A stretch of DNA of 64,000 nucleotides from Arthrobacter ruber. GTDB taxonomy: Bacteria > Actinomycetota > Actinomycetes > Actinomycetales > Micrococcaceae. The notes below the pieces were generated by a model. It did not search any database, was not told the DNA's origin, and saw nothing but the letters and a program-made list of their open reading frames with translations. This document shows positions 1-64,000 of this stretch, piece after piece; the first letter of the stretch is position 1, and each line of letters starts with the position of its first letter. Both the position numbers and the translations under genes were made by a program. The stretch is taken from positions 315,114 to 379,113 of the forward strand of contig NZ_PPTH01000016.1 of the NCBI RefSeq assembly GCF_002954225.1, written 5' to 3'.

Positions 1-549
1 CCGGCCGAGGTAGTCCACCGCTGCACTGAAGTCCTCGACGAACGCCTCCGGGGACGCGATGAAATGAGGCAACCCGCCGCTCTCGCCGTTGTAGGAGGCA
101 TCAAAGGCGATCGTGACGAAACCACGCTCAGCCATGGTCTGCGCGTACAAGCCCGAGGTCTGCTCCTTCACACCGCCAAAGGGGTGCCCGACGACCAGCG
201 CCCGCATGGGGGCAGACGATGAGGCGTTCTGCGGTGTGTAAAGGTCCGCGACGAGGGTGAGTCCGAGCCGGTTCGGGAAGGTCACTTTCTCGTGGGCGAC
301 CAGCGGGTTGCGGGGGAAGGTCTTGTCCCACGACGGGTCCACGGCTGGTGCAGGTGCCGGAGCGCTCCCACCCCCGGGCCCGCTGGCCGCGGCACTGGCG
401 ATGGAGAAAGCACCCAGGGCCGCTCCTCCGACACCTGCAAGCTTCAGGATGTTCCGTCGCCCGAGAGCTCGGCCGTCATTCCCGGACCGGCCCGGCTGGG
501 TCAGTTCCGTATTCGGAATTGCTTCGGGAGGTAGCTGCTGGGCATTCAT
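1..549 (-). CDS. Tat-exported alpha/beta hydrolase, 3' end outside window
   Basis: The 183 visible codons run off the left edge. The start ATG at 549 has an AAGGAG Shine-Dalgarno 7 bases upstream. The N-terminus carries a twin-arginine signal: GRRNILKLAG near residues 30-39, then an Ala/Gly-rich hydrophobic stretch and a Pro/Ala linker, so export by Tat is expected. From about residue 75 it matches YcjY-like alpha/beta hydrolases: LVADLYTP, then VVGHPFGG (oxyanion region), then AFDASYNGESGG and a later FIASPEAFVEDFSAAVDYLG stretch. The nucleophile elbow and the rest of the triad lie beyond the edge, so substrate cannot be inferred. It is read in the same direction as the alcohol dehydrogenase at 695, about 145 bases downstream of that gene's stop. 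Confidence 0.8.
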   Translation of the reverse strand, partial: MNAQQLPPEAIPNTELTQPGRSGNDGRALGRRNILKLAGVGGAALGAFSIASAAASGPGGGSAPAPAPAVDPSWDKTFPRNPLVAHEKVTFPNRLGLTLVADLYTPQNASSSAPMRALVVGHPFGGVKEQTSGLYAQTMAERGFVTIAFDASYNGESGGLPHFIASPEAFVEDFSAAVDYLGR

Positions 550-694
550 GGGGTACTCCTTAGATGTTCGGCAGGTATGGAGGTATTCGACGTGATCGCA
601 GAGCAGGCCAGAAGGGCCGCGGATTCGCTGCCTGACCGCATCAGCGATTTGATGCAGGCAAGCCGACGCGGTGCCCAATGCGTCTGGTCGAGGA

Positions 695-1720
695 TCAGTC
701 GAGGGTCAGCAGGACTTTCGTGGCCCGACGTTCTGCCATGGCCTTGTAGCCTTCCGCGGCGTCCTCGAGGGGCAGAGTGAGATCGAAGACCTTGCCCGGG
801 TCGATGGTCCGGTCCCAGATCAGCTCGATCAGGTGCGGCAGGTAGCGGCGCACGGGTGCGGGCCCGCCGAGGGTATGGATGCCGGCGAAGAACAGCTCCA
901 TGCCCGGGATCTGCACGTCGTAATTCACACCGACATAGCCGAGGTGCCCACCACCGCGGGTGGCTCCGACCGCCTGCATGAAGGACTCCTGCGTTCCGAC
1001 GGCTTCGACGACCGAGTGAGCCCCCAGCCCCCCGGTGAGTTCCTTGATTCGTGCGACGCCCTCTTCGCCGCGCTCCTCCACGATGTCGGTCGCACCGTAG
1101 AAGCGGGCGAGCTCCTGCCGATCCGCGTGCCGGGACATGGCGATGATGCGCTCTGCACCGAGCTGCTTGGCAGCAAGGATGGACATCAGACCGACAGCGC
1201 CGTCGCCGACAACGGCGACGGTCTTCCCCGGACCGGCCTGGGCGGCCTCAGCCGCGAACCAACCGGTACCGAGGACGTCGGAAGCTGCCAGCAGCGACGG
1301 GATCAGGTCGGCGTCCGGCTGCCCCGGCGTGGCAACCAGTGTCCCGTCGGCGTAGGGAATGCGCGCCTTCTGGGCCTGGGTCCCGATCCCGCCGGCCACG
1401 AACGAGGCGTGCACGCACTTGGACTGGAACCCGGCCTGACAGATCTCACAGGTGTTGTCGGAGATGACAAAGGACCCGACGACGAAGTCACCGACCGCAA
1501 GGGTCTTCACCTCCGCGCCGATCTCCTCGACGATGCCCACATACTCGTGACCCATCAGGGTGTGGTCCACCGGCTCGATCCCGCGGTAAGGCCACAAGTC
1601 GGACCCGCAGATGCACGTGGCGGTGAGACGGACGATCGCGTCGGTGGGCTCGATGATGGTCGGATCCTCACGGTCCTCGACCCGGACATCGCCCGGGGCG
1701 TGCATGATGACTCCACGCAT
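695..1720 (-). CDS. Zinc-dependent alcohol dehydrogenase (MDR family)
   Basis: Medium-chain dehydrogenase of 341 residues, predicted to be a cytosolic NAD(P)-dependent alcohol/aldehyde oxidoreductase. CICGSDLWPYRG near residues 36-47 supplies the catalytic-zinc cysteine and GHEYVG near 57 the next ligands. The structural-zinc lobe near residue 95 shows only three cysteines (CEICQAGFQSKC). The Rossmann glycine motif is VVGDGAVGLMS near 170. ATG at 1720 is preferred because AAGGAG lies 7 bases upstream; an in-frame upstream start at 1780 would add residues unlike the family. It is divergent from the MmyB-type regulator at 1870, and the 149-base gap between them holds strong dyads, so repression or activation by that regulator is a reasonable inference. 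Substrate unknown. Confidence 0.9.
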   Translation of the reverse strand: MRGVIMHAPGDVRVEDREDPTIIEPTDAIVRLTATCICGSDLWPYRGIEPVDHTLMGHEYVGIVEEIGAEVKTLAVGDFVVGSFVISDNTCEICQAGFQSKCVHASFVAGGIGTQAQKARIPYADGTLVATPGQPDADLIPSLLAASDVLGTGWFAAEAAQAGPGKTVAVVGDGAVGLMSILAAKQLGAERIIAMSRHADRQELARFYGATDIVEERGEEGVARIKELTGGLGAHSVVEAVGTQESFMQAVGATRGGGHLGYVGVNYDVQIPGMELFFAGIHTLGGPAPVRRYLPHLIELIWDRTIDPGKVFDLTLPLEDAAEGYKAMAERRATKVLLTLD

Positions 1721-1745
1721 GATGAAACTCCTTGTCGTTCGGCTT

Positions 1746-1777
1746 TCCAGTGGCACTGGATGGTCACTGCATCCAGT
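1746..1777. promoter_or_regulatory. Overlapping palindromes in divergent ADH/regulator control region
   Basis: Two perfect dyads overlap: TCCAGTG-G-CACTGGA (1746-1760) and ACTGGATG-7 nt-CATCCAGT (1755-1777). They lie just upstream of the alcohol dehydrogenase start and share the half-site CACTGGA/TCCAGT. A further 7-bp inverted repeat, CCCTGTC...GACAGGG, lies at 1806-1831. Candidate operators for the MmyB-type regulator at 1870. Confidence 0.5.
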
Positions 1778-1869
1778 CAAACCCCGATTCGAGACGCGAA
1801 GGAGTCCCTGTCGAGGGATGTACTGACAGGGAACCCCAGCGCCGTGAAGAGCGACCTACGCTTGATTCC

Positions 1870-2748
1870 ATGGACAATCGAGCCGAAGTCCGCGCCTTCC
1901 TCATGTCGCGGCGCGCGAAGGTGACACCGGAAGAAGCAGGGCTGATCGCAGGCCTCAACCGGCGAGTGCCCGGGCTCCGCCGCAACGAGGTCGCAACCCT
2001 GGCCGGAGTCAGCGTCGAGTACTACTCCAAGCTCGAACGCGGCGCCATCGCCGGTGCATCATCCTCGGTCCTGGACGCCCTAGCCCGGGCCCTGCAGCTC
2101 GACGACGCCGAACGCACACACCTGTTCGACCTCGCCCGCGCAGCCGATGGCATACCTACTTCCGGCCGGCCCCGCCAACGCACCCCGCGGAAGGCGCCCA
2201 CGCGGCCGAGTCTGTTCTGGGCACTGGAATCCATCACGGACGGCATTGCCTTCGTCCGTAACCAGGGCCAGGACCTCCTGGCCGCGAACGCCCTCGGCCG
2301 CGCCTTCTACTCACCCATGATCGGGGACGGCGGGATGGTCCCGAACCTCGCACGCTTCCAGTTCCTCGACCCCGCATCGCGCGACTTCTACCCCGACTGG
2401 GACGCCTTCGCCGCAATGTGCGTAGCCATCATGCGAGCTGAGGCCGGACGGGATCCCCATAACCGTGCACTGCAGGACCTCGTGGGCGAGCTGTCCACCC
2501 GCAGCGACACCTTCCGTACCCTGTGGGGTGCCCATGACGTACGACAGCACGCCACAGGGACTAAGCGCTACAACCATCCCGTGGTCGGCGAACTCACCCT
2601 GGCCTACGAGGAATTGCTCCCCACTGCTGAGCCGGGACTGGCCTTCATGATCTACACGGCCGAACCCGGATCGCCCTCCGCAGAGCGACTCCGACTACTT
2701 GCTTCATGGGCTGCCGAACATACGACGGCACTCATTAACTCCGATTGA
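1870..2748 (+). CDS. MmyB-type helix-turn-helix transcriptional regulator
   Basis: A 292-residue regulator. The N-terminal XRE-like helix-turn-helix (residues about 10-80) contains the typical VPGLRRNEVATLAGVSVEYY and LERG segments. The C-terminal half is the MmyB ligand-binding domain, with FxFLDPASRDFYPDW, the KRYNHPVVGELTL segment and a terminal SAERLRLLASWA. These regulators bind a small molecule or fatty acid in the C-terminal domain and usually control a divergent oxidoreductase, matching the alcohol dehydrogenase here. ATG 1870 (MDNRAEVRAF) is chosen because the helix-turn-helix begins directly after it; the reading frame is open further upstream but without family similarity. No strong Shine-Dalgarno was seen. 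A degenerate C-terminal copy of this family lies at 37561. Confidence 0.88.
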   Translation: MDNRAEVRAFLMSRRAKVTPEEAGLIAGLNRRVPGLRRNEVATLAGVSVEYYSKLERGAIAGASSSVLDALARALQLDDAERTHLFDLARAADGIPTSGRPRQRTPRKAPTRPSLFWALESITDGIAFVRNQGQDLLAANALGRAFYSPMIGDGGMVPNLARFQFLDPASRDFYPDWDAFAAMCVAIMRAEAGRDPHNRALQDLVGELSTRSDTFRTLWGAHDVRQHATGTKRYNHPVVGELTLAYEELLPTAEPGLAFMIYTAEPGSPSAERLRLLASWAAEHTTALINSD

Positions 2749-2931
2749 GCAGGCCCAGCACGATTTGCGTCCAGCCATAGATTTAGGTGATCAAGCGAGA
2801 AAGGTAATTCAGCGCCACGGTATTTGTGAGACATAAGTTTGATTATCAGCGAATTGTTCTTGCTCGTGTGTTACCTCGTGAACCTGTCGGGCTGTGTTGG
2901 CTAGCCCGGGCAGGATCACCGTGTTGCCTCG

Positions 2932-3327
2932 GTGCCAGCGTCTCTAGCTAGAACGTTGGACCGGATTGTGAAGGGTGTAGAGCTCGCTGCAGGCGGGGAG
3001 CTGTTGGATTGCATCGATGTGATGCAACCTAGGTATATGCAGTACATACGAGCTGGCGCCGACGATCGCATCACGGCGTACTTAGACGTATGCGGGATAG
3101 GTATGCCGATGGCTTCTGACGGGCGGCTGCGGATCCTGGTGCAGGACTTGTTTGATTTCTACGGCAGTGATTCAGACGGCGAGCATGTCACTCCTGTGCA
3201 GCCGTTCATGCTTGATGGTGAGGACCCGGACTACCTTGACTTCGTGACAGGCGGTGTGGAGGAGCGGGAGCAGATCCTTGAGAGGCGCATCATCCTTCGC
3301 TTCAACGAACTGATGCACACCCTTTAG
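2932..3327 (+). CDS. Hypothetical protein of atypical codon use
   Basis: A 131-codon open frame starting at GTG, with no good Shine-Dalgarno and no family I recognise. It is rich in acidic residues (DFYGSDSDGEHV, DGEDPDYLDF) with no signal peptide or membrane segment. Codon use is unlike the neighbours: AGA, ATA, CTA and TTA codons occur and third positions are less G/C-rich. This suggests either a recently acquired gene or a non-coding frame. It converges on the LuxR-type regulator at 3348 with a 20-base gap. Existence moderately likely; function unknown. Confidence 0.45.
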   Translation: MPASLARTLDRIVKGVELAAGGELLDCIDVMQPRYMQYIRAGADDRITAYLDVCGIGMPMASDGRLRILVQDLFDFYGSDSDGEHVTPVQPFMLDGEDPDYLDFVTGGVEEREQILERRIILRFNELMHTL

Positions 3328-3347
3328 TGCTTCCCTTTGGTTCTCGG

Positions 3348-4079
3348 TCAGATGGGTTTATCCTCGGCCTTGATCTGTAGGAGGATCCGATCGACGATGG
3401 CGTCGGGCTCGTCGTCGACGAGCCCGCATTGAACGGCTTGGACGGCAAGATCCACGCGGCTGGCCGCTTGCATGACCTCCATGATGCGGGCGAGGTCCGC
3501 TTTGATGGTGGCCACACTGACGTGGAGTGGTTGTGCGATCTGCGCGTTTGTTCGTCCGGCTGCTACTTCGCGCATGATCTGCAGTTCCCGGGCGGACAGT
3601 GTCAGGAGCCGTGAGGCGCGCTTGGGATCGATGGGCCGTCGATCAGAGGCTGCGGCTTTCAGGGCTGAGTGGCCTGTGGTGACGTGCCCTCCTCGGTGCA
3701 CGATACGTAGCACGGCGCCGATGTCTTCAAGGTAGTCGCCGCCTCTTACGAGGACGGCTTCGAGTCGTATCAGGTCTTCCATAATGAGTTGGTGCGCGAG
3801 AGCCTCATCGGCAAGGACAACCACTTTTGTCGTCTGGCTGACTATTCGGGCCGCTGCAGCCAGGGCTTCGATCTCGTGCTCATCAGTGCTGCTTACTACG
3901 AGCACATCAGGATTGCTCGCTGTGACCGCGGCCAGTGTTGCTTCGTCGTCGGAGGTGACACCACAGACGCTGATGAAGGCGCATGGTTTCAGGAGTTGCC
4001 GTAGACCAGCGATTGTCAGAACGTCCCGTGATGCCAGGTGGACTCTCACCGTGCTGTTGGACCGTGCTGCGAGACCCAT
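3348..4079 (-). CDS. LuxR-type regulator with degenerate receiver domain
   Basis: A 243-residue NarL/FixJ-like regulator. Residues 10-125 have the receiver fold pattern but lack the phosphorylation chemistry. The acidic pair is replaced by Ser-Arg (LASRD at 15-19), and the phospho-acceptor position, six residues after Pro57 in NPDVLVVSS, is Ser63 rather than Asp. The LuxR helix-turn-helix lies near 170-220 (TLSARELQIMREVAAGRTNAQIAQ, then VSVATIKADL). It should therefore bind DNA without canonical phosphorylation. The start ATG 4079 is preceded by a G-rich stretch. It is divergent from the secreted protein and sortase genes, and the gap contains a 21-bp-phased repeat array that may be its target. 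Confidence 0.8.
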   Translation of the reverse strand: MGLAARSNSTVRVHLASRDVLTIAGLRQLLKPCAFISVCGVTSDDEATLAAVTASNPDVLVVSSTDEHEIEALAAAARIVSQTTKVVVLADEALAHQLIMEDLIRLEAVLVRGGDYLEDIGAVLRIVHRGGHVTTGHSALKAAASDRRPIDPKRASRLLTLSARELQIMREVAAGRTNAQIAQPLHVSVATIKADLARIMEVMQAASRVDLAVQAVQCGLVDDEPDAIVDRILLQIKAEDKPI

Positions 4080-4114
4080 GCCAAACCCCTGCCCCCATGG
4101 TGGCCTCCCTTGGC

Positions 4115-4231
4115 CACTTGGCTAGTTTGACTGACCACTTGGCTATTTACCAGCCATTACTCAGGCTACTTACTAGCTACTTGGCTAGAGGAAGTGTAGC
4201 TACTTGGCCGTAGCGCTGGACTACTTGGTGG
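4115..4231. repeat. Direct-repeat array, period about 21 bp
   Basis: Copies of (T/C)ACTTGGCTA begin at 4115, 4136, 4178, 4201 (ends CCG) and 4222 (ends TGG), with a degenerate TACTCAGGCTA at 4158. Spacings are 21, 22, 20, 23 and 21 bp, about two helical turns, so all copies face one side of the DNA. A further TACTTGGAG overlaps the ribosome-binding region of the gene at 4333. The surrounding segment is less GC-rich than its neighbours. Confidence 0.7.
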
Positions 4232-4332
4232 TGTGGGGTGAGAAGTAGGACAAATCGAGGCGGCAGGGGTGCCTCGCGTTTCCCCTCCCTAGGTCTCTTG
4301 GGAGTCACCTTCGAATTACTTGGAGAACATCA

Positions 4333-5697
4333 ATGCTCACTCGCAACCGCATGCTGGCGACCGGTTCCACCGTTGCTCTGGCCGCAGGAGGCCTCTTCTT
4401 CTCAGCAGCACCCGCGTCCGCTGACCTGGACTCGCCCGAGTGCCTGGCCGCTCAGGCCGCGTTCATCGCAGCCCTGGACGGCGCCGGCGTCGATGCCGGC
4501 CTGTTGGCCGAGCTCGACATCGCGCTGGACAACGTCGTCACCGCGCAGACCGCCCTCGATGCCCTCGTGAACGGCTCCAACGGCGAGCAGGCACAAGCGC
4601 AGGCCGCCCTCACCGCTGCGGAACTCGTCCTTGAAGGACTCGCGGTCGATTTGGGTCTTGTGCAAGGCGATCTGGAAGCGGCCCTGGCATTGGTGGCGGC
4701 AGCGGACCTCGAGATCGGTACTGCCCAGGGCGACCTCGAAGCTGTTGTGAACGCTCAAGCCATCCTTGTTGCTGATGCTCAGGCCGATATCAACGCTGCT
4801 CTCCGTGCGCAGGCAGACGCTGCCCAGCTTCTGGCGGACGCGAACCTGGCTGTCGCAGCTGCGCTGCTGACCCCCGATGATCTGACCGATGATGCCGCTG
4901 CCGCACAGTTGGTTGCCAATGCGAACCTGGCGATCACCACCGCCAATGGCCTCTTTACCACAGCTACGCTTGACTTCAACACGGCTGTCGAGACTCAGAC
5001 TCGCCTTGTAGGAGAGGCCGAGGCGGCTGTCACGGTCGCTGTAGACGCGCGTGATGCTCTGATCCTCGAACTCGACATCGCGGGACTCCGCGCTGCAGTT
5101 GACCAGCTCGAACTCGATGTCGCAGCTCAGCTCGGGGTCGTCGCGGAACTCAACGCGGCACTCATCGCCGCAGGTGACCTCGACGCCATCGCCGCTGCGG
5201 CCGCCAACCTCGAGGCCGCTCTCGCGGTCGTCGCCGGCCTCCAGGTCCAGCTCGACGGTGAAGCACTCGACCTCGTGGCCCTGGAAGCACTGTTCGACGC
5301 TTCGATCTCCGCGTGCGGAGTCGTCGGGACCGTCGGTGGCCCCGGGGTCGTCGAGGTCGTCGTCGACATCGACATCATCGTCGACAACAACAATGGTGGA
5401 GTTGTCGGCGGCGGCACCGGCGGCGTAGTCGGCGGCGGTACGGGTACCGGTACGGGTGGATCGGTCGTCGTCGAAGGCGGCACTGGCGGTACCACCGTCA
5501 CCAACCGTGGTGGAACCACGGGGGTCGGTGGAGCCGGCAACACCGGAGCCAACCGCGGTGTCAACATCCAGACCGCCGCAGAGACAGAGGAAACCGGCAG
5601 CGCCGCGGGCCTCGGACTCCTCGGCCTGATGACAGCCGGCCTGGGCGTTGCAGCAGCGACCGTCGGCCTGCGCCGCAAGGCACAGCGCACCAACTAG
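4333..5697 (+). CDS. Secreted Ala-rich coiled-coil surface protein
   Basis: A 454-residue exported protein. A Sec signal (MLTRNRM... ending ASA at about residue 30) is followed by a roughly 300-residue Ala/Leu/Asp-rich helical region with heptad-like spacing, likely coiled coil. Next comes a Gly/Val/Thr-rich low-complexity segment, then a C-terminal hydrophobic span and the basic tail GLRRKAQRTN. This is cell-wall sorting-signal architecture, but no LPXTG is present; the residues before the membrane span read GVNIQTAAETEETGS. Only two cysteines appear in the mature part (Cys37 and one near 330), bracketing the helical region and possibly forming a disulfide. A GGAG lies 7 bases upstream of the start. 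The sortase at 5817 follows. Surface attachment is inferred; ligand or structural role unknown. Confidence 0.75.
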   Translation: MLTRNRMLATGSTVALAAGGLFFSAAPASADLDSPECLAAQAAFIAALDGAGVDAGLLAELDIALDNVVTAQTALDALVNGSNGEQAQAQAALTAAELVLEGLAVDLGLVQGDLEAALALVAAADLEIGTAQGDLEAVVNAQAILVADAQADINAALRAQADAAQLLADANLAVAAALLTPDDLTDDAAAAQLVANANLAITTANGLFTTATLDFNTAVETQTRLVGEAEAAVTVAVDARDALILELDIAGLRAAVDQLELDVAAQLGVVAELNAALIAAGDLDAIAAAAANLEAALAVVAGLQVQLDGEALDLVALEALFDASISACGVVGTVGGPGVVEVVVDIDIIVDNNNGGVVGGGTGGVVGGGTGTGTGGSVVVEGGTGGTTVTNRGGTTGVGGAGNTGANRGVNIQTAAETEETGSAAGLGLLGLMTAGLGVAAATVGLRRKAQRTN

Positions 5698-5743
5698 TTC
5701 CACCGGGGGCAACCCCTGAGCGCTGCATGACAACCAGCACCAC

Positions 5744-5778
5744 CCAGGGGTACCGGTCCATCGGGCCGGTACCCCTGG
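5744..5778 (+). terminator. 13-bp stem hairpin between surface protein and sortase genes
   Basis: CCAGGGGTACCGG, a 9-base loop and its exact complement. No T-run follows, so it could be a partial terminator, an attenuator or an mRNA processing/stability element separating abundant surface-protein message from the sortase message. Confidence 0.65.
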
Positions 5779-5816
5779 CCAGTTCCACAGGAAATCAGGG
5801 GACAGCAGAGGACACC

Positions 5817-6626
5817 ATGGAACCCGAGAACACCGCAGTACCCACCGACCACCACGACGCATCAACGCCGTTCGAGCGCATCGTGAAGATCCTCCGCTTC
5901 GCCCTCCTGCCTCTTGCTGCTGTCGCCCTCGTCGCGGTAATGATCATCTTCATCCCGACCCTCGGTGACTCCTCGCAGGCCGCCGAGGACGGACAGGGGC
6001 AGGCTCTGACCGCTCCAGTAGTACCGACACCAGACTCGACGGCAGCACCGGACACTGCTGAAGCCACACCTGACAACACCGCCGCCGACACTCCGGCCTC
6101 TGCGCCGTCCACCCCACCAGCTCCTGTCGCCTCCCCCACACCGACTCCAAGCGGCTCCGGGGAGGCGACAGGTGCATCGTCCCCGCAGGGAGTCGCTCCG
6201 ACGCACATCACCGTAGCCGCAGCAGGCATCGACGTCGCCGTCCTACCTCTCATTCCCACCAAGGATGAAATTGCCGCGCAATCGATCGTCCCGCCCATCA
6301 CGGACGACGGCTACTGGCTCACCTCCTACGGCGCCCCCGGTGAGGGCTCCACAGACACCACCTACATCGCCGGCCACAGCTGGGAAGGACGGGAAGCACC
6401 ATTCGACCTCTTCAGCACCAATACGGACCCTGGTGACACGATCGTCCTCGACACCATGGCAGGACCGCTGACATACGTGGTCGACGATGTCACCACCTAC
6501 GACAAGAACACCCTCAAAGACAGCGACATCTGGGACATCACCCCACACCGACTCGTGATCATCAGCTGTTTCACCGAGGACCCGTGGGGTAAAAACGTCG
6601 TCGTCACCGCATCACCGGCAACTTAG
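5817..6626 (+). CDS. Class F-like sortase
   Basis: A 269-residue membrane-anchored transpeptidase. A short cytoplasmic tail is followed by one transmembrane helix (about 27-48), a Pro/Ser/Thr/Ala-rich wall-spanning linker (about 55-125), and the sortase domain (130-269). The catalytic His is in TYIAGHSW (His187) and the Cys in LVIISCF (Cys251). The usual downstream catalytic Arg is not visible: the segment after Cys251 is FTEDPWGKNVVVTA, with Lys at the comparable place. ATG 5817 is chosen for the AGAGG upstream and because the membrane helix follows at normal distance. The gene lies 119 bases behind the coiled-coil protein, its probable substrate. Class F rather than E is judged from overall sequence, not alignment. 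Confidence 0.82.
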   Translation: MEPENTAVPTDHHDASTPFERIVKILRFALLPLAAVALVAVMIIFIPTLGDSSQAAEDGQGQALTAPVVPTPDSTAAPDTAEATPDNTAADTPASAPSTPPAPVASPTPTPSGSGEATGASSPQGVAPTHITVAAAGIDVAVLPLIPTKDEIAAQSIVPPITDDGYWLTSYGAPGEGSTDTTYIAGHSWEGREAPFDLFSTNTDPGDTIVLDTMAGPLTYVVDDVTTYDKNTLKDSDIWDITPHRLVIISCFTEDPWGKNVVVTASPAT

Positions 6627-6659
6627 ACCCACGCGTGCGGGATGCGAAGAAATGTCCTA

Positions 6660-7829
6660 CTAACGGACACCTGCCGTGCTGGATGCGGGGGCTGCGAGGG
6701 TGGATTCGGGGTCGAAGTCCACTCCCGCGCTGCGTGCGGCGTCGGCCTCGAGCTCCCGCACGATCGGCAGGATGTCCGTGCCGAAGGCTGCAACTTCTTC
6801 CTGGAAGTGCAGGTAGCAGGTGAGGAAGAGGTTCACGCCGATCTTCTTGTACTCCACGATGCGTTCGGCGATCTGCTCGGGCGTGCCGATGAGCTGGGTC
6901 TTGAAGCCGTCGTTGTACTGGATGAGGTCCTCGAACGTGGAGTCGGCCCACATGCCCTTGCCGTCCTTCGTTGAGGCGCCGGCTTCCTGCACAGCATCGC
7001 GGAAGCCCTCCACGGCGGGGCGGTGCGCCTTCGCGACGATCTCTCGCAGGGTGTCCCGGGCCTCCTTTTCCGAGTCGCGGGCGATGACGAAACCATTGAG
7101 GCCGTATCGAGGATGCCGGCCCGCCTGGGCAGCGGAGGCCTGGACGCCTGCGATGTTGTCCTTGAAGTCCTCGAGGTCCTTGCCGTTGGAGAAGTACCAG
7201 TCCGCTACCCGGCCCGCGGTGGCCTGAGCCGCCGTCGAGTTCCCACCGAAGAAGACCTCGGGGTGCGGACGTCCCGGTACATCAATGGGGGCAGGGCTCA
7301 GCGTGAAGTCGTTGATGTCGTAGTACTTGCCCGACTGGCTGTACCCCTCTTCGGTCCACAGGCCGCGCAGCACGCGGATGAACTCCTCCGTGCGGACATA
7401 GCGCTCATCGTGCTCGAGCCACTCCAGGCCGAAGTTCACGAATTCGTCCTTCAGCCAACCGGAGACAATGTTGACGGCGGCACGGCCGTTGGAGATGTGA
7501 TCGGCGGTGATGATGAACTTTGCCAGCACGCCCGGGTGCCACATGCCAGGGTGGACAGCGGCGATGACCTTCAGCTTCTCCGTCGCGGCAAGGAGGGCGA
7601 GGGAGAATGATGTCGCCTCGTGCTGTTTGTCCGCGCCGTAGGACGCGGCGTACCGGGTCTGCGACAGGGCGTACTCGAACCCGGCATCCTCAGCGATCCG
7701 GGCGAGTTTCTTGTTGTAGTCGAAGTCCCAGCTGGTGCGCTGCTCGATGGTCGAGACCACCAGGCCGCCACTAACGTTCGGTACCCAGTAGGCGAACTTC
7801 AGGGGGGTGGAAAGGTCGGCTGCGCTCAT
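6660..7829 (-). CDS. sfnG: Dimethylsulfone monooxygenase SfnG, FMNH2-dependent
   Basis: A 389-residue LLM-class flavin monooxygenase. SfnG converts dimethylsulfone to methanesulfinate using FMNH2 supplied by a separate reductase, letting cells use it as a sulfur source. The N-terminal LKFAYWVPNVSGGLVVS and QRTSWDFDYN segments are characteristic; HPGMWHPG, NIVSGW and GGNSTAAQ follow in LLM order. ATG 7829 (MSAADLSTP) is preferred: GGAGG lies 6 bases upstream, while the alternative ATG at 7841 falls inside the riboswitch P1 stem. Expression should be shut down by SAM through the aptamer at 7838-7937. It converges with the sortase gene with a 33-base gap. No flavin reductase is present nearby. 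Confidence 0.88.
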   Translation of the reverse strand: MSAADLSTPLKFAYWVPNVSGGLVVSTIEQRTSWDFDYNKKLARIAEDAGFEYALSQTRYAASYGADKQHEATSFSLALLAATEKLKVIAAVHPGMWHPGVLAKFIITADHISNGRAAVNIVSGWLKDEFVNFGLEWLEHDERYVRTEEFIRVLRGLWTEEGYSQSGKYYDINDFTLSPAPIDVPGRPHPEVFFGGNSTAAQATAGRVADWYFSNGKDLEDFKDNIAGVQASAAQAGRHPRYGLNGFVIARDSEKEARDTLREIVAKAHRPAVEGFRDAVQEAGASTKDGKGMWADSTFEDLIQYNDGFKTQLIGTPEQIAERIVEYKKIGVNLFLTCYLHFQEEVAAFGTDILPIVRELEADAARSAGVDFDPESTLAAPASSTAGVR

Positions 7830-7837
7830 CAGATCCT

Positions 7838-7937
7838 CCATCGGTCTGGCAGTAGCACCCTAATGTCGCCGCGTCAGATGCGGTGGCCAGGGTTGCTGCG
7901 GCGTCAGTGAGCCAGATCTCTCAGCCGCTCGGGATGG
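7838..7937 (-). ncRNA. SAM riboswitch (S-box type) in front of sfnG
   Basis: Read on the minus strand it contains GAGCGGCTGAGAGATCTGGC, CGCCGCAGCAACC and GGGTGCTACTGCCAGACC in order, the conserved SAM-I/IV-type core. It is closed by a CCATC/GATGG P1 helix (7933-7937 with 7838-7842). The same elements recur in the aptamer at 28896. The 3' P1 strand runs straight into the sfnG ribosome-binding site (GATGGAGG), suggesting direct translational control. The rest of the 371-base gap, from 7938 to 8200, shows nothing else I recognise. Confidence 0.85.
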
Positions 7938-8200
7938 TCACGACGAGTGTGACACCGCGCCGTTGCAGGACCAAACCATATGACTTGCTATGCAGCCCAC
8001 GTCCGTCGAGCACAGAACACGACCTAGGGACACACCCAGCCTCATCGCGAACCGCCACCTGACAAAAGGCAGGTTACCGGCGATCCAGGATGAGGCGTAC
8101 TGCCACCGGCGCGTGAGCACCAAGGTCCTCCTTGCAGCTGCATCGTGCAACGCGGAAACGTACGCGTCGACCGTCTCACCCCGATGACTCGCAATTGTCC

Positions 8201-9598
8201 TCAGCACGCCACCACGTTGACGGCCAGCCCGCCCATGGCCGTCTCCTTGTACTTGGAGCTCATGTCCTTGCCCGTCTCCCGCATGGTGATGATGACCTCG
8301 TCGAGGGACACCCGGTGTACGCCGTCTCCCCACAGCGCCATTTTCGCCGCATTGATCGCTTTCGCCGCGGCGATGGCGTTTCGTTCGATGCAGGGCACCT
8401 GGACCAGACCACCGATGGGATCGCAGGTCAGGCCGAGATTGTGCTCCATCGCGATCTCGGCCGCGTTCTCGACCTGCGACGGGCTGCCACCCATCACTTC
8501 GGCCAAACCGGCGGCAGCCATGGACGAGGCGGAGCCCACTTCGCCCTGGCAGCCCATCTCCGCGCCTGAGATCGAGGCTTGTTCCTTGAACAGGACTCCC
8601 ACGGCACCCGCGGTCAGAAGGAACTTGACCACCACGTCGTCACGATCCTGCTGGCTGGCGTCCTGCATGCCGGGCGCGAAGTACAGGGCGTAGTACAGCA
8701 CGGCGGGGATGATGCCCGCCGCTCCGTTCGTCGGCGCGGTGACCACTCTGCCCCCGGATGCATTCTCCTCGTTGACGGCAAGAGCGATCAGGTTCACCCA
8801 TTCCTGCCAGTACCGGGGATCGCGGTCCTTGTCCTCCTTCAGCAGGCGGTCATGCCAGTCGGGAGCGCGCCGGCGGACCTTGAGCCCCCCGGGTAGCAGT
8901 CCATCACGGGTGAGACTGACCTCCGCGCAGCTTTCCATGACCGAGTAGATGTGGAGCAGGCCCTGCCGGATCTCCTCTTCCGTGCGGCTGTCCTTCTCGT
9001 TGGTCAGCATCACATCGCTGATACCGAAGGAAGTTCGACGGCAGTGCTCCAGCAACTCCGCCGCGGTGCGGAACGGTAGCGAAAGTTCCTTTCTCGAGGT
9101 TTCGAGTTCCTGCCGGGCAGCGTCCTCCTCACCGTCCCGCACGATGAAGCCGCCACCGACGGAGAAGAAGGTGGCCGTACGGAGGACTCGCTCGGCCGGC
9201 CCGTAGACGGTGAATGTCATACCGTTCGTATGACGCGGCAGGATCGTCAGGGGGCGTAGGACCATGTCCTTCACTCCGTAGGGCAGGGACACGCTTCGAC
9301 CAAGCTGCAGGATGCCGGTGTCGGCGATGGTCGCCAACCGTTCCTCCACCTCCTCGGGCTGGATGAGCTCCGGATGGAAACCCTCAAGACCGAGGAGGAT
9401 CGCCGTCATCGTTCCGTGCCCGTGCCCTGTCGCAGCGAGCGAGCCATAGAGGTCGACTCGCAGTGACTCCACCTCGTCGAGGACCCCCGAGGCCTTCAGT
9501 TCTTCGCTGAACACCGCTGCGGCCCGCATCGGTCCGACAGTGTGCGAGCTGGAAGGTCCTATCCCTATGGAGAAGAGGTCGAAAACTCCTACGGCCAT
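8201..9598 (-). CDS. sdaA: L-serine ammonia-lyase, single-chain iron-sulfur type
   Basis: A 465-residue L-serine dehydratase that deaminates serine to pyruvate and ammonia. The N-terminal beta part begins SVFDLF-like ([19 protein letters not shown]), typical of one-chain SdaA. The C-terminal alpha part holds the 4Fe-4S cysteines in [21 protein letters not shown] and QVPCIERN. Length is usual for the family. AAGGA lies upstream of ATG 9598. It is the last gene of the glyA-soxBDAG-sdaA transcription unit, 117 bases after soxG. There it would drain serine made by GlyA from sarcosine-derived glycine and methylene-THF into central metabolism. Confidence 0.93.
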
Positions 9599-9715
9599 GG
9601 TGTCGTTCCTTCGTGTCGTGAGGCCCGGCAGAAGATCCTGTCGGAAGGGCGTCGGTGATCCGCCGACGCGTGATTCGGAAGAACCGAGCAGGCGGAAGCC
9701 GAACGCCGGCGGCCG

Positions 9716-10351
9716 TCAGGGAACCTCGGGCGAGGCGTACTCGCGCATCGCGTCGAGGAGCCACCGGCCCAGGAAGTCCGCGAAGGAGGCACGGGGGAAG
9801 AGCCGGAAGCTTTCCTCCCCGGTCTTCTCGAGGACCAGCGGAATGTTGCCCACCTCTGTGCTCAGGGCCGTTCCCGGGGGGAAGCTGCGGCGGTGCAGGT
9901 CCAAGGAACAGCCCTTCTCCAGGACGGCACGCGCCCGGGTGCCGGAGAGCTCGAAGGTGGTGCGGTTCGCGGACAGGTCCACCACCTGGCCCGGGGCTCC
10001 GCCCAGGGCGGCGCCGAGGGAACCGATGAGATCGCCGCCGAGCGAGTCGTGGGCCTCCTCAGGTGCGACCACCAGGAACTCGGACGGCCCCAGCCAGAGG
10101 ACGCTGACGCCGTCGGCGCCACCCACTTCGCCGCAGCGGGCAGGCAAGCCGCCGGCCAGGGCGGCAACCCGCGCGCCTTCCTCGGAGCGGGGGTCCACCC
10201 GGAGACCCACCATGGTCTGGAATGGACCCTCCTTGAGGGTCACCGTCCCCTCGACGGACCCGGCTTCCATCGCGGCGGTCAAATGGGAGGCAGGGCTGCG
10301 CCGGATCTCCCGGAGTCCATTGATGCCGTTGAGTGCTGCGGTGTCAGCCAT
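9716..10351 (-). CDS. soxG: Sarcosine oxidase gamma subunit
   Basis: A 211-residue small subunit of heterotetrameric sarcosine oxidase, a GcvT-like fold partner of SoxA. Recognisable segments are [30 protein letters not shown] and [15 protein letters not shown], followed by [18 protein letters not shown]. Its ATG overlaps the soxA stop by 8 bases, so translation is coupled. Its presence after soxB, soxD and soxA gives the standard soxBDAG order. It has no catalytic residues of its own but is required for the assembled enzyme. Confidence 0.92.
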
Positions 10352-13286
10352 CCTTGCGGGTCCCTTCGGGGTCGAAAAGCACGGTTTCGGCGACGACGAC
10401 GTCGACCAGCTGGTCGCCTGCGGCGGCCACCAGGGTCTCCCCGATGCGGTTGCGGCCGTTCTTGATCAGTGCCAGGGCGAAGGTCCGGCCCAGGGCGGCG
10501 CTGTGGTAGCTGGAGGTGACGAAGCCCTGCATCGGGACGGGACCGGTGGCAGGGTCGACGCCGATGCCCTGCTCCACCAGCTGGGTGCCTTCGGGGAGCC
10601 GGAAGGAACGATCCACGGGCAGCACGCTGACTAGGTGCTTGCGGTCCTCGCGCTGGGTATCGGCCCGGGCGTAGGAACGCTTGCCGATGAATTCCTTGGC
10701 CTTGGACACCACCCAGTCCATGCCGGCGTCCTGCGGGGTGACGGTGCCGTCGGTATCCTGGCCGACGATCGGGTAGCCCTTCTCGGCGCGGAGCACGTGC
10801 ATGGTCTCGGTGCCGTAGGGGGTGATGTCGAACTCGGCGCCTGCGGCTGCCACGGCTTCCCAGGTGTTCAACCCGTACCAGGAAGGAACGTTGATCTCGT
10901 AGGCCAGTTCGCCGGAGAAGGAGATCCGGCAGACGCGGGCCTGCACGCCGGATGCGAGGGTGGTCTCGCGGAAGGTCATGAACGGGAAGGCTTCTGCCTC
11001 CAGCCCGCCATCCGCTGCCAGTTCCGGTGCCAGCTTGGCGATGACGGCCCGGGATCTGGGCCCGACGACGGCGATGGTGCTCCATTGTTCGGTCACGGAG
11101 GTGCAGTGCACGTCGAGGTCGGGCCACTCGGTCTGAAGCCATTCCTCGAGCCAGTCCAGCACCTTGGCGGCGCCGCCAGTGGTGGTGGTCATGAAGTACC
11201 GTTCCTCATCGAGGCGGAGGGTGACGCCGTCGTCGAAGATCATGCCGTCCGCCATGCACATCACGCCGTAGCGGGCCGAACCCGGGGCGAGCTTCTTGAA
11301 GGCGTTGGTGTAGATCCGGTTGAGGAACTCACCGGCGTCCTTGCCGCGGATCTCGATCTTCCCCAGGGTGGTGGCGTCCATGAAGCCGACGGAATCGCGG
11401 ACGGCCGCGCACTCGCGCAGTACGGCCGCGTCCATGTCCTCCCCGGGCTGCGGGTAGTACCAGGGCCGCTTCCACTGTCCCACGTCCTCGAACAGGGCTC
11501 CCTCGGCTTCGTGCCACGGGTGGATGGACGTCTTGCGGGCGGGGTCGAACAGTTCGCCGCGCTGGCGTCCGGCGAGTGCTGCGAAGGCTACCGGGGTGAA
11601 CGGAGCACGGTACGTCGTGGTGCCGATGTCACCGATGCCACGGGAGGCTTCGCCGGCTGTGCGAAGTGCGGCGGCGATGACGCCGATCGCGTTGACGCCG
11701 GAGGTCTTGCCCTGGTCGTTGGCGGTGCTGATGGAGGTGTAGCGCTTGATGTGTTCCACCGAGCGCATGCCGGCCCCGGTAGAGCGCAGGACATCGGCTA
11801 CGGACTGGTCGCGCTGGAGATCCACGAAGTGGTGGTGCCAATCATCCGGCGTGCCGGCCTGGCCCGGGACCAGCCACAGCTGACGGGTCGGCGCGGAGGG
11901 CTTCGGCTCGCCGATGACGGACGGCTCCGTGGCGGACTCGAAGCCGGCGGCCCTGGCGGCGGACACGCCTGCCGAGATGCCTTCGGCCAGTACGTCCGCG
12001 AGGTCGAAGCTGCCGCGGCCGGAACCGATGGTCTGCTGGTTCGGGACCACGGTACTCGGCACGAAGGCGGCCAACTCGTCGTCCCAGCGCAGCTTGCCCT
12101 GCCGCTGGGAGTGGAGGTGCACCAGCGGACTCCAGCCGCCGGAGACCGCCAGCAGATCGCAGCCGATCTCCTCGACGCCGGAGGTGAGTTCGCCGTCGTC
12201 GTCGATGCTGCGGACGGTGACGGTGTCCAGGCGGCCGGTGCCGTCCGCAGAGGTGTCGGCCACCGCGCTGCCGATCAGCACCCGGGAGCCCGCGCCGACG
12301 GCGGCAGCAGCCACATCGGTGAGTTGTCGACGGGCGTCCACGATGGCCGCGACCTCGACGCCGGCGGCGCGCAGATCCGCGGCCAGGGCGTAGGCGCTGT
12401 CGTTGGTGGTGCTGATGACCACACGGTGTCCCGCGGCCACGGCGTAGCGGTTGAGATAGCTGCGGACGGCGGAGGCCAGCATGATCCCGGGGCGATCGTT
12501 GTTCTCGAAGACCAGGGGGCGTTCGTGGGCGCCGGGGGCCAACACCACCTGCTGGGCACGCACATGCCAGATACGCTGGCGGGAGACGCCGGGTGCTGCG
12601 GGACTGGACAAGTGGTCGGTGCGATTCTGGACCGCGATGACGTAGTTGGCGTCGTATGCGCCGAACGCGGTAGTCCGGTTGAGGACGGTGGATTCGGAGC
12701 CTGACACGAGTTCGGCCTCGACATCCGCCACCCATCCCAGGGCCGGCTTGCCCTCGATGGTCTCGGCCAGCCCGGGTGCGGTGGACCCGGACAGCAGGGA
12801 TCCGCCGAGCTCGGGCTGGTCGTCGAGGAGCATGACGCGGGCGCCGGTACGGACGGCTTCGCGGGCGGCGGCCAAGCCGGCGGGACCGCCGCCGATGACA
12901 AGGACATCTGTGTGGACGTACTTCTTGTCGTACTCGGCGCGGTCATCCTCCGGGTCCAGCTTGCCCAGTCCGTTGAGCAGCTCTGCCTTCAGGCCGTCCA
13001 CCAGGGTGACCGTGGTGGCCGGGAGCATGGACTCGGCGACGTGGCCGGGGAAGCGTGGCTGCACCTTGACCAGGGCATTCGACTCCTCGACTCCGGCGGA
13101 CATGATGCCCCGGGGGCGGTCCTCGTACAGTGAGTTGCCGGCGGCGATGCAGCCATTGGCGAGCAGGGCCGAGGCGAGGGTGTCGCCGGGGTGGCCGGTG
13201 AATTCCTCGCCGTCCACGCTGAAACGCCAGGAGATGGTGCGGTCGATACGTCCGCCGGCTTCGAGGCGGAAGTTCTGGGAAGTCAC
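10344..13286 (-). CDS. soxA: Sarcosine oxidase alpha subunit
   Basis: A 980-residue large subunit of heterotetrameric sarcosine oxidase, which oxidatively demethylates sarcosine to glycine and H2O2 and passes the carbon to THF. In order: an N-terminal ferredoxin-like domain (about 1-105), an NAD/FAD-binding region with [17 protein letters not shown] near 130, further nucleotide-binding segments to about 450, and a C-terminal GcvT-like folate domain (about 600-970; [35 protein letters not shown]). The GTG start overlaps the soxD stop as GTGA. Length agrees with known SoxA proteins of about 970 residues. The imine intermediate made by SoxB is thought to channel to this folate site. Confidence 0.95.
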
Positions 13287-13690
13287 TCGGTTGCTCCTTC
13301 CGGGGCGGTGGTGCTGGCGGAGCCGGTGCCTGTACCGGAGACGTCCGGAGCCGCGGTCCCGGTGGTGGTGCTGTCCGGAGCGGTGCTGGCGGTGCCGGAT
13401 TCAGGTGCCGGAGCGGCTCTGTCGGGACGGCCCCCGCCCATGGGGTAGACCGCTTGGATCTCGTAGGTGACCGTGTCGCGGAGCATGTTGAACCACTGGC
13501 GGCAGCCGGTGCTGTGAAGCCAGCGTTCGGCGAAGGCACCCTTGGTGTTGTCCCGGTAGAACAGGAACTGTGCCCATTGGCGGTCGTCCAGCGCCGCCGG
13601 GTTCTCGGGGTAGGGCACGTGGGCCTGGCCCCCGTAGTGGAATTCGGTCTCGTCGCGGGAGCCGCAGTTGGGGCATGAGATGAGGAGCAA
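13283..13690 (-). CDS. soxD: Sarcosine oxidase delta subunit with C-terminal tail
   Basis: A 135-residue zinc-binding subunit of sarcosine oxidase. It begins at TTG 13690 ([12 protein letters not shown]), with AAGGAG 9 bases upstream; this is the only start that leaves the normal SoxD N-terminus. Metal ligands visible are the CPNC pair and the later His/Cys of [11 protein letters not shown]. The conserved body ends near residue 90 at [12 protein letters not shown] roughly 45-residue Pro/Ser/Thr/Ala/Gly tail follows that is not part of the usual fold. Stop and the soxA GTG overlap (GTGA). Located 14 bases after soxB. Confidence 0.9.
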
Positions 13691-13704
13691 GTCCGGACTC
13701 TCCT

Positions 13705-14925
13705 TCAGTGGGCCACGGCGGCTGCGCCGTGTTCGTCGATGAGGGCACCGGTCTCGAACCGCTCCAGCGCGAACGGCCTGTTCAATGCGTGGGGGGATCC
13801 CGTGGCGATGGTGTGGGCGAAGGTGAGCCCTGCCGCGGGGGTCCCCTTGAACCCGCCGGTACCCCATCCGCAGTTGACGAACATGTTGTCCACGGGGGTG
13901 GTACCGACGATGGGTGAGGCGTCCAGTGTGGTGTCGACGATCCCGCCCCAGGTCCGCAGCACGTGTGCCCGCGCAAAGATGGGGAACAGCTCGACGGCGG
14001 CGGCCATCTGGTGTTCGATCACGTGGAAGGAGCCCCGCTGACCGTACCCGTTGTAGGCGTCGACGCCGGCGCCCATGACCAGTTCACCCTTGTGGGCCTG
14101 GGAGACGTAGACATGGACGTGGTTGGACATGACGACTGTGGGGTGGACCGGTTCGTGGAGTTCGGAGACCAGCGCCTGCAGGGGATGGGACTGGATGGGG
14201 AGGCGGAAACCGGCCATCTCGGCCAGAACCGAGCTGTGGCCGGCAGCGCACAGCCCCACCTTCTCGGTATGGATGGTTCCCTGGCTGGTCTTGACCCCCA
14301 CCACGCGGTTTCCGTCCTTCAGGAAACCGGTGACTTCGCAGTTCTGGATGATGTCCACGCCGAGCTCGTCGCATTTGCGGGCGAAGGCCCAGGCCACGTG
14401 GTCGTGCTTCGCGATGCCGGCCCGCGGCTGGTAGGTGGCGCCCATGACCGGGTAGCGGATGGTGTCGCTGATGTTCAGGATGGGGCACAGTTCCTTGACC
14501 TGCTGAGGGTCGAGCCACTCGGCGTCCACGCCGTTGAGCTTGTTCGCTCCGACCCGGCGCATGCTCTCGCGGACATCCCCCAGGGTGTGAGCCAGGTTCA
14601 TCACGCCGCGCTGACTGAACAGGAAGTCGTAATCGAGCTCTTCGGGCAGGATCTCCCAGAGCTTGAGGGCGTGCTCGTAGATGGCCGCGCTCTCGTCCCA
14701 CAGGTAATTGGAGCGGATGATCGTGGTGTTCCTGGCCATGTTCCCACCCGCCAGCCAGCCCTTCTCCAGGACCGCGATGTTGGTCATGCCGTGGTTCTTG
14801 GCCAGGAAGTAGGCGGTGGCAAGTCCGTGCCCACCGCCGCCGACGATCACGGCGTCGTAGCTCTTCTTGGGGGTCGGGTTGTGCCACAGGAATTCCGGGT
14901 GCTCGGGAAGCAGGTCGGCCATCAT
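13705..14925 (-). CDS. soxB: Sarcosine oxidase beta subunit
   Basis: A 406-residue flavoprotein subunit that oxidises sarcosine. The FAD motif [19 protein letters not shown] lies near 25-43. [15 protein letters not shown] contains His174, the residue corresponding to the covalent FMN attachment site known in corynebacterial SoxB (His173 without the initiator Met). The DAO-fold C-terminus ends with [19 protein letters not shown] 14925 overlaps the glyA stop (ATGA), so it is translated with glyA. First sox gene of the operon. Confidence 0.95.
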
Positions 14926-16220
14926 GCCACCTCGGTCGTGTCGGAGGAGAGGTTCGGGTACAGGGGGAACTTCCCCGCCAGGATCTCGACCCGCTGCCGG
15001 AGTTCCGCCACGGTCTCGTCGCTGAACTCACGCCTGAGTGCTGCGGCGATGATGTCCGCTACCTCGGTGAATTCCGTCCTCCCGAAGCCACGCGTGGCCA
15101 GCGCCGGCGTGCCGATACGAAGACCGGAAGAGACCATCGGCGGACGCGGATCGAAGGGCACGGCGTTGCGGTTGACCGTGATCCCGATCCGGTGCAAGCG
15201 GTCCTCGCCCTGCTGGCCGTCCAGCTCCGAATGGCGCAGGTCCACCAGGACCAGGTGCACGTCAGTGCCACCGCTGACGACCGTCACACCGCACTCTGCG
15301 ACGTCGGCGGCCAGCATGCGTTCTGCAATGATGCGGGCGCCCTCGAGGGTGCGTTCCTGGCGGTCGCGGAACTCCGGCTCGGCAGCGAGCTTGAACGCAA
15401 CAGCCTTCGCGGCGATGACATGCTCCAGCGGGCCACCCTGCTGTCCGGGGAACACCGCGGAGTTGACCTTCTTGGCGATATCCGCGTCATTGGTCAGGAT
15501 GACACCACCGCGCGGGCCACCGAGGGTCTTATGGGTGGTGCTCGTGACGATGTGGGCGTGAGGCACGGGGTTGGGATGGAGTCCTGCGGCCACCAGACCT
15601 GCGAAATGCGCCATGTCCACCATCAGGTAGGCGCCCACCAGGTCCGCGATCCGCCGGAACTCTGCGAAGTCCAACTGCCGCGAGTATGCGGACCAGCCGG
15701 CGACGATCAGCTTCGGTCGTGTTTCCACCGCCAGGCGCTCGACCTCGGCCATGTCGATCGTGAAGTCATCTTCACGCACCCCGTACGGGACGATCGTGTA
15801 GAGCTTGCCGGAGAAGTTGATGCGCATCCCATGCGTGAGATGGCCGCCGTGCGCGAGATTCAGTCCGAGGAGGGTGTCGCCGGGCTGGATGAGGGCGAAC
15901 ATCGCCGCTGCATTGGCCTGGGCGCCCGAGTGGGGCTGCACGTTGGCGAACCGGGAGCCGAACAGCGACGTCAGACGGTCGATGGCGAGCTGCTCGACCA
16001 CGTCCACGTGTTCGCAACCGCCGTAGTAACGCCTGCCCGGGTAGCCCTCGGCGTACTTGTTGGTGAGCACGGAACCCTGGGCCTCCATGACCGCGGTTGG
16101 CGCGAAGTTCTCGGAGGCGATCATCTCCAGGGTGCCCTGCTGGCGCAGCAACTCCTGCTGTACAGCGGCATGGACCAGGGGATCCGTCTCCGCGAGCGAG
16201 CGGGTCAACACGTCGACCAT
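14922..16220 (-). CDS. glyA: Serine hydroxymethyltransferase
   Basis: A 432-residue PLP enzyme interconverting glycine plus 5,10-methylene-THF with serine plus THF. The active-site lysine is Lys231 in [15 protein letters not shown]; other landmarks are [29 protein letters not shown], and [12 protein letters not shown]. As first gene of glyA-soxBDAG-sdaA it would combine both products of sarcosine oxidation (glycine and the folate-bound C1) into serine. This is probably a catabolic copy, with the housekeeping glyA elsewhere. An ACTGATATATTAG box lies 32 bases upstream of the start, implying GntR control. Confidence 0.95.
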
Positions 16221-16239
16221 CGTTTCTCCTCGGTCAGCT

Positions 16240-16264
16240 CCCTAATATCCTACTGATATATTAG
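16240..16264. promoter_or_regulatory. Putative GntR operator upstream of glyA
   Basis: ACTGATATATTAG (16252-16264) is identical, in reverse complement, to a 13-mer upstream of purU. Together with CCTAATATC on its left (16241-16249) it forms an imperfect dyad typical of FCD-GntR operators. It sits between the glyA start at 16220 and the GntR gene at 16407. Confidence 0.6.
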
Positions 16265-16406
16265 TTGAGTGACTTTAGTATCCTGTTGCTCGCGCAAGCT
16301 GTCAACAGGTCTTCGTGGATTCGCCGGCGAAGCCTGGATGGCGGCGCAGCGGAGACAAGGCCAGAACGGAACCTCCCCGGTCCCATCCCTGACACGCAGA
16401 AGGGCC

Positions 16407-17084
16407 TCAGGCGGCGAAGAGGGTTTCGCGCACTGCGTGCTCGAAGCCACTGACGTGGTTGCGCGCGAGCTCCCCGGCCCTGGCTTCGTCTCCGTCGATC
16501 ACGGCACGGAGCAGGTCCACATGCTCATGCACGTGGTGTGCCAGGTCCGGAAGGCGATCCAGGACCATGCACCAGATCCGTGTCGCGAGATTGTCGTACC
16601 GGATCAGGACATCTTCGAGGTGGGGATTGGCTGCGGCCGCGTAGATGCCCTGGTGCACACGGGCATCCAGGCGCAGGGTCTCGATGACGGAGGCGGCACT
16701 CGCATCGAACAACTCGACATCACGCATGACGGCCCGCAACCGCTCCCTCACCGGCTCTGTCGCCACCCGCGCAGCCCGGGAAGCCGCAAGAGGCTCGAGC
16801 TGGGTGCGGATCTCGGATATGAAGGCAAGATCGGTGACCTCCACCCACGTCGCGAAAGTACCCCTCCGAGGATAGGAAACCACCAGGCGATCCAGCTCCA
16901 ACCGCTTCAAGGCTTCACGCACCGGAGTCCGACCTACACCGAGGTCCTTGGCGAGTTCATCGTCATTGATCAGGTCACCAGGCTTGATATCGAGCATCAA
17001 CAGCCGGTCCCGGATGCGTTCGTACGCCACTTCGGCCAGTGACCTCTTCGCCGCATCAGCGATTGCCAGAACCTCGTAAGCCAT
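16407..17084 (-). CDS. GntR/FCD family regulator, betaine catabolism
   Basis: A 225-residue regulator. The winged helix-turn-helix occupies about 15-75 (LMLDIKPGDLINDDELAKDL, VGRTPVREALKRLELDRLV, YPRRGTFA). The FCD ligand domain follows, with metal-binding-type residues RLDARVHQGIYAAAANPHLE and later VHEHVDLLRAVIDGD. It lies between glyA (same strand, downstream) and divergent purU, with matching ACTGATATATTAG boxes on both sides, so repression of both arms is plausible. It is clearly related to the regulator at 20699 (same LDIKPG, VGRTP(V/I)REA(L/M)KRLE, YPRRGTFA blocks). The ligand is probably a betaine-pathway intermediate, which is inference. Confidence 0.88.
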   Translation of the reverse strand: MAYEVLAIADAAKRSLAEVAYERIRDRLLMLDIKPGDLINDDELAKDLGVGRTPVREALKRLELDRLVVSYPRRGTFATWVEVTDLAFISEIRTQLEPLAASRAARVATEPVRERLRAVMRDVELFDASAASVIETLRLDARVHQGIYAAAANPHLEDVLIRYDNLATRIWCMVLDRLPDLAHHVHEHVDLLRAVIDGDEARAGELARNHVSGFEHAVRETLFAA

Positions 17085-17158
17085 GGTGCGGACCCCTCCA
17101 TACTTGAGCCAACAGGCCGTTGACCTTCACTCCTGACCAGTATACGCTCATGCCAGTT

Positions 17159-17190
17159 CTAATATATCAGTCTCATGTTGCAGAATATAT
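17159..17190. promoter_or_regulatory. Putative GntR operator upstream of purU
   Basis: CTAATATATCAGT (17159-17171) is the exact reverse complement of the box upstream of glyA. A second A/T-rich half-site, GAATATATCC, lies at 17183-17192 next to the purU Shine-Dalgarno. It occupies the divergent region between the GntR gene and purU. Confidence 0.6.
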
Positions 17191-17203
17191 CCAAGGAGGG
17201 GAC

Positions 17204-18118
17204 ATGACCCTAGTGGCAACGGACTCATCGACCAGCACGCTGCCTCGGTCGGAGGCCCACGTGGAGGACCGGACGCAGAAGTTCGTGCTCACATTGTCGT
17301 GCGTCGAACGCGCGGGCATCGTTCAGGCGGTGACAACCTTCCTCTTCGAACGTGGCTTCAACATCGACGAGCACCAGCAGTTCGATGACGGCCTCCGCCA
17401 GACACTTCACCTGCGCTCCGCCTTCTCCGGTCCGGCGGCCTACAACCCGGAGCGACTCCACGAGGAATTCCGTCCCATCGCGGACCGCTTCGACATGAAG
17501 TTCAGCTTCCATGGCCAGACGAAGCAACGCATCCTCGTGATGGTGTCCAAGTTCGGCCACTGCCTGAACGACCTGCTCTTCCGCTGGCGGGGCGGGAGCC
17601 TCGGCGGCGACATCGCACTCATAGTCTCCAATCACGAGACCCACCGGGCCATGGCCGAGGCCGCCGGCCTTCCCTTCATCTACCTTCCGGTGACCCCGGA
17701 GACGAAGTCGGATGCCGAACGGCGCCTGCTGGAACTGGTCGACGAGCATGACATCGACCTCGTCGTGCTCGCTCGGTACATGCAGGTACTGTCCGACGAC
17801 CTCTGCCGCGCTCTCGAAGGCCGGGCGATCAATATCCATCATTCCTTCCTCCCGGGATTCAAGGGTGCACGCCCTTACCACCAGGCCTACGATCGTGGCG
17901 TCAAGCTGGTAGGCGCCACGGCCCACTACGTGACTGCCGAGCTGGACGAGGGGCCGATCATCGAACAGGAAGTCATCAGGGTCGACCACAGCTATGGACC
18001 GACGGCCCTCTCGACGGTCGGCCAGGACGCCGAAGCACTGGCACTGTCCCGCGCCGTGCGCTGGCACTGCGAGCACCGCGTGCTGCTGGACCGGACCAGC
18101 ACCGTCGTTTTCCGGTAA
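17204..18118 (+). CDS. purU: Formyltetrahydrofolate deformylase
   Basis: A 304-residue enzyme hydrolysing 10-formyl-THF to THF and formate. An N-terminal ACT domain (about 20-100, FVLTLSCVERAGIVQAVTTF) precedes the formyltransferase fold, with INIHHSFLPGFKGARPYHQA and later AHYVTAELDEGPIIEQ holding the Asn/His/Asp catalytic set. ATG 17204 is chosen for the AAGGAGG with 6-base spacing; an upstream in-frame start would span the operator. Placed before dmg, it would recycle THF loaded with methyl-derived carbon by Dmg and Sox. No folD or formate dehydrogenase is in the window. Confidence 0.95.
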   Translation: MTLVATDSSTSTLPRSEAHVEDRTQKFVLTLSCVERAGIVQAVTTFLFERGFNIDEHQQFDDGLRQTLHLRSAFSGPAAYNPERLHEEFRPIADRFDMKFSFHGQTKQRILVMVSKFGHCLNDLLFRWRGGSLGGDIALIVSNHETHRAMAEAAGLPFIYLPVTPETKSDAERRLLELVDEHDIDLVVLARYMQVLSDDLCRALEGRAINIHHSFLPGFKGARPYHQAYDRGVKLVGATAHYVTAELDEGPIIEQEVIRVDHSYGPTALSTVGQDAEALALSRAVRWHCEHRVLLDRTSTVVFR

Positions 18119-20662
<2,544 letters not shown>

Positions 20663-20698
20663 CCCGCCCCTGGACCATCCGAGGGCATGCGGCCCGGG

Positions 20699-21400
20699 CT
20701 AGAGCACAGCCCTGATGAGGTTCTCGAAGTCGCTCACGTGCTGCGTGGTCAACCGCGCAGCAGCTTCGGAGTCCCCAGCCGCGATGCACTCGAGCAGCTC
20801 GATGTGCTGGGCGATGTGCTCGGACACGGGCGGAAGCTTTTCGAGCACCAGACTCCAGATCCGCGTCGCCAAATTGTCGTATCGGACCAGGATGTCCTCA
20901 AGGTGCCTGCTCCCGGAAGCCCGGTAGATCAACCGATGGACCCGCATGTCCAGGCGCATGAGATCCTGCTGTGACTGCAGCCGCGGCAGCATCTGCCCGA
21001 CTTCGTGCGCGAAGTCCCGGAGCTCGTTCCGGAGTTGCGGCGACGCATGCCGTGCGGCCCGTGCAGCCGCCGCCGGCTCCAGAAGCTGTCGGATCTCGGA
21101 GATCTCAGCCAGGTCCTTGATGTCCACGCCGGAGGCGAACGTTCCGCGGCGGGGGTAGGCCACCACCAGATGGTCACTCTCGAGCCGCTTCATGGCCTCG
21201 CGAATCGGTGTCCGGCCGACGCCGAGTCTCCGGGAGATCGCTTCGTCATTGAGGGGCTCGCCCGGCTTGATATCCAGGACGATCAATTCGTCGCACAGCA
21301 TCCTGTAGGCGAAGTCGGCAAAGGATTCGTCGTCCTGCCTCGACGGCGCCAACGGGTCCCCCGCCTCCACCGGCAATCGGCCACCGCGTGCCATATCCAT
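20699..21400 (-). CDS. GntR/FCD family regulator, second paralogue
   Basis: A 233-residue GntR regulator with an FCD domain. The helix-turn-helix contains LDIKPGEPLNDEAISRRL and VGRTPIREAMKRLESDHLV, and YPRRGTFASGVDIKD links to the FCD domain (RLDMRVHRLIYRASGSRHLE; HIAQHIELLECIAAGD). It is paralogous to the regulator at 16407. GGGAGGAG lies just upstream of ATG 21400; a second ATG two codons later is equally possible. It converges with dmg (36-base gap) and diverges from the BCCT transporter at 21872, whose upstream region contains palindromes with the same GATATATC core. Confidence 0.88.
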   Translation of the reverse strand: MDMARGGRLPVEAGDPLAPSRQDDESFADFAYRMLCDELIVLDIKPGEPLNDEAISRRLGVGRTPIREAMKRLESDHLVVAYPRRGTFASGVDIKDLAEISEIRQLLEPAAAARAARHASPQLRNELRDFAHEVGQMLPRLQSQQDLMRLDMRVHRLIYRASGSRHLEDILVRYDNLATRIWSLVLEKLPPVSEHIAQHIELLECIAAGDSEAAARLTTQHVSDFENLIRAVL

Positions 21401-21513
21401 GTCTCCTCCCGAGGGGTATCCAAGCCCCGGCTCTCCGGCTGCCTGTTCATACTATTGCCGCAACTGATACCAGGAAGTGGTCCCGCGCGTGACGCAGACG
21501 GCGGGGCGCCCAC

Positions 21514-21640
21514 CCGGATATATCCGGTTCCTGGCCGGGACCGGAGTGCCTGGTACCGGGCGTCAGGCACCTATGGACATCCATCCCACCATGCAATACT
21601 GTCTACTGATATATCATTACCGATGGTCGGAACATATCAG
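21514..21640. promoter_or_regulatory. GATATATC palindromes upstream of BCCT transporter
   Basis: CCGGATATATCCGG (21514-21527) is a perfect 14-bp palindrome. ACTGATATATCA (21605-21616) contains the perfect palindrome TGATATATCA and shares ACTGATATAT with the glyA and purU boxes. A further half-site, CATATCAG, is at 21633-21640. All lie in the 471-base gap between the GntR gene and the transporter, which otherwise shows nothing I recognise. Confidence 0.55.
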
Positions 21641-21871
21641 CAGCGCCGCGGGTGACCGGGAAGTGCGCACGACGCTCAGCCCCCGGACGGTGCAAGGGAT
21701 GAGCTCACGACGCTCGATCCCTGAACGGACAAGGGGCGCACTCACGAAGTTCATCTCGTCGACGGAAACGTCATGATCGTCGAATCGGAAGAGGCTCCAA
21801 CCTTCCCGGTCTGACTCCCGAGGGCCATGCGCAACCGCAGGCCCATGCCTCACCGAGCAAAGGACCCGCTC

Positions 21872-23890
21872 ATGGCTTTTGAAAGTGACCTGAAACCCCA
21901 GACTCCCGAGGAACTGCCTGCTGAGAACGGGGCGGCACAGGGCTCGCACGAAGGGCCGCTTGGTAGCAGGGACAAGAATGCAGCAGGCACTGGTGTCACC
22001 GGTGACATGAACAGGAATCCCGCCGCCCACGATCCGGAAGAAGGCGTCCCACCCTTTCCGGATGTCGAGTATGAGCAGATCCTCGAGGAGTTGCGCCATG
22101 CCAAGACGGAGCAGGCAGTTGCGGATCGCCGGAACCACAAGCTCACCCTCGACAAGACCATCTTCGGGATCACCGGCGCCATCGCCATCGCCTTCGTCAT
22201 CTGGGGGTTCGTAGGACGCGACAGCCTGTCCGGCACGTCCACGGGTGCACTCAACTGGGTCATGGAGTACACCGGATGGCTGTTCATGCTCATGGCATCG
22301 CTCTTCGTGATCTTCGTCCTGTGGCTGGCCCTGGGCAAATTCGGCAATATCCCGCTGGGCAAGGACGGCGAGAAGCCCGAATTCCGTACCGTCTCCTGGG
22401 TCGCGATGATGTTCGCCGCCGGCATGGGAATCGGCCTGATGTTCTATGGCGTGGCCGAACCGCTCTACCACTACATCTCCCCACCGCCCGGAACCGTCGA
22501 TGGAAGGACGTCAGAAGCAATCCAGACGGCAATGGCTACCTCGATCTTCCACTGGACCCTGCATCCGTGGGCCATGTACGCCGTCGTGGGTATCGCCATG
22601 GCGTACGGGACCTACCGCCTGGGTCGCAGGCAACTGATCTCTGTGGCCTTCACGTCGCTTTTCGGCGTCAGGACGGTCGAAGGGCCGATCGGGAAGTTCA
22701 TCAACATCCTTGCCATCTTCGCGACCTTGTTCGGTACCGCTGCGTCCTTGGGCCTGGGCGCCCTGCAGATCGGCAGCGGCATGACCTCCAACGGCTGGTT
22801 CGGTGAGATCGGGACCCCCGTGCTCGTGGCGATCGTCGCCATCCTCACCCTGTGCTTCGTCGCCTCGGCGGTCTCCGGCATCAGCCGCGGTATCCAGTGG
22901 CTCTCCAACATCAATATGGTCCTGGCCGTCGTCCTCGCATTGATCGTCTTCATCGCCGGCCCCACCCTGTTCATCCTCAACCTGGTCCCCGCCGCGGTCG
23001 GCGACTACGCCCGCGACCTGGCCGAGATGTCGTCCCGGACTGAAGCAGTCGGCGATGAGTCACTGCGCAGCTGGATGACCAGCTGGACCATCTTCTACTG
23101 GGCCTGGTGGGTGTCCTGGACGCCTTTCGTGGGCCTCTTCATCGCCCGTATCAGCCGCGGTCGCACCATCCGTCAGTTCGTCACCGGTGTGTTGCTGGTG
23201 CCCAGCGTCGTCAGCGTGCTCTGGTTCGCCGTCTTCGGAGGCGCCGCCTTCCACATCCAGCAGGAAGCCGACGAGGCCAACACACCCGGCCTGGTCACCA
23301 TGGTCAACGGGACACCGTCCGTGAACTTCGACGGAGCGCTCTTCGACCTGGTCAAGAACCTGAGCATGCCTGATGTGGCCACCACCGCCGTCATCGTGCT
23401 GGCCATGGTCCTGGTGGCCATCTTCTTCATCACTGGCGCCGACGCCGCCTCTATCGTGATGGGGTCGCTGAGCTCCAATGGTGCCGAGCACCCGCGCCGC
23501 GGAGTGGTCGTCTTCTGGGGCTGCCTCACCGGCGCCGTGGCCGCGGTCATGCTGCTGGCCGGCGGCGACCAGCCATCGGAAGCCCTGGCCGGGCTCCAAC
23601 GGATCACCATCGTGGCGGCACTACCGTTCGTCATCGTCATGATGGTGCTCTGCTTCGCCCTCACCAAGGACCTCCGTCGCGATCCCCTCTCCCTGCGGCG
23701 TCGCCTGGCCACATCCGTAGTGGAGCGGGCCATACGCACCGGGGTGGAACAACACGGCGGCGTGCAGTTCGACCTCGTGACGAAGCACGACTGCTCCGGA
23801 CAGTGCGCTGACCCGGGTTGTCCGGGAGGCACCCCCACGGCAAGCATCCCAGCAGTGAAGTTCCCGCAGCGGGACCCGGACAGCAGATGA
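21872..23890 (+). CDS. BCCT-family betaine/choline transporter
   Basis: A 672-residue betaine-carnitine-choline transporter, ion-coupled and in the cytoplasmic membrane. A roughly 95-residue hydrophilic N-terminus precedes about 12 membrane helices. The BCCT signature lies in helix 8 (FYWAWWVSWTPFVGLFIARIS), with MMFAAGMGIGLMFYGVAEP as the Gly-rich helix 3 motif. A cytoplasmic C-tail contains two closely spaced CxxxC-like cysteines (HDCSGQCADPGCPGG). ATG 21872 is preferred (AAAGGA 7 bases upstream); in-frame starts at 21827 and 21845 also exist. Context indicates uptake of glycine betaine or a precursor for catabolism rather than only osmoprotection. It converges with the LysR gene at 23961. 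Confidence 0.9.
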   Translation: MAFESDLKPQTPEELPAENGAAQGSHEGPLGSRDKNAAGTGVTGDMNRNPAAHDPEEGVPPFPDVEYEQILEELRHAKTEQAVADRRNHKLTLDKTIFGITGAIAIAFVIWGFVGRDSLSGTSTGALNWVMEYTGWLFMLMASLFVIFVLWLALGKFGNIPLGKDGEKPEFRTVSWVAMMFAAGMGIGLMFYGVAEPLYHYISPPPGTVDGRTSEAIQTAMATSIFHWTLHPWAMYAVVGIAMAYGTYRLGRRQLISVAFTSLFGVRTVEGPIGKFINILAIFATLFGTAASLGLGALQIGSGMTSNGWFGEIGTPVLVAIVAILTLCFVASAVSGISRGIQWLSNINMVLAVVLALIVFIAGPTLFILNLVPAAVGDYARDLAEMSSRTEAVGDESLRSWMTSWTIFYWAWWVSWTPFVGLFIARISRGRTIRQFVTGVLLVPSVVSVLWFAVFGGAAFHIQQEADEANTPGLVTMVNGTPSVNFDGALFDLVKNLSMPDVATTAVIVLAMVLVAIFFITGADAASIVMGSLSSNGAEHPRRGVVVFWGCLTGAVAAVMLLAGGDQPSEALAGLQRITIVAALPFVIVMMVLCFALTKDLRRDPLSLRRRLATSVVERAIRTGVEQHGGVQFDLVTKHDCSGQCADPGCPGGTPTASIPAVKFPQRDPDSR

Positions 23891-23960
23891 CTGCACCGGT
23901 GCCCGCTGGTCGCCCATCGGATCTGCTCGCCCCTCGGCAATTCATCGCGGTCATGGGATG

Positions 23961-24893
23961 TCAGAGACCGTCTTCGGGTCGGGCGCGAAGGATCCGGTTG
24001 GCGCTGACCTGCAGGATCTCGAGCGACTCCTGAATCAGGGGTGATCCGATGCTGCCCCTGCGCGCCGCGGCGACGATGCGGCGCGTGGGCTTCCCCCTGC
24101 CGGTAATGCGCAGGCGAACCACGTTCTCGGCACTGCGCAGGGGCGCCAGGCGCGGCAGCAGGCCCACGCCCAGCCCCGCACCGACGAAGGCGATCTGCGT
24201 TTCCCATTCGACGGCCTCGTGGGCAATCCGCGGTGTCACCCCGACCGCCGTGAACGCCGCAGTGAACAGGGAATGGTAGGTGGATCCGGCGGCATCGGTG
24301 ATCCAGGGTTCGGACGCCAGCTCTTCGAGCGTCACTGTTTCCCGCGATGCGAACGGATGCTCGCAGGGAATGATCACGTCCAAGGGATCATCGAGCAGAA
24401 CGGTCTGTTCGAAACGCGGATCGTCCTCGCCGAAGGTGTCGGACTGCATGGCGACGATGACCGCGAGGTCGATCCGCTCGGCGACCAGCAGGTCGAAGCA
24501 GCGGGCCGGGTCGGCCTCGAGTACCTGCACCTTCAGCAGGGGGCGTGTCGAACGCAAGGTGGCGGCCAGCGGCGCGAGCAACTGAGCGGCCGCCGTGGAG
24601 AATCCGCCGAGGCCGAAACTGGACTGCACCTGGTCACCGGCTTCCATGGCCGCGGCACGCAGTCTCTCCCATTCCGCAATCAGGGTGTCCGAGCCCGCCA
24701 CGAGAAAGCGACCCGTGGCGGTCAGCCGCACACCCCGGCCGTCCTTCACGAGTAGCTGCATCCCGAGCACGCGCTGGAGCTCGCGCAACTGCGCGGAAAC
24801 GGCGGAGGGGGAGTAGCCCGTGAGTTCCGCGGTCGCGCCCACCGTGCCGCAGCGGGCAAAGACCCGAAGCGTAACGAGTCGTGGATCGATCAT
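23961..24893 (-). CDS. LysR-family regulator divergent from gbcAB
   Basis: A 310-residue LysR regulator. The helix-turn-helix is at the N-terminus (DPRLVTLRVFARCGTVGATA, then TGYSPSAVSAQLRELQRVLG), followed by the periplasmic-binding-like effector domain (DLAVIVAMQSDTFGEDD, FVGAGLGVGLLPRLAP). ATG 24893 is chosen so the helix-turn-helix starts directly; a GTG at 24908 is in frame. It is divergent from the Rieske oxygenase gene at 25052 with a 158-base gap, the usual place of a LysR activator. It likely responds to betaine or a derivative, by context only. Confidence 0.88.
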   Translation of the reverse strand: MIDPRLVTLRVFARCGTVGATAELTGYSPSAVSAQLRELQRVLGMQLLVKDGRGVRLTATGRFLVAGSDTLIAEWERLRAAAMEAGDQVQSSFGLGGFSTAAAQLLAPLAATLRSTRPLLKVQVLEADPARCFDLLVAERIDLAVIVAMQSDTFGEDDPRFEQTVLLDDPLDVIIPCEHPFASRETVTLEELASEPWITDAAGSTYHSLFTAAFTAVGVTPRIAHEAVEWETQIAFVGAGLGVGLLPRLAPLRSAENVVRLRITGRGKPTRRIVAAARRGSIGSPLIQESLEILQVSANRILRARPEDGL

Positions 24894-25051
24894 GCACCTA
24901 CTGTGCACGGTTCTGTCCCAGATGTTGTGCTTTTGTTACAGGCCGATTGTCCCTACCCTCGTGGCAACGACATTAACGCAACGCCCGCAGCACCCGGCGA
25001 CGTGAAGTCCCGACGAATCGCACCCTTACCCAGTCCCCTTGGGAGGAACCC

Positions 25052-26356
25052 ATGTCTGCTCCAGTGAACGTGCCGCTCAACCCACGCGGACGACTCGTCT
25101 CCTCATTGCCGGCCGAGCAGCTCGCGGAAATCACCGAGTTGTTCGATTTCCGGCGCGTGGGATACTCCCTCGATGCTCCGTTCTATACCGCTCCGGCGAT
25201 CTTCACCCTCGATATGCAGGCCATCTTCGGTGAGCACTGGATCTTCGCTGCCAGTATCGCCGAACTCCCTGAGCCGGGCGATTACGTCACGGTCGACTAC
25301 GGACCCTACTCGCTGATCGTGCTGCGCAACGACGACGGCGGCGTGAACGTCCTGCACAACGTGTGCCGCCACCGTGGTGCCCGCGTCCTGACCGAAGCCG
25401 CGGGGACCACGGGAAACCTGGTCTGCGGCTATCACTCCTGGACCTACTCCCCTGACGGCAATCTGATTCATGCCTCTGCGCCGGGAGAGGCGACGTTCGA
25501 CAAGGGTTGCTTCGGCCTCAAGCGCGCCCACAGCCGCGTGGTCGCCGGACTCATCTTCGTCTGCATCGCGGACGAACCGCCGACGGATTTCGACGAGACC
25601 GGAAAGATCTTCGAACCGTACCTCGCGCCGCATGATCTGGCGAACACGAAGATCGCCTACCAGCAGAACATCGTCGAGGAGGGCAACTGGAAGCTCGTCA
25701 TGGAGAACAACCGTGAGTGCTACCACTGCGACGGACACCCAGAACTCGCCTGTTCCCTCTTCCCCACCTGGGGCCTGACGGAGGGCCTGATCCCGCGGCA
25801 TCTCGAGGAGGTATGGGACCGCAACAAGGAAGCGCAGTCCTCGCTCGAGGATCGTTGCCGCCGCTATGGCCTTCCCTTCGACGTCGTCGAGGAGCTCGAC
25901 ACCCGCGTAGCGGGAATCCGCATCTCCCGTGAGTCACTGGACGGTGATGGTGAATCGTTCTCGCCCGATGGGCGCCGGCTCTCCAAGAAGCTGCTCGGCG
26001 ACTTGCGGGATTTCCGCCTTGGTCGCTGCTCGATGCACCTGCAGCCCAACAGCTGGTTCCATTTCCTCGGGGACCATGTCATCACCTTCGCCGTCTTCCC
26101 CATCAATGAACACCAGACCCTTGTGCGCACCACCTGGCTCGTTGCCGATGATGCCGAGGAAGGCGTCGACTACGACCTGGAGAAACTCACCTACACCTGG
26201 AAGCAGACCAATCTGCAGGACAAGGCGTTCGTGGAGCTGTGCCAGAAGGGCGCCGGCAGCCCCGCCTATGAGCCCGGCCCGTACATGAAGAGCGAGTACC
26301 AGGTCGAGGCGTTCATCAACTGGTACGTGCAACGCGTGCAGGAGTACATGGCATGA
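25052..26356 (+). CDS. gbcA: Glycine betaine demethylase, Rieske oxygenase subunit
   Basis: A 434-residue Rieske non-heme iron oxygenase. The Rieske cluster ligands are Cys105/His107 and Cys125/His128 (CRHRG, 17 residues, CGYHSW). The mononuclear iron region is MENNRECYHCDGHPE, with His225 and His229 candidates. GbcA removes a methyl group of glycine betaine as formaldehyde, giving dimethylglycine, the substrate of Dmg here. GGAGG lies upstream of ATG 25052. The stop overlaps gbcB (ATGA). Related enzymes act on stachydrine or carnitine, so the betaine assignment rests partly on context. Confidence 0.88.
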   Translation: MSAPVNVPLNPRGRLVSSLPAEQLAEITELFDFRRVGYSLDAPFYTAPAIFTLDMQAIFGEHWIFAASIAELPEPGDYVTVDYGPYSLIVLRNDDGGVNVLHNVCRHRGARVLTEAAGTTGNLVCGYHSWTYSPDGNLIHASAPGEATFDKGCFGLKRAHSRVVAGLIFVCIADEPPTDFDETGKIFEPYLAPHDLANTKIAYQQNIVEEGNWKLVMENNRECYHCDGHPELACSLFPTWGLTEGLIPRHLEEVWDRNKEAQSSLEDRCRRYGLPFDVVEELDTRVAGIRISRESLDGDGESFSPDGRRLSKKLLGDLRDFRLGRCSMHLQPNSWFHFLGDHVITFAVFPINEHQTLVRTTWLVADDAEEGVDYDLEKLTYTWKQTNLQDKAFVELCQKGAGSPAYEPGPYMKSEYQVEAFINWYVQRVQEYMA

Positions 26357-27768
26357 TCGAACTCGGCACCGTCACGGCAACCCAGGAACCACGGCGCATC
26401 CGCGGTCTTGAGATGCCGTGGAACAGGGTGATGAGCAGCACCGAGGGGCCGGCCGGTGCCGCCCGCGCGTTGGGGCCATGGCACCCGCAGGAGTTCATGG
26501 CCGAATGTGTCGAGATCGTACCCGAGGTGGGCGGCATGATGACCTTCGTGTTCCGCCGCTCCGACGGCGCGCCCCTGGCGTTCCGTCCGGGCCAGTACGT
26601 GAATGTCGCCTTTCCGGTCAACGGCGAGGACCAGGACGCGGTGGACCGCAGCTATTCGCTGTCCAGTTCACCCACACAGCCATGGACGTTCGACATCACG
26701 GTCAAGCGCGACCCCATGGGACTGGTGTCCCCGTGGGTGCACGAGAACGTCAAACCCGGCACCGTCCTCGAGATGCTCGGACCGGTCGGGGCATTCCACC
26801 TGCCCGACGCCGACCGGCGGGCACGGTACCTCCTGCTCGCCGCCGGCGCGGGCATCACCCCCATCATGTCGATGGTGCGGACCATCCACTCCCTGCCCGG
26901 ACAGGCCGACGTCGTGGTGCTCTATCACGGAGCGGCGGCCGGAGGCTTCGCGTTCCACCAGGAGCTGGCCTACATCGCCTCCGTGGACTCTCGCATCAAG
27001 GTCTTCTACTCGCTGGGCGACCGCCGAGAACCCGAAGGATGGGAGTGGCTCACCGGACGGCTGACGGCAGCCATGCTCGACGAGGTGGCCCCCGATGCCA
27101 ACGGCCGCCAGGTTTACGCCTGCGGCCCCGAAGCCTACCTGAACACCGCCGCCGAACTCCTCCAGGAGGTCGGCGTCGATGACACCTCCATCCACATGGA
27201 ATTCTTCTCGGGCGACCGCCAGACGCTCCTTGAGTACCAGGTGGAGCTTGCTCATGCCGTGGATATAGCGGGTGAGATCGCCGAGGAGATCGCTGATTCC
27301 GCCGAGGACTACTACGAAAGCCAGCCCACCGCGTTCGGTCTCTACGAACCCGGCTACGACGTCGCGGGAACCCTGGAGGCCACCGGACTGTCGCTGGAGA
27401 CGGTCGCTCCGGACGTGTCCGCGTCCGGGGTCCTCAACGGCAGTCCGAGCGTGGGATCAGAGGCCCGGTCCCCCGACGCCTCGAGCTTCGACACCGTCGG
27501 AACGGGGAGTCTCACCCTGTCCTTCATGCGTACCGGCCTCAATGTGCGCATCGGCCCCGACGAACATATCCTCGGGGTGGCCCAACGCGCGGGCATCAGG
27601 ATCGGCGCGAACTGCAAGGAAGGCATGTGCGGCTCCTGCAAGGTCGTCAAGTTCTCCGGGGAGGTTCAGATGAACCACCAGGGCGGGATCCGGGCACGGG
27701 AGATCGATGCAGGCAAATTCCTGCCCTGCTGCTCCACCGCGCGGACCGATCTGGTGATCGATGCCTAG
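26353..27768 (+). CDS. gbcB: Glycine betaine demethylase, ferredoxin-reductase subunit
   Basis: A 471-residue electron-transfer partner of GbcA. FAD-binding barrel (about 48-150; RSYSLSSSP at 99-107), NAD-binding domain (about 155-285; LLLAAGAGITPIMSM), then a C-terminal 2Fe-2S ferredoxin (about 386-471) with CKEGMCGSC (Cys421, 426, 429) and Cys459 or 460. Between reductase and ferredoxin lies a roughly 95-residue acidic, low-complexity segment (about 291-385), longer than a simple linker. The ATG overlaps the gbcA stop, so the two subunits are coupled. Confidence 0.88.
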   Translation: MIELGTVTATQEPRRIRGLEMPWNRVMSSTEGPAGAARALGPWHPQEFMAECVEIVPEVGGMMTFVFRRSDGAPLAFRPGQYVNVAFPVNGEDQDAVDRSYSLSSSPTQPWTFDITVKRDPMGLVSPWVHENVKPGTVLEMLGPVGAFHLPDADRRARYLLLAAGAGITPIMSMVRTIHSLPGQADVVVLYHGAAAGGFAFHQELAYIASVDSRIKVFYSLGDRREPEGWEWLTGRLTAAMLDEVAPDANGRQVYACGPEAYLNTAAELLQEVGVDDTSIHMEFFSGDRQTLLEYQVELAHAVDIAGEIAEEIADSAEDYYESQPTAFGLYEPGYDVAGTLEATGLSLETVAPDVSASGVLNGSPSVGSEARSPDASSFDTVGTGSLTLSFMRTGLNVRIGPDEHILGVAQRAGIRIGANCKEGMCGSCKVVKFSGEVQMNHQGGIRAREIDAGKFLPCCSTARTDLVIDA

Positions 27769-27959
27769 CCGCTCCCAGCTGCTCCCAGCTGCTCCCGGCC
27801 GGACAGCATGAGGGGCTGTCACGATAGGGCTGTCTCCTGCGGGTGAATGGTGTGCCGTCAGCCCTTCGACGGCACAGCGAACCACCTGACGAGATGTCCT
27901 CGCGCGACGTTTCTTCCCCTTTCTGGCAACCCGGGCGGGACATGGGACAGAATGCGGTC

Positions 27960-28433
27960 ATGGACATCAACGACAACGGACCGAATCCGAACGCCTTCGA
28001 CATCGAGCGTGCTGCGACGGACAACACCGCCTACCGCCGCGTCGCCTGGACGGGCAAGCACCTGCAGGTGACGCTCATGTCGATCGAGCCCGGCGGAGCG
28101 ATCGGCCTCGAGGTGCATCACGGCACCGACCAGTTCCTGCGCATCGACGCCGGAAAGGGCCGGGTGAAGATGGGGCCCTCGAAGGACGACCTCTCGTTCC
28201 AGCAGGACATCGAGGACGGCTGGAGCATCCAAGTGCCCGCCGGTACCTGGCACGACGTCGAGAACACCGGGGACGAGCCGCTGCGCCTCTACACGATCTA
28301 CGCCCCTACCCACCACGCGCAGGGCATCGTGCAGGAGACCCCGGAGGCTGCCGAGAAGGACGAGGAGGAGGGCCGCGACGAACCGCCGTCGTGGGTCGAA
28401 GAAGTGGACGACAAGGGAGAAGAGAGCGCCTGA
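27960..28433 (+). CDS. Cupin-domain protein
   Basis: A 157-residue single-domain cupin. The metal-binding cupin motifs appear as GLEVHHGTDQFLRIDAGKG and later IQVPAGTWHDVENTG. An acidic C-terminal tail (EAAEKDEEEGRDEPPSWVEE) follows. ATG 27960 (MDINDNGPNP) is chosen; ATG 27942, six codons earlier, is possible, and neither has a strong Shine-Dalgarno. It lies 191 bases after gbcB. That gap contains a GCTCCCAGCT tandem duplication (27771-27790) and nothing else evident. The role is unknown; similar cupins are annotated as mannose-6-phosphate isomerase-like without evidence. Confidence 0.82.
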   Translation: MDINDNGPNPNAFDIERAATDNTAYRRVAWTGKHLQVTLMSIEPGGAIGLEVHHGTDQFLRIDAGKGRVKMGPSKDDLSFQQDIEDGWSIQVPAGTWHDVENTGDEPLRLYTIYAPTHHAQGIVQETPEAAEKDEEEGRDEPPSWVEEVDDKGEESA

Positions 28434-28617
28434 GCCATCAATTGTGACGACACCCACTGAGCGCGCGGCGGCCGAGATCCCGATGACACGCCCGCGTCGG
28501 GGTCGAGGCGAGCCGCTTCGGTCAGGCGGGCATCGAGCCTGACCGGGCGCTTCGCGCCGTCGACTCCATCGGTCGTCCGCACACGGTCGGGTGGAACCCG
28601 AGGAACAGCGCTCGAAG

Positions 28618-28665
28618 CCGTCCTGTCGTGACAGGGCACCAGAGTGTCCTGTCACGACAGGACGG
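28618..28665. repeat. 18-bp perfect inverted repeat with near-palindromic arms
   Basis: CCGTCCTGTCGTGACAGG, a 12-base spacer and the exact reverse complement. Each arm contains CCTGTC-(GT/AC)-GACAGG, itself a palindrome apart from the central dinucleotide, so the element can be one hairpin or two tandem protein-binding sites. No T-run follows. The remaining bases of the 28434-28895 gap show nothing recognisable. Confidence 0.65.
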
Positions 28666-28895
28666 CTGCTCGACCCGGATCGGTGACGGACCACAGGTCC
28701 GTGCGAGGCGATCCACGTGCCGCCAGCCATCACCGGCGCCCGGCAGTTCGAGGGCGGCGTTCCGGTACCAGCCCCTTCGGGAGCCACTGGTTCCTGGCGT
28801 GAATATGTCGTCCCGAGACCTGCCCGTCTTGATCGGTCGGCCCTTCTGGGGTTTCATCTACTTGTCCGCTGGGTTCGCTCCCCTGGACAGAACCA

Positions 28896-28979
28896 CCATC
28901 CAGAGCGGTTGAGAGACCTGGCTCGTTGAAGCCGCAGCAACCACCCCGTCGGGGCCGGTGCTACTGCCAGGACCGATGG
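28896..28979 (+). ncRNA. SAM riboswitch (S-box type) ahead of sulfur operon
   Basis: CCATC at 28896-28900 pairs with GATGG at 28975-28979 as P1. Inside, GAGCGGTTGAGAGACCTGGC, AGCCGCAGCAACC and GGTGCTACTGCCAGGACC appear in the conserved SAM-I/IV order and match the sfnG aptamer closely. A small hairpin, CCTC-CCTGA-GAGG, follows in the 77 bases before the start at 29057, as a possible expression platform. The operon should be off when SAM is plentiful. Confidence 0.85.
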
Positions 28980-29056
28980 AGATAGCCTGTCCCCCGTTGG
29001 TGTCGACCTCCCTGAGAGGTTGAGCCTGCTGCGTGCGCGGATAGGGAACCCTCATC

Positions 29057-30745
29057 ATGACTGAGAGGACCGGCATGACTTCCCGCCCCGTTTCCAGCAC
29101 TGATTCAGCACGGACATTCCCTGCCATGGCTCGCCGGCCTGTGCGGGTGACGGCGATGCTGAGCCTCGCCGCGCTGGCGCTCACTGCGTGCAGTTCCGCC
29201 TCGAGCACTCCGGCGGCGCAGGATGCCGGTACCGGCGGACCCGTCGAAGGAGGGACGCTCGTCTACGCCGAAGTCACGCCGATCAACAACTGGCAGACCC
29301 AGGCGGCTCGCTTCTACGAGAAGTCCAATGTCCTCAACAGCGTCCTGGACCGGTTGACCTACTTCGATCCCGAGCAGGGTGAGCTCGTCCCCTGGATCGC
29401 GTCCGACTTCTCCTCCAATGCCGACGCGACCGAGTTCACCTTCACCATCCGCTCCGGGGTGACCTTCAGCGACGGTTCGCCCCTGAACGCCGAGGCGGTG
29501 AAGTTGAACCTCGATGCCCTGGGACTGGGGATCGAAGCCGCGCAGGTCCAGCCGAACGTCGACTTCGCCGGCTACAGCTCCGCGGAGGTCATCGGCGAGG
29601 ACCAGGTGAAGGTCACGCTGTCCTCCCCCAACGCGAACTTCCTGCGGGCCACGTCGTCGGTCACCGCCGGTCTCGTCTCACCGGCGACCCTGAAGCTGGA
29701 TGCGGCAGGACAGTCGGCGATCTCCCGGATCTCCGGCTCCGGCCCGTTCACCTTCGAGTCGGAGAAGCCTGACGAGGAAGTGGTGCTCGCCAAACGGACG
29801 GACTACGCGTGGGCTCCGGAGACCGCCGGGAACCAGGGGGATGCCTACCTCGACAAGGTGGTCGTCAAGTACCTGCCCGAAGTCGCTCACCGAGCGGGCG
29901 CCGTGCAGTCGGGGCAGGTCGACCTGGTACGGGGCTTGCAGCCCCTCGACGAGGACGCCCTCGCTGCGAGCGGAAACCAGGTCCTTCCGGCTAAAGGGAT
30001 CGACCTCACCGTGAACATGGCTGCTGTCCGCATCGGCAGCGGCAAACTCGCCGACGAGAACGTCCGTCAGGCGTTGCAGATCGGCATCGACCGGCAGAGC
30101 ATCAAGGACACCGTCCTGTCCGACAGCTACGAACTCGCAGCGTCCGTGCTGAACCATCAGGCCCCGGGCTTCGTCGACCTGTCCGAGGAGCTCGAATACC
30201 AGCCCGACGAAGCCCGGGCGCTCCTCGACGAAGCAGGGTGGGACGTCGGCGCGGACGGCATCCGGGAGAAGGACGGGGTGAAGCTCGAGGTCACCGTCAC
30301 GAGTTCCAACAACTCCGTGGTCATCAAACCGGCCTTCGAACTCATCGAACAGCAGTGGCGGGAGATCGGGGTCAAACTCGACAACCGTGCCGGTGACAAT
30401 ACGTTCCTGGCGACGGCCATGCCCGATCCGAATGTCGAGTTCTTCGGTACCCGGCAGTTCATCTACGGCGGCCTCGGGCCGATCTTCGAGCCGGCCAACA
30501 ACACCATGACGCACACGAGCGACGCGGACCTCAACGCGATCTTCGCCGCAGAGCGTGCTGTCACCCAGGGCCCCGAACGCGATGAGCTGCTCGCCCGGGA
30601 ACAGCAGGCCCTGGTCGTGGACAAGGCCTACTCCCTGGTGCTGTGGGACGAGGTGCAGGTGTACGGAGCCCACAGCGACACCCATGTGGAGTTCACCTCC
30701 GGTACGGCTCCTGTCTTCCAGGGCGCGTGGAAGACAGGCGGATAG
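29057..30745 (+). CDS. ABC transporter substrate-binding lipoprotein, family 5
   Basis: A 562-residue solute-binding lipoprotein of the peptide/nickel (SBP_bac_5) family. The lipobox is LALTAC (Cys near 45), followed by a Ser/Ala linker. Family landmarks are NVLNSVLDRLTYFDPEQGELVPW-like N-terminal text, FTFTIRSGVTFSDGSPLNAE, and ARALLDEAGWD. ATG 29057 has AGGGAA upstream; ATG 29075 has GAGAGG at good spacing and would shorten the long n-region. As first gene behind the SAM riboswitch and before two flavin monooxygenases, the ligand is probably an organosulfur compound rather than a peptide (inference). Confidence 0.87.
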   Translation: MTERTGMTSRPVSSTDSARTFPAMARRPVRVTAMLSLAALALTACSSASSTPAAQDAGTGGPVEGGTLVYAEVTPINNWQTQAARFYEKSNVLNSVLDRLTYFDPEQGELVPWIASDFSSNADATEFTFTIRSGVTFSDGSPLNAEAVKLNLDALGLGIEAAQVQPNVDFAGYSSAEVIGEDQVKVTLSSPNANFLRATSSVTAGLVSPATLKLDAAGQSAISRISGSGPFTFESEKPDEEVVLAKRTDYAWAPETAGNQGDAYLDKVVVKYLPEVAHRAGAVQSGQVDLVRGLQPLDEDALAASGNQVLPAKGIDLTVNMAAVRIGSGKLADENVRQALQIGIDRQSIKDTVLSDSYELAASVLNHQAPGFVDLSEELEYQPDEARALLDEAGWDVGADGIREKDGVKLEVTVTSSNNSVVIKPAFELIEQQWREIGVKLDNRAGDNTFLATAMPDPNVEFFGTRQFIYGGLGPIFEPANNTMTHTSDADLNAIFAAERAVTQGPERDELLAREQQALVVDKAYSLVLWDEVQVYGAHSDTHVEFTSGTAPVFQGAWKTGG

Positions 30746-30751
30746 CGGGCT

Positions 30752-31711
30752 GTGGCACGCTACCTCGTCCAGCGGATCGGCCAGGCGCTCCTCGTGGTGT
30801 GGCTCGCCTACACCCTCGTCTTCCTGGCGGTGCAGCTCCTGCCCAGTGACCCCGTGACGATCTTCCTGACGGTCGACTCGGCGGTCGACCAGGCGGCGAT
30901 CGACACCATGAAGAGTCAGTACGGCTACGACCAACCGCTGGTGGTCCAGTACCTGCACCAGCTGGCAGGGCTGTTCTCCGGGGACTTCGGGTACTCGCTG
31001 GCCTCCGGCCAGTCGGTGCGGGACCGGATCAGCGGTGTCGCCGGATCGACCGTGGCGCTGGCGGGCTCTGCGTTCGTCACGGCCGTGGTGATCGCCGTCC
31101 TTCTCGTCGCTGCCGCGACCCTCACCCGTTCGGGTGTCGTCCGCCGCGTGCTGGTGAACCTGCCTCCCCTGTTCTCGGCGATCCCCGTGTTCTGGCTCGG
31201 GCTGGTCCTGCTGGAACTGCTCTCGATCCGCTGGGGCGTGATGTCACTGTTCCCGGATGGATCCTTCCTGTCCCTCGCGGTGCCCGTCCTGGTCCTGGCG
31301 ATCATCGTCTCGGCTCCCCTTGCACAGGTGCTGCTCAAGAGCGTGAGTCACGTCTATGACCAGCCCTTCATCGACGTCCTCCGGGCGAAGGGCGCCTCAC
31401 GGTCCTGGATCTTCTTCCGCCACGCACTGAAGAACGCGGCAGGACCGGCCCTGACGATCACCGGGATCACGGTGGGGACGCTGTTCGCGGGCTCCGTCAT
31501 CACCGAGACCGTGTTCGCGCGCTCAGGGCTGGGCTCGGTGGTCCTGCAGGCCGTCACGACCCAGGACGTGCCCCTGGTACAGGGGCTGGTGCTCCTGACC
31601 GCGACGGTCTTCGTCGTCGTCAACCTGGTGGTCGACCTGCTGTATCCCCTGCTCGACCCGCGCATCCTCAAGAGCAACGGGCAAGGGGCCCCGCGGGCCC
31701 TGACCGCCTGA
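30752..31711 (+). CDS. ABC transporter permease (DppB type)
   Basis: A 319-residue inner-membrane permease, about six helices. The N-terminal RIGQALLVVWLAYTLVFLAV and LPSDPVTIFL are typical of DppB/OppB proteins; the cytoplasmic EAA-like loop is DVLRAKGASRSWIFFRHALKNA. It starts at GTG six bases after the binding-protein stop. It pairs with the permease at 31739. Confidence 0.9.
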   Translation: MARYLVQRIGQALLVVWLAYTLVFLAVQLLPSDPVTIFLTVDSAVDQAAIDTMKSQYGYDQPLVVQYLHQLAGLFSGDFGYSLASGQSVRDRISGVAGSTVALAGSAFVTAVVIAVLLVAAATLTRSGVVRRVLVNLPPLFSAIPVFWLGLVLLELLSIRWGVMSLFPDGSFLSLAVPVLVLAIIVSAPLAQVLLKSVSHVYDQPFIDVLRAKGASRSWIFFRHALKNAAGPALTITGITVGTLFAGSVITETVFARSGLGSVVLQAVTTQDVPLVQGLVLLTATVFVVVNLVVDLLYPLLDPRILKSNGQGAPRALTA

Positions 31712-31738
31712 TGACCACGATCGGATCGAGGTATCTCC

Positions 31739-32668
31739 TTGACACCCCCTGACGCTTCCCTCCCGCTGATCGTGCCGGATACTGGACCGACCGCGGCCGG
31801 CAGCCCTCCCGCAACCGGCGCAGCCGGGCCGTCCGTACCGGCGCTCCGGCCCTCGCGGCGCCGCCATGGACCTGTCGGCAACCCCGCCCTGTGGTTGACG
31901 GCCCTTCCCCTGACGGTGATCGTCGCGTGGGCTGTCGCCCCGGAATGGTTCACCGCGTACTCACCCCTGGATGGCGTGCCCAGCGAGAACTTCCAGGCGC
32001 CGAACGCCACCCATCTCTTCGGGACGGATCACCTCGGCCGGGACGTGTTCTCCAGGGTGGTCTTCGGTACGCGGCAGACGCTCCTGACCGCGGGCTTCGC
32101 CGTGATCATCGGCCTCGTCGTGGGAACGATCATCGGCCTAGTAGCCGCAACAGCGGGACGGGCGGCGGATGCCACGGCCATGCGTCTGGTCGACGTGCTG
32201 CTCGCCGTCCCCGGGTTCCTGATCTCCCTCGTCATCGTCACCGCGTTCGCCCCCGGACCCGTATCGCTGGGGATCGGCGTCGGCATCGCATCCATCGCGT
32301 CCTTCGCACGGGTCGTGCGGTCCGAAGTGCTGCGGGTCCGGAACCTCGACTTCGTGGAAGCCTCCTTCCTCAACGGCGGAACCTACCGGTCCGTCGTCGT
32401 CCGTCACATCCTGCCCAATGCGGCCGGCCCGGTGCTGGCATTGCTCGCGGTGGACCTGGGCGCTGCCATCCTCGCCATCTCCGGTCTGGGTTTCCTCGGC
32501 TTCGGCGCTCCACCCCCCACCCCCGAGTGGGGGCTGCTGATCGCGGAGGGACGCCAGTACCTCGGCAGTGCCTGGTGGCTGACGTCGTTGCCCGGCGTCG
32601 TCATCGTCGTCGCCGTCATCCTGCTGGCCGCACTGGGCCGCCGGCTGCTCAAGACCTTCCGAATCTAG
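31739..32668 (+). CDS. ABC transporter permease (DppC type)
   Basis: A 309-residue permease. A Pro-rich cytoplasmic N-tail precedes the first helix; FGTDHLGRDVFSRVVFGTRQT is the conserved DppC N-terminal block, and the EAA-like loop is EASFLNGGTYRSVVVRHILPNA. The start is TTG 31739, with GAGG 7 bases upstream. A 13-codon ATG frame overlapping the preceding stop (31711) might couple translation. No ATG is available in frame at a sensible position. Confidence 0.87.
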   Translation: MTPPDASLPLIVPDTGPTAAGSPPATGAAGPSVPALRPSRRRHGPVGNPALWLTALPLTVIVAWAVAPEWFTAYSPLDGVPSENFQAPNATHLFGTDHLGRDVFSRVVFGTRQTLLTAGFAVIIGLVVGTIIGLVAATAGRAADATAMRLVDVLLAVPGFLISLVIVTAFAPGPVSLGIGVGIASIASFARVVRSEVLRVRNLDFVEASFLNGGTYRSVVVRHILPNAAGPVLALLAVDLGAAILAISGLGFLGFGAPPPTPEWGLLIAEGRQYLGSAWWLTSLPGVVIVVAVILLAALGRRLLKTFRI

Positions 32669-32680
32669 GCCAGGAGAACC

Positions 32681-34429
32681 GTGAACACCGCAGAGCCACG
32701 CGTCCACCCCGACGCCTCGCAGACCCGGACCTTCCAGCGCCCCGCCGATCCGTTGCTGCAGGTACGTGGCCTGCGGGTCGAGTACCGCCACCACGGCAGT
32801 ACCACGACTGCCGTGGACGGCATCGACCTAGCTGTCGGCCGCGGTGAGATCGTCGCCCTGGTGGGTGAATCAGGATCAGGCAAGTCCACCCTGGCGAAGT
32901 CGATCATCGGGCTGCTCCCCCGTGCGGCAGAGCGGACAGCCGGGTCGATCACCCTCGGCGACACGGACCTGACCAGCGCCCGGGAGAAGGATCTGGAGGG
33001 GATCCGCGGCCGACGGATCGGACTGGTGCCGCAGGACCCGGGGGCGTCCCTCGACCCGGTCAGGACCATCGGTTCGCAACTGGCCGAGGTCTTCCGCCTG
33101 CACCCCGATGGTGCGCGGCGCTCACGCAAGGCCGTGCGCGACGACGTCCTCCGGCTGCTCGAGCTCGTGGGCATCGATCGTCCCGAGGAACGGCTCAGGC
33201 AGTACCCGCATGAGCTCTCCGGCGGCCTCAAGCAACGCGTGCTCATCGCCATCGCCTTCAGCCTCCAGCCCGACCTGCTGATCGCGGACGAGCCGACATC
33301 GGCCCTGGACGTCACCGTCCAGGCGAAGATCCTGGAGGTCTTCGAACGTCTGGCGGGGGAGTTCGGCACGGCCGTGCTGTTCGTGACCCATGACCTGGCC
33401 GTCGCGACGGATCACGCCGCGCGCATCGTCGTCATGCAGCGAGGTCGCATCGTCGAGGACCGCCCCGTGGCCGACATCCTCGCCGCCCCTGACGACGAGT
33501 ACACGGCGCGGCTGCTCGAGGAAGCCTCGCCCCACCGCCGCCCGGCAGAGGCCCGGACGGCATCGACGGCGGAACCCGTGACCGTTCCCGCCATCGAGGT
33601 CCGGGGCCTCACCAAGGACTTCCGCGGAAAGGGCGAGCATCACCGGGCGGTCGACGATGTCTCGTTCGGCGTCGCGCAGGGCACTACCTTCTCCCTCGTC
33701 GGTGAGTCCGGGTCCGGTAAGTCGACCACCGCACGCATGATCCTGCGCCTGCTCGATCCCACGGCCGGGCAGATCCTCCTTCACGGGGAAGACGTCACCA
33801 CCGCCTCCCGGAGCCGGAAGCGGGAGCTGTGGCGGAGCCTCCAGCTGGTGTATCAGAACCCTGACTCGGCCCTCGATCCCCGCCTGGCCGTCAGCGATAT
33901 CATCGGCGAGCCCCTCCTCAACTACCGGGTGGGCACCGGCGCCGAGCGATCGGCGCGGGTGGCGGAACTCCTCGAGCAGGTCGATCTCCCGGTGGCCCTC
34001 GCGGGGAAGCGTCCCCTCGAGCTGTCAGGTGGCCAACGCCAACGGGTGGCGATCGCGCGGGCCCTGGCCCTGGGCGCCCGGACACTGGTGCTCGACGAGG
34101 CGCTCTCCGCCCTCGACGTGCTGACCCAGGCGCAGGTCCTCGCCCTCCTGGCGGACCTGCAACAGGACCTCGGGCTGACCTACCTCTTCATCTCGCACGA
34201 CCTCCACGTCGTCGAACAGATCTCGACGACGGTCGGCGTCATGCGGCAGGGACACCTCGTCGAGACCGGCCCCACAGCGCAGATCTTCGGCAATCCCTCG
34301 TCCGACTACACCCGGGTTCTCCTCGCGTCCAATCCCGGGCACCGGCTACGCGCGCGCTCCGGATCCCGTACCGCTGCCGCTCATGCCCACACCGCCCGTC
34401 CCGGTCTCTCCGCCCTGTCAGCCCCGTAA
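32681..34429 (+). CDS. Dual-domain ABC ATPase (DppDF fusion)
   Basis: A 582-residue ATPase with two complete nucleotide-binding domains. Walker A is GESGSGKST in both halves (near 65 and 345); signatures are LSGGLKQRV and LSGGQRQRV; Walker B is [12 protein letters not shown] and [11 protein letters not shown]. It combines the roles of separate DppD and DppF proteins in energising the family-5 importer. It starts at GTG with GGAGAA upstream, 12 bases after the permease. Confidence 0.93.
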
Positions 34430-34440
34430 GGACACCCACC

Positions 34441-35736
34441 GTGACCACCACTGCCAGCACGTCGCCCCGGACCGCACCCGACAGCCCGACCCTCCCCGGC
34501 CAGGGAGCACCTCCGGTGTCGGGGGAGGCACGGTACGCAGAGCTCGCCGCACGCTTCCGGCCGGTCTTCCAGCGCATCGCCGAGGGGTCCCTGGACCGGG
34601 AAGCGAACCGCATCCTGCCTTTCGAGCAGGTGGGATGGCTGAAGGACGCCGGCTTCACGACCCTTCGCGTGCCCGCCCGCTACGGTGGCGACCCCGTGAA
34701 CCACGAGCACCTGTTCCGGTTGCTGATCGAACTGGCCGAGGCGGACTCGAATACAGCCCACCTGCTCCGATCCCACTTCTCGTTCGTGGAGACCGCCGCA
34801 CTGCAGCCCCCGGAGTTCCAGGACCGCTGGTTCCCGCGCGTCGCCGACGCCCAGATCTTCGGCAACGCGGCCACCGAGCGGGCAGGGAACGCACTCGGCA
34901 CGACGCAGACGACACTGCACGACGAGGACGGGCGGTGGTTCCTCACCGGCGAGAAGTACTACACCACCGGCAGCATCTTCGCTGACTGGGTCGTGGTCAT
35001 GGCGAGCACCGAGGGCGTCGAAGGACGCCAGTACGCACTCGTGAAGGCCGACGACCCACGCGTCACCATCGTCGACGACTGGGACGGCTTCGGGCAGCCA
35101 CTCACCGGCACCGGGACGGCCCGCTTCGCCAGGGTTCCGGTGGAAGCCGGGGACATCCTGCAGAGGAAGGTCACGAGCACGCTCGAGCCGGCGTTCTTCC
35201 AACTTTTCCTGCTCGCCGTCCTTGCGGGTATCGGACGCGCAGCCCTCCGCGACGCCCGGGACCTCGTACGCACCCGCACCCGCACGTTCAACACCGGATC
35301 CGGTGGTCTCTTCCGGGACGACCCGCAGATCCAGGAACACGTGGGGCTCCTCGCTTCGAAGTCCTTCGCCGCCGAGGCGATCGTGACCGCGGCTGCCCGT
35401 GACCTCGATGCCGCCGTCGATCCCGTGCTGGCGCTCTCACCGGAGCACGCCTTCCTCCGCGCGGAACTCGCCGTCCAGCAGGCGCACGTCGCGGTCCCGC
35501 CGCTCGTGCTCGCAGCAACCAGTGAACTGTTCGACGTGACCGGGGCATCGTCGGTCAGCACCGGCAGAGCACTCGATCGTCACTGGCGGAACGCACGGAC
35601 CGTCGCCACGCACAATCCTGCCCTGTTCAAAGCACGCTCCGTGGGCGACTACTACGTCAACGGAACCATCCCCACCGGCTTGAACAGCATCGGTGAAGCC
35701 ACCACGCAGCCACCCACCACCGGAGGTACCCCCTGA
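34441..35736 (+). CDS. Flavin-dependent monooxygenase, SfnB/DszC-like
   Basis: A 431-residue protein of the acyl-CoA dehydrogenase fold. FGNAATERAG and HDEDGRWFLTGEKYYTTGSIFADW correspond to the flavin-contact region of the SfnB/DszC monooxygenase group, which uses reduced flavin and O2 on organosulfur compounds instead of dehydrogenating acyl-CoA. LPFEQVGWLKDAGFTTLRVP is the conserved N-terminal helix. GTG start, 11 bases after the ATPase; the stop overlaps the next start (TGATG). Function as a sulfur-acquisition oxidoreductase is supported by the SAM riboswitch and neighbours; the exact substrate is unknown. No flavin reductase gene accompanies it. Confidence 0.82.
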   Translation: MTTTASTSPRTAPDSPTLPGQGAPPVSGEARYAELAARFRPVFQRIAEGSLDREANRILPFEQVGWLKDAGFTTLRVPARYGGDPVNHEHLFRLLIELAEADSNTAHLLRSHFSFVETAALQPPEFQDRWFPRVADAQIFGNAATERAGNALGTTQTTLHDEDGRWFLTGEKYYTTGSIFADWVVVMASTEGVEGRQYALVKADDPRVTIVDDWDGFGQPLTGTGTARFARVPVEAGDILQRKVTSTLEPAFFQLFLLAVLAGIGRAALRDARDLVRTRTRTFNTGSGGLFRDDPQIQEHVGLLASKSFAAEAIVTAAARDLDAAVDPVLALSPEHAFLRAELAVQQAHVAVPPLVLAATSELFDVTGASSVSTGRALDRHWRNARTVATHNPALFKARSVGDYYVNGTIPTGLNSIGEATTQPPTTGGTP

Positions 35737-37124
35737 TGTCAGTCTTCACCGAACGCCCCCGGCTCCTTCTGAGCGCCTTCGCCATGAACACCACCAGCCA
35801 CATCCTCGGGGGTCAGTGGCGCCACCCCGAGGCCCGGCAACACCGCTTCAACGACCTGAAGCTCTGGACCGACCTTGCCCGGACCCTCGAGGACGCCCGC
35901 TTCGACGCACTGTTCCTCGCCGACGTCGTCGGGCTGTACGGCAACCACGGCGGCGGCTGGGCCTCCCATGTGGACCGGGGGCTCCAGGTCCCGTCCAACG
36001 ACCCCCTGGTCCTGCAATCAGCCCTCGCCGCGACCACCGAACACCTCGGCCTGGCCCTGACCAGTTCCGTCGTGCAGTCCCACCCGTTCCAGTTCGCCCG
36101 TCAGCTCTCCACCCTCGATCACCTCAGCCAGGGGCGCGTCGCGTGGAACATCGTCACCAGCGTGCTCGAGAACTCCTTCCGGAACTTCGGCAACGATGGG
36201 CTCGTCGAGCACGACAGCCGCTACGACTGGGCGGATGAATACCTCGAGGTCTGCTACAAGCTGTGGGAAGGATCGTGGGACGACGGCGCGCTGCTGCAGG
36301 ACAAGACCACGGGACGTCATGCTGATGCTTCGAAGGTCCACAAGATCAACCATGAGGGGGCCCGCTACTCGGTCGAGGGACCGCACCTCGTGGCGCCGTC
36401 ACCCCAGCGCACGCCACTGCTCTTCCAGGCCGGCTCGTCGGGCCGTGGGCAGCACTTCGCCGCCGCGAACGCCGAAGCGGCCTTCCTCTTCGCGCCGAAC
36501 GTCGACTACGCGCGGAAGACGACGACGTCGGTCCGCGCGCTCGCCCGCCACGTGGGCCGGCGCGACGACGACATCAAGTTCTTCGCGGGCCTGTCCTTCG
36601 TCGTGGGATCCACCGAAGCCGAAGTGAAGGCCAAGCAGGCCGACTACGACGAGTACCTGGATCTCGACATGATCGTCGCGCACATCGGCGGCGGCATCGG
36701 CGTCGACCTCGGAGGGCTTCCCCTGGACACCACCCTCGGCGACGTGCGCACCGACGGCGCCCGCGGAGTCCTCGAAGCATTGTTCGCCTCGGTACCGGGC
36801 GGCAATCCGACCATCGCCGACGTGGCCAGGTACCGCGCCTACAACCAGCAGATCGCCGGCACGCCCGAACAGATCGTCGACCAGCTCGAGACCTGGCAGG
36901 AAGCCGGGATCGACGGGATCAACATCATCAACCAGATCATCCCCGGCTCCTACCAGGACTTCATCGAGGGAGTCCTCCCGGAACTGCGTCGGCGCGGTCT
37001 GGCCCAGAGCGAGTACCGGCCCGGGACGCTGCGGGAGAAACTGTTCGGGGAAGGTCCGCAGCTGCCCCATCGCCACCCCGCCGCCGCGCACCGCGGATCC
37101 TTCGATCACGTCTCCGTTCCCTGA
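35736..37124 (+). CDS. FMN-dependent monooxygenase, NtaA/SnaA/DszA family
   Basis: A 462-residue LLM-class monooxygenase. LLLSAFAMNTTSHILGGQWR, FLADVVGLYGNHGG, GRVAWNIVTSVLENSFRNFG and FQAGSSGRGQHFAA are the family blocks in order, and the length is usual for DszA/NtaA enzymes (about 450). These use FMNH2 from a separate reductase to cleave sulfone, dimethyl sulfide or nitrilotriacetate-type substrates. Here the riboswitch, importer and SfnB-like partner point to sulfur release. Last gene of the operon; coupled to the preceding gene by TGATG. Confidence 0.86.
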   Translation: MSVFTERPRLLLSAFAMNTTSHILGGQWRHPEARQHRFNDLKLWTDLARTLEDARFDALFLADVVGLYGNHGGGWASHVDRGLQVPSNDPLVLQSALAATTEHLGLALTSSVVQSHPFQFARQLSTLDHLSQGRVAWNIVTSVLENSFRNFGNDGLVEHDSRYDWADEYLEVCYKLWEGSWDDGALLQDKTTGRHADASKVHKINHEGARYSVEGPHLVAPSPQRTPLLFQAGSSGRGQHFAAANAEAAFLFAPNVDYARKTTTSVRALARHVGRRDDDIKFFAGLSFVVGSTEAEVKAKQADYDEYLDLDMIVAHIGGGIGVDLGGLPLDTTLGDVRTDGARGVLEALFASVPGGNPTIADVARYRAYNQQIAGTPEQIVDQLETWQEAGIDGINIINQIIPGSYQDFIEGVLPELRRRGLAQSEYRPGTLREKLFGEGPQLPHRHPAAAHRGSFDHVSVP

Positions 37125-37209
37125 CCCTCCTGATGGATCCATGGAGAGACTGCGCCGGAACCGGCACAGCGTGTGACAGCCGCCCCGGGCCGAGTGGTGG
37201 TCACGTCGA

Positions 37210-37557
37210 TCAGACTCGGACGATGTCCGTGCTGAGGGCGATGTCACGGCCCGCTTCGAAGTCCGCGGCCAGCGCGTCGACGGCGGAGGCCGCGAATGAG
37301 AGGGAATCCGAGCCGAGCAGCTGGTGCTAGGGCGCCTCGGGCGAGGTCGCAACCGTGATGATCGCGGAGGCAGCCTTGACCGGATCGCCCAGCTGAATGC
37401 AGGGCATGGACTGGTGCGCGCTGGTCATCCCACGAATGGCCGTGTACCCGTCAACGGTCCGGGCAGGCAGGGCCAGGGAGTTGCTGGCGAGGAAATCGGT
37501 CTGCAGGTAACCGGGTTCGATGAGGTCCACCCGGATGCCGAACTCCGCGAGTTCACC
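37210..37557 (-). pseudogene. Short-chain dehydrogenase, C-terminal remnant with nonsense codon
   Basis: On the minus strand, from about 37557, the reading is ELAEFGIRVDLIEPGYLQTD then KAASAIITVATSPEAP, the C-terminal third of a classical SDR (FGIRV, EPGxxxTDF). It is interrupted by TAG at 37327-37329, then continues in the same frame as HQLLGSDSLSFAASAVDALA and ends at TGA 37210-37212, exactly as SDR C-termini do. The N-terminal Rossmann motif and catalytic Tyr/Lys are missing, so the gene is dead by 5' deletion plus an in-frame stop. The deletion junction abuts a regulator fragment on the other strand. Confidence 0.78.
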
Positions 37558-37560
37558 CGC

Positions 37561-37818
37561 GGACGCACGGCGAAACACCTGCGCCATCCCGTCATCGGCG
37601 ACATCACGCTCGACGACGAGACCTTCACGATGCCGGGAGACCCGGGCCAGCACCTGTTCGTCTACACCACGGCCCCGGGCACACCCTCGCGACAGGCGAT
37701 GGAGCTCCTCGGAATCCTCACCACATCTGCACCCGGGGACAGCACCACGCGATCCCCACCCACCCCACGTTCCCTCGGCCCGAACGACCAGGAGCCGGGG
37801 CTGCCGAGCGGCACATAG
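37561..37818 (+). pseudogene. MmyB-type regulator, C-terminal remnant
   Basis: On the plus strand, TAKHLRHPVIGDITLDDETF followed by MPGDPGQHLFVYTTAPGTPS and QAMELLGILTT match the end of the MmyB ligand-binding domain; compare the intact protein at 1870 (KRYNHPVVGELTL, IYTAEPGSPSAERLRLL). The helix-turn-helix and most of the domain are absent and no start signal precedes it. Back to back with the SDR remnant at 37210, it looks like the end product of one deletion that removed both 5' ends of a divergent pair. Confidence 0.72.
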
Positions 37819-37845
37819 GGGCCGCCACAGCTGCAGGCACAGCAG

Positions 37846-37895
37846 CCACGGGTTCCACGGGATCCACGGGATCCACGGACTACGGGGTCCCGTGG
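37846..37895. repeat. Four 9-bp tandem repeats with hairpin potential
   Basis: CCACGGGTT, CCACGGGAT, CCACGGGAT and CCACGGACT follow without gaps (37846-37881). The third copy can pair with TCCCGTGG at 37888-37895. Located between the regulator remnant and the ABC ATPase gene. Confidence 0.6.
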
Positions 37896-37980
37896 CCCGA
37901 CACGCAGACTGTTCTCGCGGCCAGTGGGAACTGTCCCTGAGGCCGGGGCGCGGGGGATGGGCCGCGGGCAGGGTTGAGGC

Positions 37981-38727
37981 ATGGACAACCACACTCCCGC
38001 ACCCGTCACCATCCGGCATCTGCGCAAGGCGTTCCATGGGGTCCCCCGGGTCGAGGACATCACCTTCACCGTCGGCCCCGGCCGGATCGTGGGTCTCCTG
38101 GGCCCCAACGGAGCCGGCAAGACGACCAGCATCCGCATGCTCCTGGGTCTCACAGCAGCCGACTCGGGAGAAGCGCTCGTCTTCGGCAAACCCTTCCGCG
38201 AGCTCTCCGACCCCATCCGGCGCGTCGGTGCCGTGCTGGACGCCGGCGGCCTGCACCCCGGGCGCACCGGCCGCGAACACCTGCGCATCGCCGCCGCCCA
38301 GGGCTACCTGCCGACGTCGCGCGTCGAGGAGGTGCTCGAGACCGTCGGTATGACGGACGACGCCGGACGCAGGATCCGCGACTACTCGCTGGGCATGCGT
38401 CAGCGGGTGGCAGTCGCGACAGCCCTTCTGGGCGGACCGCAGCTCCTCGTGCTCGACGAGCCCGCCAACGGCCTCGACCCGACCGGCATCCACTGGCTGA
38501 AACAGTACCTGCGGTCCTTCGCGGACAACGGCGGCAGTGTGCTGCTGTCCTCGCACATGCTCTCCGACGTCGCCCAGATCGCCGACGACATCGTGATCAT
38601 CGCCGATGGCCGTGTCCGCACCGCCACCTCGCTCGACGAGGCCCTCGCCAGTTCCCGGGGCGACCTCGAGCACTACTACCTCTCCCTGACCGGCACGGAC
38701 GAAAGGGCTCCCCATGCTGCGCGCTGA
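37981..38727 (+). CDS. ABC transporter ATP-binding protein (exporter type)
   Basis: A 248-residue ATPase of the BcrA/CcmA-like drug-resistance group. Walker A is GPNGAGKTTS (near 39-48), signature YSLGMRQRVAVA near 139, Walker B LLVLDEPANGLDP near 157, followed by the LLSSHMLSDVAQIAD switch. It overlaps the permease gene at 38714 by 14 bases. Together with the serine hydrolase and two-component system downstream it resembles a lantibiotic/bacitracin-type resistance or envelope module (inference). Confidence 0.92.
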   Translation: MDNHTPAPVTIRHLRKAFHGVPRVEDITFTVGPGRIVGLLGPNGAGKTTSIRMLLGLTAADSGEALVFGKPFRELSDPIRRVGAVLDAGGLHPGRTGREHLRIAAAQGYLPTSRVEEVLETVGMTDDAGRRIRDYSLGMRQRVAVATALLGGPQLLVLDEPANGLDPTGIHWLKQYLRSFADNGGSVLLSSHMLSDVAQIADDIVIIADGRVRTATSLDEALASSRGDLEHYYLSLTGTDERAPHAAR

Positions 38728-39526
38728 GATCCTCAAACTGACCACGACCACCTCGACCAAGGCCGCCATCCTCATCGCCGCCCTCGGGCTGATCGCGACG
38801 CAACTCGCCTTCACCCTCCTGCTGCCCGCACTTCGTGAGGACGGCGCTGCCGGGGCCGACGTCAGTGCCGGACTACCGATCATCGACCTGACCCTCCCCG
38901 AGAACCAGCTGGCCGCCCTGAACCTGTTCGGGGCATCGATGAGCACAGGGTCGATCGGCGTCGTGATCGTCGCCGTCGTCCTGCTCGGTGTCCTGGCCGG
39001 CACCGGTGACTTCCGATACGGCGGCCTCACCGGCGCTGCCCTCGCCGAGCCCCGGAGGTCCCGCATCGTCCTGGCCAAGTCCGGCGCGGCGGCTGCAGCC
39101 GGCGCAGTGGCAGGAGTGCTCCTGGCGGCCACGGCCTTCCTGACCCTCCTGGCCACCCTCCTCACCCGGAGCGCAGCCCTGAACGCTCCCCCGGTGCAGG
39201 TCCTCGGCCTCCTCGGCCGCGGGGTACTCGCCATCATGCTGCTCAGCCTCATCGGACTGGCCGTCGGCCTGATCCTGCGCAACCAGCTCGCCGCGGTGCT
39301 CGTCATGCTCGGCGCCCTGGTGCTCGAGCCCGTGCTGCTGTCGATCGTGCAACTCGCCGCCGGGACCCTGCCCACCTGGGCGCAGTTCCTGCCGGTCTCC
39401 CTGTCCCAGGCAGCCGTCGGATCCAGCGGTGCCCTGGCGCCCGGCATCGCCCTCGCGGCCCTCGCCGCCCTGACCGCAACCGTGCTTGCAGCTGCAGCGA
39501 TCACGCTGCATCGCCGCGACCTCTGA
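38714..39526 (+). CDS. ABC-2 type transporter permease
   Basis: A 270-residue membrane protein with about six hydrophobic segments. The first follows MLRAEILKLTTTTSTKAAIL, a typical ABC-2/BcrB-like opening; a large extracytoplasmic loop (about 40-80) follows, then GTGDFRYGGLTGAALAEPRRSRIVLAKSGAA-like cytoplasmic text. It is coupled to the ATPase gene by overlap. Substrate unknown. Confidence 0.87.
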   Translation: MLRAEILKLTTTTSTKAAILIAALGLIATQLAFTLLLPALREDGAAGADVSAGLPIIDLTLPENQLAALNLFGASMSTGSIGVVIVAVVLLGVLAGTGDFRYGGLTGAALAEPRRSRIVLAKSGAAAAAGAVAGVLLAATAFLTLLATLLTRSAALNAPPVQVLGLLGRGVLAIMLLSLIGLAVGLILRNQLAAVLVMLGALVLEPVLLSIVQLAAGTLPTWAQFLPVSLSQAAVGSSGALAPGIALAALAALTATVLAAAAITLHRRDL

Positions 39527-39578
39527 TTCCGGACCCGGTTACGCCCCCTCCATCGACCCTCAAAAGTCAGGATCCATC

Positions 39579-40835
39579 ATGCCTGCATCGCCCGCACACC
39601 CCATCAGGCGCTCCCTCACGTCCCGCTGGACCGCCGTCACCCTCGCCGCGGCGCTCACTGCAGGCACCGGTATCGCCCTGCTCCAACCCGGCACGCTCGA
39701 GCCCACACATGCTGCCGCAGCAGCACCGGCCGGCGCCACCGCCCCCGAACGGCAGGCTGGTCCTGACGTCGGCGTCGTCCAGGAGCAGTTGCAGAAGCTC
39801 GTCGACGCCGGGTATCCGTCCGCCTCGGCTGCCGTCACCGGTCCCGACGGGAACACCATCACCCTCGCAGCGGGTACCGGGAACCTCGCCACCGGCGAGC
39901 CCGCTCCCGTCGACGGGCAGGTCCGCATCGCCAGCAACACGAAGATGTTCGTCAGCACCGTCGTCCTCCAGCTCGTCGAGGAAGGCGCCGTCACGCTCGA
40001 CGAACCCGTCGGGACCTACCTCCCCGGACTGGTCACGGGCGAGGGGATCGACGGCGGAGCCATCACCGTCCGGCAGCTGCTGCAGCATACCAGCGGCCTA
40101 CCCGAGTATGCCGACCGGGTCGCCGCGGATGCCTTCGGCGCCCAGCACACGTTCATCTCACCGAGGGACATGCTCGACATCGCGCTGGAGAAGCCTGCGG
40201 TCTTCGTGCCCGGTGCGACGTGGGAATACAGCAATACCAACTATCTGGTCCTCGGACTGGTCATCGAGCGCCTCACCGAGCGACCGCTGTACGAGGAGAT
40301 CGAGCGGCGCATCGTCGGCCCGCTGCAGCTCGTGAACACGTACCTGCCGGTCCCGGGCGAGCAGGAACTGCGCGGCGTGCATCCCCTCGGTTACCACCTC
40401 GACGACGCCGGCGAACTGAAGGACATCACCACCATGGATCCGTCCTTCGCCTGGGCCGCCGGCGCCATGGTCTCCACTCCGAGCGAGCTCAACACCTTCA
40501 TGAAGGCGCTTCTCGACGGCACCCTCCTGAGCGACGCGAGCCTTGCGGAGATGCGGACGACCGTGCCGGCCGGGGACGAGCTGTGGCCCGAAGCAACCTA
40601 CGGACTCGGTCTGCAGAGCTATCCGCTCAGCGGTGGCGGCACGGCCTGGGGACACGGCGGAGACATCCCCGGCACCCAGACCCGCAACGCCGTCGGACCT
40701 GACGGAACCGCCGTCACGATCGCAGTGGCCGCCCTTCCCTGGGCCATCGTCGACCCCTCCGACGAGGTCGAACTCATGAGCCTGTACAGGATCGTCGTCG
40801 AGGCCCTCGACGTGATCCTGCAGGCGGGGTCATAA
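39579..40835 (+). CDS. Exported serine hydrolase, class C beta-lactamase/DD-peptidase family
   Basis: A 418-residue secreted penicillin-binding-fold hydrolase. Basic n-region (HPIRRSLTSRW), hydrophobic core and AAA cleavage region near 45-50. Active-site SxxK is VRIASNTKMF, the YxN motif is WEYSNTNYLVLG, and the third box appears as GHGGDIPGTQT. Such proteins are mostly DD-carboxypeptidases or esterases acting on the wall; true beta-lactamase activity is not implied. ATG 39579 is chosen (CAGGA upstream) since an earlier in-frame start would overlap the permease end. A strong hairpin terminator follows at 40846. Confidence 0.9.
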   Translation: MPASPAHPIRRSLTSRWTAVTLAAALTAGTGIALLQPGTLEPTHAAAAAPAGATAPERQAGPDVGVVQEQLQKLVDAGYPSASAAVTGPDGNTITLAAGTGNLATGEPAPVDGQVRIASNTKMFVSTVVLQLVEEGAVTLDEPVGTYLPGLVTGEGIDGGAITVRQLLQHTSGLPEYADRVAADAFGAQHTFISPRDMLDIALEKPAVFVPGATWEYSNTNYLVLGLVIERLTERPLYEEIERRIVGPLQLVNTYLPVPGEQELRGVHPLGYHLDDAGELKDITTMDPSFAWAAGAMVSTPSELNTFMKALLDGTLLSDASLAEMRTTVPAGDELWPEATYGLGLQSYPLSGGGTAWGHGGDIPGTQTRNAVGPDGTAVTIAVAALPWAIVDPSDEVELMSLYRIVVEALDVILQAGS

Positions 40836-40845
40836 CCCGACACCA

Positions 40846-40888
40846 CCACGGACGCACCGGCGCGCATCCCGCGCCGGTGCGTCCGTGG
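40846..40888 (+). terminator. 19-bp perfect stem terminator hairpin
   Basis: CCACGGACGCACCGGCGCG, loop CATCC and the exact complement, ending 10 bases after the serine hydrolase stop begins its trailer, followed by TTG. GC-rich, without a T-run, as common in actinobacteria. It sets a left limit for the start of the histidine kinase gene. Confidence 0.75.
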
Positions 40889-40900
40889 TTGACTCGATCC

Positions 40901-42142
40901 GTGCGAACTATCAGGGAGGGCGGACACGGTGCTCCGCGGCGGACCGGAGCAGTTCCGTTGGCGGTCCTTCTTGCGGCAGTCACCTATCTCGGAGCCGGTG
41001 TCGGCGGGATCCTGGAACCGGCCCAGGATCTGCTCCTCACCACCCTGCAAGCCGTGCTCGTCGCCGGACAGGCAGCCGCCCTGCTCTTCCGCTGGACCTC
41101 ACCCGTACGGGTCTTCGCCGCCGTCGTGCTGCTGCACTGCGGGCTGCTCGCCTCCAGCGCCGCCGAACTGGGTATCGGGAGCCTGGCAGTGATGCTTGCC
41201 GCCTTCCACCTCGTCCGCCGGTCCGAGCGGCCCGCTGCCCTCCGGGTGCTCTCCGCGATGGCCGTCCTCAGCAGCCTGGTGGGGTTGGTCGCCGCCCTCC
41301 ACTCCGGCCTCCTGCCTCTTCCGATGGTCTTCGGCCTGATCGCTGCGCGGCTCGTCTTCGAGTACCTGGTTCCCGCCCTGATCGCCGAGTTCAGCCGCGG
41401 CCGGGCGCAGCTCCGGGAGGCAGCCCGCGAGCGCCAGGACTTCATCGAACGTGAGCGGATCCACCTCCTACAGCAGGACCGCCGCGCAGAGCGCACGGCA
41501 CTCGCTCGCGAACTCCACGACATCGCAGGTCACCATCTGTCCGGCATCATCGTCAGTGCGCAGGCAGCCGGCGCGCTGATGGCGTCGGACCCGGAACGGA
41601 GCCGCTCGATGCTCCGCGAGCTGGAACAGGAGGCCCGTGCGACGATGGTCGACCTCCGCGGAACCGTGGGGCTGCTACGCCCTGACGACGGCCCGAGAAT
41701 CGACGACGGACGTACCACCATCGGTATCCCCGGGCTGGCCCACCTGCCGGCGCTCATCCACGCAGCCGCCGGGCGGGGCCAGAACGTCGCCTTCACCGTC
41801 ACGGGCGAAGAGTTCCGCCTCGGGCCCGTGGCAGAAGCGTCCGTCTACCGGACCGTGCAGGAGTCCCTGACGAACGCCGCCCGCCATGCGCCGGACGCCA
41901 GTTGCACCGTCTCGCTCGAGTACCGGACGGAGGAGATGGTGGTCACCGTGGAGAACGCGCCGGGCGCCGGATCCCCGGCACGGGCGGCGGAGGGGACACC
42001 GGGTGGTCGGGGGTACGGACTCGTCGGGATGAACGAGCGTGCCGAACTGATCGGAGCCGATCTCGTGACGGGTCCCACGGCGGGCGGCGGGTGGCGCAAC
42101 CGGCTCCGCATCCCTCGCCCTGCCGGCGGACAGCGACCATGA
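40901..42142 (+). CDS. Sensor histidine kinase, HisKA_3 (NarL-type) family
   Basis: A protein of about 413 residues. Four to five N-terminal membrane helices (to about 160) with little extracytoplasmic sequence, then a dimerisation helix, and ARELHDIAGHHLSG holding the phospho-accepting His. The HATPase domain shows VQESLTNAARHAPDA (N box) and GRGYGLVGMNERAELIGA (G box). The start is uncertain. GTG 40877 lies inside the terminator hairpin and is rejected; GTG 40901 is used; TTG 40958 with GGAGCAG upstream is possible. The stop overlaps the response regulator ATG (ATGA). Intramembrane sensing of envelope damage is a common role for this architecture. Confidence 0.88.
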   Translation: MRTIREGGHGAPRRTGAVPLAVLLAAVTYLGAGVGGILEPAQDLLLTTLQAVLVAGQAAALLFRWTSPVRVFAAVVLLHCGLLASSAAELGIGSLAVMLAAFHLVRRSERPAALRVLSAMAVLSSLVGLVAALHSGLLPLPMVFGLIAARLVFEYLVPALIAEFSRGRAQLREAARERQDFIERERIHLLQQDRRAERTALARELHDIAGHHLSGIIVSAQAAGALMASDPERSRSMLRELEQEARATMVDLRGTVGLLRPDDGPRIDDGRTTIGIPGLAHLPALIHAAAGRGQNVAFTVTGEEFRLGPVAEASVYRTVQESLTNAARHAPDASCTVSLEYRTEEMVVTVENAPGAGSPARAAEGTPGGRGYGLVGMNERAELIGADLVTGPTAGGGWRNRLRIPRPAGGQRP

Positions 42143-42834
42143 TCCGCGTGATCGTCGCGGACGACCAGCTCATCGTCCGCACCGGGCTCTCCGTCCTGCT
42201 CGGCTCGGCGGAGGACATCACGGTGGTCGGTGAAGCCGCGAACGGCGAGGAGGCCGTCCGTCTGACCAGGGAGCTCCGGCCGGATGTCGTGTGCATGGAC
42301 ATCCGCATGCCCGTCATGGACGGCATCACGGCGACGGCCGCCATCACGACCGATGATTCGCTGCACGGCGACGTGCTGATCCTGACGACGTTCGACATCG
42401 ACGAAGACATCTTCGCCGCCCTCGAAGCCGGCGCTGCCGGGTTCCTGCTCAAAGGGGCGGACGAGGACACGCTGCTCGACGCAGTGCGATCCGTCGCCCG
42501 GGGCGGTGGGACGCTCGACCAGCGCCTGACGCGCCGGATCCTGCAGGAGTTCGGCCGGCGACGCCCGGCACCCTCTCCGGCATCACCGCAGCCCCGGTCC
42601 GTCCAGCTCGCGACGCCGCTGACCACCCGTGAGCTCGAGGTCCTCCACCTGCTGGCACAGGGCCTGTCCAATGCGGAGATGGCGACCCGACTCTTCGTGG
42701 AGCAGACGACCATCAAGTACCACCTTGCGGGGCTGCTGCAGAAGACGGCATCGCGTGACCGCCTGCAGGCCGTGCTGTGGGGCATCAGGAACGGCTTCAT
42801 CGACGTGGACGCGCACACCGAGAACCGACCGTGA
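42139..42834 (+). CDS. Response regulator, NarL/FixJ family
   Basis: A 231-residue regulator. The receiver is intact: acidic pair ADD at 7-9, phospho-acceptor Asp54 in VVCMDIRMPVMDG, and Lys in GFLLKGA. A linker rich in Pro/Ser/Arg follows, then the LuxR helix-turn-helix (LTTRELEVLHLLAQGLSNAE, VEQTTIKYHLAGLLQK). Cognate to the overlapping kinase. Likely targets are the ABC exporter and serine hydrolase upstream, by proximity. Confidence 0.93.
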   Translation: MIRVIVADDQLIVRTGLSVLLGSAEDITVVGEAANGEEAVRLTRELRPDVVCMDIRMPVMDGITATAAITTDDSLHGDVLILTTFDIDEDIFAALEAGAAGFLLKGADEDTLLDAVRSVARGGGTLDQRLTRRILQEFGRRRPAPSPASPQPRSVQLATPLTTRELEVLHLLAQGLSNAEMATRLFVEQTTIKYHLAGLLQKTASRDRLQAVLWGIRNGFIDVDAHTENRP

Positions 42835-42997
42835 GCGAGGAGCGGCCGCTGACGCAGCCGCAGGGGTGTGCGCACTATCAGGTCTTCACACTGATGCATT
42901 GGAACCGGCGTGAACCCCACCCCGTTGGCAAGAAGCGGTGGGCGGACTCTGAGAACCCCCGAATCACCCGACGATCCTCCGTTCCGAAAGGACCTCG

Positions 42998-43330
42998 ATG
43001 ACACCCGACTACGCGTTCGATCCCGCAGCGATCATCGGAAGCAGAACAATGCAGAGCTCCACCGGGAAGGACGTCATCGTCGAGCTCTGTTCACCTGCAA
43101 GAATGCCGGACCCACCCTTCGACTGGTTCTGCGCCTACAGGATCACTGGCCTCGACGATGACGCGATCGACGGCAGAGCCCTTGGGATCGACGCCATCCA
43201 GGCTCTTACACTGGCCCTTGTCCACGTCGGGGACAGGCTGAGGACAGCCACGACCGGCCTGACCTTCCTCGGACGGAACGACCTGTTCCTTCCCACGACA
43301 CCTGTACCCGACCCCTGGGCTGCCCGGTAA
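42998..43330 (+). CDS. DUF6968-like hypothetical protein
   Basis: A 110-residue small cytosolic protein. FDWFCAYRITGLDDDAID and the GIDAIQALTLALVHVGDRL helix fit the DUF6968 pattern as I recall it. GAAAGGA lies upstream of ATG 42998. It is 163 bases after the response regulator; no function can be given. Downstream, 43331-43525 shows nothing recognisable. Confidence 0.75.
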   Translation: MTPDYAFDPAAIIGSRTMQSSTGKDVIVELCSPARMPDPPFDWFCAYRITGLDDDAIDGRALGIDAIQALTLALVHVGDRLRTATTGLTFLGRNDLFLPTTPVPDPWAAR

Positions 43331-43525
43331 GCCACCCGGGGACCGTCGAAGGCACGTGTCGCAGCTACACCTGCCCGAGCGGGACGATCTGAGGCATTCC
43401 GGCGCCCCTCACGCTGTCGTGGCGTCCAGGGTGGCTCGGCGACCGGGTCGGGGTGGCCCTGCCGGGTATCTTCGCCCGGCAGCAGGGGGGACTGGCGGCA
43501 CGACGCCCTCGGGGCTGGTGTTCGC

Positions 43526-44302
43526 CTAGGGCAGTGCGCCGTCGAGTTCCTGCAGCCAGGACCGGAACTCCTCAGGTCCCCCGAAGTGCGCACCGGGGAT
43601 CCAGCGCACCTCCGGAGCGATGTCCGCGCCCTCGACGACCAGCGCATGACCGCCGGCAGCGATCACTGCTTCGAAGGCCGGCACGTCTCCGCGATCGTCG
43701 CCGGCATAAGCCACCGATTCGAGACCGCTGGCGCCGATGATCCTGCGCAGGGCGGTGCCTTTGTCCTGATCGAGCGGCATGCGGAGTTCCTCGACGAACT
43801 TGCCCGGCTCACGCCGTAGACCGTGCGTCTCCATCGCTGTTCGGATGATCGGTGCAATCAGCTCCACGGCGCGGTCCCGGTCCGGAGCACGTCGCCAGTG
43901 CACGGCCACGGCGAGGGACTTGTCCTCGATATGGATGCCGTCCACGCCATCCAGTTCCTGGTGCAGCATCGCCGCGACCTCCTCGACGGCGGGTAGCCAC
44001 TGCTGCGCCTCCGGGCTGACCTCGATTCCGTCAGGTGTGAGGCGCTCCAGACCGTACGAGCCGTGGAGTTGCACGGCCGGTATGGTGGCCTGCCGTGCAA
44101 GGAAGGCCACCGGCCGGCCGGACAGGAGGGCGACGACGGACACTTTGCGCGCGAGGCTCGCGAGGATCTCATCGGTGCCCGGCAGTAGTGCGCTCAGGGC
44201 AGGATCATCAGTGATCGGAGCGAGGACGCCGTCGAAATCCATGACGATCCCGGTACTCCCACCGGCTGTCAAAGCGCGCAGTGCCGCGGTTGCCTGATCC
44301 AT
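43526..44302 (-). CDS. otsB: Trehalose-6-phosphate phosphatase
   Basis: A 258-residue HAD-superfamily phosphatase releasing trehalose from trehalose 6-phosphate. Motif I is VMDFDGVLAPI (Asp22, Asp24), motif II ALLSGRPVAFLA, motif III region DQDKGTALRRI, motif IV YAGDDRGDVPAFEA. ATG 44302 (MDQATAALRAL) is chosen for fit to the family; an upstream in-frame start at 44353 adds an Arg-rich stretch. No otsA is present beside it. Divergent from the universal stress gene, so a stress-response setting is plausible. Confidence 0.88.
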   Translation of the reverse strand: MDQATAALRALTAGGSTGIVMDFDGVLAPITDDPALSALLPGTDEILASLARKVSVVALLSGRPVAFLARQATIPAVQLHGSYGLERLTPDGIEVSPEAQQWLPAVEEVAAMLHQELDGVDGIHIEDKSLAVAVHWRRAPDRDRAVELIAPIIRTAMETHGLRREPGKFVEELRMPLDQDKGTALRRIIGASGLESVAYAGDDRGDVPAFEAVIAAGGHALVVEGADIAPEVRWIPGAHFGGPEEFRSWLQELDGALP

Positions 44303-44503
44303 GACAGCAACCCTAGCCCGACCGCGCCGTCGAGCGTCGGGCACGATGATCACCCCGCGGATCCATCAGGCCAGGTCGAGTGTTCTGGCGTTTCCCTACG
44401 GTAGTACCCGTCGCGCACGCGCTGGCGATGCGGCGTGGCGTCAGGGAAGATATCAGACGTGCCCCGTTGGTCGGGACAGCAGGAACCTCACAAAGGAACA
44501 GGA

Positions 44504-44935
44504 ATGCCGAACCCCATCGTCGTCGGAGTCGACGGCAGCGCAACCGCGCAGAAGGCCGCAGAAGTAGCCAGGGATCTCGCTCTCGCGCTCGGTGCCCCAC
44601 TGCTCGTCGTCTCGGCTTTCGATAGCGATCATGTGGAGGTGAGGCGCAGCGGATCGGAGGAATTCATCATCTCGGCGGCCAACGCCGCTGAGAGGGCGGT
44701 CGAGGGCGTCATCAAGAGCCTCCAGAGTCATGACCTCGAGGTCACCCACACCGTTGTCCGCGGCAAGCCGGCGGAATCGCTGGTGAGCGAAGCGGCCCGC
44801 GTGGAAGCTCGCATGATCGTGGTCGGGAATCGCCGCATGCGTGGCATCGGCCGGGTACTCGGCAGCGTCGCCAACAGCGTCGCCCACACCGCCTCGTGTG
44901 ACGTGTATATCGCCAACACCTACGACGCCGAATAA
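44504..44935 (+). CDS. Universal stress protein family
   Basis: A 143-residue single UspA domain. It begins NPIVVGVDGSATAQKA, and the nucleotide-binding loop near the C-terminus is VVGNRRMRGIGRVLGSVANS followed by a CDVYI strand. AAAGGAACAGGA precedes ATG 44504. The ATP-binding glycines are present, so it is probably the nucleotide-binding subtype. The 200-base divergent gap to otsB shows no clear operator. Confidence 0.92.
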   Translation: MPNPIVVGVDGSATAQKAAEVARDLALALGAPLLVVSAFDSDHVEVRRSGSEEFIISAANAAERAVEGVIKSLQSHDLEVTHTVVRGKPAESLVSEAARVEARMIVVGNRRMRGIGRVLGSVANSVAHTASCDVYIANTYDAE

Positions 44936-45059
44936 GGCGAACGGGCGCCTGAGCGGGCAGGACGGACGGCAGCCGGTCGCCATCGGGATTTTTGCCAGAA
45001 CGTCAAAGTTGTTTGCCCGCAGGTGCAATCATCCGAGAACCTTGATCCAGGAGGTCCTC

Positions 45060-45146
45060 ATGAATCAGAACAAGCCGGCCGATGTGGCCGACGGGGTGGT
45101 TGTCGGTGCGCGACCTCGCGAGAAGGAAAGCGTGGACGCCCGATGA
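45060..45146 (+). CDS. 28-residue small ORF coupled to methyltransferase
   Basis: ATG 45060 is preceded by CCAGGAGGTCCTC, one of the best Shine-Dalgarno sequences in the window. The ORF encodes MNQNKPADVADGVVVGARPR plus 8 residues. Its TGA overlaps the methyltransferase ATG (ATGA). The methyltransferase itself has only GAAGGAAAG far upstream, so translation of the small ORF likely drives it. It may be a leader peptide or a genuine hydrophilic small protein; no family recognised. Confidence 0.6.
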   Translation: MNQNKPADVADGVVVGARPREKESVDAR

Positions 45147-45814
45147 GCGAGCATGCCGCAACGCATCCGGCGGCGCCTTCCGTGTTCTGGGAGACCCGGT
45201 ACCAGGAAACCGGCACCGTCTGGTCCGGACGGGTCAACGCGACGACAGCCGACGTCGTCCGCGGCCTGCAACCGGGGCGAGCTGTGGATCTCGGTTGCGG
45301 TGAAGGCGGTGATGCGATCTGGCTGGCGCAGCAGGGCTGGAACGTGACGGGCGTGGACATCTCGCCCACCGCCATCACTCGGGCGAGGACGGCAGCCGCC
45401 GCCGGCCCCCTGCCGGGAACGGTGCGGTTCGACGCTGTCGACCTGGAATCCTGGTCGGACGGTGAGGACGACGGCGACGGGTACGACCTCGTCTCCGCAT
45501 CCTTCTTCCACTCCCCGGTCGCCCTGACCAGGACGTCCATTCTTCGCGCTGCCGCATCCCGCATAGTCACCGATGGCCACCTACTCATCGTGACCCACGC
45601 AGCAGCACCTCCATGGGCGCCTCCCGAGACACACAGGAAGCACACCTTCCTCACACCGGACGAGGAGATCGCGGAGCTCGGACTCGACCGGGACCTCTGG
45701 GAGGTCCGCATCTCCGAGACCCGGAGCCGCACGACGACAGGACCCGACGGCGAGGCCGCGACCCTCGACGACGGCGTCGTCCTCCTGCGACGTCGGCGGC
45801 CCTTCAGCCCGTGA
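45143..45814 (+). CDS. Class I SAM-dependent methyltransferase
   Basis: A 223-residue methyltransferase. Motif I is AVDLGCGEGGDAIWLA (near 50), then VTGVDISPTAI (acidic loop), and YDLVSASFFHSP as motif IV region. The opening WETRYQETGTVWSG resembles the TehB/UbiE-like group often annotated thiopurine or tellurite methyltransferase-like; substrate not inferable. Its ATG overlaps the stop of the small ORF at 45060. Confidence 0.85.
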   Translation: MSEHAATHPAAPSVFWETRYQETGTVWSGRVNATTADVVRGLQPGRAVDLGCGEGGDAIWLAQQGWNVTGVDISPTAITRARTAAAAGPLPGTVRFDAVDLESWSDGEDDGDGYDLVSASFFHSPVALTRTSILRAAASRIVTDGHLLIVTHAAAPPWAPPETHRKHTFLTPDEEIAELGLDRDLWEVRISETRSRTTTGPDGEAATLDDGVVLLRRRRPFSP

Positions 45815-45904
45815 CACCCCTCGTAGGACATCCCCGCATCGACTCATGCACGGCGGGGCGATCCGACCCCGCCCGCACCACCTCACCCGCTGGCGACACT
45901 TTAC

Positions 45905-45924
45905 AGGTAAGCGTTCACTTACCT
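45905..45924. promoter_or_regulatory. Probable ArsR operator
   Basis: AGGTAAG-6 nt-CTTACCT, a perfect 7-bp inverted repeat lying 11 bases before the GTG start of the ArsR gene, where binding would block transcription or translation initiation. Autoregulation is usual for the family. Confidence 0.6.
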
Positions 45925-45935
45925 ATCCTGTCGGT

Positions 45936-46223
45936 GTGACGGACATCTATCGGGCGTTGGCCGACGAGACGCGGCGGGCGCTGCTGGATGAACTCCTGGG
46001 TCGGAAGCAGCAGACCCTGTTCGAGCTGTGTTCGAAGCTCGCGACGAATCACGACCTGACTCCGACACGCCAGGCAGTGGCGCAGCATCTCGACGTCCTG
46101 GAGTCAGCCGGTCTTGTGCACTCGGAGCGGAGCGGACGCTACCGGTTCCACACCATCGACACATCGCCCTTGGCCGAGATCCTCGACCGATGGCCACCGG
46201 AAAGGCAGAGTCATGAAACTTGA
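45936..46223 (+). CDS. ArsR-family repressor (SdpR-like)
   Basis: A 95-residue winged-helix protein beginning at GTG: VTDIYRALADETRRALLDEL, then LTPTRQAVAQHLDVLESAGL as the recognition helix and SGRYRFHTID as wing. No metal-binding cysteine cluster of the classic ArsR type is seen (one Cys in FELCSKLA), so it resembles SdpR-type metal-independent members. Its 3' end overlaps the VOC gene by 11 bases, so the two are one unit. Confidence 0.88.
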   Translation: MTDIYRALADETRRALLDELLGRKQQTLFELCSKLATNHDLTPTRQAVAQHLDVLESAGLVHSERSGRYRFHTIDTSPLAEILDRWPPERQSHET

Positions 46224-46602
46224 AGCAGTCAGCATCTTCGTCGACGACCAGCAGCGAGCCGTGGATTTCTACACGCACCACCTGGGCTTCGCGGTGTCCG
46301 CGGACATACCTATGGGCGAGCACCGATGGCTCACCGTGATCGACCCTGAACGCCCCCGGGGCACCCAGATCTCCCTCGAGCCGAAGGGGCACCCTGCCGT
46401 CGCACCCTTCACCGATGCACTCGCCTCCGATGGCATACCGTTCTGCGTCCTCGGGGTTGCCGACGTGCAGGCCGAGTACGAGAGGCTGACCGCCCTGGGC
46501 GTCACCTTCACACAGCCTCCTACCGACATGGGGCCTGTCATCGTGGCCGTACTCGACGACACCGTGGGCAATCTGCTGCAGCTCGCACAACTCGTCGGCT
46601 GA
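46213..46602 (+). CDS. VOC-superfamily (glyoxalase-like) protein
   Basis: A 129-residue protein with two betaalphabetabetabeta modules: MKLEAVSIFVDDQQRAVDFY as the first and PFCVLGVADVQAEYERL as the second. Glu and His positions compatible with metal binding are visible (GEHRWLTV, SLEPKGHP, GNLLQLAQ). ArsR-VOC pairs are common and usually protective (antibiotic or aldehyde), but the substrate is unknown. ATG 46213 has AAAGGCAGAG upstream inside the ArsR gene. Confidence 0.87.
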   Translation: MKLEAVSIFVDDQQRAVDFYTHHLGFAVSADIPMGEHRWLTVIDPERPRGTQISLEPKGHPAVAPFTDALASDGIPFCVLGVADVQAEYERLTALGVTFTQPPTDMGPVIVAVLDDTVGNLLQLAQLVG

Positions 46603-46665
46603 CCTCGGGTACGGAATGCCGCGGACCGCTGAACCCGGGGCTTCACCGGACCGATCGGGCCGTCC

Positions 46666-47922
46666 TCACAGACCTTTCCGACCGGATCTCCTGACGCCGG
46701 AGATGAGGAGGAGGCCGCCGATGGAGGCGCAGCACAGCATGACGACGGCGGTCGGCACAGGGGAAGACAGCCCGAACATGCCGGAGACAGGAGCAATGAC
46801 GGCCGATCCGGCCATGTTGGATGCTCCGAGGAGGGACGCTGCGGTGCCGGCACGCAGGCCGTGGTGCTCCAGGGCCGTGGCCTGAAGTGCCGGGGACACC
46901 AGTCCGAAGGCGGTCGTGAACGCCATGATCGGCGCGGTCAGGCCCCACAGGCCGAACTCCGGGGCCACGCCGACGCTCAGCAGCAGGATCACCATGGCCG
47001 CCACCAGGGCGACCGCCCCGATGCGGATCACGAGCACGGACGAGGAGCGCCGGGCAATGAAGCCTCCGGCCTGCGCCCCGAGCACCATCAGCGCACCCTG
47101 GGCCCCGAACAGCAGTGCGTAACCCGTAGGGGTCAGCCCGAACACTTCCTGCAGCAGGAAAGCACTGCCCGCCATGTACGACATCATCGCCGCGAACAGG
47201 AATCCTCCGGCCAGCGCGAGGTCGCGGAACTGACGGTCGCCCAGAAGACTGCGGTAGTCGTCACGCACGCGCACACCCTTCCGGAGCAGGCGGCGGTCGG
47301 CAGTGTGGGTCTCATTGCGCAGCAGGATCACCCCTGCGATACAGAGCAGCACCAGACCATAGAGGAGCAGGATCCAGAAGAGCCCTCTCCATCCCACGAC
47401 CTGCAACAGCTGCGCGCCAAGGGCGGGTGAGATCACCACGAACACTCCCGAGGCAATGGCCAACCGTGCCAGGAACACCAGCAACTGCTTGCCGGCATAC
47501 AGGTCCCGGACGATCGCAAGGGCGATGACCGCACACGCCGCCGAGCCCATGCCCTGGAACGCCCGGCTCACGATCAACCACCCGAGGTCAGGGGCGAGGG
47601 CGCACGAGGCTGTCGCGAGGCAGTAGACGACGATCATCACCGAGAGCGGACGGGCCCGTCCGACAGCGTCGGACACCGGTCCTGACGCCAACTGACCGAT
47701 CCCCATACCGATGAAGGCCGCCGTGAGAGTGAGCTGGACGCCGGACTCGGGGGAGCCGAAATCGCGGCGGATCGTAGGAAGGGACGGCAGGTACAGGTCC
47801 ATGGTCAGCGGCCAGATCACCTGGAGCATCACAAGGGCGAGGACGAGAAGAACGACCCGCTGTCGAGGTCCCTTCTGATCGGTTCGGGATGGGTCGGGAA
47901 CCACGTGAGCTGTGTGCTCCAT
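46666..47922 (-). CDS. MFS drug exporter, Bcr/CflA type
   Basis: A 418-residue transporter with about 12 hydrophobic segments. The first helix ends WPLTMDLYLPSLPTI, the Bcr/CflA hallmark. GQLASGPVSDAVGRARPL is the loop 2-3 MFS motif, and GMGSAACAVIALAIVRDLY is the drug:H+ antiporter motif C/B region. ATG 47922 has AGGAGG 8 bases upstream; in-frame sequence further upstream is Arg/Pro-rich and not family-like. Convergent with the VOC gene. Substrate range unknown. Confidence 0.9.
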   Translation of the reverse strand: MEHTAHVVPDPSRTDQKGPRQRVVLLVLALVMLQVIWPLTMDLYLPSLPTIRRDFGSPESGVQLTLTAAFIGMGIGQLASGPVSDAVGRARPLSVMIVVYCLATASCALAPDLGWLIVSRAFQGMGSAACAVIALAIVRDLYAGKQLLVFLARLAIASGVFVVISPALGAQLLQVVGWRGLFWILLLYGLVLLCIAGVILLRNETHTADRRLLRKGVRVRDDYRSLLGDRQFRDLALAGGFLFAAMMSYMAGSAFLLQEVFGLTPTGYALLFGAQGALMVLGAQAGGFIARRSSSVLVIRIGAVALVAAMVILLLSVGVAPEFGLWGLTAPIMAFTTAFGLVSPALQATALEHHGLRAGTAASLLGASNMAGSAVIAPVSGMFGLSSPVPTAVVMLCCASIGGLLLISGVRRSGRKGL

Positions 47923-48138
47923 GCAGCGGGCCTCCTGGATAGCGCTTTCCCTCCATCTAAGTACGGAACGCTGCATCTGGATAGGCCGGAGAAGTCGACT
48001 CGGCGACCTCACGGGTCGCATTGGACGAGCCCGCGGGAGCCCTCGATCCGGCATCATCGGCCGGGGCATGACTATCGACCGGCGCGTGAGCGAGTGCCGG
48101 TGCACATGAAGCTATCGATGCTCGCCATGCCCCCACAT

Positions 48139-49227
48139 CTACACGGAGACTCTCGGCCGGCGGTCCGGGGCCCCCACCGATCCGCGGAGCAGTAGCTCCG
48201 ATTCGAACAGCAGATTCCCAGGCTGCAGCGGACGCCCCAGGATCTGATCGAGCAGCGCAGTTGCCGTCGCTGCCCCGATATCGTAGACGGGTTGGGCGAC
48301 CACCGTGATGGGCGGTTTCATGAGCTGCGCCCACGGCATGTCGTCGTACATCATGAACGACACGTCATCGGGGATCCTCATATCGAGGTCCTGGATGGTG
48401 CGAAGTACATCCAGGGCGATCAGGCTGTCGGACGCGATGATCGCCGTGGCCGGCGACGCGCATTGCAGCAGTTCCTCGACGATCTCGCGGATGGGTTTCG
48501 GCTTACCCGCACTCAGGCGGATCAGATCCTCGGATGTCGGGATGCCGGCAGCACGGAACGCCCTGCGCATGCCGGCCAGACGTTCGGACACAGGGTTGGT
48601 GCCCAGGTCCAGCTCCTCGCCGGGCGACCAGCTCCCGACGTCGAGCGACGAGATGTACCCGATGCGGGTATGTCCGACCTCGATCAGGTGACTCACCGCT
48701 TCGAACGCCGTCCCGTCCATCTTCGCCATGGCGGCACTCACTCCCAGGGCGGGGATCTGGCGGTCGAGCAGCACGAGCGGACGGCCCGATTCGACGACAT
48801 CCCGCAGGTGGTCCACCGACAGTTGCGAAGCAGGCGCCACAATCATGCCGTCGACGCGCTTGTCCAGCAGGACGCGCACGGCTTCCGCTTCTGCGGTGAC
48901 ATCCTCCCCCGTATTGATGAGGATCACGTCGAAACCCTCTGCTTTGGCGGCATCCGAGATGCCCCGCATGGCGAGGCTGAAGAAGGGATTCTCGATGTCT
49001 CCCACCACGACGCCGAGCGTCTTGGACCTGCCGGTATTCATGCTCCGCGCTACTTCGTTCGGACGGTACTCCAGCGCCGCAGCGGCCGCCAGTACCCGGG
49101 AGCGGACCTCATCACTGACAGCACCGTAGGCACCCAGTGCCCGAGCGGCCTGCGCCTTCGACACCTTCGCTTCCCGTGCGACATCTGCGACCGTCGCATC
49201 CTTGCGGCGAGAGGAAGAAGTACTCAT
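48139..49227 (-). CDS. LacI-family regulator of the divergent amino acid-type ABC operon
   Basis: A 362-residue LacI regulator. The helix-turn-helix is ATVADVAREAKVSKAQAARA at 11-30, with the hinge RPNEVARSMNTGRSKTLGVV; the periplasmic-binding-like effector domain ends with PDDVSFMMYDDMPWAQLM and GAATATALLDQILG. ATG 49227 has GAAAGG upstream. The 182-base divergent region carries two copies of a 14-bp near-palindrome. A LacI (sugar-type) sensor paired with an amino acid-type importer suggests a ligand with both sugar and amino acid parts. Confidence 0.9.
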   Translation of the reverse strand: MSTSSSRRKDATVADVAREAKVSKAQAARALGAYGAVSDEVRSRVLAAAAALEYRPNEVARSMNTGRSKTLGVVVGDIENPFFSLAMRGISDAAKAEGFDVILINTGEDVTAEAEAVRVLLDKRVDGMIVAPASQLSVDHLRDVVESGRPLVLLDRQIPALGVSAAMAKMDGTAFEAVSHLIEVGHTRIGYISSLDVGSWSPGEELDLGTNPVSERLAGMRRAFRAAGIPTSEDLIRLSAGKPKPIREIVEELLQCASPATAIIASDSLIALDVLRTIQDLDMRIPDDVSFMMYDDMPWAQLMKPPITVVAQPVYDIGAATATALLDQILGRPLQPGNLLFESELLLRGSVGAPDRRPRVSV

Positions 49228-49292
49228 CGTGACCTTTCCGGAAAGGTTGACCCTCAACGGATCAGTGTGTAGATTCCTCAGCAACCCAAATG

Positions 49293-49331
49293 TGAGTCCG
49301 GTCTCACTCTAACGGATTGAGACCGGACTCA
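49293..49331. promoter_or_regulatory. Paired LacI operators
   Basis: TGAGTCCGGTCTCA (49293-49306) and its exact reverse complement TGAGACCGGACTCA (49318-49331). Each is near-palindromic with a central CCGG, typical of LacI-family sites. Centres are 25 bp apart. They lie between the LacI gene and the binding-protein gene. Confidence 0.7.
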
Positions 49332-49409
49332 ACGAGGGGTTGGCCTTCCTTCTTCCAGCAACTTCCCGGCTGTCCGGCACCGAAGTGCCATCATCGATTG
49401 GACGAACCA

Positions 49410-50282
49410 GTGAACAAAGTCTTCCGCTTCCGCCCCATGGCCACCGCCGCGGCCACCACCCTGGCCGCACTGCTGGTCCTCACGGGATGCGGGTCCTCCC
49501 CTTCGGCATCCCCGGAGGAGAACCCCTATGGCCTGATCGAACCAGGCACCATCCGTGTGGCGAGCCTGGGTGATGCCAAGCCCTACACGTTCACGGATGA
49601 GAGCGGGAACTTCACCGGTTTCGACGTCGAACTGTTCCAGGACGTAGCAGGGCGCATCGGCGTGGACGACGTCGTCTTCACCGGGCAGGATTTCTCCGGC
49701 CTGCTGTCGGCCGTCGCGAACGGGCAGTTCGACGTCGGTGTCGCAGCCATCGGCATCACGGAGGAGCGCAAGCAGACCGTGGAATTCTCGGAGGGCTACC
49801 TCGCCGGCTACCTCACCGTCATCACCACGAAGGACTCAGGCGTGAAGGACGCCGAAAGCCTCGACGGTCACCGGCTGGGCGTCGTGCAGGGGACCTTGCA
49901 GGAGGCGTACGCGGTGAAGAACTTCACCGACACCGACCTCGTCCGCTTCCCGGACAACAACTCGGCCATTGCCGCCGTCAACGGCGGGTCCGTCGATGCC
50001 CACTTCCTCGATTACGAAGCGGCCAAGGACTACACGGAGAAATTCGGCCTGGTCTCGGCTGCGGACATCCCGTCGTTCGATGCTCCGGCAGGGTTCGCTC
50101 TCGCCAAGGGCAACGACGAGTTGAAGACTGCGCTCGACGAGGGTCTGGCCGAGGCGATGGAGGACGGTACATGGAAGGAGCTCTACGAGAAGTGGTTCCC
50201 CGGCTCGCCGATGCCCGAGCAGTACCTGCCGTCCGCCGAACGCACGTCCGAGCCGACTCCCGAACCGACCCCGAGCAACTAG
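49410..50282 (+). CDS. Polar amino acid-type ABC binding lipoprotein (family 3)
   Basis: A 290-residue solute-binding lipoprotein. Lipobox VLTGC (Cys near 27), Ser/Pro linker, then [20 protein letters not shown] and [17 protein letters not shown], the family-3 N-terminal pattern. [20 protein letters not shown] and [17 protein letters not shown] follow. It starts at GTG 49410 (VNKVFRF), giving a normal-length signal peptide. A Pro/Glu/Thr tail ends the protein. Ligand inferred from context to be an Amadori-type amino acid conjugate. Confidence 0.88.
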
Positions 50283-50377
50283 CTCGGGTCTCGTCCACCC
50301 GAGAACCCACTCGGGAACACCCTCCAAGGGGGCCGCAGAGCGGCCCGCACCCCGGCTACAGACACTGAGAGCTAGAC

Positions 50378-51166
50378 ATGGACTTCCTGGACAATCTGAC
50401 CAAGACATTTCTCGACGTCGACGCGATGCTCGCCGTCCTGCCCCAACTGCTGGGCGTCGGCCTGGTCAACACGCTGATCATCTCCGCTGCAGCGACGGTC
50501 ATCGGGGTGGTGCTGGGAATGGTGGTCGCCGTGATGGGCATATCGACATCGCGCTGGCTCCGGATCCCTGCCCGGATCTACACGGACCTGTTCCGGGGGC
50601 TACCCGCCATCCTGACGATCCTGCTCATCGGTCAGGGCTTTGCCAGGATGAGCCAGGAGATCTTCGGGCCCTCGCCGTATCCGCTGGGCATCATCGCTCT
50701 CAGCCTCATCGCCAGCGCCTACATCGGCGAGATCTTCCGCGCCGGCATTCAAAGCGTGGAGAAGGGGCAGCTGGAAGCCTGCCGTGCCCTCGGCATGGGG
50801 TACGGCAAGGCCATGGCGCTGGTCGTCATCCCGCAGGGAGTGCGACGGGTCCTTCCAGCCCTGGTGAACCAGTTCATCGCGATCGTGAAGGACTCCTCCC
50901 TGGTCTACTTCCTGGGCCTCCTGGTCTCCGAACGTGAACTCTTCCGCGTCGGCCAGGACGCAGCGGTACTGACAGGGAACCTCTCGCCCCTGGTGATGGC
51001 GGGAGTCTTCTACCTGATCATCACCGTCCCCCTGACCCACCTGGTCAACTACTTCGATGCCCGCTTCCGCAGCGGACGGCGCCGCCCCACAGCCCCCAGC
51101 AGCGGACTGAACGAAGTCAAAGAACTCGATGCGGTCACGCCGCACATCACAGGGAGCAACACATGA
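50378..51166 (+). CDS. Polar amino acid ABC transporter permease
   Basis: A 262-residue HisM/GlnP-type permease with about five helices. LLGVGLVNTLIISAAATVIG is the characteristic first helix and ACRALGMGYGKAMALVVIPQ the EAA loop. RIYTDLFRGLPAILTILLIG and VKDSSLVYFLGL are family blocks. ATG 50378, 95 bases after the binding protein. Stop overlaps the ATPase ATG. Confidence 0.93.
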   Translation: MDFLDNLTKTFLDVDAMLAVLPQLLGVGLVNTLIISAAATVIGVVLGMVVAVMGISTSRWLRIPARIYTDLFRGLPAILTILLIGQGFARMSQEIFGPSPYPLGIIALSLIASAYIGEIFRAGIQSVEKGQLEACRALGMGYGKAMALVVIPQGVRRVLPALVNQFIAIVKDSSLVYFLGLLVSERELFRVGQDAAVLTGNLSPLVMAGVFYLIITVPLTHLVNYFDARFRSGRRRPTAPSSGLNEVKELDAVTPHITGSNT

Positions 51167-51930
51167 GCACCTCCACGAACACCTCCGCCGATCTCCTCAC
51201 GTTCAGGGGGTCCAGCCTGGAAGTCCGGGACCTCACGATGGCCTTCGGCGACATCAAGGTCCTGCGCGGTGTGAGCCTGTCGATAGCCCCGGGAACCACG
51301 ACCTGCATCATCGGGCCCTCGGGCTCGGGGAAGTCCACCCTGCTCCGCGGCATCAACCGCCTCCATGAACCCGCGGGCGGGGACGTGCTCCTCGATGGAG
51401 AGAGCGCGCTGAACGTCAAACCGGACGTCCTGCGCAGTCGCATCGGCATGGTCTTCCAGCACTTCAACCTCTTCCCCGACCACACCGCACTCGAGAACGT
51501 CGCCCTCGCGCTCTGGAGCGTCAAGGGCATGTCGAAGGCGGAAGCCAGGGAACGCGCCCGACGCCGGCTCGCCGAGGTCGGCCTCGCCGAACGCGCCAAC
51601 CACCGCCCCCGGGACCTCTCCGGAGGCCAGCAGCAACGCGTCGCCATCGCCCGGGCCCTGGCGATGGAACCGGAAGTCATGCTGTTCGACGAAGCCACCT
51701 CCGCACTGGATCCGGAACTCGTCAAGGGCGTCCTGACCCTCATGGCCGGTCTCTGCGAGCGCGGGATGACGATGGCCGTCGTCACCCATGAGATGGGTTT
51801 CGCCCGCAGGGTCGCCGATCAGGTGGTGTTCATGGACGAGGGTGAAGTCATCGAAGCCGGCAAACCCGCCGACCTCTTCGACAACCCCCGGAGCGAGCGC
51901 CTCCGGCGCTTCCTGTCGGAGGTCCTCTGA
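51163..51930 (+). CDS. Polar amino acid ABC transporter ATPase
   Basis: A 255-residue GlnQ/HisP-type ATPase. Walker A GPSGSGKST (near 50), Q-loop FQHFNLFPDHTALENV, signature [16 protein letters not shown], Walker B MLFDEATSALDPEL, H-loop VVTHEMGFARRV. ATGA overlap with the permease and TGATG with the oxidoreductase at 51930, so the four genes are tightly coupled. Confidence 0.94.
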   Translation: MSTSTNTSADLLTFRGSSLEVRDLTMAFGDIKVLRGVSLSIAPGTTTCIIGPSGSGKSTLLRGINRLHEPAGGDVLLDGESALNVKPDVLRSRIGMVFQHFNLFPDHTALENVALALWSVKGMSKAEARERARRRLAEVGLAERANHRPRDLSGGQQQRVAIARALAMEPEVMLFDEATSALDPELVKGVLTLMAGLCERGMTMAVVTHEMGFARRVADQVVFMDEGEVIEAGKPADLFDNPRSERLRRFLSEVL

Positions 51931-52976
51931 TGCGCGATGCCGGCCTCCTCCGCACCGCCGTCCTCGGGTTCGGCGTATCCGGCAAGGTCTTCCACGCCCC
52001 GCTCATCGAGGCGGACCCGGACTACTCACTGGACGTGATCGTCACCGCGAACCCCGCCCGGGCCGGCCTCGCCGCACAGTCCTATCCCGGAGCCCGGATC
52101 ATCGGAACGGCAGAGGAACTGTTCACCGCTCTCGATTCCGGTGAACTGGAACTGGACCTCCTCGTCCTGGGGACACCTCCCGGCACACATGTGGAACTGG
52201 CGAACAAGGCCTTCGACCGCGGGCTGAACGTCGTCGTGGACAAACCCTTCGTACCCACGAGCGCGGAGGGCGAGATCCTCATCGAGCGAGCCGCCGGGGC
52301 CGGGGTGATGCTCACCGTGTTCCAGAACCGTCGCTGGGACGCGGACTACCTGACACTGAAGAAACTGCTCGATGACGGCGCCCTGGGACAGGTCCGGTCC
52401 TTCGAGTCCCGGTTCGAGTGGTGGATGCCCGAGGGCTTCGGCAACTGGCGGGACGAGGCCACCATCGCCGAAGGCGGGGGGATCCTCCACGACCTCGGAG
52501 CACACCTCATCGACCAGGCCATCGAACTCTTCGGCCCCGTTTCCGGGACCTACGGCGAGACCGCAGCGTACACCCCCGGCAGTGGCGCCGACCAGGACAG
52601 CTTCGTGTCGCTGCAGCACCGGTCAGGAGTCCGGTCGCGGCTGTGGATGAACGGTCTTGCAGCACAGGTCGGAGCCCGGTTCCACGTCCTCGGATCCACC
52701 GCCGGATACACCACGTGGGGGCTGGACGGGCAGGAAGCGGCACTGGCATCCGGAATGCTCCCCACCCATGAGAAGTACGGCGTGGAGCCCGACAGCAGGT
52801 GGGGCCTGCTCGGTGTCGACGGCGCGACGGTGCCCGTACCCGCCGAGCGCGGCAGCTACCCCACGTTCTACACCCTGCTTGCCGCAGCGCTGCGCGACGG
52901 GACACCACCCCCGGTCGATCCCGCCCGATCGGTCGCGGTCCTGCGGATCATCGAGAAAATCCACGGCGCCGGCTGA
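51930..52976 (+). CDS. Gfo/Idh/MocA-family oxidoreductase
   Basis: A 348-residue NAD(P)-dependent oxidoreductase. The Rossmann motif AVLGFGVSGKVFHAPLI lies near 10-26 and VVVDKPFVPTSAEGE near 92 is the EKP-type motif. GGGILHDLGAHLIDQAIELF supplies the catalytic region (Asp/His). Members act on sugars, inositols and sugar derivatives. Located between the importer and a candidate Amadori oxidase, it could reduce a dicarbonyl sugar such as glucosone, which is inference only. Confidence 0.88.
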   Translation: MRDAGLLRTAVLGFGVSGKVFHAPLIEADPDYSLDVIVTANPARAGLAAQSYPGARIIGTAEELFTALDSGELELDLLVLGTPPGTHVELANKAFDRGLNVVVDKPFVPTSAEGEILIERAAGAGVMLTVFQNRRWDADYLTLKKLLDDGALGQVRSFESRFEWWMPEGFGNWRDEATIAEGGGILHDLGAHLIDQAIELFGPVSGTYGETAAYTPGSGADQDSFVSLQHRSGVRSRLWMNGLAAQVGARFHVLGSTAGYTTWGLDGQEAALASGMLPTHEKYGVEPDSRWGLLGVDGATVPVPAERGSYPTFYTLLAAALRDGTPPPVDPARSVAVLRIIEKIHGAG

Positions 52977-53009
52977 CCGGCCGACGCCTCCCCAGAAAGA
53001 GAGTTATCC

Positions 53010-54125
53010 ATGACCCCCTCCCCCTCCCGCGTGGCCGTTATCGGCGGCGGCATCCTCGGCGTCTCCGCCGCTGTCCACCTGCTGCGCGGTGGTGCGTCCG
53101 TCGTCCTGGTGACCGAGGCCGAGCTGGCCAGCGGCGCCTCCGGGCGGTCGCTGTCCTGGCTGAACTCCGCAGGCGAACGCACCACCCCGTACCACGAGCT
53201 GCGCGTGGCCGGCATCGACCGGTACCGCACGCTCTTCGCTGCGGACCCGACCCGGGAATGGCTCCACTTCGACGGCGGCCTCCACTGGGCAGCCGACGGT
53301 GAGGACGGCACCACCAGGGACCGCCACGCCTACGAGAAGGCGCACGGTTACGACTCGCGACTGGTCACCCCCGAAACGGTCGGCGACTACACCACGGGCA
53401 TCAATCCGGAGTCCGTCCCCGGCGCGGCCATCTTCAACCCGGGCGAGGGATGGGTCAGCCTGCCGCACCTGATCGAATTCCTCATGGACGAGTTCAAGCA
53501 CCGCGGGGGCGAACTGGTGACCCACGCAGGCAAGACCTCCGTCCAGGTCACGGACGGACAAACCACCGGGGTGACAACCGCGCAGGGCGAGCAGTACCAC
53601 GCCGACACGGTCGTGGTGGCCTGTGGCCCGCAGACCCCCGCCGTGGTCAAGGAACTCGGGGTGGAGATCCCCGACGCCTCACCGGTGTCGATGCTCGTCC
53701 TCACCGAACCGGTAGCCCAGGAGGTGCGACCCGTCATGAACACCCCGCGCGCCGCGCTCCGGCCGAATCCCGGGAACACCCTGGCGCTGGACCATGACTG
53801 GTACGAGGAAAGCATCACCGAGAACGCGGATGGCACCTACACCATCCCGGAATCAGTGGTGCAGCAACTGGCGGACGAAGCCTCCGTGCTGCTCCAGGGA
53901 GAACCGCCGCTGAAGGCTGCCTCGTGGAAGCTCGGTCGCAAGCCGATCCCGGGTGACGGTGAACCCGTCTTCGGAGAGCTGCAGGAAGTCCCCGGGTGCT
54001 TCGTCGCCTTCACCCACTCCGGGGCGACCCTCGGGCTCATCGCAGGCGAACTGCTGGCCGAGGAGATCCTGACCGGACAGAAGCATCCGATGCTCGCGAC
54101 GTTCCGGCCCGAGCGGTTCCACTGA
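53010..54125 (+). CDS. DAO-fold FAD oxidase, candidate fructosyl-amino-acid oxidase
   Basis: A 371-residue flavoprotein. The FAD motif RVAVIGGGILGVSAAVHLL is at the N-terminus, the flavin-contact ELASGASGRSLSWLNSAGER near 45-60, and the end is FVAFTHSGATLGLIAGELLA. Length matches the roughly 370-residue bacterial fructosyl-amino-acid oxidases known from Corynebacterium and Arthrobacter, as I recall. Other DAO members (glycine or sarcosine oxidase, amino acid dehydrogenase) are alternatives. Context favours an Amadori substrate: amino acid-type import, LacI control, a sugar-type reductase and an adjacent fructosamine deglycase cluster. AAGAGAG lies upstream of ATG 53010. A strong terminator follows. 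Confidence 0.75.
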   Translation: MTPSPSRVAVIGGGILGVSAAVHLLRGGASVVLVTEAELASGASGRSLSWLNSAGERTTPYHELRVAGIDRYRTLFAADPTREWLHFDGGLHWAADGEDGTTRDRHAYEKAHGYDSRLVTPETVGDYTTGINPESVPGAAIFNPGEGWVSLPHLIEFLMDEFKHRGGELVTHAGKTSVQVTDGQTTGVTTAQGEQYHADTVVVACGPQTPAVVKELGVEIPDASPVSMLVLTEPVAQEVRPVMNTPRAALRPNPGNTLALDHDWYEESITENADGTYTIPESVVQQLADEASVLLQGEPPLKAASWKLGRKPIPGDGEPVFGELQEVPGCFVAFTHSGATLGLIAGELLAEEILTGQKHPMLATFRPERFH

Positions 54126-54147
54126 CAGAACCTGCTCCGCGCACGAC

Positions 54148-54197
54148 GACGGCCTCCGGGTCGAGGGACCTGCAGCACCCTCGACCCGGAGGCCGTC
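54148..54197 (+). terminator. 20-bp perfect stem terminator hairpin
   Basis: GACGGCCTCCGGGTCGAGGG, a 10-base loop and the exact complement, 23 bases after the FAD oxidase stop. No T-run. It insulates the oxidase operon from the frl-like operon whose promoter follows. Confidence 0.75.
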
Positions 54198-54282
54198 CCG
54201 TCTGTAGGGACAGGAGCATTGCGGTGATCACGGTCGATCGGACGCCCGGTCGGTCGATCCGAGCCGTTTTCTCGCCGACCCG

Positions 54283-54336
54283 TTGACTTCTCCTGCCGAC
54301 CCGGCGAAGATTGAGCGTGATTGATACCGGTATCAA
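54283..54336 (+). promoter_or_regulatory. frlB promoter with LacI operator
   Basis: A -35 box TTGACT (54283-54288), 17-base spacer and -10 box GAAGAT (54306-54311) precede the perfect 16-bp palindrome TTGATACCGGTATCAA (54321-54336), placed at the expected transcription start. The same 14-bp core recurs at 57553, upstream of the binding-protein gene. Confidence 0.65.
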
Positions 54337-54397
54337 CTCGTATCAGTCGTCGCCTCGTAGACGAGAGCGGTTCCCACCAGCAGGAGGAGAAAACGAG

Positions 54398-55396
54398 TTG
54401 CTCGGCTTCAACAAAGAGGAAACCCAGGCCCAGATCAGAAGCGCGATCGCCCTTCGCCCCGAGATCGAGAAAACCGTGGCGTTCATCGAGGAGCGTGGTT
54501 ACGACAACATCTACTTCATCGGCGCCGGCGGCACCTACGCAGCTGTCCTGCCCTACGAGCTCTACTTCCAGGCGTACTCCACCCTCCCGGTGCGTGCGGC
54601 CATCGGCAAGGAGCTGATGCTGGCCCAGGACGCCGCCTTCGGTGAGCGCTCCATCGCCGTCTTCACCTCCATCTCCGGCACCACCGAGGACGTACTCGAA
54701 GCCATCGAGTTCGCCAAGTCCAGGGGCGCCTACACGATCGGTTTCACCGGGTACGACGACAGCCCCTTCGCCCAGGCCGTCGACTGCTCGATCATCTCCG
54801 CACCCAAGACCTGGTTCGATGTCCAGCTCCTGCTGTTCACCACGGGGGTCCTCAGTCGCCGCGGCGAGTTCGACGACTACGAGGCCTTCGCCGACGAACT
54901 CACGAACCTGCCCGACGCGATCGTCGCCGCTGCGGAGCGGGCCGAGCCCATCGCGGAAGCCTTCGCGAGGAAGCACTCCGACACCGACTACTACTTCGTC
55001 GTGGGCGCGGGCAACCTGTGGGGCTACGCCTACCTCTACTCCATGTGCGTGCTCGAGGAGATGCAATGGCTGCGCACCACGCGCGTGCATGGCGCCGAGT
55101 TCTTCCATGGATCGCTCGAGCTCATCGAGAAGGACACGGCACTGCTGCTGTTCAAGGGTGAGGACCAGAGCCGGCCCCTCATGGACCGCGTCGAGAACTT
55201 CGCGGTGAAGTACAGCGACGACGTCACCACCATCGACACGAGGGACTACGCGCTCGAGGGCGTCAGCGAGCGCTTCCGACCCTTCATCGGCCCGATGGTC
55301 ATCGACGCGGTCACGCATCGCTTCAGCAAGCACCTCGAGGCCGTCCGCGGGCACTCGCTCGACCTACGACGCTACTACCGCGTCGTGGAGTACTGA
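54398..55396 (+). CDS. frlB: Fructosamine-6-phosphate deglycase
   Basis: A 332-residue double-SIS-domain protein without a glutaminase domain. It is similar to FrlB, which splits fructoselysine 6-phosphate into glucose 6-phosphate and lysine. The first SIS domain starts NIYFIGAGGTYAAVLPYELY; FTSISGTTEDVLEAIEFAKS is its phosphosugar loop. VHGAEFFHGSLELIEKDTAL corresponds to the FrlB active-site region, and the C-terminus RRYYRVVEY closely resembles that of E. coli FrlB (RRYYGGLVEY, as I recall). The start is TTG 54398 with AGGAGGAG upstream; earlier in-frame codons overlap the operator. First gene of the operon. Confidence 0.85.
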   Translation: MLGFNKEETQAQIRSAIALRPEIEKTVAFIEERGYDNIYFIGAGGTYAAVLPYELYFQAYSTLPVRAAIGKELMLAQDAAFGERSIAVFTSISGTTEDVLEAIEFAKSRGAYTIGFTGYDDSPFAQAVDCSIISAPKTWFDVQLLLFTTGVLSRRGEFDDYEAFADELTNLPDAIVAAAERAEPIAEAFARKHSDTDYYFVVGAGNLWGYAYLYSMCVLEEMQWLRTTRVHGAEFFHGSLELIEKDTALLLFKGEDQSRPLMDRVENFAVKYSDDVTTIDTRDYALEGVSERFRPFIGPMVIDAVTHRFSKHLEAVRGHSLDLRRYYRVVEY

Positions 55397-55454
55397 GTCC
55401 CCAGGAGACGTATCCGGTTGCGGGGCTGGGAACCAGCCCCGCAACCGTTCGATC

Positions 55455-56384
55455 ATGAAAAGAGCAGATGTGAGAGTTGCGGGTTTCGGCGACAACATCG
55501 TCGACCGGTTCATCGACCGCCGGATCATGTATCCCGGTGGCAACTGCGTCAATTTCGCCGTCTACTCCCGACAACTCGGCGTCGACTCCGCCTATCTGGG
55601 CGTGTTCGGAGACGATCACCACGGGCGTTTCGTGCACGGGATCCTGGACAGCCTCGGCATCGACCTGCGCCGCTGCCCGTTCCGGGACGGCCCCAACGGC
55701 GCCACCGATATCGAGGTCGTCGACGGGGAGCGTTTCTTCCGCAGCTGGAACGAAGGCGGCGTGACCGCCAGTGCCCCCTTCCACCTCACGCCCGACGACC
55801 TGGTGTACCTAAGCGGGTTCGACCTCATCCACTCCAGCGTCTTCTCGGCCTCCGTACCGGAGCTACCCGCGCTACGCACCACAGGTGCGCTCGTCTCCTT
55901 CGACTTCTCCGACGACCCGGCGCACCGGACGGACGACTACCTCCACGCCGTCGTACCAGCCATCGATCTTGCGCTCGTGTCCTTCGCCGGCGCAGTCGAG
56001 GCGCAGGTCGAGGACGAGGTGCGACGCATCGCCGCCCATGGCTCACCGCTCGTGCTCGCCACCCGCGGCCCGTACGGCGCCTTACTGTTCGACGGCGAGG
56101 ACTTCCACCGCGTGGGTGCGACCGGCACGGATCCCGGGCGCTTCAAGGACACGATGGGTTGTGGCGACGCCTTCCTCGCCGCGTTCACCCTCTCACTGCT
56201 CCGCTCAGGATGGTCGCGCGCTACTCCTCCGTCGTCCGCCGACATCCGGGACGCTCTCGCCGACGGCTCCCGCTACGCGGCGCTCCAGTGCTACGTCGAA
56301 GGCGCGTTCGCGCACGGACGACGCTTCGACGATGAGGAATACTCGAATCATGAACAGCGTCGAGTGTCCTCAGCCGGAAAATAG
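55455..56384 (+). CDS. frlD: Fructosamine kinase, PfkB family
   Basis: A 309-residue ribokinase-fold kinase similar to FrlD, which phosphorylates the sugar C6 of fructoselysine for FrlB. GFGDNIVDRFIDRRIMYPGG and NCVNFAVYSRQLGVD are the N-terminal block; FSASVPELPALRTTG and VSFDFSDDP parallel E. coli FrlD. The anion-hole/base motif is DTMGCGDAFLAAFTLSL, with Asp as catalytic base. ATG 55455 lacks a clear Shine-Dalgarno; GTG 55470 with AAAAGAG upstream is an alternative. Confidence 0.85.
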   Translation: MKRADVRVAGFGDNIVDRFIDRRIMYPGGNCVNFAVYSRQLGVDSAYLGVFGDDHHGRFVHGILDSLGIDLRRCPFRDGPNGATDIEVVDGERFFRSWNEGGVTASAPFHLTPDDLVYLSGFDLIHSSVFSASVPELPALRTTGALVSFDFSDDPAHRTDDYLHAVVPAIDLALVSFAGAVEAQVEDEVRRIAAHGSPLVLATRGPYGALLFDGEDFHRVGATGTDPGRFKDTMGCGDAFLAAFTLSLLRSGWSRATPPSSADIRDALADGSRYAALQCYVEGAFAHGRRFDDEEYSNHEQRRVSSAGK

Positions 56385-56390
56385 GCGGCG

Positions 56391-57500
56391 ATGACGTCGG
56401 ACCGCCCTCGTCCCACCTCCTCCCCCACGATCTCCGAAGTAGCCGCCGCGGCCGGCGTGGGGCGCGCCACGGTGGCCCGCAGCCTCGGTGGCTACGGATC
56501 GGTGAGTGAACCGACCAGGGCGCACGTACTGGCCGTGGCCGCGCGCCTCGGCTACCGTGCGAACAGCCTTGCGCGCAGCATGACCACGGGGGTCACGAAG
56601 ACCCTCGGCGTCGTGCTCGCCGACATCGCGAATCCGTTCTTCGCCGGCGTCCTGCGGGGCCTCTCCGACACCGCCAAGCAGGAGGGCTACGACCTCCTGG
56701 TACTCAGCACCGATGAGAAGCTCGCCGAGGAACAGGCCGCGGTCGGCCTCCTCCTCGACAAGCAGGTCGACGGACTGGTCATCGCGTCGGCCGCCACTGC
56801 CGGCGACGACCTGAGTCACCTCCTGGCCGCCAGGGAGCGGAACACCCCGCTCGTGCTCATCGACCGGCTGGTGAGCGGCTTCGATGCGGACTCGGTGGTC
56901 ATCAACAACCGGGAGGCGGCGAGGGAGGCCGTCACCACCATGATCGCCGCAGGACACACCCGTATCGGTTTCGTGTGGGGGCCGGTCACGGTGCAACCGG
57001 CAGAGGATCTGGGGACGATGCGCTCGGTCATCGCCGGAGCCCTGTGGAGCGATGGTGAACGACTCAGCGGATACCTCGATGCGCTGCTCGAAGCAGGCAT
57101 CGAGTTCGACACCTCGCTCGTGACCCATGTGCTGAAGACCGAGGGCCAGGCGGCGCGGGCCGTCTCCGGGATGCTCGCCCTCGCACAACCACCGACGGCG
57201 TTCTTCACCACCGAGACCGACGCGACGGTGGGAACCCTACGGGCACTGCGCACCCGCGGACTGCGCTACCCGGACGACGTCTCGCTCCTGGGTTTCGACG
57301 ACACGCCCTGGGCGGCAGTGATGGACCCACCCCTCACGATGGTCGCCCAGCCCATGCAGGAGGTCGGCGCGAGGGCCGCCGAGATCGTCACCGGACGCAT
57401 CAAGGGCGACGATTCCGATGTCGTCCACGACGTCCTTGACGCTCGACTCGTCCAGCGCCACTCCGTGCAGCACCGCGCCGCACGCGTACTGCCTCTCTGA
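56391..57500 (+). CDS. LacI-family regulator of the frl-like operon
   Basis: A 369-residue LacI repressor. The helix-turn-helix is TISEVAAAAGVGRATVARSL near 13-32, the hinge RANSLARSMTTGVTKTLGVV, and the effector domain contains GLVIASAATAGDDLSHLLAA and PDDVSLLGFDDTPWAAVMDP. It is six bases behind frlD in the same operon, and both promoters carry TGATACCGGTATCA, so autoregulation and control of the transporter are likely. It is paralogous in layout to the regulator at 48139 but faces a different operator. Confidence 0.9.
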   Translation: MTSDRPRPTSSPTISEVAAAAGVGRATVARSLGGYGSVSEPTRAHVLAVAARLGYRANSLARSMTTGVTKTLGVVLADIANPFFAGVLRGLSDTAKQEGYDLLVLSTDEKLAEEQAAVGLLLDKQVDGLVIASAATAGDDLSHLLAARERNTPLVLIDRLVSGFDADSVVINNREAAREAVTTMIAAGHTRIGFVWGPVTVQPAEDLGTMRSVIAGALWSDGERLSGYLDALLEAGIEFDTSLVTHVLKTEGQAARAVSGMLALAQPPTAFFTTETDATVGTLRALRTRGLRYPDDVSLLGFDDTPWAAVMDPPLTMVAQPMQEVGARAAEIVTGRIKGDDSDVVHDVLDARLVQRHSVQHRAARVLPL

Positions 57501-57551
57501 CTCAGAAATCTCGCTGAAGGACTAGGCAGGGTCCTCTCTCCTTGCTATCGT

Positions 57552-57581
57552 CTGATACCGGTATCAACTTTGATACCCGGC
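57552..57581. promoter_or_regulatory. LacI operator upstream of the CUT1 transporter genes
   Basis: TGATACCGGTATCA (57553-57566), identical to the core of the frlB operator, followed by the half-site TTGATACCCGG (57570-57580). It lies in the 143-base gap between the LacI gene and the binding-protein gene. Confidence 0.68.
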
Positions 57582-57643
57582 ACCACTTCTGATCCAACGG
57601 CGGGTCTGCGCTGCAGCTGGCCGTACCAGCGAAAGAGAGAACG

Positions 57644-58960
57644 ATGCTGAAAGTCAGGCAGATCGGATTGGCTGCGGTTGCTGCCATGGCCGTCACCCTC
57701 ACGGGCTGCGGGTCGTCAGCTCCGCAGGAGACAGCGGACCTCGCGGCCGAGCCCGAGTACTCGGGCACGCTGAGCATCCTCACCAAGTTCGGAGGTGAAC
57801 CCCTCGAGAGCTACTTCTCCGACCTCGCCTCCGAATACATGCAGATGCACCCGGATGTGCAGTTCGAGCTCATCCAGGAGACCGACCAGAGCATCAAGGA
57901 CAAGACCAAGACGCTCACCGCGTCCCAGGCGCTCCCCGACATCTACTTCACCTGGGCCGGTGACTGGGCAGCCAACTTCGTCGACGCCGGACTGGCTGCC
58001 GACCTCACCCCGGTCATCGAGCCGGGTACCGAGTGGGGCGACACATTCGGCGAGGCCTCCCTGAGCGCATTCCAGTACGACGGCAAGTACTACGCCGTGC
58101 CGCTCTACAACAACGGCAAGTTCATGGGCTACAACGAGAAGATCTTCACCGAGCTCGGCATCGAGCCTCCCACCGGTTTCGACGAGCTCATCAGCGCGTG
58201 CGGCACCATCCGGGACGCCGGGTACGAACCCATCGCCTTCGGGAACAAGGACGGCTGGCCGGCACTGCACTACCTCCAGCAGCTGTTCGCCTACAACGTC
58301 CCGCAGGACACGCTGCAGGCCGATTTCGACCCGGAGACAGCTACCTGGGAGGACGAGGGTTACATCAGGTCACTCGAGCAGTTCTCCACCCTCGTGACGG
58401 AGTGCACAGGCTCGGGCGCCGATTCGAACGGCGTCCTCTACACCACCGCCCAGCAGGCGCTCGCCGAAGGGCGTGCCGCCATGTACTACCAGGAGATCCT
58501 CGAGTTCGACACCTCGGCCGCAGAAGGCACACCCCTCAGCAAGGACGGCTTCGGGATCTTCCCCCTGCCCGTCCCGGCAGGCGCGAAGGGCGATCCTGGC
58601 GCCATCGAGGGCTCACCCGAGGGATACATCATCAACGCCCGCTCGGAACGGGCCGCCCTGGCGGCCGACTTCATGGAGTTCGTCACCGAATCGGCGAACG
58701 CCTCGACGCTCTCCGCACCCCCCTACGGCCAGCCCAGCGCCGTGGTAGGCGCGGTCACCGCTGACAGCTCGAGCCCGAGCGTCGTGAAGGGCATCGAAAT
58801 GGTCAATGACGCGTCCTCCACCGTCATCTGGCTCGACTCCGTGACCGTCCCCGACGTCGCCGACGCATGGCTGGCCGGTGGCGAGGCCCTCATCAGCGGT
58901 GACAGCACCCCCGAGGAGATCCTCTCCAGTGTCCAGGCCGCATCCGAAGCCTCCAAGTGA
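57644..58960 (+). CDS. frlO: CUT1 carbohydrate-type binding lipoprotein (FrlO-like)
   Basis: A 438-residue family-1 solute-binding lipoprotein. Lipobox VTLTGC (Cys near 24); GTLSILTKFGGEPLESYFSD and SQALPDIYFTWAGDWAANFV are typical, and KYYAVPLYNNGKFMGYNEKI marks the ligand-contact region. It sits in an operon with two CUT1 permeases and near FrlB/FrlD homologues, resembling the Bacillus subtilis frlBONMD set in which FrlO is the binding protein. The symbol is by context and similarity of arrangement. Confidence 0.83.
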   Translation: MLKVRQIGLAAVAAMAVTLTGCGSSAPQETADLAAEPEYSGTLSILTKFGGEPLESYFSDLASEYMQMHPDVQFELIQETDQSIKDKTKTLTASQALPDIYFTWAGDWAANFVDAGLAADLTPVIEPGTEWGDTFGEASLSAFQYDGKYYAVPLYNNGKFMGYNEKIFTELGIEPPTGFDELISACGTIRDAGYEPIAFGNKDGWPALHYLQQLFAYNVPQDTLQADFDPETATWEDEGYIRSLEQFSTLVTECTGSGADSNGVLYTTAQQALAEGRAAMYYQEILEFDTSAAEGTPLSKDGFGIFPLPVPAGAKGDPGAIEGSPEGYIINARSERAALAADFMEFVTESANASTLSAPPYGQPSAVVGAVTADSSSPSVVKGIEMVNDASSTVIWLDSVTVPDVADAWLAGGEALISGDSTPEEILSSVQAASEASK

Positions 58961-58966
58961 CCGATC

Positions 58967-59941
58967 GTGACCACCAATGAACTGACGCGGGGGCCCGTGC
59001 TGCCGGCCCCCGCGTCGGGGTACCGCTCACGGCCCGCGAAGAAGCGCCGACCCGGCACCTCCAGGATCAGCTCGCTGCGCGCACTCGTCTGGGTACTGCC
59101 CGCCGTGCTGATGCTCGCGGTCTTCGTCTACCTGCCCCTCGCGCAGAACTTCGGTTTCAGCGTCCTCGAATGGGACATCTACACCGGCAGCCAGAGTTTC
59201 ATCGGCGCGGAGAACTACCGGAAGATGTTCGCCGACCCCGTCTTCTGGCACGCCCTGGCCAACAACGCCTGGTACTCGGTGATCTCGATCCTGTTCCAGG
59301 TGTGCGGCGCCCTCGTTCTCGCAGCTCTCGTCGAGGGACTGCGCCACGACCGCTGGAAGCAGATCTTCAGGGTCCTCTACTTCATCCCGTCGGCCATCTC
59401 GCTGACCGTCGCAGGGCTCCTGTTCTACTTCATCTACGAACCGGAACTGGGGCTCCTCAACGCAGGCCTCGAGCGCCTCGGGCTGGGGGATCTGACCCAG
59501 TCATGGCTCGGCCAGGAGAACACGGCGATCTTCGCGATCATCGCCATGAGCCAGTGGCAGGGCTTCGGCTACTGCACGCTGCTGTTCGCCGTCGCCCTGC
59601 AGCGGATCCCCTCCGAGCTCTACGAGGCCGCCTCCATCGACGGAGTGGGTCCCGTCCGCCGCTTCTTCTCGGTCTCCCTCCCCCTGGTCCGGGAGATGAC
59701 AGGCCTGATGATGATCGTCACGGTCTCGGGCGCCTTCCAGGTGTTCAACGAGGTCATGGTCATGACCACCGGAGGACCCAACAACTCGAGCCAGGTCCTC
59801 GGCACGTGGCTCTACCGCAGCGGGTTCGTCCGCAACGATTTCGGCTACGCCGCCGCGATCGCCACGGCGATCTTCTTCATCACCCTGTCGCTCGCACTGC
59901 TGCAGCTCTGGATCTCCCGCAAACGAAGGGTGGAATGGTGA
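58967..59941 (+). CDS. frlN: CUT1 ABC transporter permease (FrlN-like)
   Basis: A 324-residue permease with six helices (MalF/UgpA type). The cytoplasmic N-tail is basic (RSRPAKKRRPGTSR). YLPLAQNFGFSVLEWDIYTG opens the first periplasmic region and YEAASIDGVGPVRRFFSVSL is the EAA motif. GTG start just after the binding protein. Overlaps the next permease by 7 bases. Confidence 0.87.
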   Translation: MTTNELTRGPVLPAPASGYRSRPAKKRRPGTSRISSLRALVWVLPAVLMLAVFVYLPLAQNFGFSVLEWDIYTGSQSFIGAENYRKMFADPVFWHALANNAWYSVISILFQVCGALVLAALVEGLRHDRWKQIFRVLYFIPSAISLTVAGLLFYFIYEPELGLLNAGLERLGLGDLTQSWLGQENTAIFAIIAMSQWQGFGYCTLLFAVALQRIPSELYEAASIDGVGPVRRFFSVSLPLVREMTGLMMIVTVSGAFQVFNEVMVMTTGGPNNSSQVLGTWLYRSGFVRNDFGYAAAIATAIFFITLSLALLQLWISRKRRVEW

Positions 59942-60771
59942 AACGCAGCACCGCACTAGGAGTCATCGGCTCGACGTTCGTCTGGGCCTTTTTGCTCGCC
60001 CTCGCCGTCGTCGTCATCTACCCGCTGCTGTGGATGACCCTCAACGGCTTCAAGACCAACGCCGAACTGTTCGGCAACCCGTTCGCGCTGCCTGTGGAGT
60101 TGCGCTGGGAGAACTATGCGAACGCCTGGAACAGGGGTGTGGGCAATTACCTCATGGTGAGCGTGCTCGTCACCGTCACCTCGACCATCGCCACGGTCTT
60201 CATCGGGGCATGGGCGGCCTACGGACTGACGAGGATCAAGATCCCGTTCAGTCGCACGTTCCTCATCGTCATCCTCGCCGGCCTGATGCTGGCACCCACC
60301 GTGGCTCTCATCCCGCTGGTGCGCATGTTCCAGGCCCTGGGCCTCTACAACACGTTCTGGGCACTGCTGATCCTGTACACCGCGTTCCGTATCCCCTTCA
60401 CCGTCTTCCTGATCCGCGCGTACATGATGGATCTCCCCGTGCAGATCGACGAGGCGGCAGCGGTCGACGGCGCGTCGCGGGCCCGCGCGTTCTGGCAGAT
60501 CATCCTGCCGATGTGCAAGCCGATCATCGTCTCGACCGTGATCCTCAACATCCTCTTCACCTGGAACGAGTACCTGTTCGCCATGGTGTTCACCAGCGGC
60601 GGCGACTTCCAGACACTGCCCGTGGGACTCACCAACCTGATGGCCAAACACGGCACGGACTACCCGGTCGTGTTCGCGGGCATGGTCATGGCCGCGCTGC
60701 CCATGGTCGTGCTGTTCATCGCCGGCCAACGGTACTTCATCCGTGGGCTGGCGGACGGGATCGGGAAATGA
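59935..60771 (+). CDS. frlM: CUT1 ABC transporter permease (FrlM-like)
   Basis: A 278-residue permease (MalG/UgpE type), six helices. VVIYPLLWMTLNGFKTNAEL and LPVELRWENYANAW are typical; the EAA loop is DEAAAVDGASRARAFWQIIL. ATG 59935 has GAAGGGTGG upstream; GTG 59938 (GTGA overlap) is an alternative. No ATPase gene accompanies the two permeases, so a shared MsmX/MsiK-type ATPase encoded elsewhere is expected. Confidence 0.88.
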   Translation: MVKRSTALGVIGSTFVWAFLLALAVVVIYPLLWMTLNGFKTNAELFGNPFALPVELRWENYANAWNRGVGNYLMVSVLVTVTSTIATVFIGAWAAYGLTRIKIPFSRTFLIVILAGLMLAPTVALIPLVRMFQALGLYNTFWALLILYTAFRIPFTVFLIRAYMMDLPVQIDEAAAVDGASRARAFWQIILPMCKPIIVSTVILNILFTWNEYLFAMVFTSGGDFQTLPVGLTNLMAKHGTDYPVVFAGMVMAALPMVVLFIAGQRYFIRGLADGIGK

Positions 60772-61622
60772 CGACCTCCCCCGCCACCGGACTGTGCCGC
60801 GACCAGATCAACGGATCGAACTTCTCGTACCAGCACCAGTCCTTCGGACGCTTTCTGGACGACATGGTGGAGCTCGGACTGCACACCCTCGAACTGTGGG
60901 GCATCGCGCCGCACCTTCACATCCCCACCGTCACCGAGGAACAGCTCCGGGACATGGGTCGCTCACTCCGGCAACGCGAGCTGTCGGTCTGCTGTGTGAC
61001 ACCCGAACAGGTCGCGTACCCGGTCAACATCGCCTCCCCCGACGACGGGTTGCGCGAGGCCAGCGTCGCGATGTTCCTGCGGGCCGCCGAGGTCTGCAGC
61101 ACCCTCGGAGCGCCACTGCTGTTCCTCACGTCGGGGCGAGGGGCCGAGGACGAACCGCGCGAGGCGGGCTGGGAACGCGCCATGACGAGCCTGCAGAGCA
61201 TCACGGCCCGCGCGGCGGAGCTGGGCGTGGACTGTGTGCTCGAGCCGTTGCAGCGCGTCGAGTCCAATCTCGTCACGACGTCCTCGCAGGCCGCCGCGAT
61301 GCTCGCGGACGTCGGGACGCCCGGACTCGGTGTCGCCCTCGACACGGTGGCCATGAACATGGCCGGCGAGACAGTCGCCGACTACTTCCGCGCGCTTCCG
61401 GACCTGATCCATCACGTCCACCTGACCGACGGGGCGCCGGCGGGCCACCTCGCGTGGGGCGACGGGAAGATCGACCTCGAGGGAGTGGTCCGCGACCTCG
61501 GCAGGGCGGGCTACCGGGGGAGGATCACCTTCGAGATCTTCGGCGACGGGACGTACGCCTTCAACCCGAGGCCCTCTCTGGAGCAGTCGCTGCGACACTT
61601 CGAACGGGCGATTCGTTCCTAG
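60768..61622 (+). CDS. frlC: Sugar epimerase/isomerase, FrlC-like TIM barrel
   Basis: A 284-residue AP-endonuclease-2 family TIM barrel. VDCVLEPLQRVESNLVTTSS (catalytic Glu, and the ESN motif shared with FrlC), VALDTVAMNMAGETVADYFR, HHVHLTDGAPAGH and ITFEIFG (second catalytic Glu) are visible in order. E. coli FrlC epimerises psicoselysine to fructoselysine at C3; the role here would be feeding other ketosamines into the FrlD/FrlB route. ATGA overlap with the permease gene. Assignment to FrlC rather than another epimerase rests on context plus the ESN/LEPL similarity. Confidence 0.75.
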   Translation: MTTSPATGLCRDQINGSNFSYQHQSFGRFLDDMVELGLHTLELWGIAPHLHIPTVTEEQLRDMGRSLRQRELSVCCVTPEQVAYPVNIASPDDGLREASVAMFLRAAEVCSTLGAPLLFLTSGRGAEDEPREAGWERAMTSLQSITARAAELGVDCVLEPLQRVESNLVTTSSQAAAMLADVGTPGLGVALDTVAMNMAGETVADYFRALPDLIHHVHLTDGAPAGHLAWGDGKIDLEGVVRDLGRAGYRGRITFEIFGDGTYAFNPRPSLEQSLRHFERAIRS

Positions 61623-61726
61623 CACGGCCCGGACCCACTCCACCCACGGCGGCACGAAGGGGCCGACTCCACCGCCTTGCTGCTCGATGCGTGAGGGCAT
61701 CGACCTGTCGGGCGCTGCCGGGATCC

Positions 61727-62122
61727 TCAGCGGGGCAGCCGCAGTGCCACCGGCCCCTTCGCCGTCGACGGGTCGACGACGACCCCGCGCTGCACCATCT
61801 CCGCGAGGCCACGGCTGACGAGGCGGCGGGCAGCGCTGCGCGCCGGTTCGTGCAGAAGGGCAGCATCGTCCGCGAGCGCGGTGGCGGCGTCGGCGGGGTC
61901 GACGACGGATCCTCGCGGTGCAGCACGCAGCCGCGTGAGGAGCCACTCCTCGAGGGCGGTGTCGATGGGCCGTATCTTCCGCGCACGGCAGGAGTCGCTG
62001 CAGTAGGTGATCGACTCCCAGTTCCGCTCCCACTTCTTCCGCCATTCGATGCGCCGACCGCAGGAGCGACAGGTCTTCGGTTCCTGTGCCCCCGTCCCCG
62101 CCGATGTCGGAGGCCGTCTCAC
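61727..62122 (-). CDS. DUF2256 plus DUF3253 protein
   Basis: A 131-residue protein. The N-terminal zinc-ribbon-like DUF2256 segment reads [20 protein letters not shown] then [12 protein letters not shown] (four cysteines). It is followed by a winged-helix-like DUF3253 domain: [20 protein letters not shown], ending [12 protein letters not shown]. The fusion occurs in other bacteria. GTG 62122 overlaps the stop of the DUF1206 gene (GTGA). Function unknown; DNA or protein binding is plausible from the folds. Confidence 0.8.
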
Positions 62123-62961
62123 ATGCGGCCGTACACTGCGCGGATGATGGCGAAGATCCCGTAGCAGACGAGCCCCAGCGCGATCAGCGTCAGCACGTAC
62201 ACGCCCACCGGGTGGTACTGGAGCACCTTGAGGCTGCCGTCCAGTCCGGTGGACTCCTGCGGATCGCGGTGCAGTCCCGCGAGGACGAACAACCCGCCCA
62301 CGAGCATCAGGGCCAGCCCCTTGGCCACGTGCCCGACGACGCCGAACACCTCGACCACGCGCCCGCGGGCGGTGTCCTCGAACCTCCGCAGCTCCGGTCG
62401 AAACCCCCGGCGAATCCCCTTGACGACGAAATGCACGCCGATACCCGCAACGACTCCCGCCGTCACGAACACGAGGAGGACTCCGGGGGTGGTGTCGAGA
62501 AGGGACCGCGTGAAGTCCACCGTCGATTCGGAGGAGTCGGGGCCGTCGCCGAGCGCGAACCGCGCGAACGTCGCCGCCATGGACCCGTAGATGAGGACCA
62601 GCGCACCGGAGGAGATGTGCTTGCCGATACGCCGGCCGGTCGGCAGGTGCCGCGCACGGAGGGTCGCCTCGCTGAGCTGCCACAGGGCCAGGCCCGCGCA
62701 GCCCACCGAGCAGATCCACATGATCGGTGTCCCGAGCGCTCCTTCCGCCACTTCCTCGAGCGCCCCGGTGGGCTCGGCCTCACCGTTGCCCCCGACGGCG
62801 AGGCGCAGCGCGATCATGCCGATCAGGATGTGCACCACCGCGAGCGCAGCGAAACCGAAGCGCGCGGTGACATCGAGCGCGCGCGTGTCGGTCGCCTGTT
62901 CGACGGCGTCGGCGGCCCGGCCGACCAGCCCCTGCTGGTCCGCGCTGCTGTCCGTGGTCAC
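62119..62961 (-). CDS. DUF1206 membrane protein
   Basis: A 280-residue integral membrane protein with six predicted helices arranged as three two-helix repeats; [20 protein letters not shown] opens the first and [18 protein letters not shown] the third. The N-terminus lacks a signal peptide and begins [23 protein letters not shown]1206 has no established function. Translationally coupled to the downstream DUF2256/DUF3253 gene. Confidence 0.85.
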
Positions 62962-63245
62962 TCAACCTCCCGGCGTCGAGAAAGCCCCTCCTTCCGGACG
63001 GGGCTCCCTGGTTGTCCCTCAAGGATAGGAGCGCCGGGCATTCCCGACGCACGGCGCCCGGCGTCCTTGCCTTGCAGAACCGGTGCCATTCCGATGCGGA
63101 ATCGGCAGTCATAATCCTTGAGGCCGAGGGCGGGACACGGCACACTGGTCAAGCCAGTCCTACCCGGCACGTCAGCGCACACCAGGGTCTCATTTCTTCT
63201 CCAGGTCGGTTCGACAGCGCTGCCTCGACGACCAGGAGTTCATGC

Positions 63246-64000
63246 ATGATCCATGAAGATGCCGTGATCGAAGGCGGTTCCGTGCGCCTCGCGCAGGAAC
63301 GCGACCTCACCACCCTGCTGGAGGCGGTGGAGACCAGCCCCGATCTTCCCCGCGCAGTGATCGAGGCAGCCGAAATCCGCGCCGCCGCCGAGGCCCTCGG
63401 CCGACTCGACGTCGCGTTCTGGGCGGAGGTCACCGGGCTCGATGCGCTCGCCCGCACGGAAGGTGCGCCCGGAGCGAGGACGCGCGGACAGGAGATCCTC
63501 GAATGGGCGCGGAACCAGGGCGATGCCCGGCTGGCCAGCCGTTGCCACGCCCTGATCGCGATGATGGACCTGATCGCCGGCCACTCCGGCTCCGGAGCCG
63601 AGCAGGCGACCATCGCCGTCACGCTCCTGGACGGCACCGAACTGCCCGCCCTGCGGGCGCAGCTGCTGACGCGACAGGCCCTGGGGCTCCTGGGCGCAGG
63701 GCTGCTGCAGCACGGGTTCGACGTCTCCCGGCGGGCGCTCGCCATGGCGAGTCAGCTGGGCGACCACGACCTCGTGGCCCGGCTGGGTTCGAACGCCTTC
63801 CACGCAGCCCTCGACGAAGGGATGCCGGACGAGGCACGTTTCTGGATGCGACGGCTCAGGACCGTGATCGAGGCGTCGCCCGCACTCGAGTCGGAACTGA
63901 GCGATGTCCTCGCCCGCGACCACCTCGTGGCCCGGCGCCTGCAGGAGGCACTCGAGGTGCTGGACCGGTCCGCGAACGACGACGCATCGGCCCAGCCAGA
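63246..64000 (+). CDS. Unrecognised helical-repeat protein, 3' end outside window
   Basis: The frame is open from ATG 63246 (AGGAG 8 bases upstream) to the right edge, 251 codons. The visible part is soluble, Ala/Leu-rich and helical, with TPR-like antiparallel helix pairs (AVIEAAEIRAAAEALGRLDV, DARLASRCHALIAMMDLIAG, DARFWMRRLR-like stretches). Such helical regions often precede GGDEF or other signalling domains in actinobacteria, but no such domain is visible, so none is claimed. The 284-base gap before it (62962-63245) shows nothing I recognise. Confidence 0.7.
   Translation, partial: MIHEDAVIEGGSVRLAQERDLTTLLEAVETSPDLPRAVIEAAEIRAAAEALGRLDVAFWAEVTGLDALARTEGAPGARTRGQEILEWARNQGDARLASRCHALIAMMDLIAGHSGSGAEQATIAVTLLDGTELPALRAQLLTRQALGLLGAGLLQHGFDVSRRALAMASQLGDHDLVARLGSNAFHAALDEGMPDEARFWMRRLRTVIEASPALESELSDVLARDHLVARRLQEALEVLDRSANDDASAQP

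Follow-up and report, generated by a model that had tools for sequence, protein, structure and literature searches.

Amadori compounds are described as common in decaying plant material (PMC4992315), and their breakdown is presented as proceeding either through an oxidase or through a kinase and a deglycase (PMC9609667). An oxidative set of genes, socR and socABCD, has been placed near repC on Agrobacterium pAtC58 (PMC4231840), and we indeed found these genes next to repC. According to Shimasaki et al. (2021, PMC8262997), tobacco-root and soil Arthrobacter also have soc genes, and isolates carrying them degraded santhopine; a whole-word search of the main text of that paper for 'frl' and 'deglycase' returned no hits. 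The deglycase route is represented by the frl operons of B. subtilis (frlBONMD, with FrlR and FrlP) and E. coli (frlABCD, frlR). In B. subtilis, FrlONM is reported to be required for fructosevaline uptake and to be energised by FrlP or MsmX (PMC12632257). Uptake in the Gfr system is described as PTS transport with phosphorylation (PMC12735817).

Results

Two adjacent operons

In the 64,000-nucleotide stretch of Arthrobacter ruber DNA analysed here (the window), two operons lie side by side, operon 1 at 48139-54125 and operon 2 at 54398-61622 (Table 1). All 13 genes proved to be open frames at the coordinates given. Across both operons their Pfam families are LacI, SBP_bac_3, BPD_transp_1, ABC_tran, GFO_IDH_MocA, DAO, SIS, PfkB, SBP_bac_1 and AP_endonuc_2, in agreement with the gene families named in the preliminary description. 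The 116 nt with the inter-operon hairpin (54115-54230) have a predicted fold of -70 kcal/mol (z -6.5). No T-run is present at the hairpin, which is possibly the terminator of operon 1.

Table 1. Predicted features of the two operons and of the regions upstream of them
Feature	Position	Strand	Basis
SocR, LacI-family repressor of operon 1	48139..49227 (likely start 49227, ATG)	-	48% to pAtC58 SocR; LacI and periplasmic-binding-like Pfam domains
SocR operator copy 1 (predicted), TGAGTCCGGTCTCA	49293..49306		instance of TGAGWCCGGWCTCA
SocR operator copy 2 (predicted), TGAGACCGGACTCA	49318..49331		instance of TGAGWCCGGWCTCA
SocA, deoxyfructosyl-amino acid binding protein	49437..50282 (ATG; alternative start 49410, GTG)	+	63% to pAtC58 SocA
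SocB permease half, own gene	50378..51166	+	72% to N-terminal half of pAtC58 SocB
SocB ATPase half	51163..51930	+	73% to C-terminal half of pAtC58 SocB; ABC_tran
Gfo/Idh/MocA oxidoreductase at SocC position, YvaA-like subgroup	51930..52976	+	PDB matches 3fhl, 3gfg
SocD, FAD-dependent fructosyl-amino acid oxidase (amadoriase), predicted	53010..54125	+	51.5% to pAtC58 SocD over 367 aa; DAO, E 1e-44
Hairpin between operons	54148..54197		stem 54148-54167/54178-54197
Second-LacI operator (predicted), TGATACCGGTATCA, upstream of frlB	54322..54335		pattern in 21/21 frl loci (descriptive)
FrlB-type fructosamine-6-phosphate deglycase (SIS), predicted	54398..55396 (likely start 54398, TTG after AGGAGG)	+	best NCBIfam FrlB, 104.5 bits, cut-off 430
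FrlD-type fructosamine 6-kinase (PfkB), predicted	55455..56384	+	best NCBIfam FrlD, 158 bits, cut-off 247
Second LacI repressor, sister paralogue of SocR	56391..57500	+	39% to SocR; tree
Second-LacI operator (predicted), TGATACCGGTATCA, upstream of frlO	57553..57566		pattern in 21/21 frl loci (descriptive)
FrlO-like sugar-type binding protein	57644..58960	+	SBP_bac_1; syntenic in frl loci
FrlN-like permease	58967..59941	+	BPD_transp_1
FrlM-like permease	59938..60771 (likely start 59938 or 59935)	+	BPD_transp_1
FrlC-like epimerase (TIM barrel), optional part	60768..61622 (likely start 60768)	+	best NCBIfam fructoselysine 3-epimerase, 120 bits, cut-off 305

Operon 1 is a soc operon

Judged by its sequence, operon 1 is the soc operon, a fructosyl-glutamine (santhopine) system as on pAtC58. 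The two share gene order (a divergent LacI gene, an amino acid-type importer, a Gfo/Idh oxidoreductase and an FAD oxidase), 48-73% identity in SocR, SocA, SocB and SocD, and a palindrome. The window SocR clusters in the tree with 29 other SocR proteins, and the best PDB match of SocA is 5l9o/5lom, a 'Deoxyfructosyl-amino Acid Transporter Periplasmic Binding Protein' (E 1.3e-106). The operon differs from its Agrobacterium counterpart in three respects: two separate genes encode the halves of SocB, which are fused in Agrobacterium; the Gfo/Idh protein comes from another subgroup; and an frl operon adjoins. The Gfo/Idh protein is only 26.5% identical to pAtC58 SocC (over 196 aa, E 2e-12), which places the two in the same superfamily and leads us to reject SocC orthology, whereas identity to the Klebsiella and Pantoea copies reaches 55%. 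Proteins of the window type (match of at least 48%) are encoded in 28 of the 30 socR loci inspected; the exceptions are pAtC58 and genome G486, whose soc operon has no Gfo/Idh gene.

The predicted oxidase, SocD, is 371 aa long. Its NCBIfam scores, among the best 25 of 31 families, lie far below the cut-offs for ThiO (66 bits against 251), the sarcosine-type amino oxidase SoxA (28 against 480) and D-amino acid dehydrogenase (43 against 383). Together with the similarity to SocD of Agrobacterium, they led us to reject its assignment as a glycine, sarcosine or D-amino acid oxidase, the outcome that would have contradicted the preliminary description. In a PDB profile comparison, the chains nearest to SocD are 7fgp (labelled 'Glycine/D-amino acid oxidase') and glycine oxidases; the fungal fructosyl amino acid and peptide oxidases rank below these and are thus not its closest solved relatives.

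Operon 2 is an frl-type deglycase operon

By sequence comparison, operon 2 is a fructosamine-6-phosphate deglycase (frl-type) operon. As had been proposed for the genes at 54398-61622, the best NCBIfam models of the SIS, PfkB and TIM-barrel proteins are FrlB, FrlD and FrlC, which speaks against a clustering of the first two with non-fructosamine enzymes; for the kinase, the next model scores 52 bits. None of the three reaches the equivalog cut-off of the E. coli enzyme (Table 1), and identity to E. coli FrlB, FrlC and FrlD is 27-31%. By this measure, these proteins are of the same kind as the E. coli-type enzymes without being those enzymes.

The SIS protein matches 2a3n/8glr over its full length (E ~1e-71), followed by 3eua. 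The Salmonella-type deglycases 2a3n/8glr (GfrF) are its closest solved relatives, although the window has an ABC importer and a PfkB kinase where the Gfr system has a PTS. Glu221 and His237 of the SIS protein, invariant in 24 sequences, align with Glu224 and His240 of E. coli FrlB, presumably the catalytic pair; within the portions of the literature searched, no numbering of the FraB/FrlB catalytic residues was found.

Operon 2 shares the deglycase and 6-kinase with both known frl operons, the FrlONM-type importer with that of B. subtilis and the FrlC-type epimerase with that of E. coli. Unlike either, it has a LacI-type repressor within the operon and the gene order frlB-frlD-lacI-frlO-frlN-frlM-frlC. 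The last gene is dispensable to the arrangement: at locus L082 of SX1312, no FrlC-like match occurs in the 4.6 kb covered after frlM.

Sister repressors with similar predicted operators

Of the nine other proteins of the genome that match SocR at E <= 1e-20, the second LacI is the closest. A tree in which the remaining eight served as outsiders indicates that the two repressors are sister paralogues. In 29 of 30 loci, among them those of pAtC58, Pantoea and Klebsiella, the SocR palindrome sits in the gap that separates socR from the divergent importer gene; this count and the 21/21 of Table 1 are descriptive, since the patterns were derived from the loci and then counted. The independent evidence is of two kinds. 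Each pattern is absent from the region upstream of the other operon (0/30 and 0/21 loci), which rejects regulation of both operons through one operator. Furthermore, with no mismatches allowed, TGAGWCCGGWCTCA and TGATACCGGTATCA are found at two places each and nowhere else in the 3.66-Mb genome (backwards-read control, 0). Thus, the expectation of separate regulation is borne out at the level of sequence. The main difference between the predicted operators, TGAGACCGGTCTCA for SocR and TGATACCGGTATCA for the second LacI, is a single base in each half-site (TGAGACC versus TGATACC), and the recognition helix reads VSK in 27 of 30 SocR proteins versus VGR in all 21 second LacI proteins.

Pairing of soc and frl in relatives

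A contig search with the SIS protein yielded six loci, and linkage was therefore measured in two genome samples. Strong FrlB homologues (E <= 1e-120, a threshold set after the data had been seen) were present in 18 sampled genomes, 15 of which also have SocD; weaker SIS matches, the best at 1e-72 in the order set and 1e-47 in the family set, were excluded from the counts. SocD accompanies strong FrlB in 12 of 14 genomes of the family sample, against 34/197 overall (hypergeometric 8e-9), and in 9 of 10 genomes of the order sample, against 32/396 (4e-10), both values ignoring shared ancestry. The operons lie within 10 kb of each other in 8 of the 15 genomes with both, whereas 0.08 would be expected under random placement, again with shared ancestry ignored and with a limit chosen after the data were seen (the next gap is 22 kb). 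The linked pairs show four arrangements, with gaps of 0.2-7.1 kb.

The two-operon neighbourhood recurs in relatives without being present in all of them. In the other 7 of the 15 genomes, soc and frl are at least 22 kb apart or on separate contigs, and most genomes with SocD are without strong FrlB (22/34 in the family sample, 23/32 in the order sample): soc does not need frl. The frl loci of Herbiconiux and Planobispora have no soc gene within 10 kb, apart from a 34% ATPase match in Planobispora.

A single clade of frlB from the window's genus (with G116) is rejected (p-AU 2e-89); the tested clades were defined by genus and arrangement, but after the FastTree tree had been viewed, a choice against which the test's own note warns. 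SocD of G000, SX1312, G099 and G031 forms one clade (support 97/90). Importers and enzymes also recombine: a Soc importer occurs with FrlD/FrlB-like enzymes in G099, and an FrlONM-like importer with SocC/SocD in G079, G182 and G507, so that all four combinations of importer and enzyme module are present in relatives.

Discussion

The adjacency of an oxidase-type and a deglycase-type operon for Amadori compounds, each with its own operator, is supported by the sequence data. The view of the oxidative operon as an unrecognised assembly did not hold: this half is not new, as soc in Arthrobacter and santhopine breakdown were published in 2021. What stands of the claim that the combination is undescribed is the pairing of soc with frl, for which we found no description in the literature searched.

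The sequence itself shows what the genes are, that operator-like palindromes are conserved, that linkage recurs and that modules are swapped. For substrates, reactions, inducers and repressor–operator binding, we infer the following scheme, in which the activities of this genome's proteins are predicted for both operons. SocA and the SocB permease and ATPase would import conjugates of the fructosyl-glutamine type, which SocD would convert with O2 to the amino acid, glucosone and H2O2. The released sugar would most likely undergo an NAD(P)-linked redox step catalysed by the Gfo/Idh enzyme, for which a role as a putative glucosone reductase is plausible. In operon 2, fructosamines would enter through the sugar-type importer, powered by an ATPase from elsewhere; FrlD would phosphorylate them at C6 and FrlB would convert the product to glucose 6-phosphate and the amino acid, with a possible salvage of C3 epimers by FrlC. 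Since the LacI repressors are paralogous and a single base of each half-site makes up most of the difference between their operators, each operon would answer its own inducer. That two Amadori-catabolic operons, soc and frl-type, are held together in this way is, in our view, probable. The pair might either widen the Amadori diet or divide it, one route consuming O2 and the other ATP.

We give about even chances to a broader proposal, that soc and frl of Micrococcales form one modular dual-chemistry Amadori system. Its repressors would stem from one duplication and have diverged through a change in the operator, chiefly at a single base of each half-site, its importers and enzyme modules would have been swapped in all four combinations, and selection would have repeatedly united the oxidase and deglycase operons.

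Among other explanations, a possible but doubtful one is that both operons serve the same compounds, with conditions deciding which is used: the oxidase at plentiful O2, the kinase and deglycase when O2 is short or to avoid H2O2 and glucosone. The importer-enzyme swaps in G099 and in G079, G182 and G507 fit such a scheme, as does the sisterhood of the repressors, but the lack of either operator pattern at the other operon counts against it. Less probable still, the operons might act on different Amadori compounds and be tied by a shared niche only, adjacency reflecting the gathering of catabolic operons in the same chromosomal regions. Each operon does have its own importer, repressor and operator, and both the genomes with distant operons and the many SocD genomes without strong FrlB agree with this. 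However, linkage in four arrangements far exceeds the random expectation, and swaps in both directions point to one substrate class. Finally, it is very improbable that operon 1 serves an ordinary amino or imino acid through glycine, sarcosine or D-amino acid oxidation: the DAO fold and nearest solved chains named glycine oxidase would suit this, but the similarity of SocD, SocA, SocB and SocR, the gene order, the palindrome and the low NCBIfam scores argue against it.

Returning to two operons that would each answer their own inducer, this locus keeps both Amadori chemistries side by side, under sister repressors whose predicted operators are almost identical. In a culturable soil genus, it thus offers a direct test of how the two chemistries divide their labour and of how repressor specificity evolves. 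It further draws attention to fructosyl-amino acid oxidases and deglycases of bacterial origin; both enzyme types are of use in glycation assays.

Identity of the two operons

All thirteen genes of the preliminary description are present in the window, as a check of open frames and domain families confirmed. Judged by sequence, operon 1 is a soc operon. Its 371-residue oxidase (SocD) matched 364 plasmid records by tblastn at E ≤ 1e-5, including 125 from Rhizobium, 81 from Agrobacterium, 69 from Pantoea and 22 from Klebsiella; 36 matches showed 60-80% identity and the weakest among the matches listed 26-32%. The match on the Agrobacterium fabrum plasmid pAtC58 (51.5%) adjoins repC, inside a five-gene set with the gene order of operon 1. 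A passage of a review places socR and socABCD, for deoxyfructosyl-glutamine, next to repABC on pAtC58 (PMC4231840). Pairwise identities to pAtC58 soc proteins are 48% (SocR), 63% (SocA), 72/73% (SocB) and 51.5% (SocD), whereas pAtC58 SocC and the operon 1 Gfo/Idh protein share only 26.5% over 196 residues. The best solved match of SocA is 5l9o/5lom, 'Deoxyfructosyl-amino Acid Transporter Periplasmic Binding Protein' (E 1.3e-106), and SocD was reportedly named by Baek et al. in 2003 as a homologue of a Corynebacterium amadoriase. The six-gene form of the window also occurs on plasmids of Arthrobacter dokdonellae, Klebsiella michiganensis and Pantoea soli, and the oxidative half of the locus is already known, including in the window's genus. 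On a K. michiganensis resistance plasmid, the soc operon has as its neighbour a further importer of the amino acid type, together with a DMT transporter and an FrlC-like TIM barrel (44%); these may form another Amadori-type module.

Features of the window and of related loci
Feature	Position	Remark
Glyoxalase-fold protein	46210-46602	borders soc operon
MFS transporter	46666-48105	borders soc operon
Operon 1	48139-54125	divergent LacI < > binding protein, permease, ATPase, Gfo/Idh/MocA, DAO
Hairpin		between operons 1 and 2; stem 20 bp
Operon 2	54398-61622	SIS, PfkB, LacI, binding protein, two permeases, TIM barrel
DUF1206 protein	62119-62961	downstream of operon 2
Stretch matching Arthrobacter sp. 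SX1312	48143-60771	94.8% DNA identity; nearest named relative among loci found
SX1312 locus (L082)	16374	identity with window ends, at frlM end
G099 (L157)	6357-12079	hybrid operon
G031 (L062)	7705-8882	lone socD with soc palindrome
G486 (L117)	6873-7025	soc operon; no Gfo/Idh gene between ATPase and oxidase
NZ_OM938015.1 (L031)	1-10092	soc operon, K. michiganensis plasmid

Operon 2 is best classified as frl-type. As proposed earlier, its SIS and PfkB proteins are of the FrlB and FrlD type: in NCBIfam they score highest against FrlB (104.5 bits, then GlmS, 57) and FrlD (158 bits, then fructokinase, 52), respectively, and the TIM barrel against FrlC (120 bits, next model 69), though all three scores lie below the curated cut-offs (430, 247 and 305). 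Among solved structures, the SIS protein comes closest to 2a3n/8glr, which we take to be Salmonella GfrF, and to 3eua, a putative fructose-amino acid-6-phosphate deglycase. Glu221 and His237 of the SIS protein, aligned with Glu224 and His240 of E. coli FrlB, are invariant in 24 aligned sequences. Operon 2 itself contains no ATPase gene. In B. subtilis, according to a passage of PMC12632257, fructosevaline uptake needs FrlONM, with FrlP or MsmX serving interchangeably as the ATPase. In Bacillales the deglycase route may also be paired with amino acid-type importers, because FrlB relatives (41-42%) in Niallia and Neobacillus (L085, L086) neighbour such an importer and FrlC-like genes. The FrlC-like epimerase seems optional, since the remaining SX1312 stretch after frlM holds no match to frlC.

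Separate predicted regulation

Of 30 socR loci inspected, 29 carry the palindrome TGAGWCCGGWCTCA in the gap that separates socR from the divergent importer gene, the exception (L131) having AGAGACCGGTCTCA instead. Five of the 35 inspected SocD loci (L062, L122, L124, L132, L133) lack a socR match and fall outside this count, though L062 has the soc pattern before socD. Another palindrome, TGRTACCGGTAYCA, precedes both frlB and frlO in 21/21 frl loci. Neither pattern was found upstream at the other operon (0/30 and 0/21), and each has two exact places in the window's 3.66-Mb genome, all within this locus. These distinct predicted operators uphold the earlier suggestion that the operons are separately regulated. 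Among nine other genomic matches to SocR (E ≤ 1e-20), the closest is the second LacI, that of operon 2 (39%, 220 bits), followed by one at 29% (110 bits). A quick IQ-TREE analysis of 59 proteins separated 30 SocR proteins, 21 of the second LacI and eight further LacI proteins (SH-aLRT 98-99), the last group, several on long branches and all from the window's genome, being the only outgroup. The recognition helix carries VSK in 27/30 SocR proteins versus VGR in all 21 second LacI proteins.

Co-occurrence and linkage

SIS and DAO proteins were searched in 197 family and 396 order genomes, two overlapping samples. Strong FrlB matches (E at most 1e-120) occur in 18 distinct genomes, 15 of which have SocD; it was not found in G136 and G116 (at E ≤ 1e-40) or G390 (at E ≤ 1e-60). 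SocD and FrlB lie within 10 kb in eight of the 15 (G000, G143, G099, G031, G076, G486, G550, G566), against 0.08 expected under random placement with shared ancestry ignored. Elsewhere they are 22 kb (G150), about 96-180 kb (G086, G157, G063) or 2 Mb (G079) apart, or on different contigs (G109, G048). With shared ancestry again ignored, SocD is enriched among strong-FrlB genomes in the family (12/14 versus 34/197; hypergeometric 8e-9) and the order sample (9/10 versus 32/396; 4e-10). The reverse does not hold: 22/34 and 23/32 SocD genomes, respectively, lack strong FrlB. No report of soc adjoining a deglycase operon was found among the best-ranked matches in open-licence literature.

Module exchange and proposed chemistry

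The usual soc form joins the soc importer to SocC/SocD, and the usual frl form FrlONM to FrlB/FrlD. G079, G182 and G507 combine an FrlONM-like importer (35-52%) with SocR, SocC, SocD and the soc palindrome. The hybrid operon of G099 combines a soc importer (SocA 78%, SocB 96-97%) with FrlD-like (30%) and FrlB-like (31%) enzymes. A third palindrome, TTGGGTCCGGACCCAA, and its own repressor, a third SocR-like protein, belong to this operon. Its deglycase has matches at E ≤ 1e-50 in 3/197 family genomes, G099 included; in G109 the match adjoins a soc operon. In G031, socD stands alone next to the frl cluster, with its soc palindrome intact; SocA was not found in this genome (best match 39%), nor was SocR at E ≤ 1e-45 apart from the second LacI.

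Identities, gene order, palindromes, linkage and swaps are read from sequence, the chemistry from protein families. SocD would yield an amino acid, glucosone and H2O2, and FrlD/FrlB would yield glucose 6-phosphate and an amino acid. The place of the Gfo/Idh gene in soc suggests a needed sugar redox step, because different subgroups occupy it in Agrobacterium and in the window; the soc operon of G486, without this gene, counts against such a need.

Arrangements and their history

Four arrangements were seen: A, soc then frlB, colinear (G000, SX1312, G143); B, soc then a convergent lacI-frlD-frlB block (G099, and G031, where soc is represented by socD alone); C, frl at the socR end of soc (G076, G486); and E, soc then the frlC end (G550, G566). 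Within the window's genus, SocD of G000, SX1312, G099 and G031 forms one clade (support 97/90); frlB of these and G116 does not (p-AU 1.8e-89). In one other genus, frlB of G143 and G076 is likewise not one clade (p-AU 1.3e-8), and their SocD grouping is weak (65/64). By arrangement, frlB forms no clade for A (p-AU 2.8e-6) or C (p-AU 0.002); on the frlB tree, with only the linked genomes counted, one origin suffices each for A, B and E, whereas C needs two. The window's frlB is nearest to that of SX1312 (98%), then Herbiconiux (88%), in which no soc gene was found within 10 kb of frlB. The linkage may be old, with later losses, because unlinked genomes are interspersed among linked ones on the frlB tree. 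Otherwise, the trees point either to operons that met repeatedly or to an frl cassette replaced or turned in place, and each of these would require something holding the two operons together.
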